A stretch of DNA of 44,723 bases. It comes from a virus. The stretch lies in the IMG/VR virus record IMGVR_UViG_3300020463_002554, positions 1-44,723 of that record; one strand, given 5' to 3'. A program made the translations under genes and the position numbers. Positions 1 to 44,723 of this stretch are shown in pieces. How positions within the stretch are numbered: position 1 is the first letter of the stretch; every line of letters begins with the position of its first letter. The notes beneath the pieces were generated by a model. It worked only from the letters and a program-made list of their open reading frames with translations, made no database searches and was not told the DNA's origin.

Positions 1-1212
1 TATGATGCTTTGAATACACCTGTACCAACAGAAGATGAGAAAAGACCGAAAAGTGGTTCACAAACACAACAAAAATCTGCAGATAAAAAACAATATGAAA
101 CTTATGTGCAAGGATTGACTAGAGGTGTTACTTTAGACAAAGAAAGTAAAACTTTTTCAATTGCGGCTGGTACTGATATTACAAAACTTATAAATCTAGT
201 AATAATGCATAGTAGTTATATGGATAAAAATGTTGAGGAAAATCCTAAACAATACTTACAAACAGGCGATCCTATAAATTGGTTTAGGGTACGACCAGTA
301 ATTGAAAGCTCATCTGAACCTGGTAATGGTTTTGATAGGAAAGACGGAAGATACAAGTATAGTATAAAACATGTAGTAGAAAAAAATGTTATACACTACC
401 ATGACTTTCCATGGGGTAAAAAAAGTAAACCAGTTGGGGTAGGTTATCACAAGGTTTATGATTTTATTTTTTCCGGAAAAAATACTGAAGTGTTAGATTT
501 TAGATTAAAATTTAATACTGCATTTTATAGTGTAATGACAGCCGGGACAGGTAGTCCGTTTGCTGGAAAGCCAGCAAACAATGCTTTTACACCACAAGTT
601 AAAGAATTGACTTCATCATTAGAAGGAAATGTTATTAATTCAAAAGACCAACTGACTAGGCAACGTGCTAAAGATCTTTTTAGTAGTGTAATGAGCGATG
701 GTGTAGATCTTTTAAATTTAGATATGAGTATAGTTGGTGATCCAGCCTGGATACCTACAAGTGATGCGTATTGGCAAGATAGAGTTAGAAAAGGCCAGTC
801 TTATACTAGTCCATTTATGCCTGATGGCACGATTAATTATAATTTGACACCACCATATATACGTGTAAATTTAAGAACACCTGTTGATTATGATGCAACA
901 ACAGGTTTACAAGATCCTAGTCAAGCGGGTAACAGTAGTTTTAGTGGTGTATATAGAATAACACAAGTAGATAGTACGTTTAGTGGTGGTGTATTCCAGC
1001 AACGTCTTAGTGGATTCAGACCACCGGGGCAGGACGCAAATAGTTTACAAGGAAATACTAATCAAGGCACTACAGAATCTGCAACAAACGTACAAAGAGA
1101 CTTGCTTACCAGAGTAGAAGATGCTATAGTAAAAGATAGTAAGAACTTATTTGCAAAAGTTTTACCAAAAAATGATGAAATCGATTATGATACTTTTTTT
1201 CCAGAGGAATAA
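1..1212 (+). CDS. Tail/baseplate hub-like structural protein, 5' end cut by window edge
   Basis: The reading frame is open from base 1 (tat gat gct ttg ...), so the true start lies outside the window; the TTG at 10 is unlikely to be the start. About 404 residues are visible. A middle stretch (YDFIFSGKNTEVLDF, near residue 158) and a later one (GDPAWIPTSD, then a C-terminal segment with G-YRITQVDS and FQQRLSGFR) resemble hub proteins of contractile tails, the gp27 / late-control-D type, where GDP-W/F-I and a terminal G-Y-V/I-T strand are common. The C-terminal 60 residues are Gln/Asn-rich and probably flexible. It sits directly before the gp5-like spike gene with a 3-nt gap, which fits a hub partner. 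The hub call is inferred from these patterns and position; another tail protein is possible. Confidence 0.55.
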   Translation, partial: YDALNTPVPTEDEKRPKSGSQTQQKSADKKQYETYVQGLTRGVTLDKESKTFSIAAGTDITKLINLVIMHSSYMDKNVEENPKQYLQTGDPINWFRVRPVIESSSEPGNGFDRKDGRYKYSIKHVVEKNVIHYHDFPWGKKSKPVGVGYHKVYDFIFSGKNTEVLDFRLKFNTAFYSVMTAGTGSPFAGKPANNAFTPQVKELTSSLEGNVINSKDQLTRQRAKDLFSSVMSDGVDLLNLDMSIVGDPAWIPTSDAYWQDRVRKGQSYTSPFMPDGTINYNLTPPYIRVNLRTPVDYDATTGLQDPSQAGNSSFSGVYRITQVDSTFSGGVFQQRLSGFRPPGQDANSLQGNTNQGTTESATNVQRDLLTRVEDAIVKDSKNLFAKVLPKNDEIDYDTFFPEE

Positions 1213-1215
1213 CAG

Positions 1216-4200
1216 ATGGCAGTAGATATTTCGCGAGGTGGTACTAAAGGCGGTGATCCTCAATATAGTTCAAGTAATATTAGAGGAGTAAGTCAAGAAA
1301 GAGGAATTGTTATTGGCGTTGTAAAAGCAAACGTACACGGATCACACATGGGTGTGATACAAGTTTATATTGCTGAAATGAGTACAGACGAATCTGATAA
1401 ATCCCAATGGCGAACAGTACGTTATTGTACTCCATTCTATAGTAGGGTAGATAATTCAGGCGATAAAGATACTTTTAATGAAACAAAGGTCCCTGCAGGT
1501 ATAGTTACTCCTCCACCAGACTTAGGTACTACTGTGCTATGTTTTTTTCCGCAAGGAAGAAACGCAGATGGATTCTATTTTGCATGTGTTCCTGATACTT
1601 TTATGATGCAAACATTACCTGAGCCTACACTTTATGAAGGATACATTGGAGGAGAATTCAATGATAATAATCCTTTAAGAAAAACGGATAAAATTACTAA
1701 TTGGAAAAGTCAACATAGACCTGTTGATTTTCTTACACAACAGATTGTAAATGATCAAGGATTATATAGAGATAAAGTAAGAGGACTTAATAATAGTGGA
1801 TACATGCGAGAATCACCAAGTGAAATAATTGGTATAAGCAGTAAAGGTCGCAGAATTACAGATCAAGGTAAAGATTTTTTAAAAGAAAATTCATCCGCTA
1901 TTAAAAGTTTACCTAATAATTCTGATGCAAAAATTATTAAAGCACTGTTAGGTCCTAATAACAGGAGAAAAGGTCATAGTATTGCTTTGGATGATGGAGA
2001 TATTGACGGTAATAGTAATCAGATTAGACTAAGGACAAGTACTGGTCACCAGATTTTAATGAATGATACTGAAGGTGTAATATATGTAGGAAATGCTGAC
2101 GGCAGTGTATGGATTGAACTTGGTAAAAGTGGCACACTAGATGTATATGCACAAGATAGTATTAATTTTCGTAGTAAAAATTTAAATTTTCATGCAGACG
2201 AGAATATAAAGTTTCATAGTAAAGGGTATACACAAATTGTTAGCGAACAACAATTGCATTTACAGTCAGAGGATGATTTAGTATTACAATCTTCTGCAGA
2301 TGCTGGTATAACTTCTAATGCATTTTCAGTAAAAGCAAGTGGATCAATGAATTTATCTGGTGGCGCAACTTCTAGTATTAAATCAAGTGGAATTATGAGT
2401 GTAAGTGGGTCAATTGTTATGTTACAAGGGCCGTCATTAGGAGGAAAAACTGCAAAACCAGTAAGACCTCAGATGAAATTAGATCCAAAATATGATCCTA
2501 CTCAACAAAGATATATTCTTACAAGAGATAGTACTATAACTACTACAGTTGATAGACTTGCTACTCATGAACCTTTTGTTGGCCATGGGCAAAAAAGTAC
2601 TGCAACAGGTTATAGCGGAGGACTAGCTGGTGGCGGCGGATTAGCAGGTGCTTTTTCTATTATTAGTGCAGCCTATAGCACTGCAGGCTTTAGTGAACTT
2701 GCTAGTGGAGTAGATGTTACAGATTTTGCTGGTACTAACCAATTTGCGGACTTTAGTGATTTCGCTGGAGGGTTTGCAGGCGGAAATACTTTTAGTGATA
2801 TAGGGTTAGATGCATTTGGAGATTTAGGAGACACTGTAGCAGACTTTAGTGATTTTGCAGGCCCTAATTTATTTTCGTCTGGCCTATCTACAGGTATTGA
2901 TTTTAGTCAAATTACTGGTATTGCTGAGGATTTTGGAGATGCGTTAACTAGTGGATTAGGCGAAATAGGAAAAGATTTGGGCGATAGCCTTGCAAAGTTT
3001 GGTAATGGTCTTACAGGTACCGATATTACGAGTCCTGATTTTCCAGGACTTAGTTCTTTGTTGCCTAGTGCTTCTGGAGATTTATCTGCATTTGGAGGCG
3101 CCGGAGATAATGTAGGTTTTATAGGAGGATTTTCTAACATATCACCATCTGTCGATAGTATCGCAAGTAGTATATCTAGTGTAGGAGGAATTTCTACTAC
3201 ATGGAGTGGCATAGGAGATTTTGTAAATTCAGATTTGGGTAAATTAGTTACTGACGGATCGGGTAAAATTATAGATATTGCAAAACAAGTAGCATCTGAT
3301 TATGAAACTGCATTGCCTGAACTACAAAAAGGATTACAAAAAATATCTGCTGTTGTTCCTGGCATAAGTGATAACTTACCAGAATTTTTAACTCAACCTT
3401 CTATAGCAGGTTTTAAAGTTACTGATCTAATAAAACAAGTTGATACAGGTTTTAGCATTGGTAATCTAGAAAGTATTGATATACAAGGTTTAAATGCTGG
3501 AATTGTAAAACTTACAGGTAGCAATAATGCGTCTACGTTTATAGATAGTGTAACAAAAACTATAGGAAAATATGGATTTGATGTTGAACAATTAAAAGCA
3601 AATGGCTTTGTACGTCCTGAAGCAGTATTTAATGATCAACTATCTCAAAGCAGTGTATGGACAGGTAAAGATGGTATAACAACTTTAAATAAATTTTTAT
3701 CTAATTCGGGTATACAAGAACAATTACAACAACAGGAAATTGCTAGGACATATCAAACATTAGTGAACAATGGTGGTATTGTAAGCACTGACTCAAAAGA
3801 AAAAATTATGGCAATGCTAACAGGATCAGCAATAAGCTCTCCTGAAATAGCTAAACAAATAAGATTAGGTAATGCTAATGTAGAAGGATTATTACGTAAT
3901 ACTTCCAGTATACCTGTGGGATCAGATATTAAAAGTGTAGTAATAAATGCAATGCAAACAGGAGGCTCTGTAAGTAAAGTTGTTACTGCAACAAAAGATA
4001 AAAATGATAATCAGGATTTGTCTACATTATCACGTTTTACAGGAACACTTAAAACTGGAGAAACAATTAGACAAATAGGAGGAGTCAGTTATGTTGTTCC
4101 TGCTCCATCGTTAGATCAGTATAGCGGTTCTAACGGAGGCGAAAAAAGACAACTAGATAAACGTATTGCTGCTTTAGAAAACGATAAATTTAATGTTAGA

Positions 4201-4287
4201 ATCGATGGAAATGATAATAACACTATTGTTACACAAATAAACGATAAACTAAGTGAATTATATGCTAGAAGGCATAGTTTAATATAA
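1216..4287 (+). CDS. gp5: gp5-like baseplate hub/spike protein
   Basis: This 1023-residue protein has an N-terminal OB-fold-like region (about residues 28-140, ending FYFACVPDTF) as in gp5/VgrG hub proteins. From about 252 to 402 there is a run of short beta strands with polar repeats (IRLRTSTGHQILMND, then DSINFRSKNLNFHADENIKF), as expected for a trimeric beta-helix needle. No lysozyme domain is apparent between them, unlike T4 gp5. Residues about 490-660 form a Gly/Asp/Phe/Ser-rich segment with repeats of the DFSDFAG type, and the rest looks mostly helical. Start ATG 1216 follows AGAGGAA at 1203-1209. The protein should sit at the tip of the tail and puncture the outer membrane. It is much longer than T4 gp5 (575 residues) because of the C-terminal half, whose role is unknown. 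Confidence 0.8.
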   Translation: MAVDISRGGTKGGDPQYSSSNIRGVSQERGIVIGVVKANVHGSHMGVIQVYIAEMSTDESDKSQWRTVRYCTPFYSRVDNSGDKDTFNETKVPAGIVTPPPDLGTTVLCFFPQGRNADGFYFACVPDTFMMQTLPEPTLYEGYIGGEFNDNNPLRKTDKITNWKSQHRPVDFLTQQIVNDQGLYRDKVRGLNNSGYMRESPSEIIGISSKGRRITDQGKDFLKENSSAIKSLPNNSDAKIIKALLGPNNRRKGHSIALDDGDIDGNSNQIRLRTSTGHQILMNDTEGVIYVGNADGSVWIELGKSGTLDVYAQDSINFRSKNLNFHADENIKFHSKGYTQIVSEQQLHLQSEDDLVLQSSADAGITSNAFSVKASGSMNLSGGATSSIKSSGIMSVSGSIVMLQGPSLGGKTAKPVRPQMKLDPKYDPTQQRYILTRDSTITTTVDRLATHEPFVGHGQKSTATGYSGGLAGGGGLAGAFSIISAAYSTAGFSELASGVDVTDFAGTNQFADFSDFAGGFAGGNTFSDIGLDAFGDLGDTVADFSDFAGPNLFSSGLSTGIDFSQITGIAEDFGDALTSGLGEIGKDLGDSLAKFGNGLTGTDITSPDFPGLSSLLPSASGDLSAFGGAGDNVGFIGGFSNISPSVDSIASSISSVGGISTTWSGIGDFVNSDLGKLVTDGSGKIIDIAKQVASDYETALPELQKGLQKISAVVPGISDNLPEFLTQPSIAGFKVTDLIKQVDTGFSIGNLESIDIQGLNAGIVKLTGSNNASTFIDSVTKTIGKYGFDVEQLKANGFVRPEAVFNDQLSQSSVWTGKDGITTLNKFLSNSGIQEQLQQQEIARTYQTLVNNGGIVSTDSKEKIMAMLTGSAISSPEIAKQIRLGNANVEGLLRNTSSIPVGSDIKSVVINAMQTGGSVSKVVTATKDKNDNQDLSTLSRFTGTLKTGETIRQIGGVSYVVPAPSLDQYSGSNGGEKRQLDKRIAALENDKFNVRIDGNDNNTIVTQINDKLSELYARRHSLI

Positions 4288-4296
4288 GGAAATAAA

Positions 4297-4668
4297 ATGG
4301 CAGTAGCAGTCTATAAAGGTATTAGTACAGTAAATAATAACTTTGGAAGCATAAAGTTAACAGATACAGATTTAATAAAAAGAGATTTACTAAATCATTT
4401 TGCAATTCGCAAAGGCGAAAAACTTATGGATGGAAATTTTGGTACAAGTATTAGAGATCTAGTAATGGATCCTCTTACAGAAGAAACCAAAGCGGCAGTA
4501 GTGCAGGAAGTTAATCAAGTGATTAGTAGTGATCCAAGAGTAGTAATAGAAGGCGTAACTATTGATGAGTATGAAAGTGGCATACAGGTTGAAATGTCTT
4601 TGCGTTATAGCATTAATAACGAAGTAGAAAATTTAATTATAAAATTTGATAGGACTGACGCAGAATAA
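4297..4668 (+). CDS. gp25: gp25-like baseplate wedge subunit
   Basis: This 123-residue protein matches the GPW/gp25 family in length and layout. It has a short N-terminal strand, a helix around KRDLLNHFAIRKGEKLM, the stretch GNFGTSIRDLVMDPL, a helix, then SSDPRVVIEGVTI followed by two beta strands. The DPR sits where T4-type gp25 proteins carry a conserved E/D-P-R motif. In the T4 baseplate gp25 binds gp6 and gp53 in the inner wedge and helps nucleate sheath polymerisation. The start ATG at 4297 follows AAGGA at 4286-4290. The gene lies 9 nt after the gp5-like gene and 53 nt before gp6; that gap holds a late-promoter-like octamer. Confidence 0.93.
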   Translation: MAVAVYKGISTVNNNFGSIKLTDTDLIKRDLLNHFAIRKGEKLMDGNFGTSIRDLVMDPLTEETKAAVVQEVNQVISSDPRVVIEGVTIDEYESGIQVEMSLRYSINNEVENLIIKFDRTDAE

Positions 4669-4688
4669 TATACCTATATTATACAGTG

Positions 4689-4696
4689 AATAAATA
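4689..4696 (+). promoter_or_regulatory. Putative T4-type late promoter upstream of gp6
   Basis: The octamer AATAAATA lies in the 53-nt gap before gp6 and differs from the T4 late promoter TATAAATA at the first base. It is 25 nt upstream of the gp6 ATG. A similar octamer occurs in two other structural-gene gaps (21620, 25025), which supports function. AT-rich sequence makes chance matches easy, so this is moderate evidence. Confidence 0.5.
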
Positions 4697-4721
4697 CTGC
4701 AATAGATAGGAATGTTTAAAA

Positions 4722-7700
4722 ATGGCTGCAAGTACAAGACAAGCAAATTTATTCGCTGCTGAAGATTGGAAAAAAGTTTACGAAACTTTTAGAGAAGCAG
4801 ATTTTCAAAGTTACGATTATGAGACTATTCGTAAAAGTATGGTGGATTATATCCGCACATATTATCCGGAAGATTTTAACGATTTTATAGAATCAAGTGA
4901 ATATATAGCACTTATTGATATGATTGCATTTTTAGGACAATCATTAAGTTTTCGTGCAGATTTAAATGCGAGAGAAAATTTCCTAGAAACTGCACAACGT
5001 AGGGATAGTATACTTAGACTATCTCGTATGTTAAATTACTATCCAAAACGTCAACAAATTTCTAGAGGTTTAATTAAAGTTACTAGTGTACAAACTACTG
5101 AAGAGATTTCAGATAGTAACGGAAATAGTTTACGTGATGTAGAAATTTCTTGGGGAGATCCTACCAATAGTGATTTTTTGGAACAATTTACTACTGTGAT
5201 TAATAGTGCTATTGTTAGTACACAAAAGTTTGGCAATCCTGGATTAAAAACTACAATAGGCGGCATAAACATTGAAGAATATCAAATTAGATTAAATGAA
5301 GGCACTATTCCTGTATATGATTTTAAAACATCTATTGGAGCACAAAATTTAGATTTTGAATTAGTAAAAGGTACATATAGCGGACAAGATTATTTGTATG
5401 AAATGGCTCCACAACCTTCTAGCACAACAAATATAATATATAGAAATGATAATAGAGGATTTAACAGTGCAAACAATGGCTTCTTTTTTTACTTCAAACA
5501 AGGAAGTTTACAAAGTGCAGATTTTACAATTTCGGAAAAATTGCCTAACAGGACTGTTGAATTAGACGTAAACAATATTGATAATAATGATGTTTGGTTA
5601 TATAAGTTAGACGATCAAGGCAATGAAACTATAAGATGGGACAAAGTGCCTGCTATTAGTGGAAATAATGTAATTTATAATAGTCTAAGTGAAAATAACA
5701 AAAATTTATTTACTGTGCGTAGTAGAGCGGATGATCAAATTAGTTTAGTATTTGGTGATGACGTATTTTCTAATATTCCTGTTGGAGATTTTCGTGTATA
5801 TTTTAGAACAGGTATAGGTACAACATATAAAATATCACCAGATGATATGCAAAATTTACAAATTGTTATTCCTTACATAAGTCAAGTAAACCAAGTAGAA
5901 AATTTGACAGTCAATTTAAGTCTTACTACTACTATTGCAAATGCAAGTGGCAGAGAAAATTTATTAGACGTAAAGCAAAAAGCACAACAACAATACTATA
6001 CACAGGATCGTATGATTACAGGTGAGGATTATCAAATCTTACCCTATACAAAATTTAGTAATATTATTAAATCAAAAGCTATAAACAGGACTGCAAGTGG
6101 TATAAGTCGTTACTTAGATGTACGTGATACAACAGGAAAATATAGTAGTACAAATATTGTTGCAGAAGATGGTATTTTTTATCGTACTGAAGATATTCAA
6201 CAATTTCAGTTTACTTTTGTTACAGATAGCGATATAAGCAACATTATATCTACACAAGTTGAAAAGAATATTTTGAAAAATGATAGTCTACATTATTATT
6301 TGAAAAACTATGGTGGAACAGATGTAACTAGTTTATTAGCAGAATGGAATCTTACAACAAGTTCAAGTGGAACATGCACAGGATATTTTAAAAATGACGT
6401 AGCGGCTCCTTTAAAAATAGGGTCTTTCACAAGTAGTAACCTAAAATATGCAAAAGTTGGTGCCTTGCTTAAATTTACTGCTCCTAGTGGTAAAGTTTTT
6501 GATGTCAATAATAATTTAATAACAGGCACTAGTGGCACTATAAACACCAAAGATTATATCTGGGCAAGTATTTCAGCAGTAGTCACCGATGGTACAAATC
6601 AAGGAGTTGGAAATTTAGAAAGTGGACTTGGTCCTGTTACGCTGACAGAAGTTATTCCTAGTGATGCGGTATTAAATCAAGTTATAGCAATATGGAACAC
6701 AACTTTAAGTAGCACAGTAAGGAATGAAATAATTCAATCTATAGGTGATTATAAAACATTTGGGTTACGGTATGATTTAGATACACAGGAATGGACAATA
6801 ATTTCTAATGCTAATTTGAATCAAGCAAACACATTTTCACTAGACGCGGCAGGAAATACTAGTAGCACTGGATTAGACAATAGCTGGTTTTTTAAATTTA
6901 CTAACGACGGAAGTACATATACTGTCAACTATAGATCAACAGCTTATATTTTTGAAAGTAAATTAGAAACACGATTTTATTTTGATAAAAATTTAAGTAT
7001 TTTTGATCCTCGTACAGGCAAAACAATTAAAGATAAAATTAATATTTTAAAAGTAAACTCTTTGCCAGATACAATAGGCAGCCTAGCAGTTGATTACTCA
7101 ATGCAAGTAGATGATGTAATTACAGAAACAGATGGTTATATTCTTACAAATAGAATAAAAGTAACATTTCCAGATGTAGATAGTGATGGAGTAGTAGACA
7201 ATCCAGACGTATTTGACATTATTGTGGCTCCTAGTGTAAGTTCTTCAACTAAAGTAGTATTTTATAAGACTGATACAAGTAGTGGAGGATACCTTACATA
7301 TACACCAGTAGATACTACAGATATTGAACAAAGATACACAACCCAATCTGCTATCAATGAAGTATTAGCACAATTTTCAAGTGGACAAATATTTTATGCA
7401 AGTGCTGAAGAAAAATTTTATCTACTTAGTGTAAGCGGAGCAAATGTTAAAAGTGTTGCAGTAAATACTAATTATATTAAACAAATTGGACGTAATCAAC
7501 TGTTATTTCAATATACTCATAATAGTCCTAACAATAGAAGAATTGATCCTAGCCCAACAAATATTGTTGATTTATTTCTACTGACTAGACAATACGATAC
7601 GGATTATAGAAATTACATATCAGACATTACAGGTAATATAAGCAAGCCTCAAGATCCTACGACAAATGAATTACGTGATCAATTTGGTTCCTTAGAACAA

Positions 7701-8339
7701 TATAAAAGTGTAAGTGATACAATTATTTTTAATGGAATCACTTACAGACCTTTGTTTGGTGATAAAGCAGACGAAGAATTACAAGCAACATTTAAAGTAG
7801 TAAAAAATGATAGCACACTTATAAGTGAAACTGAAATAAAAGAAAAAGTTATATCTTCAATTAATGATTACTTTACAGTTGATAATTGGGATTTTGGAGA
7901 TGTTTTTTATTTTAGCGAACTTGCGGCTTATTTGTACAATACACTTGCTCCTGATGTGTTAAGTATTATAATTGTGCCTAAATTAGCAACAAGTAATTTT
8001 GGTAGTTTATTTCAAATACAAAGCCAGAGAGATGAAATTTTAATTAGTTCAGCTACTGTAAATGATGTAGAAGTAATTGATGTGATTACGGCAAATAGTC
8101 TACAATCTAGTGGTAATGTAGTTAATACGACTACAGTCAATCTAGCAAGTGAAAGTGTAAGTGCTAATGGTACAACAACAAGTGTCGCAACAGGTACAAC
8201 GTCAACGTCTAGCACTAGTAGTACTTATAGTAGTGGATCTAGTAGCTCCAGTAGTAGTTCAAGCAGTAGTAGCTCTAGTAGCAGTAGTAGCAGCTCTAGT
8301 AGTAGCGGCGGTGGCGGAAGCGGAGGATATGGTTACTAA
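4722..8339 (+). CDS. gp6: gp6-like baseplate wedge subunit with poly-Ser/Gly C-terminus
   Basis: This is a 1205-residue gp6-type wedge protein (T4 gp6 is 660). The N-terminal 130 residues carry the typical helical block (YETIRKSMVDYIRTYYPEDF, then IDMIAFLGQSLSFRADLNAREN). A baseplate-J-like region follows, with SLVFGDDVFSNIPVG near 340 and a helix plus YTQDRMITGEDYQIL near 420-440. In T4, gp6 forms the continuous inner ring joining baseplate wedges. The last 60 residues are low-complexity: Ser/Thr-rich, then 23 consecutive serines and a Gly-rich end (GGGGSGGYGY). The extra length lies in a large central insertion and this tail. Start ATG 4722 follows AGGAA at 4708-4712. Its stop overlaps the next ATG by one base (TAATG), so the two are probably translationally coupled. 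Confidence 0.92.
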   Translation: MAASTRQANLFAAEDWKKVYETFREADFQSYDYETIRKSMVDYIRTYYPEDFNDFIESSEYIALIDMIAFLGQSLSFRADLNARENFLETAQRRDSILRLSRMLNYYPKRQQISRGLIKVTSVQTTEEISDSNGNSLRDVEISWGDPTNSDFLEQFTTVINSAIVSTQKFGNPGLKTTIGGINIEEYQIRLNEGTIPVYDFKTSIGAQNLDFELVKGTYSGQDYLYEMAPQPSSTTNIIYRNDNRGFNSANNGFFFYFKQGSLQSADFTISEKLPNRTVELDVNNIDNNDVWLYKLDDQGNETIRWDKVPAISGNNVIYNSLSENNKNLFTVRSRADDQISLVFGDDVFSNIPVGDFRVYFRTGIGTTYKISPDDMQNLQIVIPYISQVNQVENLTVNLSLTTTIANASGRENLLDVKQKAQQQYYTQDRMITGEDYQILPYTKFSNIIKSKAINRTASGISRYLDVRDTTGKYSSTNIVAEDGIFYRTEDIQQFQFTFVTDSDISNIISTQVEKNILKNDSLHYYLKNYGGTDVTSLLAEWNLTTSSSGTCTGYFKNDVAAPLKIGSFTSSNLKYAKVGALLKFTAPSGKVFDVNNNLITGTSGTINTKDYIWASISAVVTDGTNQGVGNLESGLGPVTLTEVIPSDAVLNQVIAIWNTTLSSTVRNEIIQSIGDYKTFGLRYDLDTQEWTIISNANLNQANTFSLDAAGNTSSTGLDNSWFFKFTNDGSTYTVNYRSTAYIFESKLETRFYFDKNLSIFDPRTGKTIKDKINILKVNSLPDTIGSLAVDYSMQVDDVITETDGYILTNRIKVTFPDVDSDGVVDNPDVFDIIVAPSVSSSTKVVFYKTDTSSGGYLTYTPVDTTDIEQRYTTQSAINEVLAQFSSGQIFYASAEEKFYLLSVSGANVKSVAVNTNYIKQIGRNQLLFQYTHNSPNNRRIDPSPTNIVDLFLLTRQYDTDYRNYISDITGNISKPQDPTTNELRDQFGSLEQYKSVSDTIIFNGITYRPLFGDKADEELQATFKVVKNDSTLISETEIKEKVISSINDYFTVDNWDFGDVFYFSELAAYLYNTLAPDVLSIIIVPKLATSNFGSLFQIQSQRDEILISSATVNDVEVIDVITANSLQSSGNVVNTTTVNLASESVSANGTTTSVATGTTSTSSTSSTYSSGSSSSSSSSSSSSSSSSSSSSSSSGGGGSGGYGY
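8238..8306 (+). repeat. 23-codon poly-serine tract at gp6 C-terminus
   Basis: Twenty-three serine codons in a row, written with AGT, AGC, TCT, TCC and TCA in irregular order. Because synonymous codons are mixed, it is not a simple DNA microsatellite; the run is conserved at the protein level or has aged since expansion. It is followed by a Gly-rich end. Confidence 0.95.
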
Positions 8340-11300
8340 TGGCTTTACGTAAAAGTTCCGCATTATTACCTAGTATTTTTCAAACTTCAAAGAATTCGAA
8401 GTTTTTAAATGCAACAATGGATCAACTGATTAGTGAACCAAATCTACAACGTTTTAGTAGTTTTATAGGAAGAAAATTTGCTCCTAATTTTACAGTAGGT
8501 AATGGCTATATTACTGAAACTAGTGCAGAGCGACAAAATTATCAATTAGAACCTGCAGTAGTTTATAGTAATACATCTAAGCAAATTGAATCTTTATCTA
8601 GTTATACAGATTTTGTTAGTGCTTTATCGTATAATAATGTAGATACGACTAACCACAGTGATTTATTTACACAGGAATTTTATAATTACAGTGGATTTAT
8701 TGATTTTGACAAATTTGTGAATTATGGTGAATACTTTTGGCTTCCGGCAGGACCTGATAGTGTTCAAGTATTTAATAGTGTTGTTGATACAGAAAAAACT
8801 TACACAGTATATACAAGCGGAACCGAATTTAAGTTCGATAGCACAACTGCAGATCCTAATAGAGCTGTAATACTTGCAAGAGGCGGTACGTACAAATTTA
8901 CACTTAATGAAACAGGAAATCCTTTTTGGATTCAAACAGAAATAGGAACTTCAGGTGTAAGTTCATTTAGTACATCCATTAGCACAAGAGAAGTTTTAGG
9001 AGTTACTAATAACGGTGCTACAAATGGAACTGTAACATTTACAGTGCCTATGGCAGATGCACAAAATGAACAAATAAATGCAATTCAGGCAGCAAATCCT
9101 GACTTTGCAACAGATTTAACATATAGCCAAATACACAATCAGCCTTATAACACTTTTATAGATACGCATGGTGGTATAGATAAACAAACTGTTATTAATG
9201 GAAAAAGTCTTGTATTTGTAAACACAACTACTGCGGCAAGTGCTTGGGACCAAGGTTCAAACTTTGATGCATATGGATTTGATGATGATGATAATCCGTT
9301 TGACCAAACTACTACATTAGATATGTCTATAAGATACGACGTTTACAACATATCTGTAGATACTATTGGTGGTGTAGAAACAATTGTTTTATCAAGAAGT
9401 ATAGATTGGCCTATAGGACAAAAAGTTAAAATTAAACAAGGTGATGGATACGGAAATAGAGAATTTTTTAAAGGAGGAGATGGACTTCCTTTATTAATTA
9501 AACCTTATACTGCTGGAATTGATACTTTATATTATCAAGATGGTGTAAACGCTACACAGTTTGGAACGATAAAACTTGTTGAGATAGATCAAGTAAGCCC
9601 TATAGATGTTGAAAACGATATTTTAGGAAAACTTGTATATACAAGTGATAATGGAGTCACACTTACAAACGGATTAAAAATAGAATTCAATAGTGATGTT
9701 ACACCTACAACATACGCTGGAAGAGAATATTTTGTTGAAGGAGTGGGACAACCACAAGGTATAAGTTTGACTCCAGTAGATGAATTATTGACACCTGAAA
9801 GTTATACTGTAAGCACTAGTGATGGATTTGATAGTGTAGCCTATGATACAGGTGGATGGGATGGCACATTAAATGCACCAACTAGTCAAGATTATATTCT
9901 AATAAACCGTAATAGTCCGGATAGAAATGCTTGGAGTAGAGGAAATCGTTGGTTTCATAGACAAGTTATAGAGACTACTGCTGTTTACAATAATTATACT
10001 GCAGAGATAGATGATAGTGCAAGAGCAAAAAGACCTATAATAGAATTTAACACTGGACTTGAGTTATTTAATATGGGTATAACTTCCAAAGCTCCGGTGA
10101 CTGTAGTAGATACAACACAGACAGATGCTTTTAGTAATGTTAATGGGTCGACAGGTTATTTTGCAGATGGTATCGATATTAAACAAGATAATACAATAAT
10201 TTTTACTGCAGATTCTGCTATTAATAAAAATGTCTATCGTGTTGATATGGTAAATCAAGATAGTGATCTTACAACAAGCGAAATAATTAGTTTAGTATTA
10301 ATAGATACTATATCCGATAAAGATTGTGTTTTAAGTACATTAGGTGCAACTAATCAAGGAAAACAGTATTGGTTAGATGAAGACACATGGAAAACTGCTC
10401 AGCAGAAAACAAAGTTAAATCAAGATCCATTATTCAATGTACAAGATCCAGAGCATGTAAGTTTTAGCGATACAACAAAGTATCCTAGTAGTAATTTCAT
10501 AGGTAATAAATTGTTTTCTTATAAAAGAAACAATAACAATGCATTAGATACTATATTAGGATTTGGTTTAAGTTATCAAAATTTTAGTACTTTAGGCGAT
10601 ATAGTTTTTGAAAATAATTTTGATACAGAAACATTTCAATACACAAAGAGTACAGGAAACACAAATGTTATTGTACGTAGTGGACACGTACATCAATGGA
10701 ATCAAAAAGGTGTTAGGACATTAGATAATGGTTGGACTAAGGTTTTAGAAAATAGTAATCAATATCAAATTGTTATACATGAAGTTACAGCATCCGAATT
10801 ATATAGCTATGAGATAGGTGCAAGTGTAGATACTACAAAAACAATTCAGCCTTTACAAGTATTTGTAAACAGTAAATTTATTGTACCTAGTAAGTATACA
10901 CATTTAATACAAAATGATAGAGAGTATGTAAGTTTTACAGATAAACTCTCAGTAGATGACGTTGTAACAATTAAATTCTATAGTAACACAAAAGCAACAA
11001 ACAGTTACTATGAAATACCTAGTAATTTAGAAAATAATGCAAGTAACGCAACATTTGATACATTAACACTAGGACAAGTAAGAAATCATGTGACTACTTT
11101 TTCCCAATACATAAAAACACTGTCAGGTTCTTCGCCGGGTGCTAGTAATTTAAGAGATACAAATTATAAAGCATACCCAGGCGACATAATGCAACATAGT
11201 GCAGGAATGATTACTCCTATGTACGCTTTTACAAATTCTGAGGCAAATTTATTAAAAAGTATAACATTTGTAAAAGATGAATACACTAAGTTTAAAAATT

Positions 11301-14300
11301 CATTTATAGATAATATTAACAAATTAGACCTTGATTTGACAGATCCAAGTAAGTGTGTAGATGATATAATAAACACTATAGCAGGCAAGAAAACAAGTGC
11401 TCTGCCTTTTTATTATAGTGATATGTTACCATGGGGAACGCAAAAAAGTCATGTAGAACATACTGTCGATGATACAAGTGAAGTTGAATTTGAATTTACA
11501 ACACAGTTTGATCTTACAACTTTATCTTCTAGAAGCGTACTAGTTTACAAAAATAACGAGCTACTAATAGAAGGAAAAGATTACACATTTGATTCTGTTG
11601 AAGCAAAAGTAAAGTTAACAACAAATAGTCTTAACACAAGCAACATAGGGCTAGCAGTAAATGATATAATTAAGATTGTTGAATATACTGATACAAATGG
11701 ATCTTTTTGTCCACCAACTCCTAGTAAACTTGGATTGTATTATAAGTATGAGCCAAAAAAATATACGGATAATACATATGTAAATTCTAAAACTGTAATA
11801 CAAGGACATGACGGAAGTATATGGGTGGGATATGGCGATATCCGTGATGACGTAATATTAGAATTTGAAAAACGTGTTTATAATAATATAAAAACACAAT
11901 ATGATACTAATTTATTTGATTATGCAGAGATACTACCTGGATATTTTAGGAATACACTTGAAGAGTTCAATGAGGCAAATAATATAACAAGAAGTTATTT
12001 TGGTGAGTGGGCCTTAAAAAATAAAGTGTTAGTACAGAAAAATACAATATCAACAGATGATGATTTATTCTCTTGGAACTACACTACAAGTGTAAATGTT
12101 TTAAACAATCAGCGTATTCCTGGATACTGGAGAGGTATCTATAGATGGTTTTTTGATACTGACACACCACATACTACTCCTTGGGAGATGTTAGGACTAA
12201 GTGTAAAGCCTATATGGTGGAATAATCGTTATGGTGACGCACCTTATACTAGAGGTAATACAGTACTATGGGAAGATTTAAGAGACGGAAAATTATATAG
12301 TGATGCTACAAGCAGTACATTCACTACTATAGCAAGTCGCAAACGTCCAGACCTAATGAGTATTATTCCTGTTGATGAACAAGGATCTTTAAGAGCACCA
12401 GGTCAATTCCTCACGCAAGGTACTACAATTACTAACAATAAAAACTCTTGGGCATACAGTGATGGCAGTCCAGCAGAGACAGCATGGACTAGAAGTAGTG
12501 AATATCCTTTTGTAATTCAAATACTTGCGGCTAATATTAAACCTGCTAAGTATGGATCATATATGTTTGATACTAATTTATTAGAACGCAATGGACAATA
12601 TGATCAAATTTTACAAAAATCAAAAAGTTATAGACCTACTATCCTTGATCTTAAAATGCATGGTACTATACTAAGTGACGGAGGAATACAAAGAGCAGAA
12701 GGATATAATCAGCTTATAAGCGAGTATATTCGTAGTACAGGTTTCGGCATAAATGATACAATTTCAAAATTTAATAATTTAGAACTTAATTTAAGTTATC
12801 CTGTTGCAGGATTTACAGACAAAAAGTATCTTAAAGTAGTTGCAGAAAGTGTTACTCCTAGTAGTCAAAGCGAAAATATTTTTATTCCAGATGAAGACAT
12901 CAATATCTTTCTTAAAAAAAGTTTGCCTTTAGAAAGAATAGTATATAGTGGTGTGCAAATTATTGTAAGAGATAACGGATACGAAATCCAAGGATATGAT
13001 AGACAAAATCCTTTCTTTAAAATTATTCCAAGTGTATCGGCAAAAGATCCTTTACAACACACAGTAGGCGAAACAACATATTTCGAATATGAACAATATG
13101 AAAATATTATTGCAAATATTCCGTATGGCACAATAATTGCAAATAGACAACAAATTTTTGATTTTCTTGTAAGTTATCAGCGTTTTCTTTTAAGTAAAGG
13201 TTTTGTATTCGATAGTATTACTAGTAGAGGTGATAAAAATGATTTTATTACAGGCGGTAAAGAATTTGCATTTTGGACAGATCAAAATTGGGAAACAAAT
13301 AGTGTAATTGTTTTAAGTCCTTGTAGTCAAACTTTAAAAATTAACAGAACACTAGCTACAGTAGATGATATAAGAATAACAGGCAAGCCTAAAGATGCAA
13401 ATGGAAGTATTATTAATCCTAAATTTTACGACGTCACTCGTATAGATAATTTTTTAGAAATACAAGTTGATAACGAAAATACACAATTGTATAGTTTACA
13501 ATTAGATCCAATACAGTATGAACATGCATTAGTTTTTAGCAATAAAACAATTTTTAATGATATTATCTATCAGCCAGAACTTGGAAACAGGCATTCAAGA
13601 TTAAAATTAGTGGGATCAAGAAGCGGAGATTGGAACGGAACTTTACATGCTCCTGGATTCTTTTTGAATGAAAATAAAATTAATAACTGGCAGTCATATG
13701 TAGATTATAAAAAAGGTGATTTAGTAAATTTTCAAAATCAAACATATTCTGCAAAGTATTCTATAGATGGTAGTAATGTTTTCCGATTTGATGATTGGAA
13801 TACTATTAATAATATGCAAACAGGTCTTGTCAAGAATCTTACTAACAAAGCTAGTCAGTTTAAAGATTTTTTTGAATTAGATAATCTTAATTTAGAAGAT
13901 GGTGTTGATAAGTTAGGTAAAGGAATGATTGGCTTCAATCAGAAGGATTACCTACAAGGGTTAGGATTAGATGACGTCAGCCAAGTAAAATTTTATCAAG
14001 GTATGGTAAAACAAAAAGGTACTAGTAGTGCAATTAATAAACTGATTGACGCTGAACTTACAAATTTAGATCAAACCATTAATTATTTTGAAGAATGGGC
14101 ATTTAGAGTAGGTGAGTATGGAAGCATTGATAGTAACCAAATTGTGGAAACAATAATACCAGAAGAAAATGCAACTAATAACCCTACTGTTATACATTTT
14201 CATGCAGATGGTGAATTACCTACTGATACTGATAATGATCATTATCATGTGCAGAGAAAAGATTTATACAGAGTTCCTAATAACTACAATGGTGATTTAT

Positions 14301-17300
14301 TTGCTAGCCGAGATATTAATACAGTAAAAACAAATGATTTAGATACTGCAGGTTATGCACGACTAGATGATGTAGATTTTACTTTGTTTAATGCTAACGA
14401 CTTGACTAGTTTAAGCTCTAACATACAAGCACTAGGTAAAGGCAAAAAGATTTGGATTGCAAAAGATACTACTAATACTTGGAGTATTAGGCGTGTGGAT
14501 GAAACTTTAAGTACTGTAACACAAATACAAAGTACAGGAAATGGTTACTTAATATATACTACAGATATAAATCATGGACTTGTAAAAGATGATTATGTAG
14601 TAGTAAGAGCCCAACAACCTATTGGAAAAGTTGCTAAGATTTTTGAAGTATCCAGCCCTAATTCGTTTACTTTAGCAGATACTACAACAGAAGCAGAAAT
14701 AACAAATGTAAATATCCCAATGTATAAACTTAGTAATGTACGTTATACACAAGCAAGTGATATTAGTAAATTTACTCCAGTGAGTGGATGGGATAACAAA
14801 GAACTTGTATATGTGGATAAAGATTCTAATGGCAAATGGAATGTTTTACAGAATACTAGACCATGGACAACTACAGGAATAAAAACTACTGCAAGTGTGA
14901 CTGCAGATGACAAATTAGGCAGTAGTGTAAAAATAAACGCAAACAGCACTCTTGCTATAGTCGGCGCACCGGACCAAGATTCTGGAGCAATAGTTCCTTA
15001 TGTACGTAGTGAAGGAGGTGCACTATTAGAAAGTAATAGTGTCATAGTAAGCACAATAGGTGATAGTGTTGATAGTTTTGGTGCAGCAGTAGGAGTAGGA
15101 GTCGACTATGTTGCAGTAGGTGCACCTGATACTGAAAGTTCTAAAGGTGCAGTGTTTACATATTACGTTGATGCTACAGGAACTTTTAACAGAAGACCTT
15201 CTATACGACCTAATGCTTTAGGTTCTTCAGCAAAGTTCGGTACAAGTATAGCAATGAGTGGTAATGGCAGGTATCTCTTCGTAGGATCGCCTGGCGATAA
15301 TAAAATTTATTCTTACACACTTGTAACAATACCTACATCTAGTATAGTCAGTCACACAATTACTAGTAATGGAGGTACAAATTATTCAATTAATTTTGTG
15401 CCTATTAGCCAAGAATCGTTAAGTTTAGTTGACGAAGATGGAAAAGTATATCTTCCAAATAAAGACTTTACATGGAACGGTTCACAGATCGTATTTGCTT
15501 CTGGCCCAAGTGCTAGTTTACAGATAGTTGTAAGGCAATTAGATTATTTTGCTTTTAGTAGTATGTTAGATCCTTTTGATGCTATGTCAGGCGATGATTA
15601 TGGTTTTTCAGTTGATTGTGATTATTATGGTAGCAATGTTATTGTTGGTGCACCAAATGCAGATGTTCCTAACAGCGATAGTACTGTAATATCAAATGCT
15701 GGAGAAGTAAGTGTACAATCACAAGTAGTACAACAATTTGCTGGTAATGGTACTACCAAAGCATTTACTACAACAGAAACTTTACAGACTAAAATATTTG
15801 TAGAGGTAGATGGTGTTTTACAAACTGAAACTGATAATACAGATGTCCCTGTAGAAAACGATGGTAGTAGTATAGGATTTTATACTCGCTCAGGAAAAAC
15901 AATTACATTTAAGTATATACCTTCAAGTGGTGCAAGAATTTTAGTATATACAGGTACATACATTGAAAAACAAAAAATATATCAAAATATGTCAGGACAA
16001 AGTCCAACTTTGAGTGAACAATTTGGATATAGTGTTGCTATAGACAGTTATGGGACAACAATTGCAGTTGGTAGTCCAGGTGAGGACGAAACAAATCCAA
16101 ACACAGGTAGTGTGTTCATATTTCAGGATAGTGGAAAAAATTATGGTTTAGTAACCACTAACACTCCACACAACCAAACTGCCGGAGATACGTTTTATAT
16201 TGATAATAGATTAATTACAGTAACTGATAGTGCAGATAATCCAACTAATCTTGCTAGTGATATTAATAACGCAAATATTCCGGGAGTCACTGCAAGTGTC
16301 AATCTTACTGGTGCAATTGAAATACTATCTACAAATACTGAATCATTAAACAAGTTAACAATTAATCCTGGCAGTGGATCAATGTTTTTGCGTAACAATG
16401 TGTTTGAGATATTTAAATTTACACAAAAAATAAATCATCCACATGCAAAACAAAATGAAAATTTTGGTAGGGCAGTAGTATTTGACAAATACTTAGATAT
16501 TGTATCCGGAAATTATGGTACTAGGAATCTTGTTATTAGTAGTGATAAAGCAAGTACAATATTAGGTATTGGTTTTGATATAGAAAGTAATTCTAATAAA
16601 GCAAATTACTTACAATCTACAACAACGTTTGATAATGGTGGAACTACATTTACAGATAAAAGAACACAAAGCGGTGCAGCCTATGTATATGAATTACTAA
16701 GTGCAAATAGTGCTAGTATAACAAATGCAGATAAAATGGTTTTTGCACAACAACTTACAAGCACTGACATAGGTGCATTAGATCAGTTTGGATTTGCAGT
16801 AGCTTTTAGTGATAAAAGGATTATCGTTGGTAGCCCACAAGATGATATAGTAAAAGGATCAGCCACGATTACTAATAGTGGAAGTGTATATGAATTTAAC
16901 AATAATACAAGAACAAAAAGTTGGTCAATATTACGTAACGAAAGTGATAGAGTAGATGTAACTCAAATAAATCGTGTTGCTTTATACAATAAAAAATCTA
17001 ATAATATTGATGTGTTTTTGGATTATATTGATCCAGCCAAAGGTAAAGTAGCAGGTGTTGCACAAAGTGAACTAGATTATGTAAGTAGTCAAGATCCTGC
17101 ATTATATGAAAAAAATCTTTGGAGCTACAAGTACAAAAATAGATTATGGTGGGATACTAGCACTGTACATTTCTTAAATGTTGAGCAAGGTGATTTAGAT
17201 TATCGTAAAAATTATTGGGGTACAATGTTTCCAGGTAGCACAATTGATATTTGTGAATGGGTAGAAAGTAATGTCCCACCGAGCGAATATACTGGAGAAG

Positions 17301-20300
17301 GTACTGTAAGAGATCCTAACTTTTTTACCGTTGCAAATGTGTATAATAGTACAAGCGATAGTACGAAAATTAAATATTACTTTTGGGTAAAAAATATTAC
17401 TAGTGTGCCTACAGAAGCTGAATTTAGAACATTAAGTGCAGATAGTGTTCGTAGACTAATAGAAGATCCTAAAGCACAAGGTCTTCCTTATATTGCAATT
17501 CTTGATAAAGATGCAGTAGCATTGTACAATTGTAAAGACTTTTTTGCAGATAATGATGCAGTTTTTAGTGTAAACTATGATGTTGTTAAAAATGAAGGAG
17601 TATTACATAGTGAGTTTGAATTATTTGGTAAAGGTAATACGGACCAAGATATTCCCACAAGGCTCTACAATAAGTTGGTGGATAGTCTTGCTGGCGCTGA
17701 TAGCGTTGGAAATATTGTTCCTGATCCTTTCTTAAGTGAAGTAGAAAAATACGGAGTACTTACACAACCTAGACAAAGTATGTTTGTAAACAGAGCAAGT
17801 GCAATTAAAGTTTTGACCCAATATTGTAATTCAGTTTTTATTACAGAGCCATTTGCAAGAAATTCTAGTTTGACAAAACTATTAAGTAGTGAAAATATTC
17901 CGACTGTAAATAGCGGAGAATATAATGTAAGTGTTGATACCCTTGCTGAAAGGGATTATCTTAATACGCTTATACTTACGACAGGCTATAAAGTTTTAGT
18001 TTTAGAAGATGAAAATAATAATAACTATTGGACAGTGTACACCTTAAATGCAGACAAAACTTGGTCACTGTCAAACATTCAAGGATACAATACTGAAGAT
18101 TATTGGTCTTATCAAACCTATTATAAATCTGGATATGATGCAACGACTGTACCAAATTTTCAAGTGCAAAAAGAAGCAGATCTACTTACTTTAACAACTG
18201 CAGTAGAGGGCGATGTAGCAAAAGTTACAAGCAATGATGAAGGTAACTTTAGTATGTTTAGTCTACAGTCAGATGGCACTTGGGACGAAGTAATTATTGA
18301 AAGAGGCACAATACAATTTAACAGTAGTTTATATTCATTTACAACATTGAACACAAGTTTTCAAGCCACAGGATTTGATAATGATGGCTTTGACTTTGGT
18401 AGTTTTGATAAAGTACCAACAGAAGAAATAAGGCAAATTGTAAATGCATTAAAAAATGATTTATTTATAGATACATATAAAATTCATATGAACGAATTAT
18501 TTTTTAGACTAATGGAATATGCACTTAATGAAAATACTTTTACGACTGACTGGATGTTTAAAAGTAGTTTTATTTCTGTCGCACACAAGTTACGTAGTCT
18601 AAATCAATATAATACTTTTAAATATGATAACACAACTTTTATTGAAAAATTTATAGAAGAAGTAAAACCCTATAAAACTACAATACGAGAGTATATTAGC
18701 AAGTATGATAAATTAGATACATTTCAAGGTGATACTACAGACTTTGATGTCCATGCTTTTTACGATGAAGAATTACAATTATTCCGTAAACCTAGCGGAC
18801 AGTATACAGGCGATGAAACAAAATGGACTCAAGGATTAAATAAGCCTTGGGGTGAAAATTATGGATATAAACTAGATTCAATATCACTAGTGAATGACGG
18901 TACAGGGTACATTTCTGATCCTACAGTAACTATAAGTGCACCGCAAATGTCAGGTGGTATACAAGCCACTGCAACGGCAAAAACAAATGGTGATGTAATT
19001 ATTAGTATTACGGTAACAAATAAAGGAAGTGGTTATACACAAAATCCAACTATTACTATTACTGGTAGTGGTACAGGAATAAAGGTAAGTCCAAGGCTTG
19101 TTAATAATACAACTAGAAGTTTTGATACAACTATAAAATTTGATCGTATAACTTATGCGTCTAGTGTAAAAGATTGGGTAAAAAATACATCTTATAGTCT
19201 AAATGATATTGTAGCATACCAGAATACGACAACACTTACACAAGAAGTTTACAAAGTTACAACGCCATTTACAAGTGGAGAAACATTTAGTACTGAAGAT
19301 AGTACCGGTGCAAGTATAATGTCTGTTTATGCAGATGAGAACTTTACTAATACTGCTGATAGAATAGGCGCATACTATTATCCAACTTCGGGAATGATTG
19401 GCGATGATTTAGAATTATTACAAAAAGGTACAGGATATCTAGGAAATAAAGTTACAGGACCAGGCTTTGATCAAAATCCAGGATTTGATAGTAGTAATTT
19501 TGATGTAATAGGATTTGATAACTTCGAGATTGATGAAGAAGGTCTTGCAGTTTTAGCCGGAGTTGATACTATCTTTAGAGGAACTGAGTTTGCTAATGAC
19601 GCACTTGGCAGTGAATACCTAGTAAGAGGATATGTTGTATCTGGGTACATAGATAAGTTAAGTGTAGGTTTAGACCCTGAAAGTATAATTATAGATGGAT
19701 CAGGATTTGTTGACACCTATAACAGTCATGCCCCCGAAGAACTTATCCCAGGTAGAGTATATGATACCCTTGACATGGAAGTATACACACATCCAGGCCA
19801 TGATTATGAAGTTGACGGAGGAGCTCCGGATATACAATATACTTCTTTCAGTAATTTCGTTGATAGTTTTGGTAAAGGATACCTTGCACCTGGATATCTT
19901 GAAGGCGATTATGTTGCACTTACTGAAACGACAATAAGCCAACGAGATTTCCAATATGGTGATCCTACAAAAAGTTCTGAGGATTATGAATATTTAATTG
20001 TGTATCAAAATGACGAGAGAATATACAATTTTACAACAAATTACACAGATAAAACTGTAACTTTATCTGACCCTATATTAGCTACAGATATTATTCATGT
20101 TTATGCGTATAGTCAAGTAGGTGAAAAAATTGTTGGAGAATATACTGAAATAGGTGACGGAAGTTCAATTTCATTTGTTTTAGGTAATACACCGGAGCTT
20201 ACAAAACAAACATTAGTTTATGTAGATGGTGTTGAGACAAGCGTTACAATAGGTTCACAAGACGGTAGAACAACAATACTTTTTAGTAGTCCTCCTGATA

Positions 20301-21610
20301 ATGGAGCAAATATCCATATATTTGTTTTTAATCAAGCTACTGACAGAGATGCACCAAGTAAGATAGCGTTACAGACACAAAATTTGACTGCAGGAACATT
20401 TACATACAATTTGACTAATACTGTAAATTATGCACAACCTTTTACAGGAAACACAGTAGTGGAAGTTGATAACGTAAGATTACGTCCTGCTAACAGTAAA
20501 TATTATACTGGAGATGGAAGTACTACGCAATTTGTGATTGCAAAAACTGCAGGCGAATCTAACATAGTAAATATTAATGATATTGGTGTTGCAGTAATAT
20601 CTAAGACAACAGGACAAACATTAAACGCAGTGCGTGATATAGATTACACACTGACTGCGGGTACTGATAACATTACAATGACTACTCCTCCGGCAGATGG
20701 TGATAAAGTAATTGTCTATAACAATGCATCTGCAGAATACTCAATTAGTGCAACTGGCACTGAAATTACAATTGCTGATAGTGTAAGTTTTACTAGTAGT
20801 AGTGTCATGAGAGTCAACACTTTTTCAAATCACGATTTATACCGTATGCAGACAAAAGTATTTGTAGGTAGTGGATCTGGCATAGGAACTTATACTTTAG
20901 ATAGAGCAGTAGCAAATGTTAATAATTTTTGGATAACACTTAATGGCAGTAGATTGCATCCAGGAGAATATATCACAAACGGTAGTAATATAAATTTAAG
21001 TGATACTATACAAACAACATTAACTGGCTCGAGTCTATTAGTAGTAACACACATAAGCGAAAATACAATTCAACCAAGCACTGGATTTAGAATATTCTAT
21101 GATATGAATGGAAACACAGAATACTTAAGACTATCAAAAGATTCTACTACTGAAGTTACTGCTACTGTTTTGCCAACAGATACAAAAATTTATGTAGATG
21201 ATGTAAGTAAATTACCATTTGCTACACCAGAGAGCGAATTTCCAGGTGTAGTGTTTATAGGCGGAGAACGTATTACATATCACGAAGTAAGTTTAGATGA
21301 AAATTACATAACAAATATAAGAAGAGCTACCGCAGGCACTGCAATGGTACAACGTATTACACCAGGATTTTTGGTAGTAGACGGTGGTAAAGACCAAACG
21401 TTACCTAGTACAAATACACATACTAATACCTGGTATGATACAGGTACTAGCACTGCGGCTGATGGACTAGGATTACAAAATAGTTCAACACTAAATGCTA
21501 ATTTCTTAAAAGATAGCGAAGCACAAATACCTAATTTTAGGTTAGAATTGAATGCTTTTGAATATATCATAGGAGACTATGTAGAGGATGGCTACATAGA
21601 AATAAGATAA
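8339..21610 (+). CDS. Giant baseplate/tail protein (gp7/gp8 position) with seven-bladed FG-GAP propeller
   Basis: This single 4423-residue frame (13.3 kb) lies where T4 phages encode gp7 and gp8, so a giant peripheral wedge protein is the best guess. Recognisable parts: an N-terminal block with FIGRKFAPNF near 42; an HFHADGE and DNDHYHVQRKDLY segment near 1950-1985; seven FG-GAP-type repeats at about 2190-2850 (for example SFGAAVGVGVDYVAVGAPD and QFGYSVAIDSYGTTIAVGS); a conserved-looking KNYWGTMFPGSTIDICEWVE near 2965; a VKPYKTTIREYISKYD segment near 3440; paired G-GY---PT-TI repeats near 3520-3570; and Asp-rich GFD motifs (near 3345 and 3720). FG-GAP repeats of this kind build integrin-alpha-like beta-propellers that often bind calcium. 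The end is a series of beta-rich repeats, as in fibre attachment proteins. No frameshift or internal stop is present. Its exact T4 counterpart is uncertain. Confidence 0.8.
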   Translation: MALRKSSALLPSIFQTSKNSKFLNATMDQLISEPNLQRFSSFIGRKFAPNFTVGNGYITETSAERQNYQLEPAVVYSNTSKQIESLSSYTDFVSALSYNNVDTTNHSDLFTQEFYNYSGFIDFDKFVNYGEYFWLPAGPDSVQVFNSVVDTEKTYTVYTSGTEFKFDSTTADPNRAVILARGGTYKFTLNETGNPFWIQTEIGTSGVSSFSTSISTREVLGVTNNGATNGTVTFTVPMADAQNEQINAIQAANPDFATDLTYSQIHNQPYNTFIDTHGGIDKQTVINGKSLVFVNTTTAASAWDQGSNFDAYGFDDDDNPFDQTTTLDMSIRYDVYNISVDTIGGVETIVLSRSIDWPIGQKVKIKQGDGYGNREFFKGGDGLPLLIKPYTAGIDTLYYQDGVNATQFGTIKLVEIDQVSPIDVENDILGKLVYTSDNGVTLTNGLKIEFNSDVTPTTYAGREYFVEGVGQPQGISLTPVDELLTPESYTVSTSDGFDSVAYDTGGWDGTLNAPTSQDYILINRNSPDRNAWSRGNRWFHRQVIETTAVYNNYTAEIDDSARAKRPIIEFNTGLELFNMGITSKAPVTVVDTTQTDAFSNVNGSTGYFADGIDIKQDNTIIFTADSAINKNVYRVDMVNQDSDLTTSEIISLVLIDTISDKDCVLSTLGATNQGKQYWLDEDTWKTAQQKTKLNQDPLFNVQDPEHVSFSDTTKYPSSNFIGNKLFSYKRNNNNALDTILGFGLSYQNFSTLGDIVFENNFDTETFQYTKSTGNTNVIVRSGHVHQWNQKGVRTLDNGWTKVLENSNQYQIVIHEVTASELYSYEIGASVDTTKTIQPLQVFVNSKFIVPSKYTHLIQNDREYVSFTDKLSVDDVVTIKFYSNTKATNSYYEIPSNLENNASNATFDTLTLGQVRNHVTTFSQYIKTLSGSSPGASNLRDTNYKAYPGDIMQHSAGMITPMYAFTNSEANLLKSITFVKDEYTKFKNSFIDNINKLDLDLTDPSKCVDDIINTIAGKKTSALPFYYSDMLPWGTQKSHVEHTVDDTSEVEFEFTTQFDLTTLSSRSVLVYKNNELLIEGKDYTFDSVEAKVKLTTNSLNTSNIGLAVNDIIKIVEYTDTNGSFCPPTPSKLGLYYKYEPKKYTDNTYVNSKTVIQGHDGSIWVGYGDIRDDVILEFEKRVYNNIKTQYDTNLFDYAEILPGYFRNTLEEFNEANNITRSYFGEWALKNKVLVQKNTISTDDDLFSWNYTTSVNVLNNQRIPGYWRGIYRWFFDTDTPHTTPWEMLGLSVKPIWWNNRYGDAPYTRGNTVLWEDLRDGKLYSDATSSTFTTIASRKRPDLMSIIPVDEQGSLRAPGQFLTQGTTITNNKNSWAYSDGSPAETAWTRSSEYPFVIQILAANIKPAKYGSYMFDTNLLERNGQYDQILQKSKSYRPTILDLKMHGTILSDGGIQRAEGYNQLISEYIRSTGFGINDTISKFNNLELNLSYPVAGFTDKKYLKVVAESVTPSSQSENIFIPDEDINIFLKKSLPLERIVYSGVQIIVRDNGYEIQGYDRQNPFFKIIPSVSAKDPLQHTVGETTYFEYEQYENIIANIPYGTIIANRQQIFDFLVSYQRFLLSKGFVFDSITSRGDKNDFITGGKEFAFWTDQNWETNSVIVLSPCSQTLKINRTLATVDDIRITGKPKDANGSIINPKFYDVTRIDNFLEIQVDNENTQLYSLQLDPIQYEHALVFSNKTIFNDIIYQPELGNRHSRLKLVGSRSGDWNGTLHAPGFFLNENKINNWQSYVDYKKGDLVNFQNQTYSAKYSIDGSNVFRFDDWNTINNMQTGLVKNLTNKASQFKDFFELDNLNLEDGVDKLGKGMIGFNQKDYLQGLGLDDVSQVKFYQGMVKQKGTSSAINKLIDAELTNLDQTINYFEEWAFRVGEYGSIDSNQIVETIIPEENATNNPTVIHFHADGELPTDTDNDHYHVQRKDLYRVPNNYNGDLFASRDINTVKTNDLDTAGYARLDDVDFTLFNANDLTSLSSNIQALGKGKKIWIAKDTTNTWSIRRVDETLSTVTQIQSTGNGYLIYTTDINHGLVKDDYVVVRAQQPIGKVAKIFEVSSPNSFTLADTTTEAEITNVNIPMYKLSNVRYTQASDISKFTPVSGWDNKELVYVDKDSNGKWNVLQNTRPWTTTGIKTTASVTADDKLGSSVKINANSTLAIVGAPDQDSGAIVPYVRSEGGALLESNSVIVSTIGDSVDSFGAAVGVGVDYVAVGAPDTESSKGAVFTYYVDATGTFNRRPSIRPNALGSSAKFGTSIAMSGNGRYLFVGSPGDNKIYSYTLVTIPTSSIVSHTITSNGGTNYSINFVPISQESLSLVDEDGKVYLPNKDFTWNGSQIVFASGPSASLQIVVRQLDYFAFSSMLDPFDAMSGDDYGFSVDCDYYGSNVIVGAPNADVPNSDSTVISNAGEVSVQSQVVQQFAGNGTTKAFTTTETLQTKIFVEVDGVLQTETDNTDVPVENDGSSIGFYTRSGKTITFKYIPSSGARILVYTGTYIEKQKIYQNMSGQSPTLSEQFGYSVAIDSYGTTIAVGSPGEDETNPNTGSVFIFQDSGKNYGLVTTNTPHNQTAGDTFYIDNRLITVTDSADNPTNLASDINNANIPGVTASVNLTGAIEILSTNTESLNKLTINPGSGSMFLRNNVFEIFKFTQKINHPHAKQNENFGRAVVFDKYLDIVSGNYGTRNLVISSDKASTILGIGFDIESNSNKANYLQSTTTFDNGGTTFTDKRTQSGAAYVYELLSANSASITNADKMVFAQQLTSTDIGALDQFGFAVAFSDKRIIVGSPQDDIVKGSATITNSGSVYEFNNNTRTKSWSILRNESDRVDVTQINRVALYNKKSNNIDVFLDYIDPAKGKVAGVAQSELDYVSSQDPALYEKNLWSYKYKNRLWWDTSTVHFLNVEQGDLDYRKNYWGTMFPGSTIDICEWVESNVPPSEYTGEGTVRDPNFFTVANVYNSTSDSTKIKYYFWVKNITSVPTEAEFRTLSADSVRRLIEDPKAQGLPYIAILDKDAVALYNCKDFFADNDAVFSVNYDVVKNEGVLHSEFELFGKGNTDQDIPTRLYNKLVDSLAGADSVGNIVPDPFLSEVEKYGVLTQPRQSMFVNRASAIKVLTQYCNSVFITEPFARNSSLTKLLSSENIPTVNSGEYNVSVDTLAERDYLNTLILTTGYKVLVLEDENNNNYWTVYTLNADKTWSLSNIQGYNTEDYWSYQTYYKSGYDATTVPNFQVQKEADLLTLTTAVEGDVAKVTSNDEGNFSMFSLQSDGTWDEVIIERGTIQFNSSLYSFTTLNTSFQATGFDNDGFDFGSFDKVPTEEIRQIVNALKNDLFIDTYKIHMNELFFRLMEYALNENTFTTDWMFKSSFISVAHKLRSLNQYNTFKYDNTTFIEKFIEEVKPYKTTIREYISKYDKLDTFQGDTTDFDVHAFYDEELQLFRKPSGQYTGDETKWTQGLNKPWGENYGYKLDSISLVNDGTGYISDPTVTISAPQMSGGIQATATAKTNGDVIISITVTNKGSGYTQNPTITITGSGTGIKVSPRLVNNTTRSFDTTIKFDRITYASSVKDWVKNTSYSLNDIVAYQNTTTLTQEVYKVTTPFTSGETFSTEDSTGASIMSVYADENFTNTADRIGAYYYPTSGMIGDDLELLQKGTGYLGNKVTGPGFDQNPGFDSSNFDVIGFDNFEIDEEGLAVLAGVDTIFRGTEFANDALGSEYLVRGYVVSGYIDKLSVGLDPESIIIDGSGFVDTYNSHAPEELIPGRVYDTLDMEVYTHPGHDYEVDGGAPDIQYTSFSNFVDSFGKGYLAPGYLEGDYVALTETTISQRDFQYGDPTKSSEDYEYLIVYQNDERIYNFTTNYTDKTVTLSDPILATDIIHVYAYSQVGEKIVGEYTEIGDGSSISFVLGNTPELTKQTLVYVDGVETSVTIGSQDGRTTILFSSPPDNGANIHIFVFNQATDRDAPSKIALQTQNLTAGTFTYNLTNTVNYAQPFTGNTVVEVDNVRLRPANSKYYTGDGSTTQFVIAKTAGESNIVNINDIGVAVISKTTGQTLNAVRDIDYTLTAGTDNITMTTPPADGDKVIVYNNASAEYSISATGTEITIADSVSFTSSSVMRVNTFSNHDLYRMQTKVFVGSGSGIGTYTLDRAVANVNNFWITLNGSRLHPGEYITNGSNINLSDTIQTTLTGSSLLVVTHISENTIQPSTGFRIFYDMNGNTEYLRLSKDSTTEVTATVLPTDTKIYVDDVSKLPFATPESEFPGVVFIGGERITYHEVSLDENYITNIRRATAGTAMVQRITPGFLVVDGGKDQTLPSTNTHTNTWYDTGTSTAADGLGLQNSSTLNANFLKDSEAQIPNFRLELNAFEYIIGDYVEDGYIEIR

Positions 21611-21619
21611 TGATGCGTT

Positions 21620-21627
21620 GATAAATA
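21620..21627 (+). promoter_or_regulatory. Putative T4-type late promoter upstream of tail fibre gene
   Basis: GATAAATA lies in the 53-nt gap after the giant gene, 36 nt before the ATG at 21664. It shares ATAAATA with the octamers at 4689 and 25025 and with the T4 late promoter TATAAATA. The same gap has AAGG at 21650-21653 as a weak ribosome binding site. Confidence 0.55.
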
Positions 21628-21663
21628 CTATTATATGCATTGAGGTACTAAGGATAAAATAAA

Positions 21664-24336
21664 ATGGCAATAACACTTAGAAATAACAAAAGTCAGGCGC
21701 TTACATTCAACGAAATGGACGGCAACTTTACTGATTTAGATGGCAGAGTTACAACACTACAAGGAAATACTGTACAAACAGTAAATGGAGTAAGTCCTAG
21801 TAGTAATGCACTAACTATTACTACTGCTAATATTACAGAAAATACTAATTTATATTATACAGATACTAGATCAAGAGCGGCAATTAGTATTACTGATAGT
21901 GGAGGTGATGGTAGTTTAACTTATAATAGCAGTACAGGAGCAATAGTTTATACCGGACCAAGTGCTGCAGAAGTAAGAGCCCACTTTACAGCAGGTGAAG
22001 GCATAGATATATCAACTGGTACAATATCCGCTGAGGATGCAACCTCATCAAATAAAGGTGTAGCATCATTTAGTAGTGATCATTTTACTGTATCATCGGG
22101 TGCAGTCACTATTAAAACAGATGGTATCGATGATACACACATTGACTTTGGTACAGGCACAAATCAAGTTAGTACCGCAGATGTTCCAGAACAAACAAAT
22201 TTATACTATACCGATGGTAGAGTGACAACAAGAATAAATGCCACAAGTATTGATGCATTAAGTGATGTTGATATAACAAGTTCAGCGCCAAATAACAATG
22301 ATGTATTAACATGGAATGCAGTGGATGGTGAATTTCAGCCAGCTGTTGCACCAGGTGCGGCAGGTGGTGAAGCAAATACTGCTAGTAATGTAGGTACAGG
22401 AAGCGGACTTTTTAAAACTAAAGTAGGTTCAGGTTTACAGTTTAAGAGTATTATTGGTACAACTCCAATTGTTGCCACTGGAAATACAAACGACGTAACT
22501 TTAACTTTTGCTCCTAGTGCAGATATTGATATATCTTCAAATAAATTAAGAAATGTAACAGATCCAACAAGTGCTCAAGACGCGGCGACTAAAGCATATG
22601 TAGATAGTTCAATTAGTGGAGTCAGTACAACTTCAATTGCTCAAGGTAACAGTAATGTTGCAGTAACAGACAGTGGAACTGGACAGGTTGTTACTACTAT
22701 TGATGGTACTGCAGAATTGACAATAATTAGTGCAAGTGCAACGTTTGGTGGTAATATAATTATACCAGATGCTGGATATATTGGTAGTGTAAGCGATGTC
22801 GATGCTGTGCAAATAGCGGCAAATGGTAATGTCACGCTAAGTCAGGATCTAATTGTTACTGGAGATTTTACAGTTAACGGTACTACTACTACCGTTGCTA
22901 CTACTAATACAGTAGTTAAGGACAACTTAATAGAACTTAACAATGGTGCATCAAGTAATGCTAATGATAGTGGAATTGTTATTGAAAGAGGAAGTACAGG
23001 TGACAATGCGTTTATAGGTTGGGATGAATCATCTGATAAATTTAAAGTTGGTACAACGACTGCAACAGGCGCCAGTACTGGTACCCTTTCTATTTCAGCA
23101 GGAACACTAGTGGCAAATATCGAAGGTAACGTTACTGGTAACGCTTCAGGTAGTTCAGGAAGTTGTACAGGAAACGCAGCCACTGCGACTGCCTTAGCAA
23201 CTACAAGAGCAATTGCACTTGCCGGTGATGTTGTAGGAACAGCAAACTTTGATGGTAGTGCAGGAATAAGTATTTCTACTACAATTCAAGCCAATAGTGT
23301 TGCACTAGGCACGGATACAACTGGTAATTATGTTGCCTACTTGACTGCTGGTAATTTAATTGACTTACAAAACAATACAGGCGAAGGTGCATATCCTACT
23401 ATTGACGTAGACTTGTCAGAACTTACAGATGGCACAGACGATATTATAGGAACACAAGACGAAGTAGTTTATCTTGATAATGGAGGTCAGAAACGTAAAC
23501 TTTTTTCAGAAATAAAAATTGGTCAATTTGATACTGCAGATCAAATTGCATTAACAACTGATACAACAGGCAATTATGTAGCCGCAGGTGCCACATCAGG
23601 TAATGGTATAAGTGGTAGTGTTAGCAGTGAAGGTGGAACATTTACTGTTACATCAAATGCAACTAATGCAAATACTAATTCAACTATTGTATTCCGTGAC
23701 GGCAGTGGAAATTTCAGTGCAGGTACTATTACTGCTAACCTAACAGGAAATGCTTCAGGTAGTTCAGGAAGTTGTACAGGTAATAGTGTTACTGCAACAA
23801 CTGCCGCAGTAGCAACAACTATTACAGTAGCAGACGAGGGCAGTGATAGTACATGTTTTCCAACTTTTGTTACAGCAGCAACAGGAAACTTAGGAGCGAA
23901 GACCGACAGTGTTCTAACATACAACAGTACTAACGGCACACTTGCTTCAACAAACTTTAGTGGTGTTGCAAGTTCGGCAAAATATGCTGACTTGGCAGAA
24001 AAATATACAACTGATGCAGAATATCCTCCAGGAACAGTTATGCAAGTAGGAGGAAATGCGGAAACAACTACTGCAAATGCAAATACACAGTACATAGCAG
24101 GTGTTATATCTACTAATCCAGCATATTTAATGAATAGTGAATCAGATGGACAAGCAATTGCACTAGCTGGTCGTGTACCAGTCAGGGTAATTGGCAGTGT
24201 TACAAAAGGAGCACCTGTTTTTGTTTTAGATGACGGTGTTGCTAGTCCTTCAGGTACAGGAAAATTAGTTGGTATTGCGTTAGAAACAAATAGCAATATC
24301 GACGAAAAGAATGTAGAATGTATGCTTAAAGTGTAA
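21664..24336 (+). CDS. Tail fibre-like structural protein with C-terminal G2-peptidase-like domain
   Basis: This 890-residue protein is built of short beta repeats rich in Thr, Ser, Asn and Gly, typical of trimeric phage fibres. The N-terminus (MAITLRNNKSQALTFNEMDGNFTDLDGRV) is a common start in marine phage fibre proteins. It has NLYYTD(T/G)R-type repeats near 60 and 180, a segment TVVKDNLIELNNGASS near 415 common to such fibres, and two copies of a GNASGSSGSCTGN motif (near 495 and 698) encoded by identical DNA. The last 130 residues (from SSAKYADLAEKY through LAGRVPVRV) are paralogous to the end of the protein at 25062. That region resembles the Peptidase_G2-type autoproteolytic domain of phage appendages, but this is pattern-based and no catalytic residues could be assigned. 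It probably forms or caps a receptor-binding fibre. Confidence 0.8.
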   Translation: MAITLRNNKSQALTFNEMDGNFTDLDGRVTTLQGNTVQTVNGVSPSSNALTITTANITENTNLYYTDTRSRAAISITDSGGDGSLTYNSSTGAIVYTGPSAAEVRAHFTAGEGIDISTGTISAEDATSSNKGVASFSSDHFTVSSGAVTIKTDGIDDTHIDFGTGTNQVSTADVPEQTNLYYTDGRVTTRINATSIDALSDVDITSSAPNNNDVLTWNAVDGEFQPAVAPGAAGGEANTASNVGTGSGLFKTKVGSGLQFKSIIGTTPIVATGNTNDVTLTFAPSADIDISSNKLRNVTDPTSAQDAATKAYVDSSISGVSTTSIAQGNSNVAVTDSGTGQVVTTIDGTAELTIISASATFGGNIIIPDAGYIGSVSDVDAVQIAANGNVTLSQDLIVTGDFTVNGTTTTVATTNTVVKDNLIELNNGASSNANDSGIVIERGSTGDNAFIGWDESSDKFKVGTTTATGASTGTLSISAGTLVANIEGNVTGNASGSSGSCTGNAATATALATTRAIALAGDVVGTANFDGSAGISISTTIQANSVALGTDTTGNYVAYLTAGNLIDLQNNTGEGAYPTIDVDLSELTDGTDDIIGTQDEVVYLDNGGQKRKLFSEIKIGQFDTADQIALTTDTTGNYVAAGATSGNGISGSVSSEGGTFTVTSNATNANTNSTIVFRDGSGNFSAGTITANLTGNASGSSGSCTGNSVTATTAAVATTITVADEGSDSTCFPTFVTAATGNLGAKTDSVLTYNSTNGTLASTNFSGVASSAKYADLAEKYTTDAEYPPGTVMQVGGNAETTTANANTQYIAGVISTNPAYLMNSESDGQAIALAGRVPVRVIGSVTKGAPVFVLDDGVASPSGTGKLVGIALETNSNIDEKNVECMLKV
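23143..23171 (+). repeat. 29-bp direct repeat, copy 1 (fibre gene)
   Basis: Identical over 29 bases to 23752-23780. Both copies are in frame and encode the core of a Gly/Ser/Cys motif, GNASGSSGSCTGN. Confidence 0.9.
23752..23780 (+). repeat. 29-bp direct repeat, copy 2 (fibre gene)
   Basis: Second copy of the exact 29-base repeat at 23143-23171. The flanking bases differ at synonymous positions, so the identity is local to the motif. The two copies could allow in-frame deletion of about 609 bp by recombination. Confidence 0.9.
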
Positions 24337-24338
24337 CT

Positions 24339-25004
24339 ATGAAAGATAACGATATGGAAAAAACGGATATTGAACAACCACAAGAGCCAGATACTGCTTT
24401 AAAAGACACTAGTGGCGTGATGATGGAAGGTCACATTCGTATATTTGATCCAGACACAGGTGAAGATTACGTTAATAAAAGAAATGCTATACACTATGAA
24501 AACATGAGTGAAGCATTGGCACAAAGTATTTCAAATAAAACTAATGGCTTCATACATGAAATGAGTTTTGGAAATGGTGGCACAAGTGTTGACCCTACAG
24601 GTGTAATTACATATTTGCCAGCAAATAGTAGTGGTAGTAATGCTAATCTATATAATCAAACATATTATAAAGTAGTAGATGATAATAGTAGTTTAAATAC
24701 AGACACTGCTAGAAATAAACTTACAGTAAGTCATACATCTGGACAGATTTATACAGATATAATTGTAAGTTGTTTGCTTGATTATGGCGAACCAAACAGT
24801 CAGGCTGCGTTTGACAATACGAGTAATTTTAATGATACCTACACATTCGATGAACTTGGACTAAGAAGTTGGACAGGTACAGTAAATACAGGTAATTTGT
24901 TAACCCATGTTGTGTTTCATCCTGTACAAAAAAGTTTAAATAGACTAATACAAATAGATTATACAGTTAGAATACAAACACTGACTAATCTTAGTAGTAT
25001 ATAA
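24339..25004 (+). CDS. Tail structural protein of unknown role
   Basis: This 221-residue protein lies 2 nt after the fibre gene and before another late-promoter-like octamer. The N-terminal 30 residues are charged and probably disordered (MKDNDMEKTDIEQPQEPD), so translation could also start at the Met codon at 24351. The rest looks beta-rich and includes GHIRIFDPDTGEDYVNKRNA, then HEMSFGNGG, then strands to the end (RLIQIDYTVRIQTLT). Proteins with this layout often occur among tail fibre genes of T4-like marine phages, which suggests a fibre-associated or baseplate-attached subunit. No enzymatic motif is seen and I cannot name a family. Confidence 0.65.
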   Translation: MKDNDMEKTDIEQPQEPDTALKDTSGVMMEGHIRIFDPDTGEDYVNKRNAIHYENMSEALAQSISNKTNGFIHEMSFGNGGTSVDPTGVITYLPANSSGSNANLYNQTYYKVVDDNSSLNTDTARNKLTVSHTSGQIYTDIIVSCLLDYGEPNSQAAFDNTSNFNDTYTFDELGLRSWTGTVNTGNLLTHVVFHPVQKSLNRLIQIDYTVRIQTLTNLSSI

Positions 25005-25024
25005 TATGCTAAGTTTATAAAGTG

Positions 25025-25032
25025 GATAAATA
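25025..25032 (+). promoter_or_regulatory. Putative T4-type late promoter upstream of second fibre gene
   Basis: GATAAATA lies in the 57-nt gap before the ATG at 25062, 29 nt upstream of it. It is identical to the octamer at 21620-21627. A ribosome binding site GGAG follows at 25048-25051. Confidence 0.55.
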
Positions 25033-25061
25033 TAATTAATGAATAGCGGAGCAACATAAAG

Positions 25062-26516
25062 ATGGCTTATACAGTTAATAAAACCGATGGTACTATATTA
25101 TCTACAGTAGCAGATGGTACAATCGATACTACAACTGATCTCACACTAATTGGAAAAAATTATGCAGGTTATGGTGAATTTTTTAACGAGAACTTAGTAA
25201 AATTATTAGAAAATTTTAGTAATAGTAGTGCACCTAGTAGTCCAGTAGCAGGTCAAATGTGGTGGGACAAAACAAACAATTTATTAAAAGTTTACACAGG
25301 AAGTGCATTTAAGACAGTAAGTAGCAGTACTGCAAGTGCAAGTACTCCAAGTAGCAGTGTTACAGGTGACCTTTGGTGGGACACAACGAATGGACAATTA
25401 AAAGTTTACAACGGGACTGGTTTTACAACTATTGGTCCTAGTTTTACAAGTGGTACAGGTACTTCAGGTGCAATTGTAGCAACAATAACAGATAACGCCG
25501 CATCAGATCATGTAGTTGTACAATTATTCACAAATAATACAATAGTAGCTATAGTAAGCAAAGATACAACATTTACTCCGCAGAGTGCTATATCTGGATT
25601 TGCAACAATTAAACCAGGTGTGCAATTATCTACTGCAGTTTCTAATAATAAATTCCAAGGCACTGCAACTGATTCAGATGCACTAGGAGGTATTGCAGCC
25701 GCTAACTATTTACGTAGTAATGCAAGTGATAGCACAAGTGGTGTGCTTAGTATTTTAAATGATACTGGTATAGTAGTAGGTGTCGATAGTGATTTTACAG
25801 TAGGTGTTAGTGGAAGTGATGTAAGTATTAGTAACGCTACAAGTAATGGAGACATACTTGTCAAGGTAAATGACGGTGGTGTAGTATCAACTGCAATGAC
25901 ATTTGATGGTGCAACTAACAGAGTACTTGTTGCTGGTGCACCGACTGATGGCTTAGGAATTGCAACCAAAGCATATGTTGATTCACAAGTTTCAGGCAGT
26001 GGTTCATTATTAAAGGCTGGTGGTACAATGACTGGAGATATTCTTGTTAGTGGCACAGTAAATTTTGGTAGTAGTAGTACCCCGATTACCACAGTACACG
26101 CAACTACTTTTAGTGGATTGGCTAGCAGTGCAAAATATGCTGACTTGGCAGAAAACTTTAGACCAGATGTAGATTATGCACCTGGCACTGTAGTAGCACT
26201 AGGTGGAGTAGAAGAAATTACTTCAGTAAACGAAGAATTATCAAACAATGTGTTCGGTGTTATTAGTAAAAGACCAGCATATTTGATGAATAGTGGACAA
26301 GAAAAAGGTTCACCAGTAGCGATTGCCGGAAGAGTACCTGTAAGAGTGCTTGGACGCATAAATAAAGGTGATAGACTTGTTAGTGCAGGCAACGGAGTTG
26401 CAAGAGCTGCAAGTCAAGACGAATCGATCAATGCTTTTAATGTATTAGGCAGAGCAATCCAAAATAAAACAACAACGGAAGAAGGCACTGTGGAAGCCTT
26501 TGTTACAATAAATTAA
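25062..26516 (+). CDS. Tail fibre-like protein with WWD repeats and shared C-terminal domain
   Basis: This 484-residue protein begins MAYTVNKTDGTILSTVADG, a common start of marine phage fibre proteins. Two adjacent repeats near residues 60-125 read G(Q/D)(M/L)WWD(K/T)TN--LKVY-G--F, a fold seen in many phage adhesins. A long beta-rich middle follows. The last 135 residues (from SSAKYADLAENF through IAGRVPVRV to the end) are clearly paralogous to the C-terminus of the 21664 protein, including a 26-base identical DNA stretch. The two proteins may share an assembly or self-cleavage mechanism, or may join the same fibre. Start ATG follows GGAG with a 10-nt gap. A receptor-binding or fibre-connector role is inferred, not shown. 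Confidence 0.8.
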   Translation: MAYTVNKTDGTILSTVADGTIDTTTDLTLIGKNYAGYGEFFNENLVKLLENFSNSSAPSSPVAGQMWWDKTNNLLKVYTGSAFKTVSSSTASASTPSSSVTGDLWWDTTNGQLKVYNGTGFTTIGPSFTSGTGTSGAIVATITDNAASDHVVVQLFTNNTIVAIVSKDTTFTPQSAISGFATIKPGVQLSTAVSNNKFQGTATDSDALGGIAAANYLRSNASDSTSGVLSILNDTGIVVGVDSDFTVGVSGSDVSISNATSNGDILVKVNDGGVVSTAMTFDGATNRVLVAGAPTDGLGIATKAYVDSQVSGSGSLLKAGGTMTGDILVSGTVNFGSSSTPITTVHATTFSGLASSAKYADLAENFRPDVDYAPGTVVALGGVEEITSVNEELSNNVFGVISKRPAYLMNSGQEKGSPVAIAGRVPVRVLGRINKGDRLVSAGNGVARAASQDESINAFNVLGRAIQNKTTTEEGTVEAFVTIN

Positions 26517-26537
26517 AAAATACGGAGAATTTAAACA

Positions 26538-27437
26538 ATGGCTTATCAAAGCGGTGACACAATACTAGACAATCACTATAATGATTTTGCTACATCAGTA
26601 AACGCGATATGGGGAACTGGTTCAGGAGATCATGGATATGGACAAACTAATACAGTAAGTTCAGTAAGTACAGGTACAACAATCCAAGCATCACAATGGA
26701 CAACATTATTAGCAAGAATGACTAGCAGTGCTTCACACCAAGGAAGTAGTATAACAGGTATTTCTAATCCAAGTGCAGGAAATACAATTAGTGCGTTTAC
26801 TGCACTAAGTGGAAATGTAACTACTATTAATAATAATAGATTAAATGTTAGTTCACGTGCTGCAGTAGCAGAAACAAGTTGTAGTACAACAACTAATTTA
26901 ATTACATCAATTGAACAACGTGGTAGATGGACATGGGGTTCAACTGACCAAGCACGTTTCTTTTTTAACACAGGCGGCAGAATTAGTTGTCGTTGGGATA
27001 TTTCAGGTTACACAAGTGATACAAAAGCAGAAAGATGGAATACACTAGCAAGTAACTGTGGTACATATTTAATAAATGCACAAAGTTCAGGTAAGTCAGG
27101 TGGTGGTGGTAATTCACCAAACATAAACAATACAAACTTAGGATGGCATGATCTTACTGGTTCATATCAAGATGCATTCAGACAGTACGCACAAAGCACC
27201 TATACTAATAATAATATTAGATTACAATTATACAAATCTGGTAATGTAGTTTACTTTAGAAGTTATTGGAACGATGATGAAGCAGATCAGACTAGTTGGA
27301 ATAAATCCATTTATAATGTACAAGATCAGACAAATGGAACAAAACAGACAATCTTTGGACATGAAGAATCTGAAACAACACATATAGCAGATACATGGGG
27401 TAACGGACCATCACAAACAGTAGATGCTAACGGCTAA
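26538..27437 (+). CDS. Tail fibre-like / virion-associated protein
   Basis: This 299-residue protein starts MAYQSGDTILDNHYNDFA, a recurrent N-terminus among proteins encoded next to fibres in marine T4-like phages. The central part (TWGSTDQARFFFNTGGRISC, near 135) and RLQLYKSGNVVYFRSYWNDD near 228 form a beta-rich domain with several aromatics. The C-terminus is short and polar. No catalytic motif is visible. Start ATG follows GGAG at 26524-26527 with a 10-nt gap. It is the last gene before the 27458 promoter and hairpin, so it closes the structural module. A virion or fibre-tip role is inferred from position and composition. Confidence 0.7.
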   Translation: MAYQSGDTILDNHYNDFATSVNAIWGTGSGDHGYGQTNTVSSVSTGTTIQASQWTTLLARMTSSASHQGSSITGISNPSAGNTISAFTALSGNVTTINNNRLNVSSRAAVAETSCSTTTNLITSIEQRGRWTWGSTDQARFFFNTGGRISCRWDISGYTSDTKAERWNTLASNCGTYLINAQSSGKSGGGGNSPNINNTNLGWHDLTGSYQDAFRQYAQSTYTNNNIRLQLYKSGNVVYFRSYWNDDEADQTSWNKSIYNVQDQTNGTKQTIFGHEESETTHIADTWGNGPSQTVDANG

Positions 27438-27457
27438 TAATTAACAAATTTTTATAC

Positions 27458-27486
27458 TTGACAGGCGCTACGGCGCCTGTTATAAT
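27458..27486 (+). promoter_or_regulatory. Perfect sigma-70 promoter with extended -10
   Basis: TTGACA (27458-27463) and TATAAT (27481-27486) are both exact consensus, separated by exactly 17 bp, and the -10 is extended (TG at 27478-27479). It is the only such match I noticed in this window. The 3' end of the -35 and all of the spacer form a perfect inverted repeat. Transcription should begin 5-9 nt after the -10, about 27491-27495, at or beside the ATG at 27493. This suggests that a host-type RNA polymerase transcribes the enzyme operon, whereas structural genes carry late-type octamers. Confidence 0.85.
27461..27480 (+). terminator. Hairpin with C(UACG)G tetraloop inside the promoter spacer
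   Basis: ACAGGCGC (27461-27468) and GCGCCTGT (27473-27480) are perfect reverse complements around the loop TACG (27469-27472). In + strand RNA this is an 8-bp GC-rich stem closed by C-G over UACG, a member of the extra-stable UNCG tetraloops that T4-type phages use in intercistronic hairpins. There is no U-run after it, so it may be a 3' stabiliser or a weak terminator for the structural mRNA rather than a classic intrinsic terminator. On the other strand the loop is not UNCG, so the + strand RNA is the likely form. As DNA it could also be an operator. Confidence 0.65.
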
Positions 27487-27492
27487 GACAGC

Positions 27493-27837
27493 ATGAAAAA
27501 TCAAGAAGAGTATGCTCGTGAAAGATTCGAGCTTAACAGACAAAAACAAACACTAAAAGAACAACAACAACAAAGACTTACAGTTACATACAATGGTGGA
27601 ATATTTTTAGTAGATATGACATTATTATCTTATTTGTATATGAAAAACGTAAATGCAGGATTATTTCAACAAAGTAAAGATGACATAATACCGGATAGTT
27701 ACGATACTCCTATAAAAATAGATGTGCAAGAATTAATTGTTTTATGTGATGAACGTTGGAAAGAAGTCCATAACGATTGGATAGACCAATATGAAGAATT
27801 AAAAACTACACGTAAGGCTGGCGATGTCAGCGTCTAA
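27493..27837 (+). CDS. Conserved-looking small protein of unknown function, first gene of the enzyme operon
   Basis: This 114-residue protein has a charged helical N-terminus (RERFELNRQKQTLKEQQQQR, about 9-28), a likely beta hairpin with a hydrophobic helix (VTYNGGIFLVDMTLLSYLYM, about 30-50), then a PIKIDVQELIVLCDERWKE segment near 76. No motif assigns a function. Its ATG is 7 nt after the perfect -10 at 27481-27486 and no Shine-Dalgarno sequence precedes it, so transcripts from that promoter would be leaderless or nearly so. It overlaps the next gene by 14 nt. Being first in the operon it could be regulatory, but that is a guess. Confidence 0.75.
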   Translation: MKNQEEYARERFELNRQKQTLKEQQQQRLTVTYNGGIFLVDMTLLSYLYMKNVNAGLFQQSKDDIIPDSYDTPIKIDVQELIVLCDERWKEVHNDWIDQYEELKTTRKAGDVSV

Positions 27838-28606
27838 AGGCGTTCTTTTATTATATACGGAAAATAATTCATTAGACTATAAACGTCTAGCAAATCTATC
27901 TGCAAGACTTGCTGAACATTATTTGAATGTACCTGCGACTATAGTAAAAATTGACCCTGTTAAAAAGAATACTAGGGTATTCAGATACGATGACGGCACC
28001 GAAACTATGGAATGGAATAATATTGGTCGGTATAGTGCTTATGATCTTAGTCCATATGATAAAACTTTACTAATAGATACAGATTATTTTATACAAAATA
28101 ATAATTTAGGAAATTATTTTGAAACATCTAATACTTTTTTATGCCATAATACTAGTTGGGATATATCTGGTAATGATGTATTTCGACATGATAAATTTTT
28201 AGAAAATGGTGGCAATGGTTTTGAAATGCGTTGGGCTACAGTAGTGTTTTTTAAAAAAAGTAAACATGCAAGATATATATTTGATACTTGGCGTGTTGTA
28301 TATGAGAATTACAAATACTATAGTAGATTATTTGGGTTCAGCGAAACTCCATTTAGAAATGATTTTGCACTAAGCATAGCACATCAGATATGCAATGGAT
28401 ATAAAAATACAAACACATTTCAGCACAGATTACCTGCACTAAGCACTACCGATACGGTTCTAAATTACGGAAATAGTAATTGGCTAGTAAAATATAAATT
28501 TAAACAATCCTATAATGTAATAAGATATAAAGGTGACTTGCACGTTATGAATAAAAGATGTATACTTAATAATGACCTTTATAGTAAATTATGGAATAGT
28601 GTATGA
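27824..28606 (+). CDS. Glycosyltransferase-like protein (GT-A type, DTD motif)
   Basis: This 260-residue protein has a GT-A-like layout: an N-terminal beta-alpha unit (GVLLLYTENNSLDYKRLAN), then LLIDTDYFI with D85-T86-D87, the position of the metal-binding DXD that holds the nucleotide sugar. A later stretch (GNGFEMRWATVVFFKKSKHA, about 130-150) resembles the acceptor-site region of GT8/GT-like enzymes. It likely transfers a sugar from a nucleotide donor in the cytoplasm; donor and acceptor are unknown. ATG 27824 overlaps the previous gene by 14 nt, and the stop overlaps the next start as ATGA. It lacks membrane segments. Confidence 0.65.
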   Translation: MSASKGVLLLYTENNSLDYKRLANLSARLAEHYLNVPATIVKIDPVKKNTRVFRYDDGTETMEWNNIGRYSAYDLSPYDKTLLIDTDYFIQNNNLGNYFETSNTFLCHNTSWDISGNDVFRHDKFLENGGNGFEMRWATVVFFKKSKHARYIFDTWRVVYENYKYYSRLFGFSETPFRNDFALSIAHQICNGYKNTNTFQHRLPALSTTDTVLNYGNSNWLVKYKFKQSYNVIRYKGDLHVMNKRCILNNDLYSKLWNSV

Positions 28607-29418
28607 AAGAAAAAACTCATCAACAAGGATATTTAACTTTTGCACAAGGTGAAAAGTATTTACATTGTGCATATTTACTTGCTTTAAGTATCAAAACATA
28701 TTGTACTATAAACAAATTTGCAGTAGTTGTAGATGAAAATACAAAAGTGCCTTCGAACATGGCAGAAATATTTGACGAAGTAATTATTATTCCTACTATG
28801 GAACCTTTTTTGAATGAGTGTTTAGCATGGGAACTTACTCCTTTCAAAGAAACTTTTAAGTTAGAAAGTGATATGATTATTACTAGTAATATAGATCATT
28901 GGTGGCATGGAGTAAGATTAAAAAACATTTGTTTTACAACAAGAGTGTGTAATTACAGAGGCGAATATGCGGATGATTATAGATATAGAAAAATGTGGTA
29001 TGAAAATTATATGCTCAATGGTTACAACGGCTTTATGTATTTTAGACATTGTGAAGAGTCACAAAAGTTTTTTGAGAATTGTAAAATAGTTTCAAGTCAT
29101 TTTCATATATATAAAAATAAAATATTAAAAAATTGTAGACATGAGGTTGCAGACACAGATGTGTTTATGAGTATAGTAGCAACCGAACTAGGTAAAGAAA
29201 ATTTTTATTTGCCAAGTCTTTATTATCCTACTTTTACGCATATGAAATCGTACATAAATAATTTTGCTACAGACGATTGGCGTAATGCTTGTAGTTGGGC
29301 CTTAACAGATGATAAAATTTTTTTAGTAAACGGATATGCACAAACAATACCTTTTCATTATTTCCATAAAGATTTTTGTACACAGGAGTTAGTTGAAAGA
29401 TATGAGCAGTTTCTTTGA
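28603..29418 (+). CDS. Glycosyltransferase-like protein (GT-A type, degenerate DXD)
   Basis: This 271-residue protein appears distantly related in layout to its upstream neighbour. It starts with GYLTFAQGEKYLHCAYLLALS, as in GT-A enzymes that scan a substrate list, and has the segment FKLESDMIITSNIDHWW with E88-S89-D90 at the position of DXD. A NGYNGFMYFRH stretch near 139 may be acceptor-binding, and HEVADTDVFMSI follows near 185. A cytoplasmic glycosyltransferase is inferred; the ESD in place of DXD could still bind a metal ion. It is coupled to its neighbours by an ATGA overlap upstream and by 17 nt downstream (to ATG 29402). Confidence 0.6.
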   Translation: MKEKTHQQGYLTFAQGEKYLHCAYLLALSIKTYCTINKFAVVVDENTKVPSNMAEIFDEVIIIPTMEPFLNECLAWELTPFKETFKLESDMIITSNIDHWWHGVRLKNICFTTRVCNYRGEYADDYRYRKMWYENYMLNGYNGFMYFRHCEESQKFFENCKIVSSHFHIYKNKILKNCRHEVADTDVFMSIVATELGKENFYLPSLYYPTFTHMKSYINNFATDDWRNACSWALTDDKIFLVNGYAQTIPFHYFHKDFCTQELVERYEQFL

Positions 29419-29707
29419 TATAGTTGATGTTTTTGAAGCAGTCTCTCCTCCTGAAATACGTTTGTATTATAATCTAGATGGTTCAATTTTAAAAACTGCA
29501 TATGTTGCTAAAGAAGTTGCAGAACAAGAACCATATATTGTAATTACACAAGAACAATATGATGGTTTAAATAAAAAACTAAATTTTGTAATTGACGATG
29601 AACTAGTTTACGTAGAGAAAAAATTAAAACTCTGGTATTTAACACAAGCAGAATTAGAAAGGAATCCATACGTATGCAAACAGCAGCTGACATTCAAAGA
29701 GGAATAG
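29402..29707 (+). CDS. Small conserved-looking protein of unknown function
   Basis: I prefer the ATG at 29402 (101 residues) to the TTG at 29393, which lies only 4 nt after an AGGAG (29384-29388); the ATG is 13 nt after it, a loose but usable gap. The protein is acidic with a beta-rich first half (IRLYYNLDGSILKTAYVAKE near 20) and a YIVITQEQYDGLNKKLNFVIDD segment, as in small phage proteins that bind or accompany tail fibres. No motif gives a function. It overlaps the preceding gene by 17 nt and the following one by 34 nt. Confidence 0.6.
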   Translation: MSSFFDIVDVFEAVSPPEIRLYYNLDGSILKTAYVAKEVAEQEPYIVITQEQYDGLNKKLNFVIDDELVYVEKKLKLWYLTQAELERNPYVCKQQLTFKEE

Positions 29708-30438
29708 ATAGCTTTGAAGTACTACGACCTTTCGGTCCTTGTATTGTTAAAGCTAAAATTCCTGAACAAGTATCGCAAGACTTAATACAAGTATTTGAAA
29801 AAAATGGTGATGCAAAAGACCATAGCATGGAGTTAGCTGGCAATATGGTTCGTGAATTTACTATTGATGATAAAATACTAAACCCTGAACAAGCACAAAG
29901 ATTTGTACAAATGTTAGCAGATGGTAGTGCAGAAGTATATAAGGCAGGTAAAAAAGTACGTTGGGAAAATACGAGACGTTATGTTACAAAAAGACACGTA
30001 GATCTTGTAGATAATAGGATGGACAATATGCAATTAAGTTGTGCTATACACAGTAGTTGGGGTAATATAAGTGTAGCCGGTGATTTTAATCCGTCTCATA
30101 GTCATGCTGGTATGATAAGTGGTGTAGGATATTTACGTTTACCTGATAATATAGAACAAGAATGGGAAAATGAAGATCATGATCCTAGTGTCGGAATGAT
30201 TAATTTTATTAATGGTAGTACTTTGCCTTTGGATTCAAACAGTACTAGATTTAGACCTGCAATAGGAGATATATATTTCTTTCCTGCATGGCTTACACAT
30301 GAAGTTTATCCATTTCGTAGCGAGGGTGAAAGATGGAGTTTTAGTTTTAACACCACTATTGAAAATCTACACGATGATACAGATCTTACAAATGCAGATA
30401 AAAAAATAATTAAAGAAGGTTATAATGACAAAAGTTGA
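29674..30438 (+). CDS. 2OG-Fe(II) oxygenase-like protein
   Basis: This 254-residue protein carries the pattern of putative phage 2OG-Fe(II) oxygenases (PF13759-like): H142-S143-H144 within NPSHSHAGMISGVGYLRLP, then GDIYFFPAWLTHEVYPF with H209, then R220 in GERWSFSFN. In that family these are the iron ligands and the 2-oxoglutarate-binding arginine. The substrate is unknown; neighbours are glycosyltransferases and radical SAM enzymes, so hydroxylation of a sugar, protein or base is possible. The start ATG at 29674 lies inside the previous gene (34-nt overlap), which suggests coupled translation. A 14-nt overlap joins it to the next gene. Confidence 0.8.
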   Translation: MQTAADIQRGIDSFEVLRPFGPCIVKAKIPEQVSQDLIQVFEKNGDAKDHSMELAGNMVREFTIDDKILNPEQAQRFVQMLADGSAEVYKAGKKVRWENTRRYVTKRHVDLVDNRMDNMQLSCAIHSSWGNISVAGDFNPSHSHAGMISGVGYLRLPDNIEQEWENEDHDPSVGMINFINGSTLPLDSNSTRFRPAIGDIYFFPAWLTHEVYPFRSEGERWSFSFNTTIENLHDDTDLTNADKKIIKEGYNDKS

Positions 30439-31336
30439 TGTTGCTGACTTAGATTGTATCTATCTAAGTTATGACGAGCCTATGAAAGAAGAGTTTTGGG
30501 TTAAAATTCAAAATATGGTTCCGTGGGCTAAAAGAGTAGATGGAGTCGAAGGAAGCGATGCGGCCCATAAAGCAGCGGCAAAGGCAAGTGATACAGAACG
30601 TTTTGTGTTATTAGATGGCGATAATATGCCTTATCCTGAATTTTTTGATATAACTTTAGATATAAAAGATGAATATGAAGATTGCGTTTTCCGTTGGAAA
30701 GCAATAAATGCAATAAACGGATTGATGTACGGAAACGGAGGTATTAGTTGCTGGACACGTAATTTTGTAAACAAAATGAAAACACATGAAAACAGTGATG
30801 GTGCAGACGAAAATGAAGTAGAATTTTGTTATGATCCAAAATATCTTGCAATGAACAATGTATATAGTACTACACATCCTAATGGTGATGCATTTCACTC
30901 CTGGAGAGCAGGATTTAGAGAAGGTGTTAAAATGTGTCTTAATAGAGGCACAAAACCTACATTAGTAGAATTTAACGAAATGGTGCATAAGAGTAATTTC
31001 GACAGACTAAGCGTATGGCATAACATAGGAGCAGATGCAAAATTTGGCGATAGTTGTATTGCAGGTGCTAGATATGGTACTTATAGAACAATGCTTACTG
31101 AATGGGACTATACAGAAGTACAGGACTTTTATCATTTAGGAGAGATATATTCTGAATGGAAAGGTGTTGACCAGTTAAATATTAACAACTTACTACAAAC
31201 ACGTCTAGGATTACATATAAGTGAGTTTACAAGTGAACAAAGTAAGTTTTTCAAAAAAAATTATCTGCAGACACATCGACAAACTGATCCAATGAGATTA
31301 GAAATTGATTCTATACGTAGTGCAGAAGGCTGGTAA
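30425..31336 (+). CDS. Glycosyltransferase-like protein (GT-A type, DGDN motif)
   Basis: This 303-residue protein starts DLDCIYLSYDEPMKEEFWVKI, then AAHKAAAKASDTERFVLLDGDNMPYP with D64-G65-D66-N67 at the DXD position. These match a family of glycosyltransferase-like proteins frequent in marine T4-like phages. A later segment, FHSWRAGFREGVKMCLNRG (about 158-176), is also typical. It presumably transfers a sugar, with the acceptor unknown. An AAGAAGG (30413-30419) lies 5 nt before ATG 30425, inside the preceding gene. Its stop TAA overlaps the following ATG by one base. The partial gene at 44145 may be related. Confidence 0.6.
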   Translation: MTKVDVADLDCIYLSYDEPMKEEFWVKIQNMVPWAKRVDGVEGSDAAHKAAAKASDTERFVLLDGDNMPYPEFFDITLDIKDEYEDCVFRWKAINAINGLMYGNGGISCWTRNFVNKMKTHENSDGADENEVEFCYDPKYLAMNNVYSTTHPNGDAFHSWRAGFREGVKMCLNRGTKPTLVEFNEMVHKSNFDRLSVWHNIGADAKFGDSCIAGARYGTYRTMLTEWDYTEVQDFYHLGEIYSEWKGVDQLNINNLLQTRLGLHISEFTSEQSKFFKKNYLQTHRQTDPMRLEIDSIRSAEGW

Positions 31337-32694
31337 TGAGTGATTACTTTAATGATGCACTTGTTGCCAAAGAAAAGTTATCCTCAATAAGTGATAGTTT
31401 TTGTCTAGCAAAATGGAAACAAGTAAGTTTACATCTCACAACAGGACATACTAATAGTTGTTATCATCCACCATTACACAAAATTCCTATTGCACCACTT
31501 TGGGATAATCCTAGTGCTTTACATAATACTGAACATAAAAAACAAAGTCGTAGAGAGATGATCAAAGGTGTAAAGTGTAGTGACTGTAACTATTGTTGGA
31601 ATATAGAAGCTCAGGGTAATATCAGTGATAGACATTATCGTAGTGGTGAACCATGGGCAATGGATGCTTTTAATGATATTGTAAATAATCCTGAAGCAAA
31701 CGTCAACCCTAGTTATGTAGAAGTAAACTTCAATAATGTCTGTAACTTAGCATGTAGTTACTGTTCACCTCAGTTTAGTAGTACTTGGACAAAAGAAACA
31801 AAACAATTAGGAGCATGGCCAACCACTACACCTCATAATGCACCTGAGCACTTTGTAGACGAACGCAGAGCGATACCTAATAGGGAAGAAAATCCCTATA
31901 GAGAAGCATTTTGGCGTTGGTGGCCAGACTTATATAAAGATTTAAGACACTTTCGTATGACAGGCGGAGAGCCTACAATGGATCCAAACACCTATCGTGT
32001 GTTTGATTATGTACTTGAGAACCCTAAAACAGATCTTCATCTTAACACGACAAGTAATTTTAGTGTAGAAGAAAAGATATGGCAAAAGTACAAGTCATAT
32101 GTTCAGCGACTATGTCAAGGTCAACAGATAGAGCATTTTATGCAATTTGTCAGTCTCGATACTTGGGGTTCTCAAGCAGAATATATTAGACATGGACTAG
32201 ATTTTGACCTTGCGATAAATAGATGTGAAGAGTTTGTTAGAGATGTTCCGTACAGAAGTAGTCTAACATTCATCATAACAATGAATAATCTAAGTATTCT
32301 TTCAATAAAAAAACTTTTAGAGTACATTGTGTACTTACGAAAAACATATACAGATACATATCAACGTATATGGTTCGATACGCCTCTTCTGTATACGCCA
32401 GAATGGCAAAGTTTACAAATATTACCTCAGGAGTATAGTGTTATAATGGATGAGGTTATTAAATATATGGAGGAAAACTTAGATGAAATGCATGGATTTA
32501 AGGACTACGAAGTGCTTAAAATGAAAAGAGATAGAGACTGGATGTTGTTAGGTACTGATAATGTAGAACGTAAAAGAGGTGACTTTTACAAATTTTTTAC
32601 AGAGCATGATAAACGTCGTAATACAAATTTTTTAAAAACTTTTCCTGAAATGGAAAATTTTTGGACACAATGTATGTATTGGAGTAATAAGTGA
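31336..32694 (+). CDS. Radical SAM protein with N-terminal twitch-type cysteines, copy 1
   Basis: This 452-residue protein has a canonical CX3CX2C: C136-N-L-A-C140-S-Y-C143, which binds the 4Fe-4S cluster that cleaves S-adenosylmethionine. T209-G-G-E-P213 is the usual SAM-binding motif. Before the core lies a Cys-rich region (SCYHPP near 41, CSDCNYCWNIE near 79), as in SPASM/twitch domain proteins, here at the N-terminus; it may hold a second cluster. The end (RRNTNFLKTFPEMENFW) is shared with the other copies. Substrate unknown. It closely resembles the protein at 35568, so the two form one subfamily. The frame overlaps the previous stop as TAATG. Confidence 0.9.
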   Translation: MSDYFNDALVAKEKLSSISDSFCLAKWKQVSLHLTTGHTNSCYHPPLHKIPIAPLWDNPSALHNTEHKKQSRREMIKGVKCSDCNYCWNIEAQGNISDRHYRSGEPWAMDAFNDIVNNPEANVNPSYVEVNFNNVCNLACSYCSPQFSSTWTKETKQLGAWPTTTPHNAPEHFVDERRAIPNREENPYREAFWRWWPDLYKDLRHFRMTGGEPTMDPNTYRVFDYVLENPKTDLHLNTTSNFSVEEKIWQKYKSYVQRLCQGQQIEHFMQFVSLDTWGSQAEYIRHGLDFDLAINRCEEFVRDVPYRSSLTFIITMNNLSILSIKKLLEYIVYLRKTYTDTYQRIWFDTPLLYTPEWQSLQILPQEYSVIMDEVIKYMEENLDEMHGFKDYEVLKMKRDRDWMLLGTDNVERKRGDFYKFFTEHDKRRNTNFLKTFPEMENFWTQCMYWSNK

Positions 32695-34190
32695 TCGACT
32701 TATTATTACTAAATGTACCTCGTATTAGTCTGGTATATCCACCAGCTGGCACTAGTTTACTTAAAGGAGTGGTAGAACAGCAAGGATTTACCTGTACTGT
32801 AAAAGATTCTAACTTTGAATTATTGGATAGCATAAAAAATGATGATGATTTTGAAGAAATAACAAATTATTTTACAATTCCTAATGCGGAAGTTACAACA
32901 CATTGTCAAAAAATTATAGATAAATGGTATACTGATCTAGTAAATTATATTTTAAAATTAAATCCCAGACATGTTGGCATTAGTGTTTTTACTTTTGAAT
33001 GTCAAGTGGCAACTAGGGAATTGTGTAAACTATTACGTGCAGTATATAAAGGCAAGATTATAATTGGAGGTGCTGGATTAAGCACAACAGGCATAGCAAC
33101 ACAAGTTAACGATTTTGGAAACAATTTGTTATCAAGCAAACAGGTTGATTATTATGTACGCGGTGAAGGTGAACATGCATTAATAGATATATTAAAAGAA
33201 AATACAGGAAGTGGTATTAACAACGACAACTATGTACAAATTGAAGATCTAAATAGCCTTGCTTATCCTAATTACGATGACGTAATTAAATACGACTATC
33301 ATTATAGTATAGAAAATATACAATTACCAATTACTACAAGTAGAGGATGTGTAAGAAGGTGTAGTTTTTGTGATATACATGCATTTTGGAAAAAGTATAC
33401 ATATAGGTCTGGAGAAAATATAGCTGGTGAGATGATTAGTCATTACGAAAAGTATGGAGTACGTGATTTTTTCTTTACAGATAGTCTAATAAACGGAAAT
33501 TTAAAAAGTTTCCGACAACTATGTGATTGGTTAGTAAACTATTATGAAGCTAATAATCTTCCTGACAAATTTTTTAGTTGGGGAGGTCAATGGATTGTAC
33601 GTACAGAAAAACATTTGAGTCCAGCTGACTATAAAAAAGCCGCAAGGAGTGGAATGAATGGGTTAGCAATGGGTGTAGAAAGCCTAAGTGAACAAATTAG
33701 AAAAGATATGAATAAAGGTTTTAAAAATGTTGATATCGATTATACACTAGAGCAGTTTAGATTGCACGGTATCAATTGTTATTTTCTAATGATAGTCGGG
33801 TATCCTACTGAAAAAGAAGAACATCATTTAGAAACAATGCAAATGTTTACAAAATATCAAGGTTATGCAATTGACGGAACAATATTTGGTGTAAACTTAG
33901 GAGGCACTTTAAGCATAGACGAAGGAAGTCCTTTACATAAAGGCAGTATACACTTTGGATTAGAGCCAACAACAGAAAATGAAGAATTATTTGGTTTAGA
34001 TTGGACAAGCAAAGAAAATCCAAAACTTACTTTACTAGAAAGAATAAATCGACGAATAGACCTACAAGAATTACTTATGGATTTAGGTTATACTGTATGG
34101 AATGGTGATCATCAATTAAAAAGACTTAAAGCAAGTTATGAGCGTATTAAACAAAATACCTATCACTTTAAAGATATACTACACTCATAG
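32691..34190 (+). CDS. B12-binding-type radical SAM protein
   Basis: This 499-residue protein has an N-terminal Rossmann-like region resembling cobalamin-binding domains (LLLLNVPRISLVYPPAGTSLL, then VGISVFTFECQVATRELCKLL and IIIGGAGLSTTG near 120). The radical SAM core follows, with C220-V-R-R-C224-S-F-C227 and FFFTDSLINGN near 260. Enzymes of this layout include methyltransferases, ring-rearranging enzymes and hopanoid/bacteriochlorophyll modifiers, so reaction type cannot be assigned. The B12-binding DXHXXG motif is not evident, so cobalamin use is uncertain. It starts with GTG overlapping the preceding stop (GTGA). The next gene begins 53 nt before its end. Confidence 0.8.
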   Translation: MIDLLLLNVPRISLVYPPAGTSLLKGVVEQQGFTCTVKDSNFELLDSIKNDDDFEEITNYFTIPNAEVTTHCQKIIDKWYTDLVNYILKLNPRHVGISVFTFECQVATRELCKLLRAVYKGKIIIGGAGLSTTGIATQVNDFGNNLLSSKQVDYYVRGEGEHALIDILKENTGSGINNDNYVQIEDLNSLAYPNYDDVIKYDYHYSIENIQLPITTSRGCVRRCSFCDIHAFWKKYTYRSGENIAGEMISHYEKYGVRDFFFTDSLINGNLKSFRQLCDWLVNYYEANNLPDKFFSWGGQWIVRTEKHLSPADYKKAARSGMNGLAMGVESLSEQIRKDMNKGFKNVDIDYTLEQFRLHGINCYFLMIVGYPTEKEEHHLETMQMFTKYQGYAIDGTIFGVNLGGTLSIDEGSPLHKGSIHFGLEPTTENEELFGLDWTSKENPKLTLLERINRRIDLQELLMDLGYTVWNGDHQLKRLKASYERIKQNTYHFKDILHS

Positions 34191-34647
34191 TGGACACACA
34201 AATGGCTGGCCCTTGTGTAGAATATTATGGGATAATAAACAAGTAGCAAACTTTAAAGCGGATGGACAAGAAATAGAGTTTACAGTACTCCCTAAACCTG
34301 AAGGTATCAGTACACTTATAGTAGAACATTATGGGAAAAATGTATATACTGAACATGATAAATTTATAGAAGTAATTGCAATGAGAGTAAATAACATACC
34401 ATTAAAAAATATACTATGGGAATCAACACAATATCCAATAACTGCACCCTGGGACGAGCCGTGGCAAGAAGACGGAAATTTATATCTCGGACATAATGGT
34501 CATATTGTTTGGAAATTTAATAATCCTATGTTGTTAGATATACAAAAAAGATTAGGAGTACGGAGACGTACTCAAGAAGGACAGGAAAGTACAAAACAAG
34601 TGTTAAATGAAATAAAAGAATATTTTAAAAATGAAAAAGATAGATAA
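34138..34647 (+). CDS. Small beta-rich protein of unknown function, 53-nt overlap with upstream gene
   Basis: This 169-residue protein starts MSVLNKIPITLKIYYTHSGH, and no other ATG, GTG or TTG occurs in frame before the domain begins, so the ATG inside the radical SAM gene is the only normal start. The first 90 residues look like a beta-sandwich with strands ITLKIYYTH, CRILWDNKQVANF and IEFTVLP, which could be a sugar-binding domain. Then LWESTQYPITAPWDEPWQED follows with several Trp, and a charged helix (RLGVRRRTQEGQESTKQV) ends it. Function unknown. It overlaps the next gene by 17 nt. The 53-nt overlap in two frames is long for this operon. Confidence 0.65.
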   Translation: MSVLNKIPITLKIYYTHSGHTNGWPLCRILWDNKQVANFKADGQEIEFTVLPKPEGISTLIVEHYGKNVYTEHDKFIEVIAMRVNNIPLKNILWESTQYPITAPWDEPWQEDGNLYLGHNGHIVWKFNNPMLLDIQKRLGVRRRTQEGQESTKQVLNEIKEYFKNEKDR

Positions 34648-35269
34648 TTTTTTTAGTAAAGAAGATTGTGAATGGTTTTTATGGTACAATACTATTTTAC
34701 CTAATACAAGAGACAACGGGCTACGTTTAATGAGTATGACACATTTTGCACAACCATTCTTTGCACGTAAACTTGCTGACTTGCACAGTCGTTTACCAGA
34801 AAATGAAGAGATTACAACACTTAATATCAACTTTGATTATGGTGCAGGTGGCATACATAGTGATGGATATATAGAATATGATAAAGATGACAAAATTGCA
34901 AACAGTTATTTAATTCCAATTATAGTCAACGAAGTGGACAAGTATTATACGCTTGTATTTGACCAAATAAGTAAGGAAGCAGTAACCTTTAATGGAGAAA
35001 CAGGGCTAGGAAATAAAGGTATTACAACTTACAAGCAAATTACTAGTGAAGATTTTGGACTAAGTAATGAACCGTTCGATAAAGAAGTTTACAATAAACA
35101 CCTTTCTCATTTAAATTATGATGCCTTAAAAGGATTGACAGTAGCACATATTCATGAATGGATGTTAGGTAGTGCAATGACTTGGCCTAGACAGAATTTT
35201 CATGTAAGTGCAAATTTTGAAAATAAAAATACTAGAGCAAGTGTGCTCATTACGACGAGATATAAATGA
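34631..35269 (+). CDS. 2OG-Fe(II) oxygenase-like protein, HSD type
   Basis: This 212-residue protein carries the facial triad of Fe(II)/2OG oxygenases: H76-S77-D78 in GGIHSDGYIEYD, a distal H191 in QNFHVSANF, and R202 eleven residues later, where 2-oxoglutarate is bound. Strands around ANSYLIPIIVN and YYTLVFDQ fit the jelly-roll core. Sequence around the triad differs from the other oxygenase at 29674 (HSH), so they are not recent copies and may act at different steps or on different substrates. It overlaps the upstream gene by 17 nt and the downstream one as ATGA. Confidence 0.75.
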   Translation: MKKIDNFFSKEDCEWFLWYNTILPNTRDNGLRLMSMTHFAQPFFARKLADLHSRLPENEEITTLNINFDYGAGGIHSDGYIEYDKDDKIANSYLIPIIVNEVDKYYTLVFDQISKEAVTFNGETGLGNKGITTYKQITSEDFGLSNEPFDKEVYNKHLSHLNYDALKGLTVAHIHEWMLGSAMTWPRQNFHVSANFENKNTRASVLITTRYK

Positions 35270-35571
35270 TCGAATTTGACATAACAAATAATGGTAGTAT
35301 GATTTATGAAGTTGAGGTAGAAGACTATGGAGCAAAAATACGTTTTTATGGAAAAAACTACAAGACAAATACAGAAGATTATGTGAAAATAAACAATATA
35401 TACTATAAAGACTTAATACTTCCAGAACTATTTGAGTACAGTACAATGTCAACAGACAATGAAGATTATGCTGAATTAACAAATGTAAATTATGTTACTT
35501 TTAATGGAATATGGGAATTAAATTTTACTGAAGATGATCTTAAACAAATATTAAGGTATAAGTTAACATGA
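35266..35571 (+). CDS. Small protein of unknown function
   Basis: This 101-residue protein is acidic and Tyr-rich. The sequence MIEFDITNNGSMIYEVEVED suggests beta strands, then YGAKIRFYGKNYKTN and a LPELFEYSTMSTDNEDYAEL segment, with WELNFTEDDLKQILRYKLT as a terminal strand and helix. It has no cysteines and no known motif. Both ends overlap neighbours in ATGA units, so it is almost certainly translated with them. Its place between an oxygenase and a radical SAM gene hints at a partner or substrate role, but nothing in the sequence proves this. Confidence 0.65.
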   Translation: MIEFDITNNGSMIYEVEVEDYGAKIRFYGKNYKTNTEDYVKINNIYYKDLILPELFEYSTMSTDNEDYAELTNVNYVTFNGIWELNFTEDDLKQILRYKLT

Positions 35572-36962
35572 GTGAAGGTAATCCTGCAAATAATTTAGAA
35601 GTCCTGCAAAATACTTTACCTCCTTTGGAGTTTAAAAAACTTCATTTAGATAAACGTAGTAGTAGTTTTTGTGGTGCGAAATGGTATAATGCTACTGTAT
35701 GGTTAGGTAGTGGAATGACTACAAGTTGTCATCATCCGTTGCCTCATAAAATAGATCCTATTGCTGTGCAAACAAATCCAAAACTACTGCACAATACGCC
35801 CGAGAAGAAAGAACAACGGCGCCAAATGCAGTGCGGAGAACGACCAGAAGGCTGCAACTACTGTTGGAAAATTGAAGACATGGGTCCGGAACATGTTAGT
35901 GATAGAGTTTATAAAAGTTGGATATATACAGATGAGGAACTTACTGATGCATTTACAAGAGACTATAATGAAGATTTTGAACTTAGAAGCCTTGAGATCG
36001 CCTTTGACAGGACATGCAATTTTGCTTGTAGTTATTGCAATCCTGCGTTTTCAAGCACTTGGGTAAAAGATCTTAAAAAAGACGGACCATATAAAAACTT
36101 ACAAAGTGATGGAAGAGGACACTTTACACATCCACACGATTCTAATCAATTGTATGGATATCAAGAATTTAATCCTTATGTGGAAGCGTTTTTTAAATGG
36201 TGGGATAGTGACTTACATAAAACACTTAGGCAATTAAGAGTGACTGGCGGGGAGCCGTTAATGAGCCCAGATCTTTGGAAACTTATAGAATGGTTTGAAA
36301 ATAATGGAGATAAAAGTACCACAAGTCTAGCAATAAACAGTAATTTGGTTGCAAAGCCTGCACTGATACAACGTCTAATAAATGTTAAACGACATCTGCC
36401 TAGTTTAGCCGTTTATACAAGTGCAGAAGCAATAGGTGGGGCGGCAGAATACATACGTGATGGAATGAACTTTACACAATGGTGGGATAATATATGTCGT
36501 TTACACGAAGCAGATATCGATACACATTGCATGTGTACAATAAATGCACTATGTTTAGAAACATTGCCAGACTTAGTAGAACGTATTATAAAGAAACGCA
36601 AAGAGTATGGTATGCGTTTTGCAGTAATGAGTTTTAATATATTACGTTTTCCTAGTTTTCAAAGTGCATTAGTTTTACCAGATAATATTAAACTAAGACA
36701 CGTAGATAGATTAAAGCAATTACGTAAAACTTATGCACCTAAATTGTTAAATAGAACAGATTGCTTTCATGAATTTGAATTAGGACAATTAGATAGATTA
36801 ATAGAATATATACAAGTAGTAGACAAACCTCACAGCGAAGGATTTGATATGCCTAGATTACATAATGATTTTAGAAAGTTTTATCAGCAATATGATATAA
36901 GACGGAATAAAAATTTTCCTAAAACTTTTCCAGAACTAGAGGAATGGTATGAAACACTATGA
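35568..36962 (+). CDS. Radical SAM protein with N-terminal twitch-type cysteines, copy 2
   Basis: This 464-residue protein is the sister of the one at 31336. It shares the N-terminal Cys region (SCHHPLPHKI near 46, then GCNYCWKIED near 101), a core motif C150-N-F-A-C154-S-Y-C157 followed by FSSTW, T226-G-G-E-P230, and the end RRNKNFPKTFPELEEWY. Between the core cysteines and TGGEP both have a tryptophan-rich stretch (NPYVEAFFKWWDSD here). It should bind at least one 4Fe-4S cluster and SAM. Substrate unknown. The two sisters are separated by four genes, so an ancient duplication with insertion, or separate acquisition, is possible. ATGA overlaps occur at both ends. Confidence 0.9.
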   Translation: MSEGNPANNLEVLQNTLPPLEFKKLHLDKRSSSFCGAKWYNATVWLGSGMTTSCHHPLPHKIDPIAVQTNPKLLHNTPEKKEQRRQMQCGERPEGCNYCWKIEDMGPEHVSDRVYKSWIYTDEELTDAFTRDYNEDFELRSLEIAFDRTCNFACSYCNPAFSSTWVKDLKKDGPYKNLQSDGRGHFTHPHDSNQLYGYQEFNPYVEAFFKWWDSDLHKTLRQLRVTGGEPLMSPDLWKLIEWFENNGDKSTTSLAINSNLVAKPALIQRLINVKRHLPSLAVYTSAEAIGGAAEYIRDGMNFTQWWDNICRLHEADIDTHCMCTINALCLETLPDLVERIIKKRKEYGMRFAVMSFNILRFPSFQSALVLPDNIKLRHVDRLKQLRKTYAPKLLNRTDCFHEFELGQLDRLIEYIQVVDKPHSEGFDMPRLHNDFRKFYQQYDIRRNKNFPKTFPELEEWYETL

Positions 36963-38275
36963 CAGATGACTTAGACAATTACTATAAAAATTATGATTAC
37001 CATACACGTAAACCTGTTTATGTTAAGATTGAAGATTTAAATGAAACACAACGTAGTAGACTTTTGACTAGTAAAAGTTTTTGTATACTTCCATGGGTAC
37101 ACCTACATGCATTTCCAACAGGTGAAGCATATCCTTGTTGTTTAGCACGTATGGATCAACCTCTTGGTTCGCTACGTGAAAGTTCAATGAAAGAAATATG
37201 GAACAGTACTGATCTTAAAAAAATTAGAGAAAATATGATGCAAGACAAATCTTGTAATCAGTGTACTAAATGTTATGAGCAAGAAGAAAATGGTTTTGTA
37301 AGTATGCGTTATAGTGCTAACAAAAATCATGGCCATCATATTACAAGAGTCGACGAAACTGAACAGGATGGGTATTACAAAGATTTCAAATTAACTTATT
37401 ATGATATCCGTTTTAGTAACTTATGTAATTTAAGTTGTAGATCATGTGGTGATATTTTTAGCAGTAACTGGGTAAAGGAAGCAAAGAAATATGGTTGGTT
37501 AAAACCAAGTCATCCTAATGTAAGTTATGCTGGCAAATACGAAATGGATATGTGGGAGCAACTGCAACCTCATTTGGATAGTATTGAAAATGTTTATTTC
37601 GCCGGCGGTGAACCACTAATGATGAAGGAACATTATAATTTATTAAATGCACTTATTGAAAGAGGTAGAACAGATGTACGTCTAAACTACAATACAAATT
37701 TTACTAAATTAATATTTAAAAAACAAGATGTATTAGAATTATGGAATAAGTTTGATGTAGTAAGTATTGGTGCAAGTTTAGATGCAAGTTACGACAGAGG
37801 CGAACTAATGCGTAAAGGTACAGATTGGAATAAAGTTGTAGAAAATCGGAAACGTATGTTAGAGATTTGTCCAACTGTAGATTTTTATATTAGTGCAACT
37901 CTTAGTGTAATGAATGTTTATCATATATTGGATTTACATAAAGAATGGACTGAACTTGGACTGATTAAAGCACAAGATTTTAATGTTAATATACTTCAAG
38001 ATCCTGAACGTTTTAGAATGGATATACTACCAACAGATATGAAACAAGAAATTAACAACTTATATAATGAACATATAGAATGGTTACAACCACAGGATAA
38101 TCTTACTCGTGCAACAAATGGATTTAAAAGTGCAATTACTTTTATGAATGCAAAAGATAATAGTGCATTAATCGATGATTTTGTAAAACGTACAGACGAA
38201 ATGGATCGCTTTAGGAACGAAGGATTCTTTTCAGTATTTCCAGAATTAGAAAGACTTCGAAAGTATGTCAAGTAA
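36959..38275 (+). CDS. Radical SAM protein with N-terminal twitch-type cysteines, copy 3
   Basis: This 438-residue protein belongs to a second subfamily, with the two that follow. The N-terminal region has CILPWVHLHAFPTGEAYPCC near 42-61 and CNQCTKCYEQEENG near 100-113. The core motif is C156-N-L-S-C160-R-S-C163 followed by GDIFSSNW. A215-G-G-E-P219 stands in for TGGEP. The end is FRNEGFFSVFPELERL. This pattern is that of twitch/SPASM radical SAM enzymes with peptide-modifying or sugar-modifying relatives, but no specific substrate can be named. It overlaps the previous gene by ATGA and the next one by 11 nt. Confidence 0.9.
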   Translation: MTDDLDNYYKNYDYHTRKPVYVKIEDLNETQRSRLLTSKSFCILPWVHLHAFPTGEAYPCCLARMDQPLGSLRESSMKEIWNSTDLKKIRENMMQDKSCNQCTKCYEQEENGFVSMRYSANKNHGHHITRVDETEQDGYYKDFKLTYYDIRFSNLCNLSCRSCGDIFSSNWVKEAKKYGWLKPSHPNVSYAGKYEMDMWEQLQPHLDSIENVYFAGGEPLMMKEHYNLLNALIERGRTDVRLNYNTNFTKLIFKKQDVLELWNKFDVVSIGASLDASYDRGELMRKGTDWNKVVENRKRMLEICPTVDFYISATLSVMNVYHILDLHKEWTELGLIKAQDFNVNILQDPERFRMDILPTDMKQEINNLYNEHIEWLQPQDNLTRATNGFKSAITFMNAKDNSALIDDFVKRTDEMDRFRNEGFFSVFPELERLRKYVK

Positions 38276-39458
38276 ATGTATTCTTCCATGGATTAGTATA
38301 GAAACAACACCTTCAGGCACAACAAGGCCTTGTTGTTTATATACAGATGAAATCCCAAATGTAAAGTTAGCTACTTCAACATTACAAGATGCTTTTAATA
38401 GTAAATTTATGCGTAATTTAAGACGTGCTTTTAGGCGTGGCGAAAAACCTGAGGGTTGTAGAAACTGTTGGCGTGAAGAAGACGCAGGTAAAAAGTCAAA
38501 ACGACAATATATGCTTGAAAAGTTTAGTGATATTAATGTACAATACAAAGATAATAATGGTGAAGATTTAGTATTTTTAGATCTTAAACTAGGTAATATT
38601 TGTAATCTAAAATGTCGTATTTGTGGAAGCTGGAGTAGTAGCAGATGGGCACAAGAAGAATTAGACTATGTAGAAGATTCTACAAATCATATTGCAAAAA
38701 AATGGTTAAAGGATGGACAGTGGCCCAGAAAGAGTCCACGTTTTTGGGATAATATGGATGAATTGTTGCCTCAAATAAAATATTTTGAATTTACTGGTGG
38801 CGAACCGTGGATGATAAAACAACATTTTGAATTATTACAAAATGCCGTAAATAAAGATTATGCCAAAAATATAGATATACACTACAATACGAATACAACA
38901 CAGTTTCCTAAAGATCCGACTATATGGAAACATTTCAAAAATGTACAAATTGCTTTCAGTGTTGATAATACAGGAGAACGTTTTGAGTATGAACGTTATG
39001 GAGCAAAATGGAAAACGTCTAATGCAAATATTAAAAAGGTACACGCCCTAAGAGAAAAAGGTTATCCTATTATTACACAACTATGTTGTACATGGAATAT
39101 ACAAAATATTTTTTATTTAGATGAAATACTTACGTGGGCAAAAACAATGACTTTCGATAGCATACATTTCAATGTAATGCACGATCCATGGGAATTTAGT
39201 TTAAGCAAAACACCTATTCATGCACGTAGTCCTATTATGTTGTATTTACAAAAGCAACAAATTTTGCATAGACAATATAAAAATGATATTATGGCATTGA
39301 AAACGTTAGTAGAAAAAGCGAACATGAACGAAACACCTGAAGAACCAGAGACCGGTCAATCACTTCATAAAAAATTAAGACAAACTGATTTGTATCGTAA
39401 TCAAAACTTTGCACTTAGTCATACAAAAATAGCACAAGCAATAAAATATGAACTCTAA
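38265..39458 (+). CDS. Radical SAM protein with N-terminal twitch-type cysteines, copy 4
   Basis: This 397-residue protein begins almost immediately with CILPWISIETTPSGTTRPCC (from residue 5), then GCRNCWREEDAG near 65. The core motif is C113-N-L-K-C117-R-I-C120 followed by GSWSSSRW, and T177-G-G-E-P181. The end RNQNFALSHTKIA is a weaker version of the tail shared by the family. It is the shortest copy because it lacks an N-terminal lead. Start ATG 38265 overlaps the previous gene by 11 nt, the same overlap as with the next gene. It is most like copies 3 and 5. Substrate unknown. Confidence 0.9.
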   Translation: MSSKCILPWISIETTPSGTTRPCCLYTDEIPNVKLATSTLQDAFNSKFMRNLRRAFRRGEKPEGCRNCWREEDAGKKSKRQYMLEKFSDINVQYKDNNGEDLVFLDLKLGNICNLKCRICGSWSSSRWAQEELDYVEDSTNHIAKKWLKDGQWPRKSPRFWDNMDELLPQIKYFEFTGGEPWMIKQHFELLQNAVNKDYAKNIDIHYNTNTTQFPKDPTIWKHFKNVQIAFSVDNTGERFEYERYGAKWKTSNANIKKVHALREKGYPIITQLCCTWNIQNIFYLDEILTWAKTMTFDSIHFNVMHDPWEFSLSKTPIHARSPIMLYLQKQQILHRQYKNDIMALKTLVEKANMNETPEEPETGQSLHKKLRQTDLYRNQNFALSHTKIAQAIKYEL

Positions 39459-40725
39459 GCCAGAAAATTTATGTATGGCTCCTTGGACCCATACTTATCT
39501 GAGTCCGCAAACAGAACGCAGATTATGTTGTGCTAGTAGAGAACCTGCACAAAATTTTAAACAATACATTGATACAACGGAAGGTACTAATGAATATAAA
39601 CCGTCTACACTAGAAGAATATTGGAACGGTGAAAATATTAGACGTATTCGTATGCAAATGTTAAACAATGTAGTACCACCTGAATGTGTAGTGTGTGATA
39701 AAAAATTATTAAATCAAGATGTATATAGAGATTACTTTAATCATCTATTTGCACATAGATGGAATGACGTCGTTGAAAATACACAAGATGATGGATATAC
39801 GACTATGAAACCAATTAGTTGGGACTATCGTTTTAGTAATTTATGTAACTTTAAATGTAGAATGTGTGGGCCTATGTTAAGTAGTGCTTGGGAAACAGAA
39901 GCACGTAAACAGGATAAAATAGAACCTTGGATGGAAAAGTCAGTAAAGACTAAAATTGAAACATTTCAAAAGGACACCGTTGAAAAGGAGTTTAACACTG
40001 CAGTTGAAGAACATAGAATTGAAGAAGTCTATTGGGTTGGCGGTGAACCACTTATGTACGAGCAACATTGGCGTTATATGCAACGTATTATTGAATTAGG
40101 TGATGGGTCAGGACTATATGCAAGATATAATACAAATTTACATAGAGTAAATTACAAAGGTGTAAATTTGTATCAAGACATTTTAGACCATATACGTGAT
40201 TGGCAAATATGTGCAAGTTTAGATGGGACTAGAGAAGTAGGTGAATACATAAGAACAGGATTAGTATATGATACGTGGAAGAAAAATTTTGAACAAGGGT
40301 TAGCACATGCAAGAAATAAACGCATGATGCGTATTGATTTTACATTAACCTTACCTGGATTATTTGACATTGTAAATATATGTAGGTTAGCTAGAGAATA
40401 TGATGTAGATATTTTAGCAAAAGTAGTATTTGCATTTACGCCAGATATTGCAATGAGTCCTTTATTTTTACCTAGAGGTATTTTGCACTACATAGTCAAT
40501 AGTTTACTATTGACAAGTGAAGTAGATAATAGTACAATAAGAAATATGCTTAAAAGTTTATTGGATAGACCAACATTTGAAGAAGAATTTCCTAATGAAT
40601 ATAAAAAAGCAAGAATAAAAGGCAAATGGCGTATTCAGGCAATGGATAATTTACGAGGTGGAATGAAGTTTGTAGATACTCTTAAAGATTACAAAGCAAA
40701 AGAATTTTGGAATGGAATTTGTTAA
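39448..40725 (+). CDS. Radical SAM protein with N-terminal twitch-type cysteines, copy 5
   Basis: This 425-residue protein has CMAPWTHTYLSPQTERRLCC near residues 8-27, then PPECVVCDKKL near 76, then a core motif C133-N-F-K-C137-R-M-C140 followed by GPMLSSAW. The SAM-binding motif reads V197-G-G-E-P201, with Val in place of Thr. The C-terminus lacks the NF--FPE tail of copies 1-3 and has a Lys/Arg-rich helix (NEYKKARIKGKWRIQAMDN). These changes suggest it has diverged in substrate. It is followed by the P-loop kinase-like gene with no gap. Confidence 0.88.
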   Translation: MNSKPENLCMAPWTHTYLSPQTERRLCCASREPAQNFKQYIDTTEGTNEYKPSTLEEYWNGENIRRIRMQMLNNVVPPECVVCDKKLLNQDVYRDYFNHLFAHRWNDVVENTQDDGYTTMKPISWDYRFSNLCNFKCRMCGPMLSSAWETEARKQDKIEPWMEKSVKTKIETFQKDTVEKEFNTAVEEHRIEEVYWVGGEPLMYEQHWRYMQRIIELGDGSGLYARYNTNLHRVNYKGVNLYQDILDHIRDWQICASLDGTREVGEYIRTGLVYDTWKKNFEQGLAHARNKRMMRIDFTLTLPGLFDIVNICRLAREYDVDILAKVVFAFTPDIAMSPLFLPRGILHYIVNSLLLTSEVDNSTIRNMLKSLLDRPTFEEEFPNEYKKARIKGKWRIQAMDNLRGGMKFVDTLKDYKAKEFWNGIC

Positions 40726-41151
40726 ATGAAAATATTAATATGCGGATTGCCAGGAAGTGGTAAAAGCACACTAGCAGAACCATTTGCCAAACTTATAAAT
40801 GGTGTGTGGATAAATGCAGATAAAGTAAGAGCACAATATAATGATTGGGATTTTTCTCTAGAAGGAAGAATACGTCAAGCACAACGTATGAAATATTTAA
40901 GTGATGGAGTCGTACTAGCAGGTAAGATAGCAGTAGCAGATTTTATTTGTCCAACAGAAAAATCACGTAAAGAATTTAATGCTAATTACACAGTATGGAT
41001 GGATACTATCAAACAAGGACGTTACGAGGATACAAACAAAATATTTGAAAAACCAACACATGTAAATTATCAAGTGGCTAAATGGTTTGATGATACACAC
41101 GCACAGTTGGCAGATGTTGTAAAAGGTTATATTAATCGTGTCGAAAAATGA
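40726..41151 (+). CDS. APS-kinase-like P-loop protein
   Basis: This 141-residue protein opens with a Walker A motif, G7-L-P-G-S-G-K13-S-T15. Then NADKVRAQYNDWDFSLEGRIRQAQR follows, matching the DGDNVR---N--LGFS---R----R region of adenylyl-sulfate kinases, and VADFICPTEKSRKEF matches the S/F-I-S/C-P region of that family; YTVWMDTI matches its FVDT strand. It is short (APS kinases are about 200 residues) and lacks the C-terminal part. It may phosphorylate APS to PAPS, or another small molecule such as a sugar. No sulfotransferase is seen in this window. The start abuts the previous stop, and its own stop overlaps the next gene as ATGA. Confidence 0.7.
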   Translation: MKILICGLPGSGKSTLAEPFAKLINGVWINADKVRAQYNDWDFSLEGRIRQAQRMKYLSDGVVLAGKIAVADFICPTEKSRKEFNANYTVWMDTIKQGRYEDTNKIFEKPTHVNYQVAKWFDDTHAQLADVVKGYINRVEK

Positions 41152-41831
41152 ATAAAATTATAACGCTTGGGTGCAGTTTAACACAACAAGAAGGTCTAGC
41201 AAATAAACTTAGTGAACTTTTAAATATGCAGTTAATTAATCTTGCACAAGGATCAGGAGACAACCTGTTACAAATTGAAAAATTACAAGATTTTATATTG
41301 GATAATGATATAAAAAAAGATGATATAATAGTTTGGCAAATAACAGATGTAACACGTAGACACAAAAATGTAATGATGAATCAGTGGGAAACTGTTAAAA
41401 ATATACAAAGAAAATTTTATACACCCAAGGACACTGCCCACTTTTATCTAAAGCGAAGAAATATGATAGATAAAAAACGTCGTATAGCATTGTTGCATAA
41501 TAGTCCGGATGTAGAGTCCATTGATTATGACGAGAATTCGACTATACATACAATTATTTCTACAATGATTATGCTGGACAAGATATGTAAGTTATATGTT
41601 TGGTTTGGTTGGGATAAAGTGTTAACACCACAGCAGTTTGAAGTATTCTTCAAAATACTTATAACAAAAAAGATAGCATTTAATAAAAAATTTTATGTAA
41701 ACTGGGCACACGATAATCGTTATAATTTTAGATACGATAACTTGCATCCTGATCAGGAATGTGCAGAAGTATTTGCTGAAAAAATATTATATAAAGATTT
41801 GATAAAAATAAAGGAGAAAAGTTATATTTGA
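41148..41831 (+). CDS. SGNH-hydrolase-like protein
   Basis: This 227-residue protein resembles SGNH/GDSL hydrolases. The nucleophile would be S10 in LGCSLT, the oxyanion glycine lies in QGSGDN (35-39), and the terminal pair is D197 and H200 in DNLHPDQEC. The middle block usually containing Asn (GxND) reads WQITDVTRRH, with no Asn, so oxyanion support differs or activity is altered. Such enzymes remove acetyl or other acyl groups from sugars, among other ester substrates, which would fit next to glycosyltransferases. It overlaps the previous gene as ATGA and its end lies in the Shine-Dalgarno region of the next gene. Confidence 0.6.
   Translation: MNKIITLGCSLTQQEGLANKLSELLNMQLINLAQGSGDNLLQIEKLQDFILDNDIKKDDIIVWQITDVTRRHKNVMMNQWETVKNIQRKFYTPKDTAHFYLKRRNMIDKKRRIALLHNSPDVESIDYDENSTIHTIISTMIMLDKICKLYVWFGWDKVLTPQQFEVFFKILITKKIAFNKKFYVNWAHDNRYNFRYDNLHPDQECAEVFAEKILYKDLIKIKEKSYI
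41811..41816 (+). promoter_or_regulatory. Shine-Dalgarno sequence supporting an AUA start
   Basis: AAGGAG lies inside the end of the SGNH-like gene, 7 nt before ATA at 41824. The ATG at 41854 is 37 nt downstream of it and has no ribosome binding site of its own. The same AAGGAG plus 7-nt spacing occurs before the GTG at 42241. Confidence 0.6.
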
Positions 41832-42216
41832 CTGGAAAAAACCTACAGTTCAAATGCTAGGAAGATGGCAACCATGGCATGAAGGACATAGTGAACTTTT
41901 TGAAAAAGCATTAGAAAAAACAGGACAAGTACTAATTATGGTACGAGATGTACAAGGTGCTGATGCTGGTATGGGTAATACAGATAACCCATTTAATTTT
42001 GATAAAATAAGTAATGATATAGCAGGTGTTCTATTTCAAAAAGGTTATATTATTGGAGAAGAGTTTGAAATAATACTTGTACCTAATATTGTAGATATAA
42101 GTTATGGACGGGGTGTCGGTTATACATTTACAGAACATGACTTAGGAGAACGTATACATAGTATTAGTGCAACACAAATTAGACATGATATGCGTAAAGA
42201 TGGTTTGTTGACCTAA
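41824..42216 (+). CDS. Cytidylyltransferase-like nucleotidyltransferase, probable AUA start
   Basis: This protein has GRWQPWHEGH, the HXGH signature of class-I nucleotidyltransferases, and ISATQIR near the end, the usual I-S-(S/A)-T-x-I-R motif. From the ATG at 41854 it would be 120 residues and begin MLGRWQPWHEGH, with beta strand 1 cut short. The frame is open upstream to a stop at 41809, and translation from ATA (41824) gives (M)FDWKKPTVQMLGRWQPW, which restores the strand. I therefore annotate 41824 (130 residues), but the ATG remains an alternative. The enzyme would attach CMP or AMP to a small molecule such as a sugar phosphate or alcohol phosphate. It overlaps the SGNH-like gene by 8 nt. 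Confidence 0.65.
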   Translation: MFDWKKPTVQMLGRWQPWHEGHSELFEKALEKTGQVLIMVRDVQGADAGMGNTDNPFNFDKISNDIAGVLFQKGYIIGEEFEIILVPNIVDISYGRGVGYTFTEHDLGERIHSISATQIRHDMRKDGLLT

Positions 42217-42227
42217 TGATAGTTGTT

Positions 42228-42233
42228 AAGGAG
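42228..42233 (+). promoter_or_regulatory. Shine-Dalgarno sequence of the small GTG-start gene
   Basis: AAGGAG sits 7 nt before GTG at 42241. It is one of the best ribosome binding sites in this operon and is the main reason to annotate the small gene. Confidence 0.65.
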
Positions 42234-42240
42234 TTGATAC

Positions 42241-42345
42241 GTGATAAGTTGGATTAAAAATATTATTAATAAAATTAAAATGGAAATAAGGTATCGTAAA
42301 CGTTTAAAAGAACTAAGAAAACGAGACCCGTTTATATACAAATGA
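42241..42345 (+). CDS. Small basic protein, 34 residues, GTG start
   Basis: The frame reads (M)ISWIKNIINKIKMEIRYR, then KRLKELRKRDPFIYK. It is highly basic, with an amphipathic N-terminal helix (ISWIKNIINKIKM) and a helical KELRKR stretch, then a distinct DPFIYK end. Evidence that it is real: a strong AAGGAG 7 nt upstream, the exact ATGA overlap with the following carbamoyltransferase gene (its stop TGA at 42343-42345), and its fill of an otherwise unusual 126-nt gap. No function is known to me. It may bind membrane or nucleic acid, or may chiefly couple translation of the carbamoyltransferase. Confidence 0.7.
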   Translation: MISWIKNIINKIKMEIRYRKRLKELRKRDPFIYK

Positions 42346-43829
42346 TACTAGGACTCAGTGCAGGCTTTCACGATGCTGGAGCCACTTTGATTGATAAAAC
42401 AAATGGCGAGATACTATTTGCAGGTCATGCGGAACGGTATAGTGGTGTAAAAAATGATGCTAATCTAAATCAAGAACTTATAGATGATGCCCTAAGTTAC
42501 GGTGAGCCAAATAATGTTGCATGGTATGAAAAAACATGGCTTAAAAGAACTAGACAACTGTACAGTGGCGAATGGCGTAAAGCAATAAATTTTAGCACTA
42601 GTCCTAAAAAACTAATAAAACCTTTTATGGGCAAAATACCTATACATAGTTATGGACATCATAAATGTCATGCAGCCGCAGGTTTCCAAACTAGCCCATA
42701 TAAAAATGCAATTGCAATAGTAGTTGATGCTATAGGAGAATGGGACACAATCAGTGTATGGGAATGCAGTTATAAACCTGTATACTTAGGTCGCCCTAAA
42801 GCAACTTACAAAAAAATATGGAATCAAATTTATCCACACAGTATAGGATTATACTACAGTGCAATTACAAAGTACATAGGGCTTAAACCTATGGAAGATG
42901 AGTATATAACAATGGGTATGGCAGCATATGGTAAAGCATATTTACAATCATATGAAAAAAATAGAATGCTTGTTGACCTAGATAAAATAGAGTTTGTAGA
43001 TAATTTCCATGCAGGTATAGAAGAGGATTATTTTGTTGGTAGTGGACTAGATAGATTTGATGTTGCCGCTGGCGCACAAAAAGTAGTTGAACAATTATTA
43101 AGAGGATTATTTGAACGTTTTGTTACAAGACAAACAAACGTCGTATTCATGGGCGGTGTAGCACTTAATTGTGTAGCAAATGCTATGCTAGAAGCACATT
43201 GTAAAGATTTATGGATCATGCCAAACCCAGGAGACTGTGGTAGTAGTCTAGGAGCGGCGGCACTACAATACGGAAAAAAATTACGTTGGAAAGGTCCATA
43301 CTTAGGACATAATATACCAGGAGAGTATCCGATTGATGCTATTATAGGCGGCTTAATGTCTGATAAGATTGTGGGCGTAGCAAGTGGTAGAGCAGAATTT
43401 GGACCTAGAGCATTAGGTACTAGAAGTCTACTTGCAGATCCACGTGGACAGGATATTAAGGATAAAGTAAATAATATTAAGAAAAGACAAAAATTTAGAC
43501 CTTTTGCTCCTATGATTCTTGAAGAACATTTTAAAGATGAATTTATAGTATACAAAAAACAAAAAGAACCATATATGCAAAGTGTTTATAAGTGTTTAAA
43601 TCCTGAATTATATCCAGCAATAGTACACCAAGATGGAACAAGTAGGGTACAAACTGTAGGTAAGAATGATCATCCAGATGTGAGACGACTATTAGAAAAA
43701 TGGTATTTCATGACAGGTTGTCCTATGTTGTTAAACACAAGTTTAAATATAAAAAGTGAGCCTATGGTTAACAATAGAGCAGACGCAGATAAATTTGAAA
43801 AAAGATATAATGTTAAGGTATGCAGTTAA
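42342..43829 (+). CDS. Carbamoyltransferase, NodU/TobZ type
   Basis: This 495-residue protein is a NodU/CmcH/TobZ-type O-carbamoyltransferase. It starts ILGLSAGFHDAGATLI, a Kae1/ASKHA fold motif. H106-H107-K108-C109-H110 (GHHKCHAAAG) is the metal-binding region, PMEDEYITMGMAAYG lies near 185, MGGVALNC near 270, and the second domain has SGRAEFGPRALGTRSLLADPR near 350 and NTSLNIKSEPM near 470. These enzymes make carbamoyl adenylate from carbamoyl phosphate and ATP and transfer the carbamoyl group to a hydroxyl, usually on a sugar. It is somewhat shorter than the usual 550-600 residues. The ATGA overlap and the small upstream gene suggest coupled translation. With the glycosyltransferases this points to a carbamoylated sugar. 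Confidence 0.92.
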   Translation: MILGLSAGFHDAGATLIDKTNGEILFAGHAERYSGVKNDANLNQELIDDALSYGEPNNVAWYEKTWLKRTRQLYSGEWRKAINFSTSPKKLIKPFMGKIPIHSYGHHKCHAAAGFQTSPYKNAIAIVVDAIGEWDTISVWECSYKPVYLGRPKATYKKIWNQIYPHSIGLYYSAITKYIGLKPMEDEYITMGMAAYGKAYLQSYEKNRMLVDLDKIEFVDNFHAGIEEDYFVGSGLDRFDVAAGAQKVVEQLLRGLFERFVTRQTNVVFMGGVALNCVANAMLEAHCKDLWIMPNPGDCGSSLGAAALQYGKKLRWKGPYLGHNIPGEYPIDAIIGGLMSDKIVGVASGRAEFGPRALGTRSLLADPRGQDIKDKVNNIKKRQKFRPFAPMILEEHFKDEFIVYKKQKEPYMQSVYKCLNPELYPAIVHQDGTSRVQTVGKNDHPDVRRLLEKWYFMTGCPMLLNTSLNIKSEPMVNNRADADKFEKRYNVKVCS

Positions 43830-44144
43830 ATGATAGATGAAAACGAATTAAGACAACGAGTAATTCAAGCATTGCGTAATGTATATGACCCAGAAATGCC
43901 TAGTGTAAGTGTTTACGATTTAGGTCTTATATATAAATTAGAAATTACCAAAGATCATTGTTTTATTGAACACACATTAACCAGTATGGCATGTCCATTT
44001 GCAGATGAGATTTGTGCAGATATAGAAAATGCTGTTACTACTACACCAGGTGTGAAGTCATGTGACAGACAGTTAGTTTTTGAACCTATGTTTACAATGG
44101 AAATGGTACCTGAAGATACAAAACTAGCAATGGGCTGGTATTAA
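43830..44144 (+). CDS. SufT/MIP18-like Fe-S cluster assembly protein (DUF59)
   Basis: This 104-residue protein matches the MIP18/SufT/PaaD family: ALRNVYDPEMPSVSVYDLGLIY (about 13-34) contains the conserved D-P-E/D and D-L-G-L-I/V-Y motifs, and TSMACPFADEI near 49-59 contains the single conserved Cys. Family members help deliver or insert 4Fe-4S clusters into target proteins. The six radical SAM proteins in the same operon are natural clients, though this is inferred. Start ATG directly follows the stop of the carbamoyltransferase gene. The length is normal for the family. Confidence 0.9.
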   Translation: MIDENELRQRVIQALRNVYDPEMPSVSVYDLGLIYKLEITKDHCFIEHTLTSMACPFADEICADIENAVTTTPGVKSCDRQLVFEPMFTMEMVPEDTKLAMGWY

Positions 44145-44723
44145 TTGTTTGATATATTTTGTATGCAAATGGGAGGTAAAACTAAATTACCATTTCATAC
44201 ACAATTTACAAGATATAATAATACGCATCTAGCAACAATAAAACGCATAGTAGAGAAAGCCAAAACAGAATACGTTTGGGTAGTAAGTGATCTTTGTGAT
44301 TATAGCAATTTTGATTTTACTTGGCAACCTATGCCCTGGGAAGCAGATCAAATTCATTGTTGGGCAAGTGGCAATCAGCAGTTTGGTGATACTTTTTTAA
44401 TACCTGTAAGTGCTTTTAAGCGTCAAGTAGATAACCTTAAAGTCTTAGGCTGGTACAAACATATAAACTGGCATAGCGATGGTGTACAAAGGACTACATT
44501 AGGTAATATGTATGATTGGATTTATTATAGTGATGCACGTTTTGAATTTAATCCTAGTCTTTGGGAAAAACGCATTCTACACAGTTTTGGAAAAAATGGA
44601 AGTGTACTACTAGTACCTAGAGACTGTAAACAGTATTTTCTTACACAATATTATGACTACCCATACATATTGCGTCATACCGACTGGAATGTTAATGAAA
44701 AGACACAAGATATAGTGTTCATA
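44145..44723 (+). CDS. Glycosyltransferase-like protein, 3' end cut by window edge
   Basis: The frame is open from TTG 44145, directly after the SufT stop, to the end of the window (193 codons). Translation gives (M)FDIFCMQMGG, then YVWVVSDLCDYSNFDFTWQ (about 45-63), then WASGNQQFGDTFLIP near 80 and NWHSDGVQRT near 110. These patterns are those of glycosyltransferase-like proteins found in many marine T4-like phages, often as multidomain chains. SDLCDYSNFD may be the DXD-like site. An ATG at 44163 is an alternative start but would remove the FDIF strand. The acceptor is unknown. Confidence 0.6.
   Translation, partial: MFDIFCMQMGGKTKLPFHTQFTRYNNTHLATIKRIVEKAKTEYVWVVSDLCDYSNFDFTWQPMPWEADQIHCWASGNQQFGDTFLIPVSAFKRQVDNLKVLGWYKHINWHSDGVQRTTLGNMYDWIYYSDARFEFNPSLWEKRILHSFGKNGSVLLVPRDCKQYFLTQYYDYPYILRHTDWNVNEKTQDIVFI

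Follow-up and report, generated by a model that had tools for sequence, protein, structure and literature searches.

A clade of NodU/TobZ-type carbamoyltransferases (CTases) present in viruses and in cells was found to be tied to a protein of the SGNH/GDSL fold which resembles the unnamed domain family DUF6071, and this link is new here. The window, an IMG/VR record of 44,723 bases from a marine phage, carries both genes. The best explanation, to which we assign a probability of about 0.55, is that they form a unit which carbamoylates a hydroxyl of a glycan sugar and not a DNA base. Families of baseplate, virion and tail-fibre proteins occupy most of the window's first 26.5 kb, upstream of the CTase, in agreement with the tail-adjacent setting described in a first-pass annotation of the sequence. 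They are followed, 5' to 3', by unmatched genes, a 2OG-Fe(II) oxygenase, radical SAM genes interspersed with others, a kinase, the SGNH-fold protein, a nucleotidyltransferase-like protein, the CTase, a SufT/PaaD-like protein and the start of a GT-A-fold protein (Table 1). The two neighbours of the CTase which resemble a kinase and a nucleotidyltransferase are putative assignments.

Table 1. Features of the window around the carbamoyltransferase gene, with the matches on which each assignment is based.
Feature	Position	Strand	Basis and remarks
2OG-Fe(II) oxygenase	29674..30438	+	PF13759 E 3.3e-20; phrog_81
Second member of GT-like family	30425..31336	+	BLAST cluster with 44145-44723; 27% identity to L002 member; no Pfam match
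Radical SAM genes, one BLAST family	31336-32694, 35568-36962, 36959-38275, 38265-39458, 39448-40725	+	PF04055/PF13186; 31336-32694 at 20.8 bits, below cut-off; 38265-39458 at 323.2 bits to NF033640 twitch radical SAM (cut-off 170); the stretch 31336..40725 contains other genes in between
B12-binding-like radical SAM	32691-34190	+	PF02310, 29.0 bits, below cut-off
P-loop kinase, APS-kinase-like, 141 aa	40726..41151	+	PF01583 E 7.3e-8; phrog_10255 E 8.5e-34
SGNH/GDSL-fold protein, 227 aa	41148..41831	+	Divergent DUF6071-like family member
Small adenylyl/cytidylyltransferase-like protein, 120 aa	41854..42216	+	phrog_10255 E 2.2e-15; phrog_395 E 2e-4; between SGNH gene and CTase; NMN-adenylyltransferase matches far under cut-off
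Intergenic stretch	42217..42341	+	Position of the 168-aa formyltransferase of G001, missing in the window
CTase	42342..43829	+	NodU/TobZ-type O-carbamoyltransferase, 495 aa, ATG start, both domains
Fe-S assembly protein, SufT/PaaD kind, 104 aa	43830..44144	+	PF01883 E 1.4e-16; TIGR02945 100.5 bits, under cut-off 143.4
Probable GT-A-fold protein start (glycosyltransferase candidate)	44145..44723	+	Cut by window end; 79% identity to full-length homologue in L002

The CTase matches the Pfam domains Carbam_trans_C (E 1.3e-49) and Carbam_trans_N (E 7.8e-33), each above the cut-off, and as a member of the NodU/CmcH family it scores 114.8 bits to PF02543 (cut-off 24) and 168.4 bits to PF16861 (cut-off 27). 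The profile phrog_1601, named 'Nol-like carbamoyltransferase', is matched with E 8.3e-89; the NodU equivalog NF041651 is matched with 119.7 bits at a cut-off of 1000. All 12 distinct PDB sequences which match are CTases by name (7xb6/8hiu, 9s2t, GdmN, TobZ). The motifs GHHKCHA (residues 105-111) and GPRALG (354-359) are intact, as the first-pass annotation had stated for a NodU/TobZ-type enzyme. In an alignment of 22 CTases, window included, H106, H107, H110, G354, P355, R356, L358 and G359 are invariant, as are D129 and D298 and the second-domain basic residues K380, R382, R386 and R435, while A357 is replaced by serine in one sequence (L028). The HHxxxH motif and aspartate presumably form the metal site, and a role in the second domain is likewise assumed for its basic residues. 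Chance is excluded as the source of the family call and of the motifs. The expected chemistry, O-carbamoylation, which had also been proposed in the first-pass annotation, has the support of family membership, of solved homologues and of the motifs. With TobZ, GdmN, NovN and NodU, enzymes which act on antibiotics or Nod factors, the window enzyme shares the two-domain architecture, HHxxxH and GPRALG, and a glycine and an arginine after GPRAL; the viral CTases of the clade that were aligned have lengths of about 434-505 amino acids, as compared to 576-702 residues in the PDB chains.

A search of 50,697 phage records at E up to 1e-5 gave relatives of the CTase in 139, none with at least 60% identity, so that its presence in a phage is not unusual in itself. 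As to the unusual viral modification suggested in the first-pass annotation, the gene is found widely among marine phages, and CTases of cyanophages were already tabulated in 2010 (PMC3037559). The marine T4-like phages of phrog_1601 belong to the same profile family; the enzymes of P-SSM2 and HTVC008M share 28-29% identity with the window CTase and fall outside its clade, which includes those of C48C1 (34%) and of marine virus AG-345-D19 (46.5%). The nearest virus among those compared, here called G001 (133,896 bases), has a CTase which is 98% identical. The main pieces of DNA shared with it are 95.3%, 93.8% and 82.6% identical over 42,254, 1,937 and 545 columns, and the pieces join at 42228/42223 of the window and 85159/85619 of G001. 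A gene for a 168-aa formyltransferase in G001 (85147-85653; PF00551 E 1.6e-37) is absent from the window, as is a 233-aa gene. Such coming and going of neighbours would be expected if the CTase were functionless cargo, be it stuffer DNA or a decaying host gene. This is very improbable, however, as the reading frame is open and full-length, the core residues are invariant across homologues of 29-98% identity, and the gene is often retained beside the same SGNH partner.

The association with the SGNH gene, like family, motifs and clade, was computed. CTases with at least 40% identity were represented by one member per cluster, which gave 23 representatives and excluded seven of 30 clusters below 40%. 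An SGNH gene lies at most three genes from the CTase in 14 of the 23 (5.4 expected) and is adjacent in 10 (2.0 expected), and none of 5000 random placements reached either count. Representatives were picked by flank length, which selected L003 and not the window for the window's own cluster; with the window as representative the SGNH family is found anywhere in the locus in 18/23, the highest figure of all families counted, radical SAM being found in 14. The counting profile was built from SGNH proteins neighbouring CTases. Three further scans, two of them covering the best 80 of 132 and the best 80 of 385 relatives, contributed 195 new viral loci; together with the 50 rows of the tree these formed 75 CTase clusters, 36 of them without an old member. 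CTase reading frames shorter than 350 aa had been dropped, as had every cluster that was joined at 75% to one of the 50 tree rows. In 20 of these 36 an SGNH gene was found, always adjacent to the CTase (19 directly downstream, one directly upstream), with 3.1 expected and a maximum of 10 in 5000 placements; in the other 16, with flanks of up to 6 kb, none was found. No other neighbour family within four genes of the CTase occurred in more than eight of the 36. All placement tests count loci as independent, with loci centred on the CTase and random placements made on the same loci; reading frames were called mechanically, which is rough for high-GC genomes.

In the window's own branch the pairing is looser. 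Among the six members of its CTase cluster an SGNH gene is located one to three genes away in the window, L002 and L006 and nine genes away in L003; none was found in the available sequence of loci L004 and L005. Virus records in general may be fragments. In G001 the profile matched two of 133 reading frames, one of them beside the CTase. SGNH neighbours are also not confined to the clade, since among 18 more CTase loci (C48C1 within the clade, L058 and L059 unplaced, the others outside) the profile matched two, in Azospirillum (L065) and in phage Mosig (L072), and since it weakly matched Tateyamaria L134. Nothing was matched in the loci of P-SSM2 and HTVC008M.

The SGNH protein of the window matches its own profile HMM with E 3.8e-39, the protein itself being among the profile seeds. 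G8, S10, N39, R70 and H200 (window numbering) are invariant in 22 aligned members, and the GxS block, the asparagine, the histidine of the last block and the fold together place it in the SGNH/GDSL superfamily. A sequence WSxxxR presumably occupies the place where SGNH enzymes usually carry GxND. The structural model is of moderate confidence (pLDDT 67); by fold it comes closest to GDSL lipases, thioesterase I and carbohydrate esterases (best Z 13.2, rmsd 3.2, 165 residues aligned), with weak Foldseek E-values of 1.4e-3 at best. The Pfam model of DUF6071 (PF19547) did not match the window protein at E up to 1, nor the SGNH proteins of L009 and L329; those of the kin loci L008, L029, L045 and L128-L131 match it above the cut-off.

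The same pairing is seen in cells. In 595 actinobacterial genomes DUF6071 was present in all five with a CTase of the clade, in none of 97 with only other CTases and in one of 493 with neither. The respective counts were 3/3, 0/83 and 1/211 for 297 Streptomycetaceae and 2/2, 0/14 and 0/282 for 298 Mycobacteriales. At most five candidates per genome were scored, E thresholds of 1e-50 and 1e-60 defined the 'other CTases', and the clade was delimited by a cut of our own (E 2e-107 or better versus 5.6e-76 and weaker; E 1.2e-141 or better versus 2.8e-68). Two of the five clade genomes (G042, G043) were seeds; when these are excluded, DUF6071 is present in 3/3 clade genomes with four DUF6071 genomes among 593, which has a chance probability of 1.2e-7. 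All five pairs share a contig, with gaps of about 0.1, 0.9, 0.9, 3.4 and 11.5 kb. PF19547 was found in only eight of 14 genomes or records with CTase loci, and in none of 14 control genomes. In the literature searched, which has most subscription papers outside its scope, there was no mention of DUF6071 and, among the papers listed, no description of a CTase-SGNH pair in phages. With DUF6071 linked to this CTase clade in viruses and cells, the question of the substrate becomes testable with two genes rather than with a whole cluster.

Catalysis, acceptor, role of the SGNH protein and biological purpose are what we infer from these associations. The CTase would depend on ATP and carbamoyl phosphate for O-carbamoyl transfer. 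In TobZ we take the YrdC-like domain to make carbamoyl-adenylate and the Kae1-like domain to transfer the carbamoyl group; by analogy, carbamoyl-adenylate would be formed by the C-terminal YrdC-like domain of the window enzyme, and transfer to a hydroxyl would take place in its N-terminal domain, which is Kae1-like and metal-binding. Carbamoyl-adenylate is the intermediate according to an eLife paper. As the other half of the two-gene unit, the SGNH protein may act on the same acceptor, either deacylating it to expose the hydroxyl or correcting a misplaced carbamate by removal or relocation. The acceptor would be a hydroxyl on a sugar of a glycan that the infecting phage synthesizes or alters, for example on the host surface.

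A glycan is ranked first because of the gene context in the sister virus: past the point where the window ends, G001 encodes an SDR epimerase, a DegT aminotransferase and a PIG-L deacetylase. The first-pass annotation had placed the CTase beside sugar enzymes, which holds in part: none of the scanned neighbours in the window matches a sugar-enzyme family, but the next gene but one is the GT-A-fold candidate and the three genes of G001 lie just beyond. The candidate is assigned through its fold only. A model of the L002 homologue (pLDDT 88) matches GT-A folds (best Z 11.7, rmsd 3.0, 140 residues aligned); lower-ranked matches include nucleotidylyltransferases, the GT-A fold being common to both kinds of enzyme, the Foldseek TM of the 14 best matches is low (0.20-0.30 on the query), and the VIA matches concentrate on one domain. 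Pfam has no name for this family, for the families F11 and F4 or for the 233-aa gene of the sister virus. Sugar enzymes are found near the CTase in four of eight annotated phage loci (HTVC008M, P-SSM2, Sf-FS3, Mosig), with a UDP-glucose dehydrogenase and a glycosyltransferase in HTVC008M and adjoining heptose-type genes in P-SSM2 and Sf-FS3. These loci and the neighbours in G001 make a carbamoylated glycan plausible, although the four phage enzymes stand outside the window's clade. P-RSM4, S-CAM8 and S-SSM7 have no annotated sugar enzyme within 6 kb flanks, and C48C1 has one glycosyltransferase at a distance of 3.4 kb. SDR or DegT families recur in 6/23 representatives, and in some further viral loci there are weak GT8-like neighbours below the cut-off. 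Around the further viral pairs the genes are of several kinds (radical SAM, NT5C-like, ribonucleotide reductase, EF-hand) and are not sugar-nucleotide enzymes. In bacteria, plasmid CTases of Burkholderia and Ensifer lie amid glycosyltransferase or polysaccharide genes, that of Ensifer near a GDSL esterase. As the SGNH profile does not match this annotated esterase (L136), the Ensifer pair is a parallel and not the same family. The contexts of the superfamily are mixed overall, since among further plasmid CTases one (L135) belongs to a polyketide cluster and another (L137) has a TfuA-like gene nearby. A putative CTase, wapO, has been described for the heptose of the lipopolysaccharide core in Pseudomonas (PMC8005017).

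The first-pass annotation had proposed a carbamoylated glycan or base. Its glycan half finds some support, its base half none, and the recurring SGNH partner was not visible to it. Carbamoylation of a modified base in phage DNA has a precedent in the 5-hydroxymethylcytosine CTase, which is proven in vitro, is thought to be phage-derived, and shares superfamily and expected chemistry with the window enzyme (PMC8670742). This enzyme and those of Xp15, Effie and BF503P1, which we call its kin by sequence, form a separate group however (100/100 in a tree of 50 rows), parted from the 46 other rows by a branch of 2.56 changes per column. At GPRALGTRS and RPFAP of the window, the four base-type sequences read GPR[AS]L[CG]xT and MPxAP (MPFAP, MPMAP or MPCAP). 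R361 of the window (TobZ 423), the second residue past GPRAL-x, is shared with TobZ-type enzymes and is threonine in all four base-type sequences, including the 5-hydroxymethylcytosine CTase; G359 (TobZ 421) is cysteine in three of them and glycine in Effie; V346 (TobZ 408) differs from the tryptophan of TobZ. Taken together, the residues at these three positions set the window CTase apart from the base type, the register being derived from PDB match ranges minus a presumed 6-residue tag. No dCMP-type hydroxymethylase was found: the thymidylate synthase family PF00303 was absent from 30 of the 32 relatives' records, which may be incomplete and include all of G001, and the two that have it (L034, L035) both carry the Asn (dUMP) signature, as compared to Asp in Xp15 and Effie. 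By annotation, a putative thymidylate synthase is located near the Xp15 CTase and a dCMP hydroxymethyltransferase near that of BF503P1. A ThyX-like gene, noted by eye in G001 (94025-94690), would supply dTMP. Because of the separate group, the differing residues, the absence of a dCMP-type hydroxymethylase from the records searched and this ThyX-like gene, modification of a DNA base is unlikely and was rejected. Two phage CTase lineages which had been lumped by annotation are thereby separated, a base-modifying one and one of sugar or small-molecule type.

A free small molecule, derived from an amino acid or amino sugar and made or diverted by the phage, is a less probable acceptor than the glycan. 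The model is the gvg/PNP-1 clusters for 4-formylaminooxyvinylglycine, which combine an esterase (SGNH/GDSL in PNP-1) and a NodU-type CTase with formyl-, amino- and amidinotransferases. In Pseudomonas fluorescens WH6, activity is lost on knockout of gvgA (lipase/esterase), of gvgF (NodU-type CTase) or of gvgH (aminotransferase), and is retained on knockout of gvgI (formyltransferase) or gvgD (amidinotransferase), which also belong to the cluster (PMC8067088, Table 1). PNP-1 requires the SGNH/GDSL hydrolase, CTase, aminotransferase and formyltransferase, and carB too (PMC4010436). The pair gvgA and gvgF belongs, with gvgB and gvgC, to the core of gvg-like clusters, some of them in Streptomyces, so that esterase-CTase pairs of such bacterial clusters have already been published (PMC8064604). 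Their likeness to the window pair is one of description. G001 resembles these clusters in having SGNH, formyltransferase and CTase genes inside 3.2 kb, a DegT aminotransferase farther along, and three genes related to one another, with a match to L-arginine:glycine amidinotransferase for one of them. A small-molecule acceptor is also favoured by the actinobacterial contexts. Three loci (L057, L128, L129) have a common layout of a class I/II aminotransferase upstream, CTase, DUF6071 and 2OG-Fe(II) oxygenase, to which two of the loci add a radical SAM gene. In Streptomyces parvus (L130) CTase and DUF6071 are encoded on opposite strands with about 11.5 kb between them, within an apparent NRPS cluster as judged by eye. 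Against this stand the missing formyltransferase in the window and the 36 further viral representatives, in which, radical SAM aside, no gvg-type accompanying family recurs. A related and more doubtful reading is that of a portable two-gene carbamate module common to marine phages and actinobacterial clusters, in which the SGNH protein would work on the carbamate itself and the virus would make a gvg-like small molecule or a novel surface decoration derived from the carbamate during infection. In such a module the SGNH serine enzyme might use the carbamate as acyl donor, giving a carbonate, ester or N-linked product, or might edit it.

The radical SAM genes and the 2OG oxygenase which precede the CTase in the window, with tail genes upstream, would also fit a peptide or virion protein matured by these radical SAM/SPASM and oxygenase neighbours and then carbamoylated. 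This is unlikely, as the radical SAM family, frequent among the 23 representatives, is found in only 5/36 further viral clusters and is thus the less stable companion; it was set aside as a constant partner. The Fe-S assembly gene directly downstream was rejected as a partner as well, being present in one of the 23 representatives and in four members overall. A 2017 study described paaD and 12 radical SAM genes in a T4-like virus from the ocean (PMC5332604).

Two genes flanking the carbamoyltransferase region of the sister virus G001 were found by DNA alignment to be absent from the window: a formyltransferase gene ahead of the carbamoyltransferase (85147–85653 in G001; window 42217–42341) and a gene of 233 amino acids past the Fe-S gene (87543–88244; window 44144). 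The DNA common to both is 94–95% identical, with a lower value of 82.6% in the final 545 columns of the alignment.

The SufT/PaaD-like gene is in keeping with the numerous Fe-S enzymes encoded close by (table), and paaD in a virus appears in a 2017 publication (PMC5332604). One tested member among the five related radical SAM genes matched the twitch radical SAM model NF033640. The amidinotransferase-like genes matched each other and a gene adjoining the carbamoyltransferase of Streptomyces parvus, and one of them matched L-arginine:glycine amidinotransferase.

Coordinates of radical SAM, Fe-S and amidinotransferase-like genes
Feature	Sequence	Position	Remark
Radical SAM genes (n=5)	window	31336–40725	single family by BLAST clustering
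B12-binding-like radical SAM gene	window	32691–34190	additional to the five
SufT/PaaD-like Fe-S assembly gene	window	43830–44144	immediately downstream of carbamoyltransferase
Amidinotransferase-like genes	G001	38232–39353, 114803–115681, 131145–132209	
Amidinotransferase-like gene	locus L031	15924–16949	

Three small actinobacterial clusters (L057, L128 in G253 and L129 in G283) combine a class I/II aminotransferase, a carbamoyltransferase of the window's clade, a DUF6071 protein and a 2OG oxygenase, joined in two of the three by a radical SAM gene; this set may constitute an undescribed biosynthetic cluster.

At another carbamoyltransferase locus (L008, 17453–18833) a thymidylate synthase adjoins a gene judged DHFR-like by eye, few genes away from the carbamoyltransferase. 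The counterpart synthase in locus L035 carries the dUMP signature asparagine.

Window positions 8339–21610 form one reading frame of 4423 amino acids matching phrog_10938, a virion structural protein.
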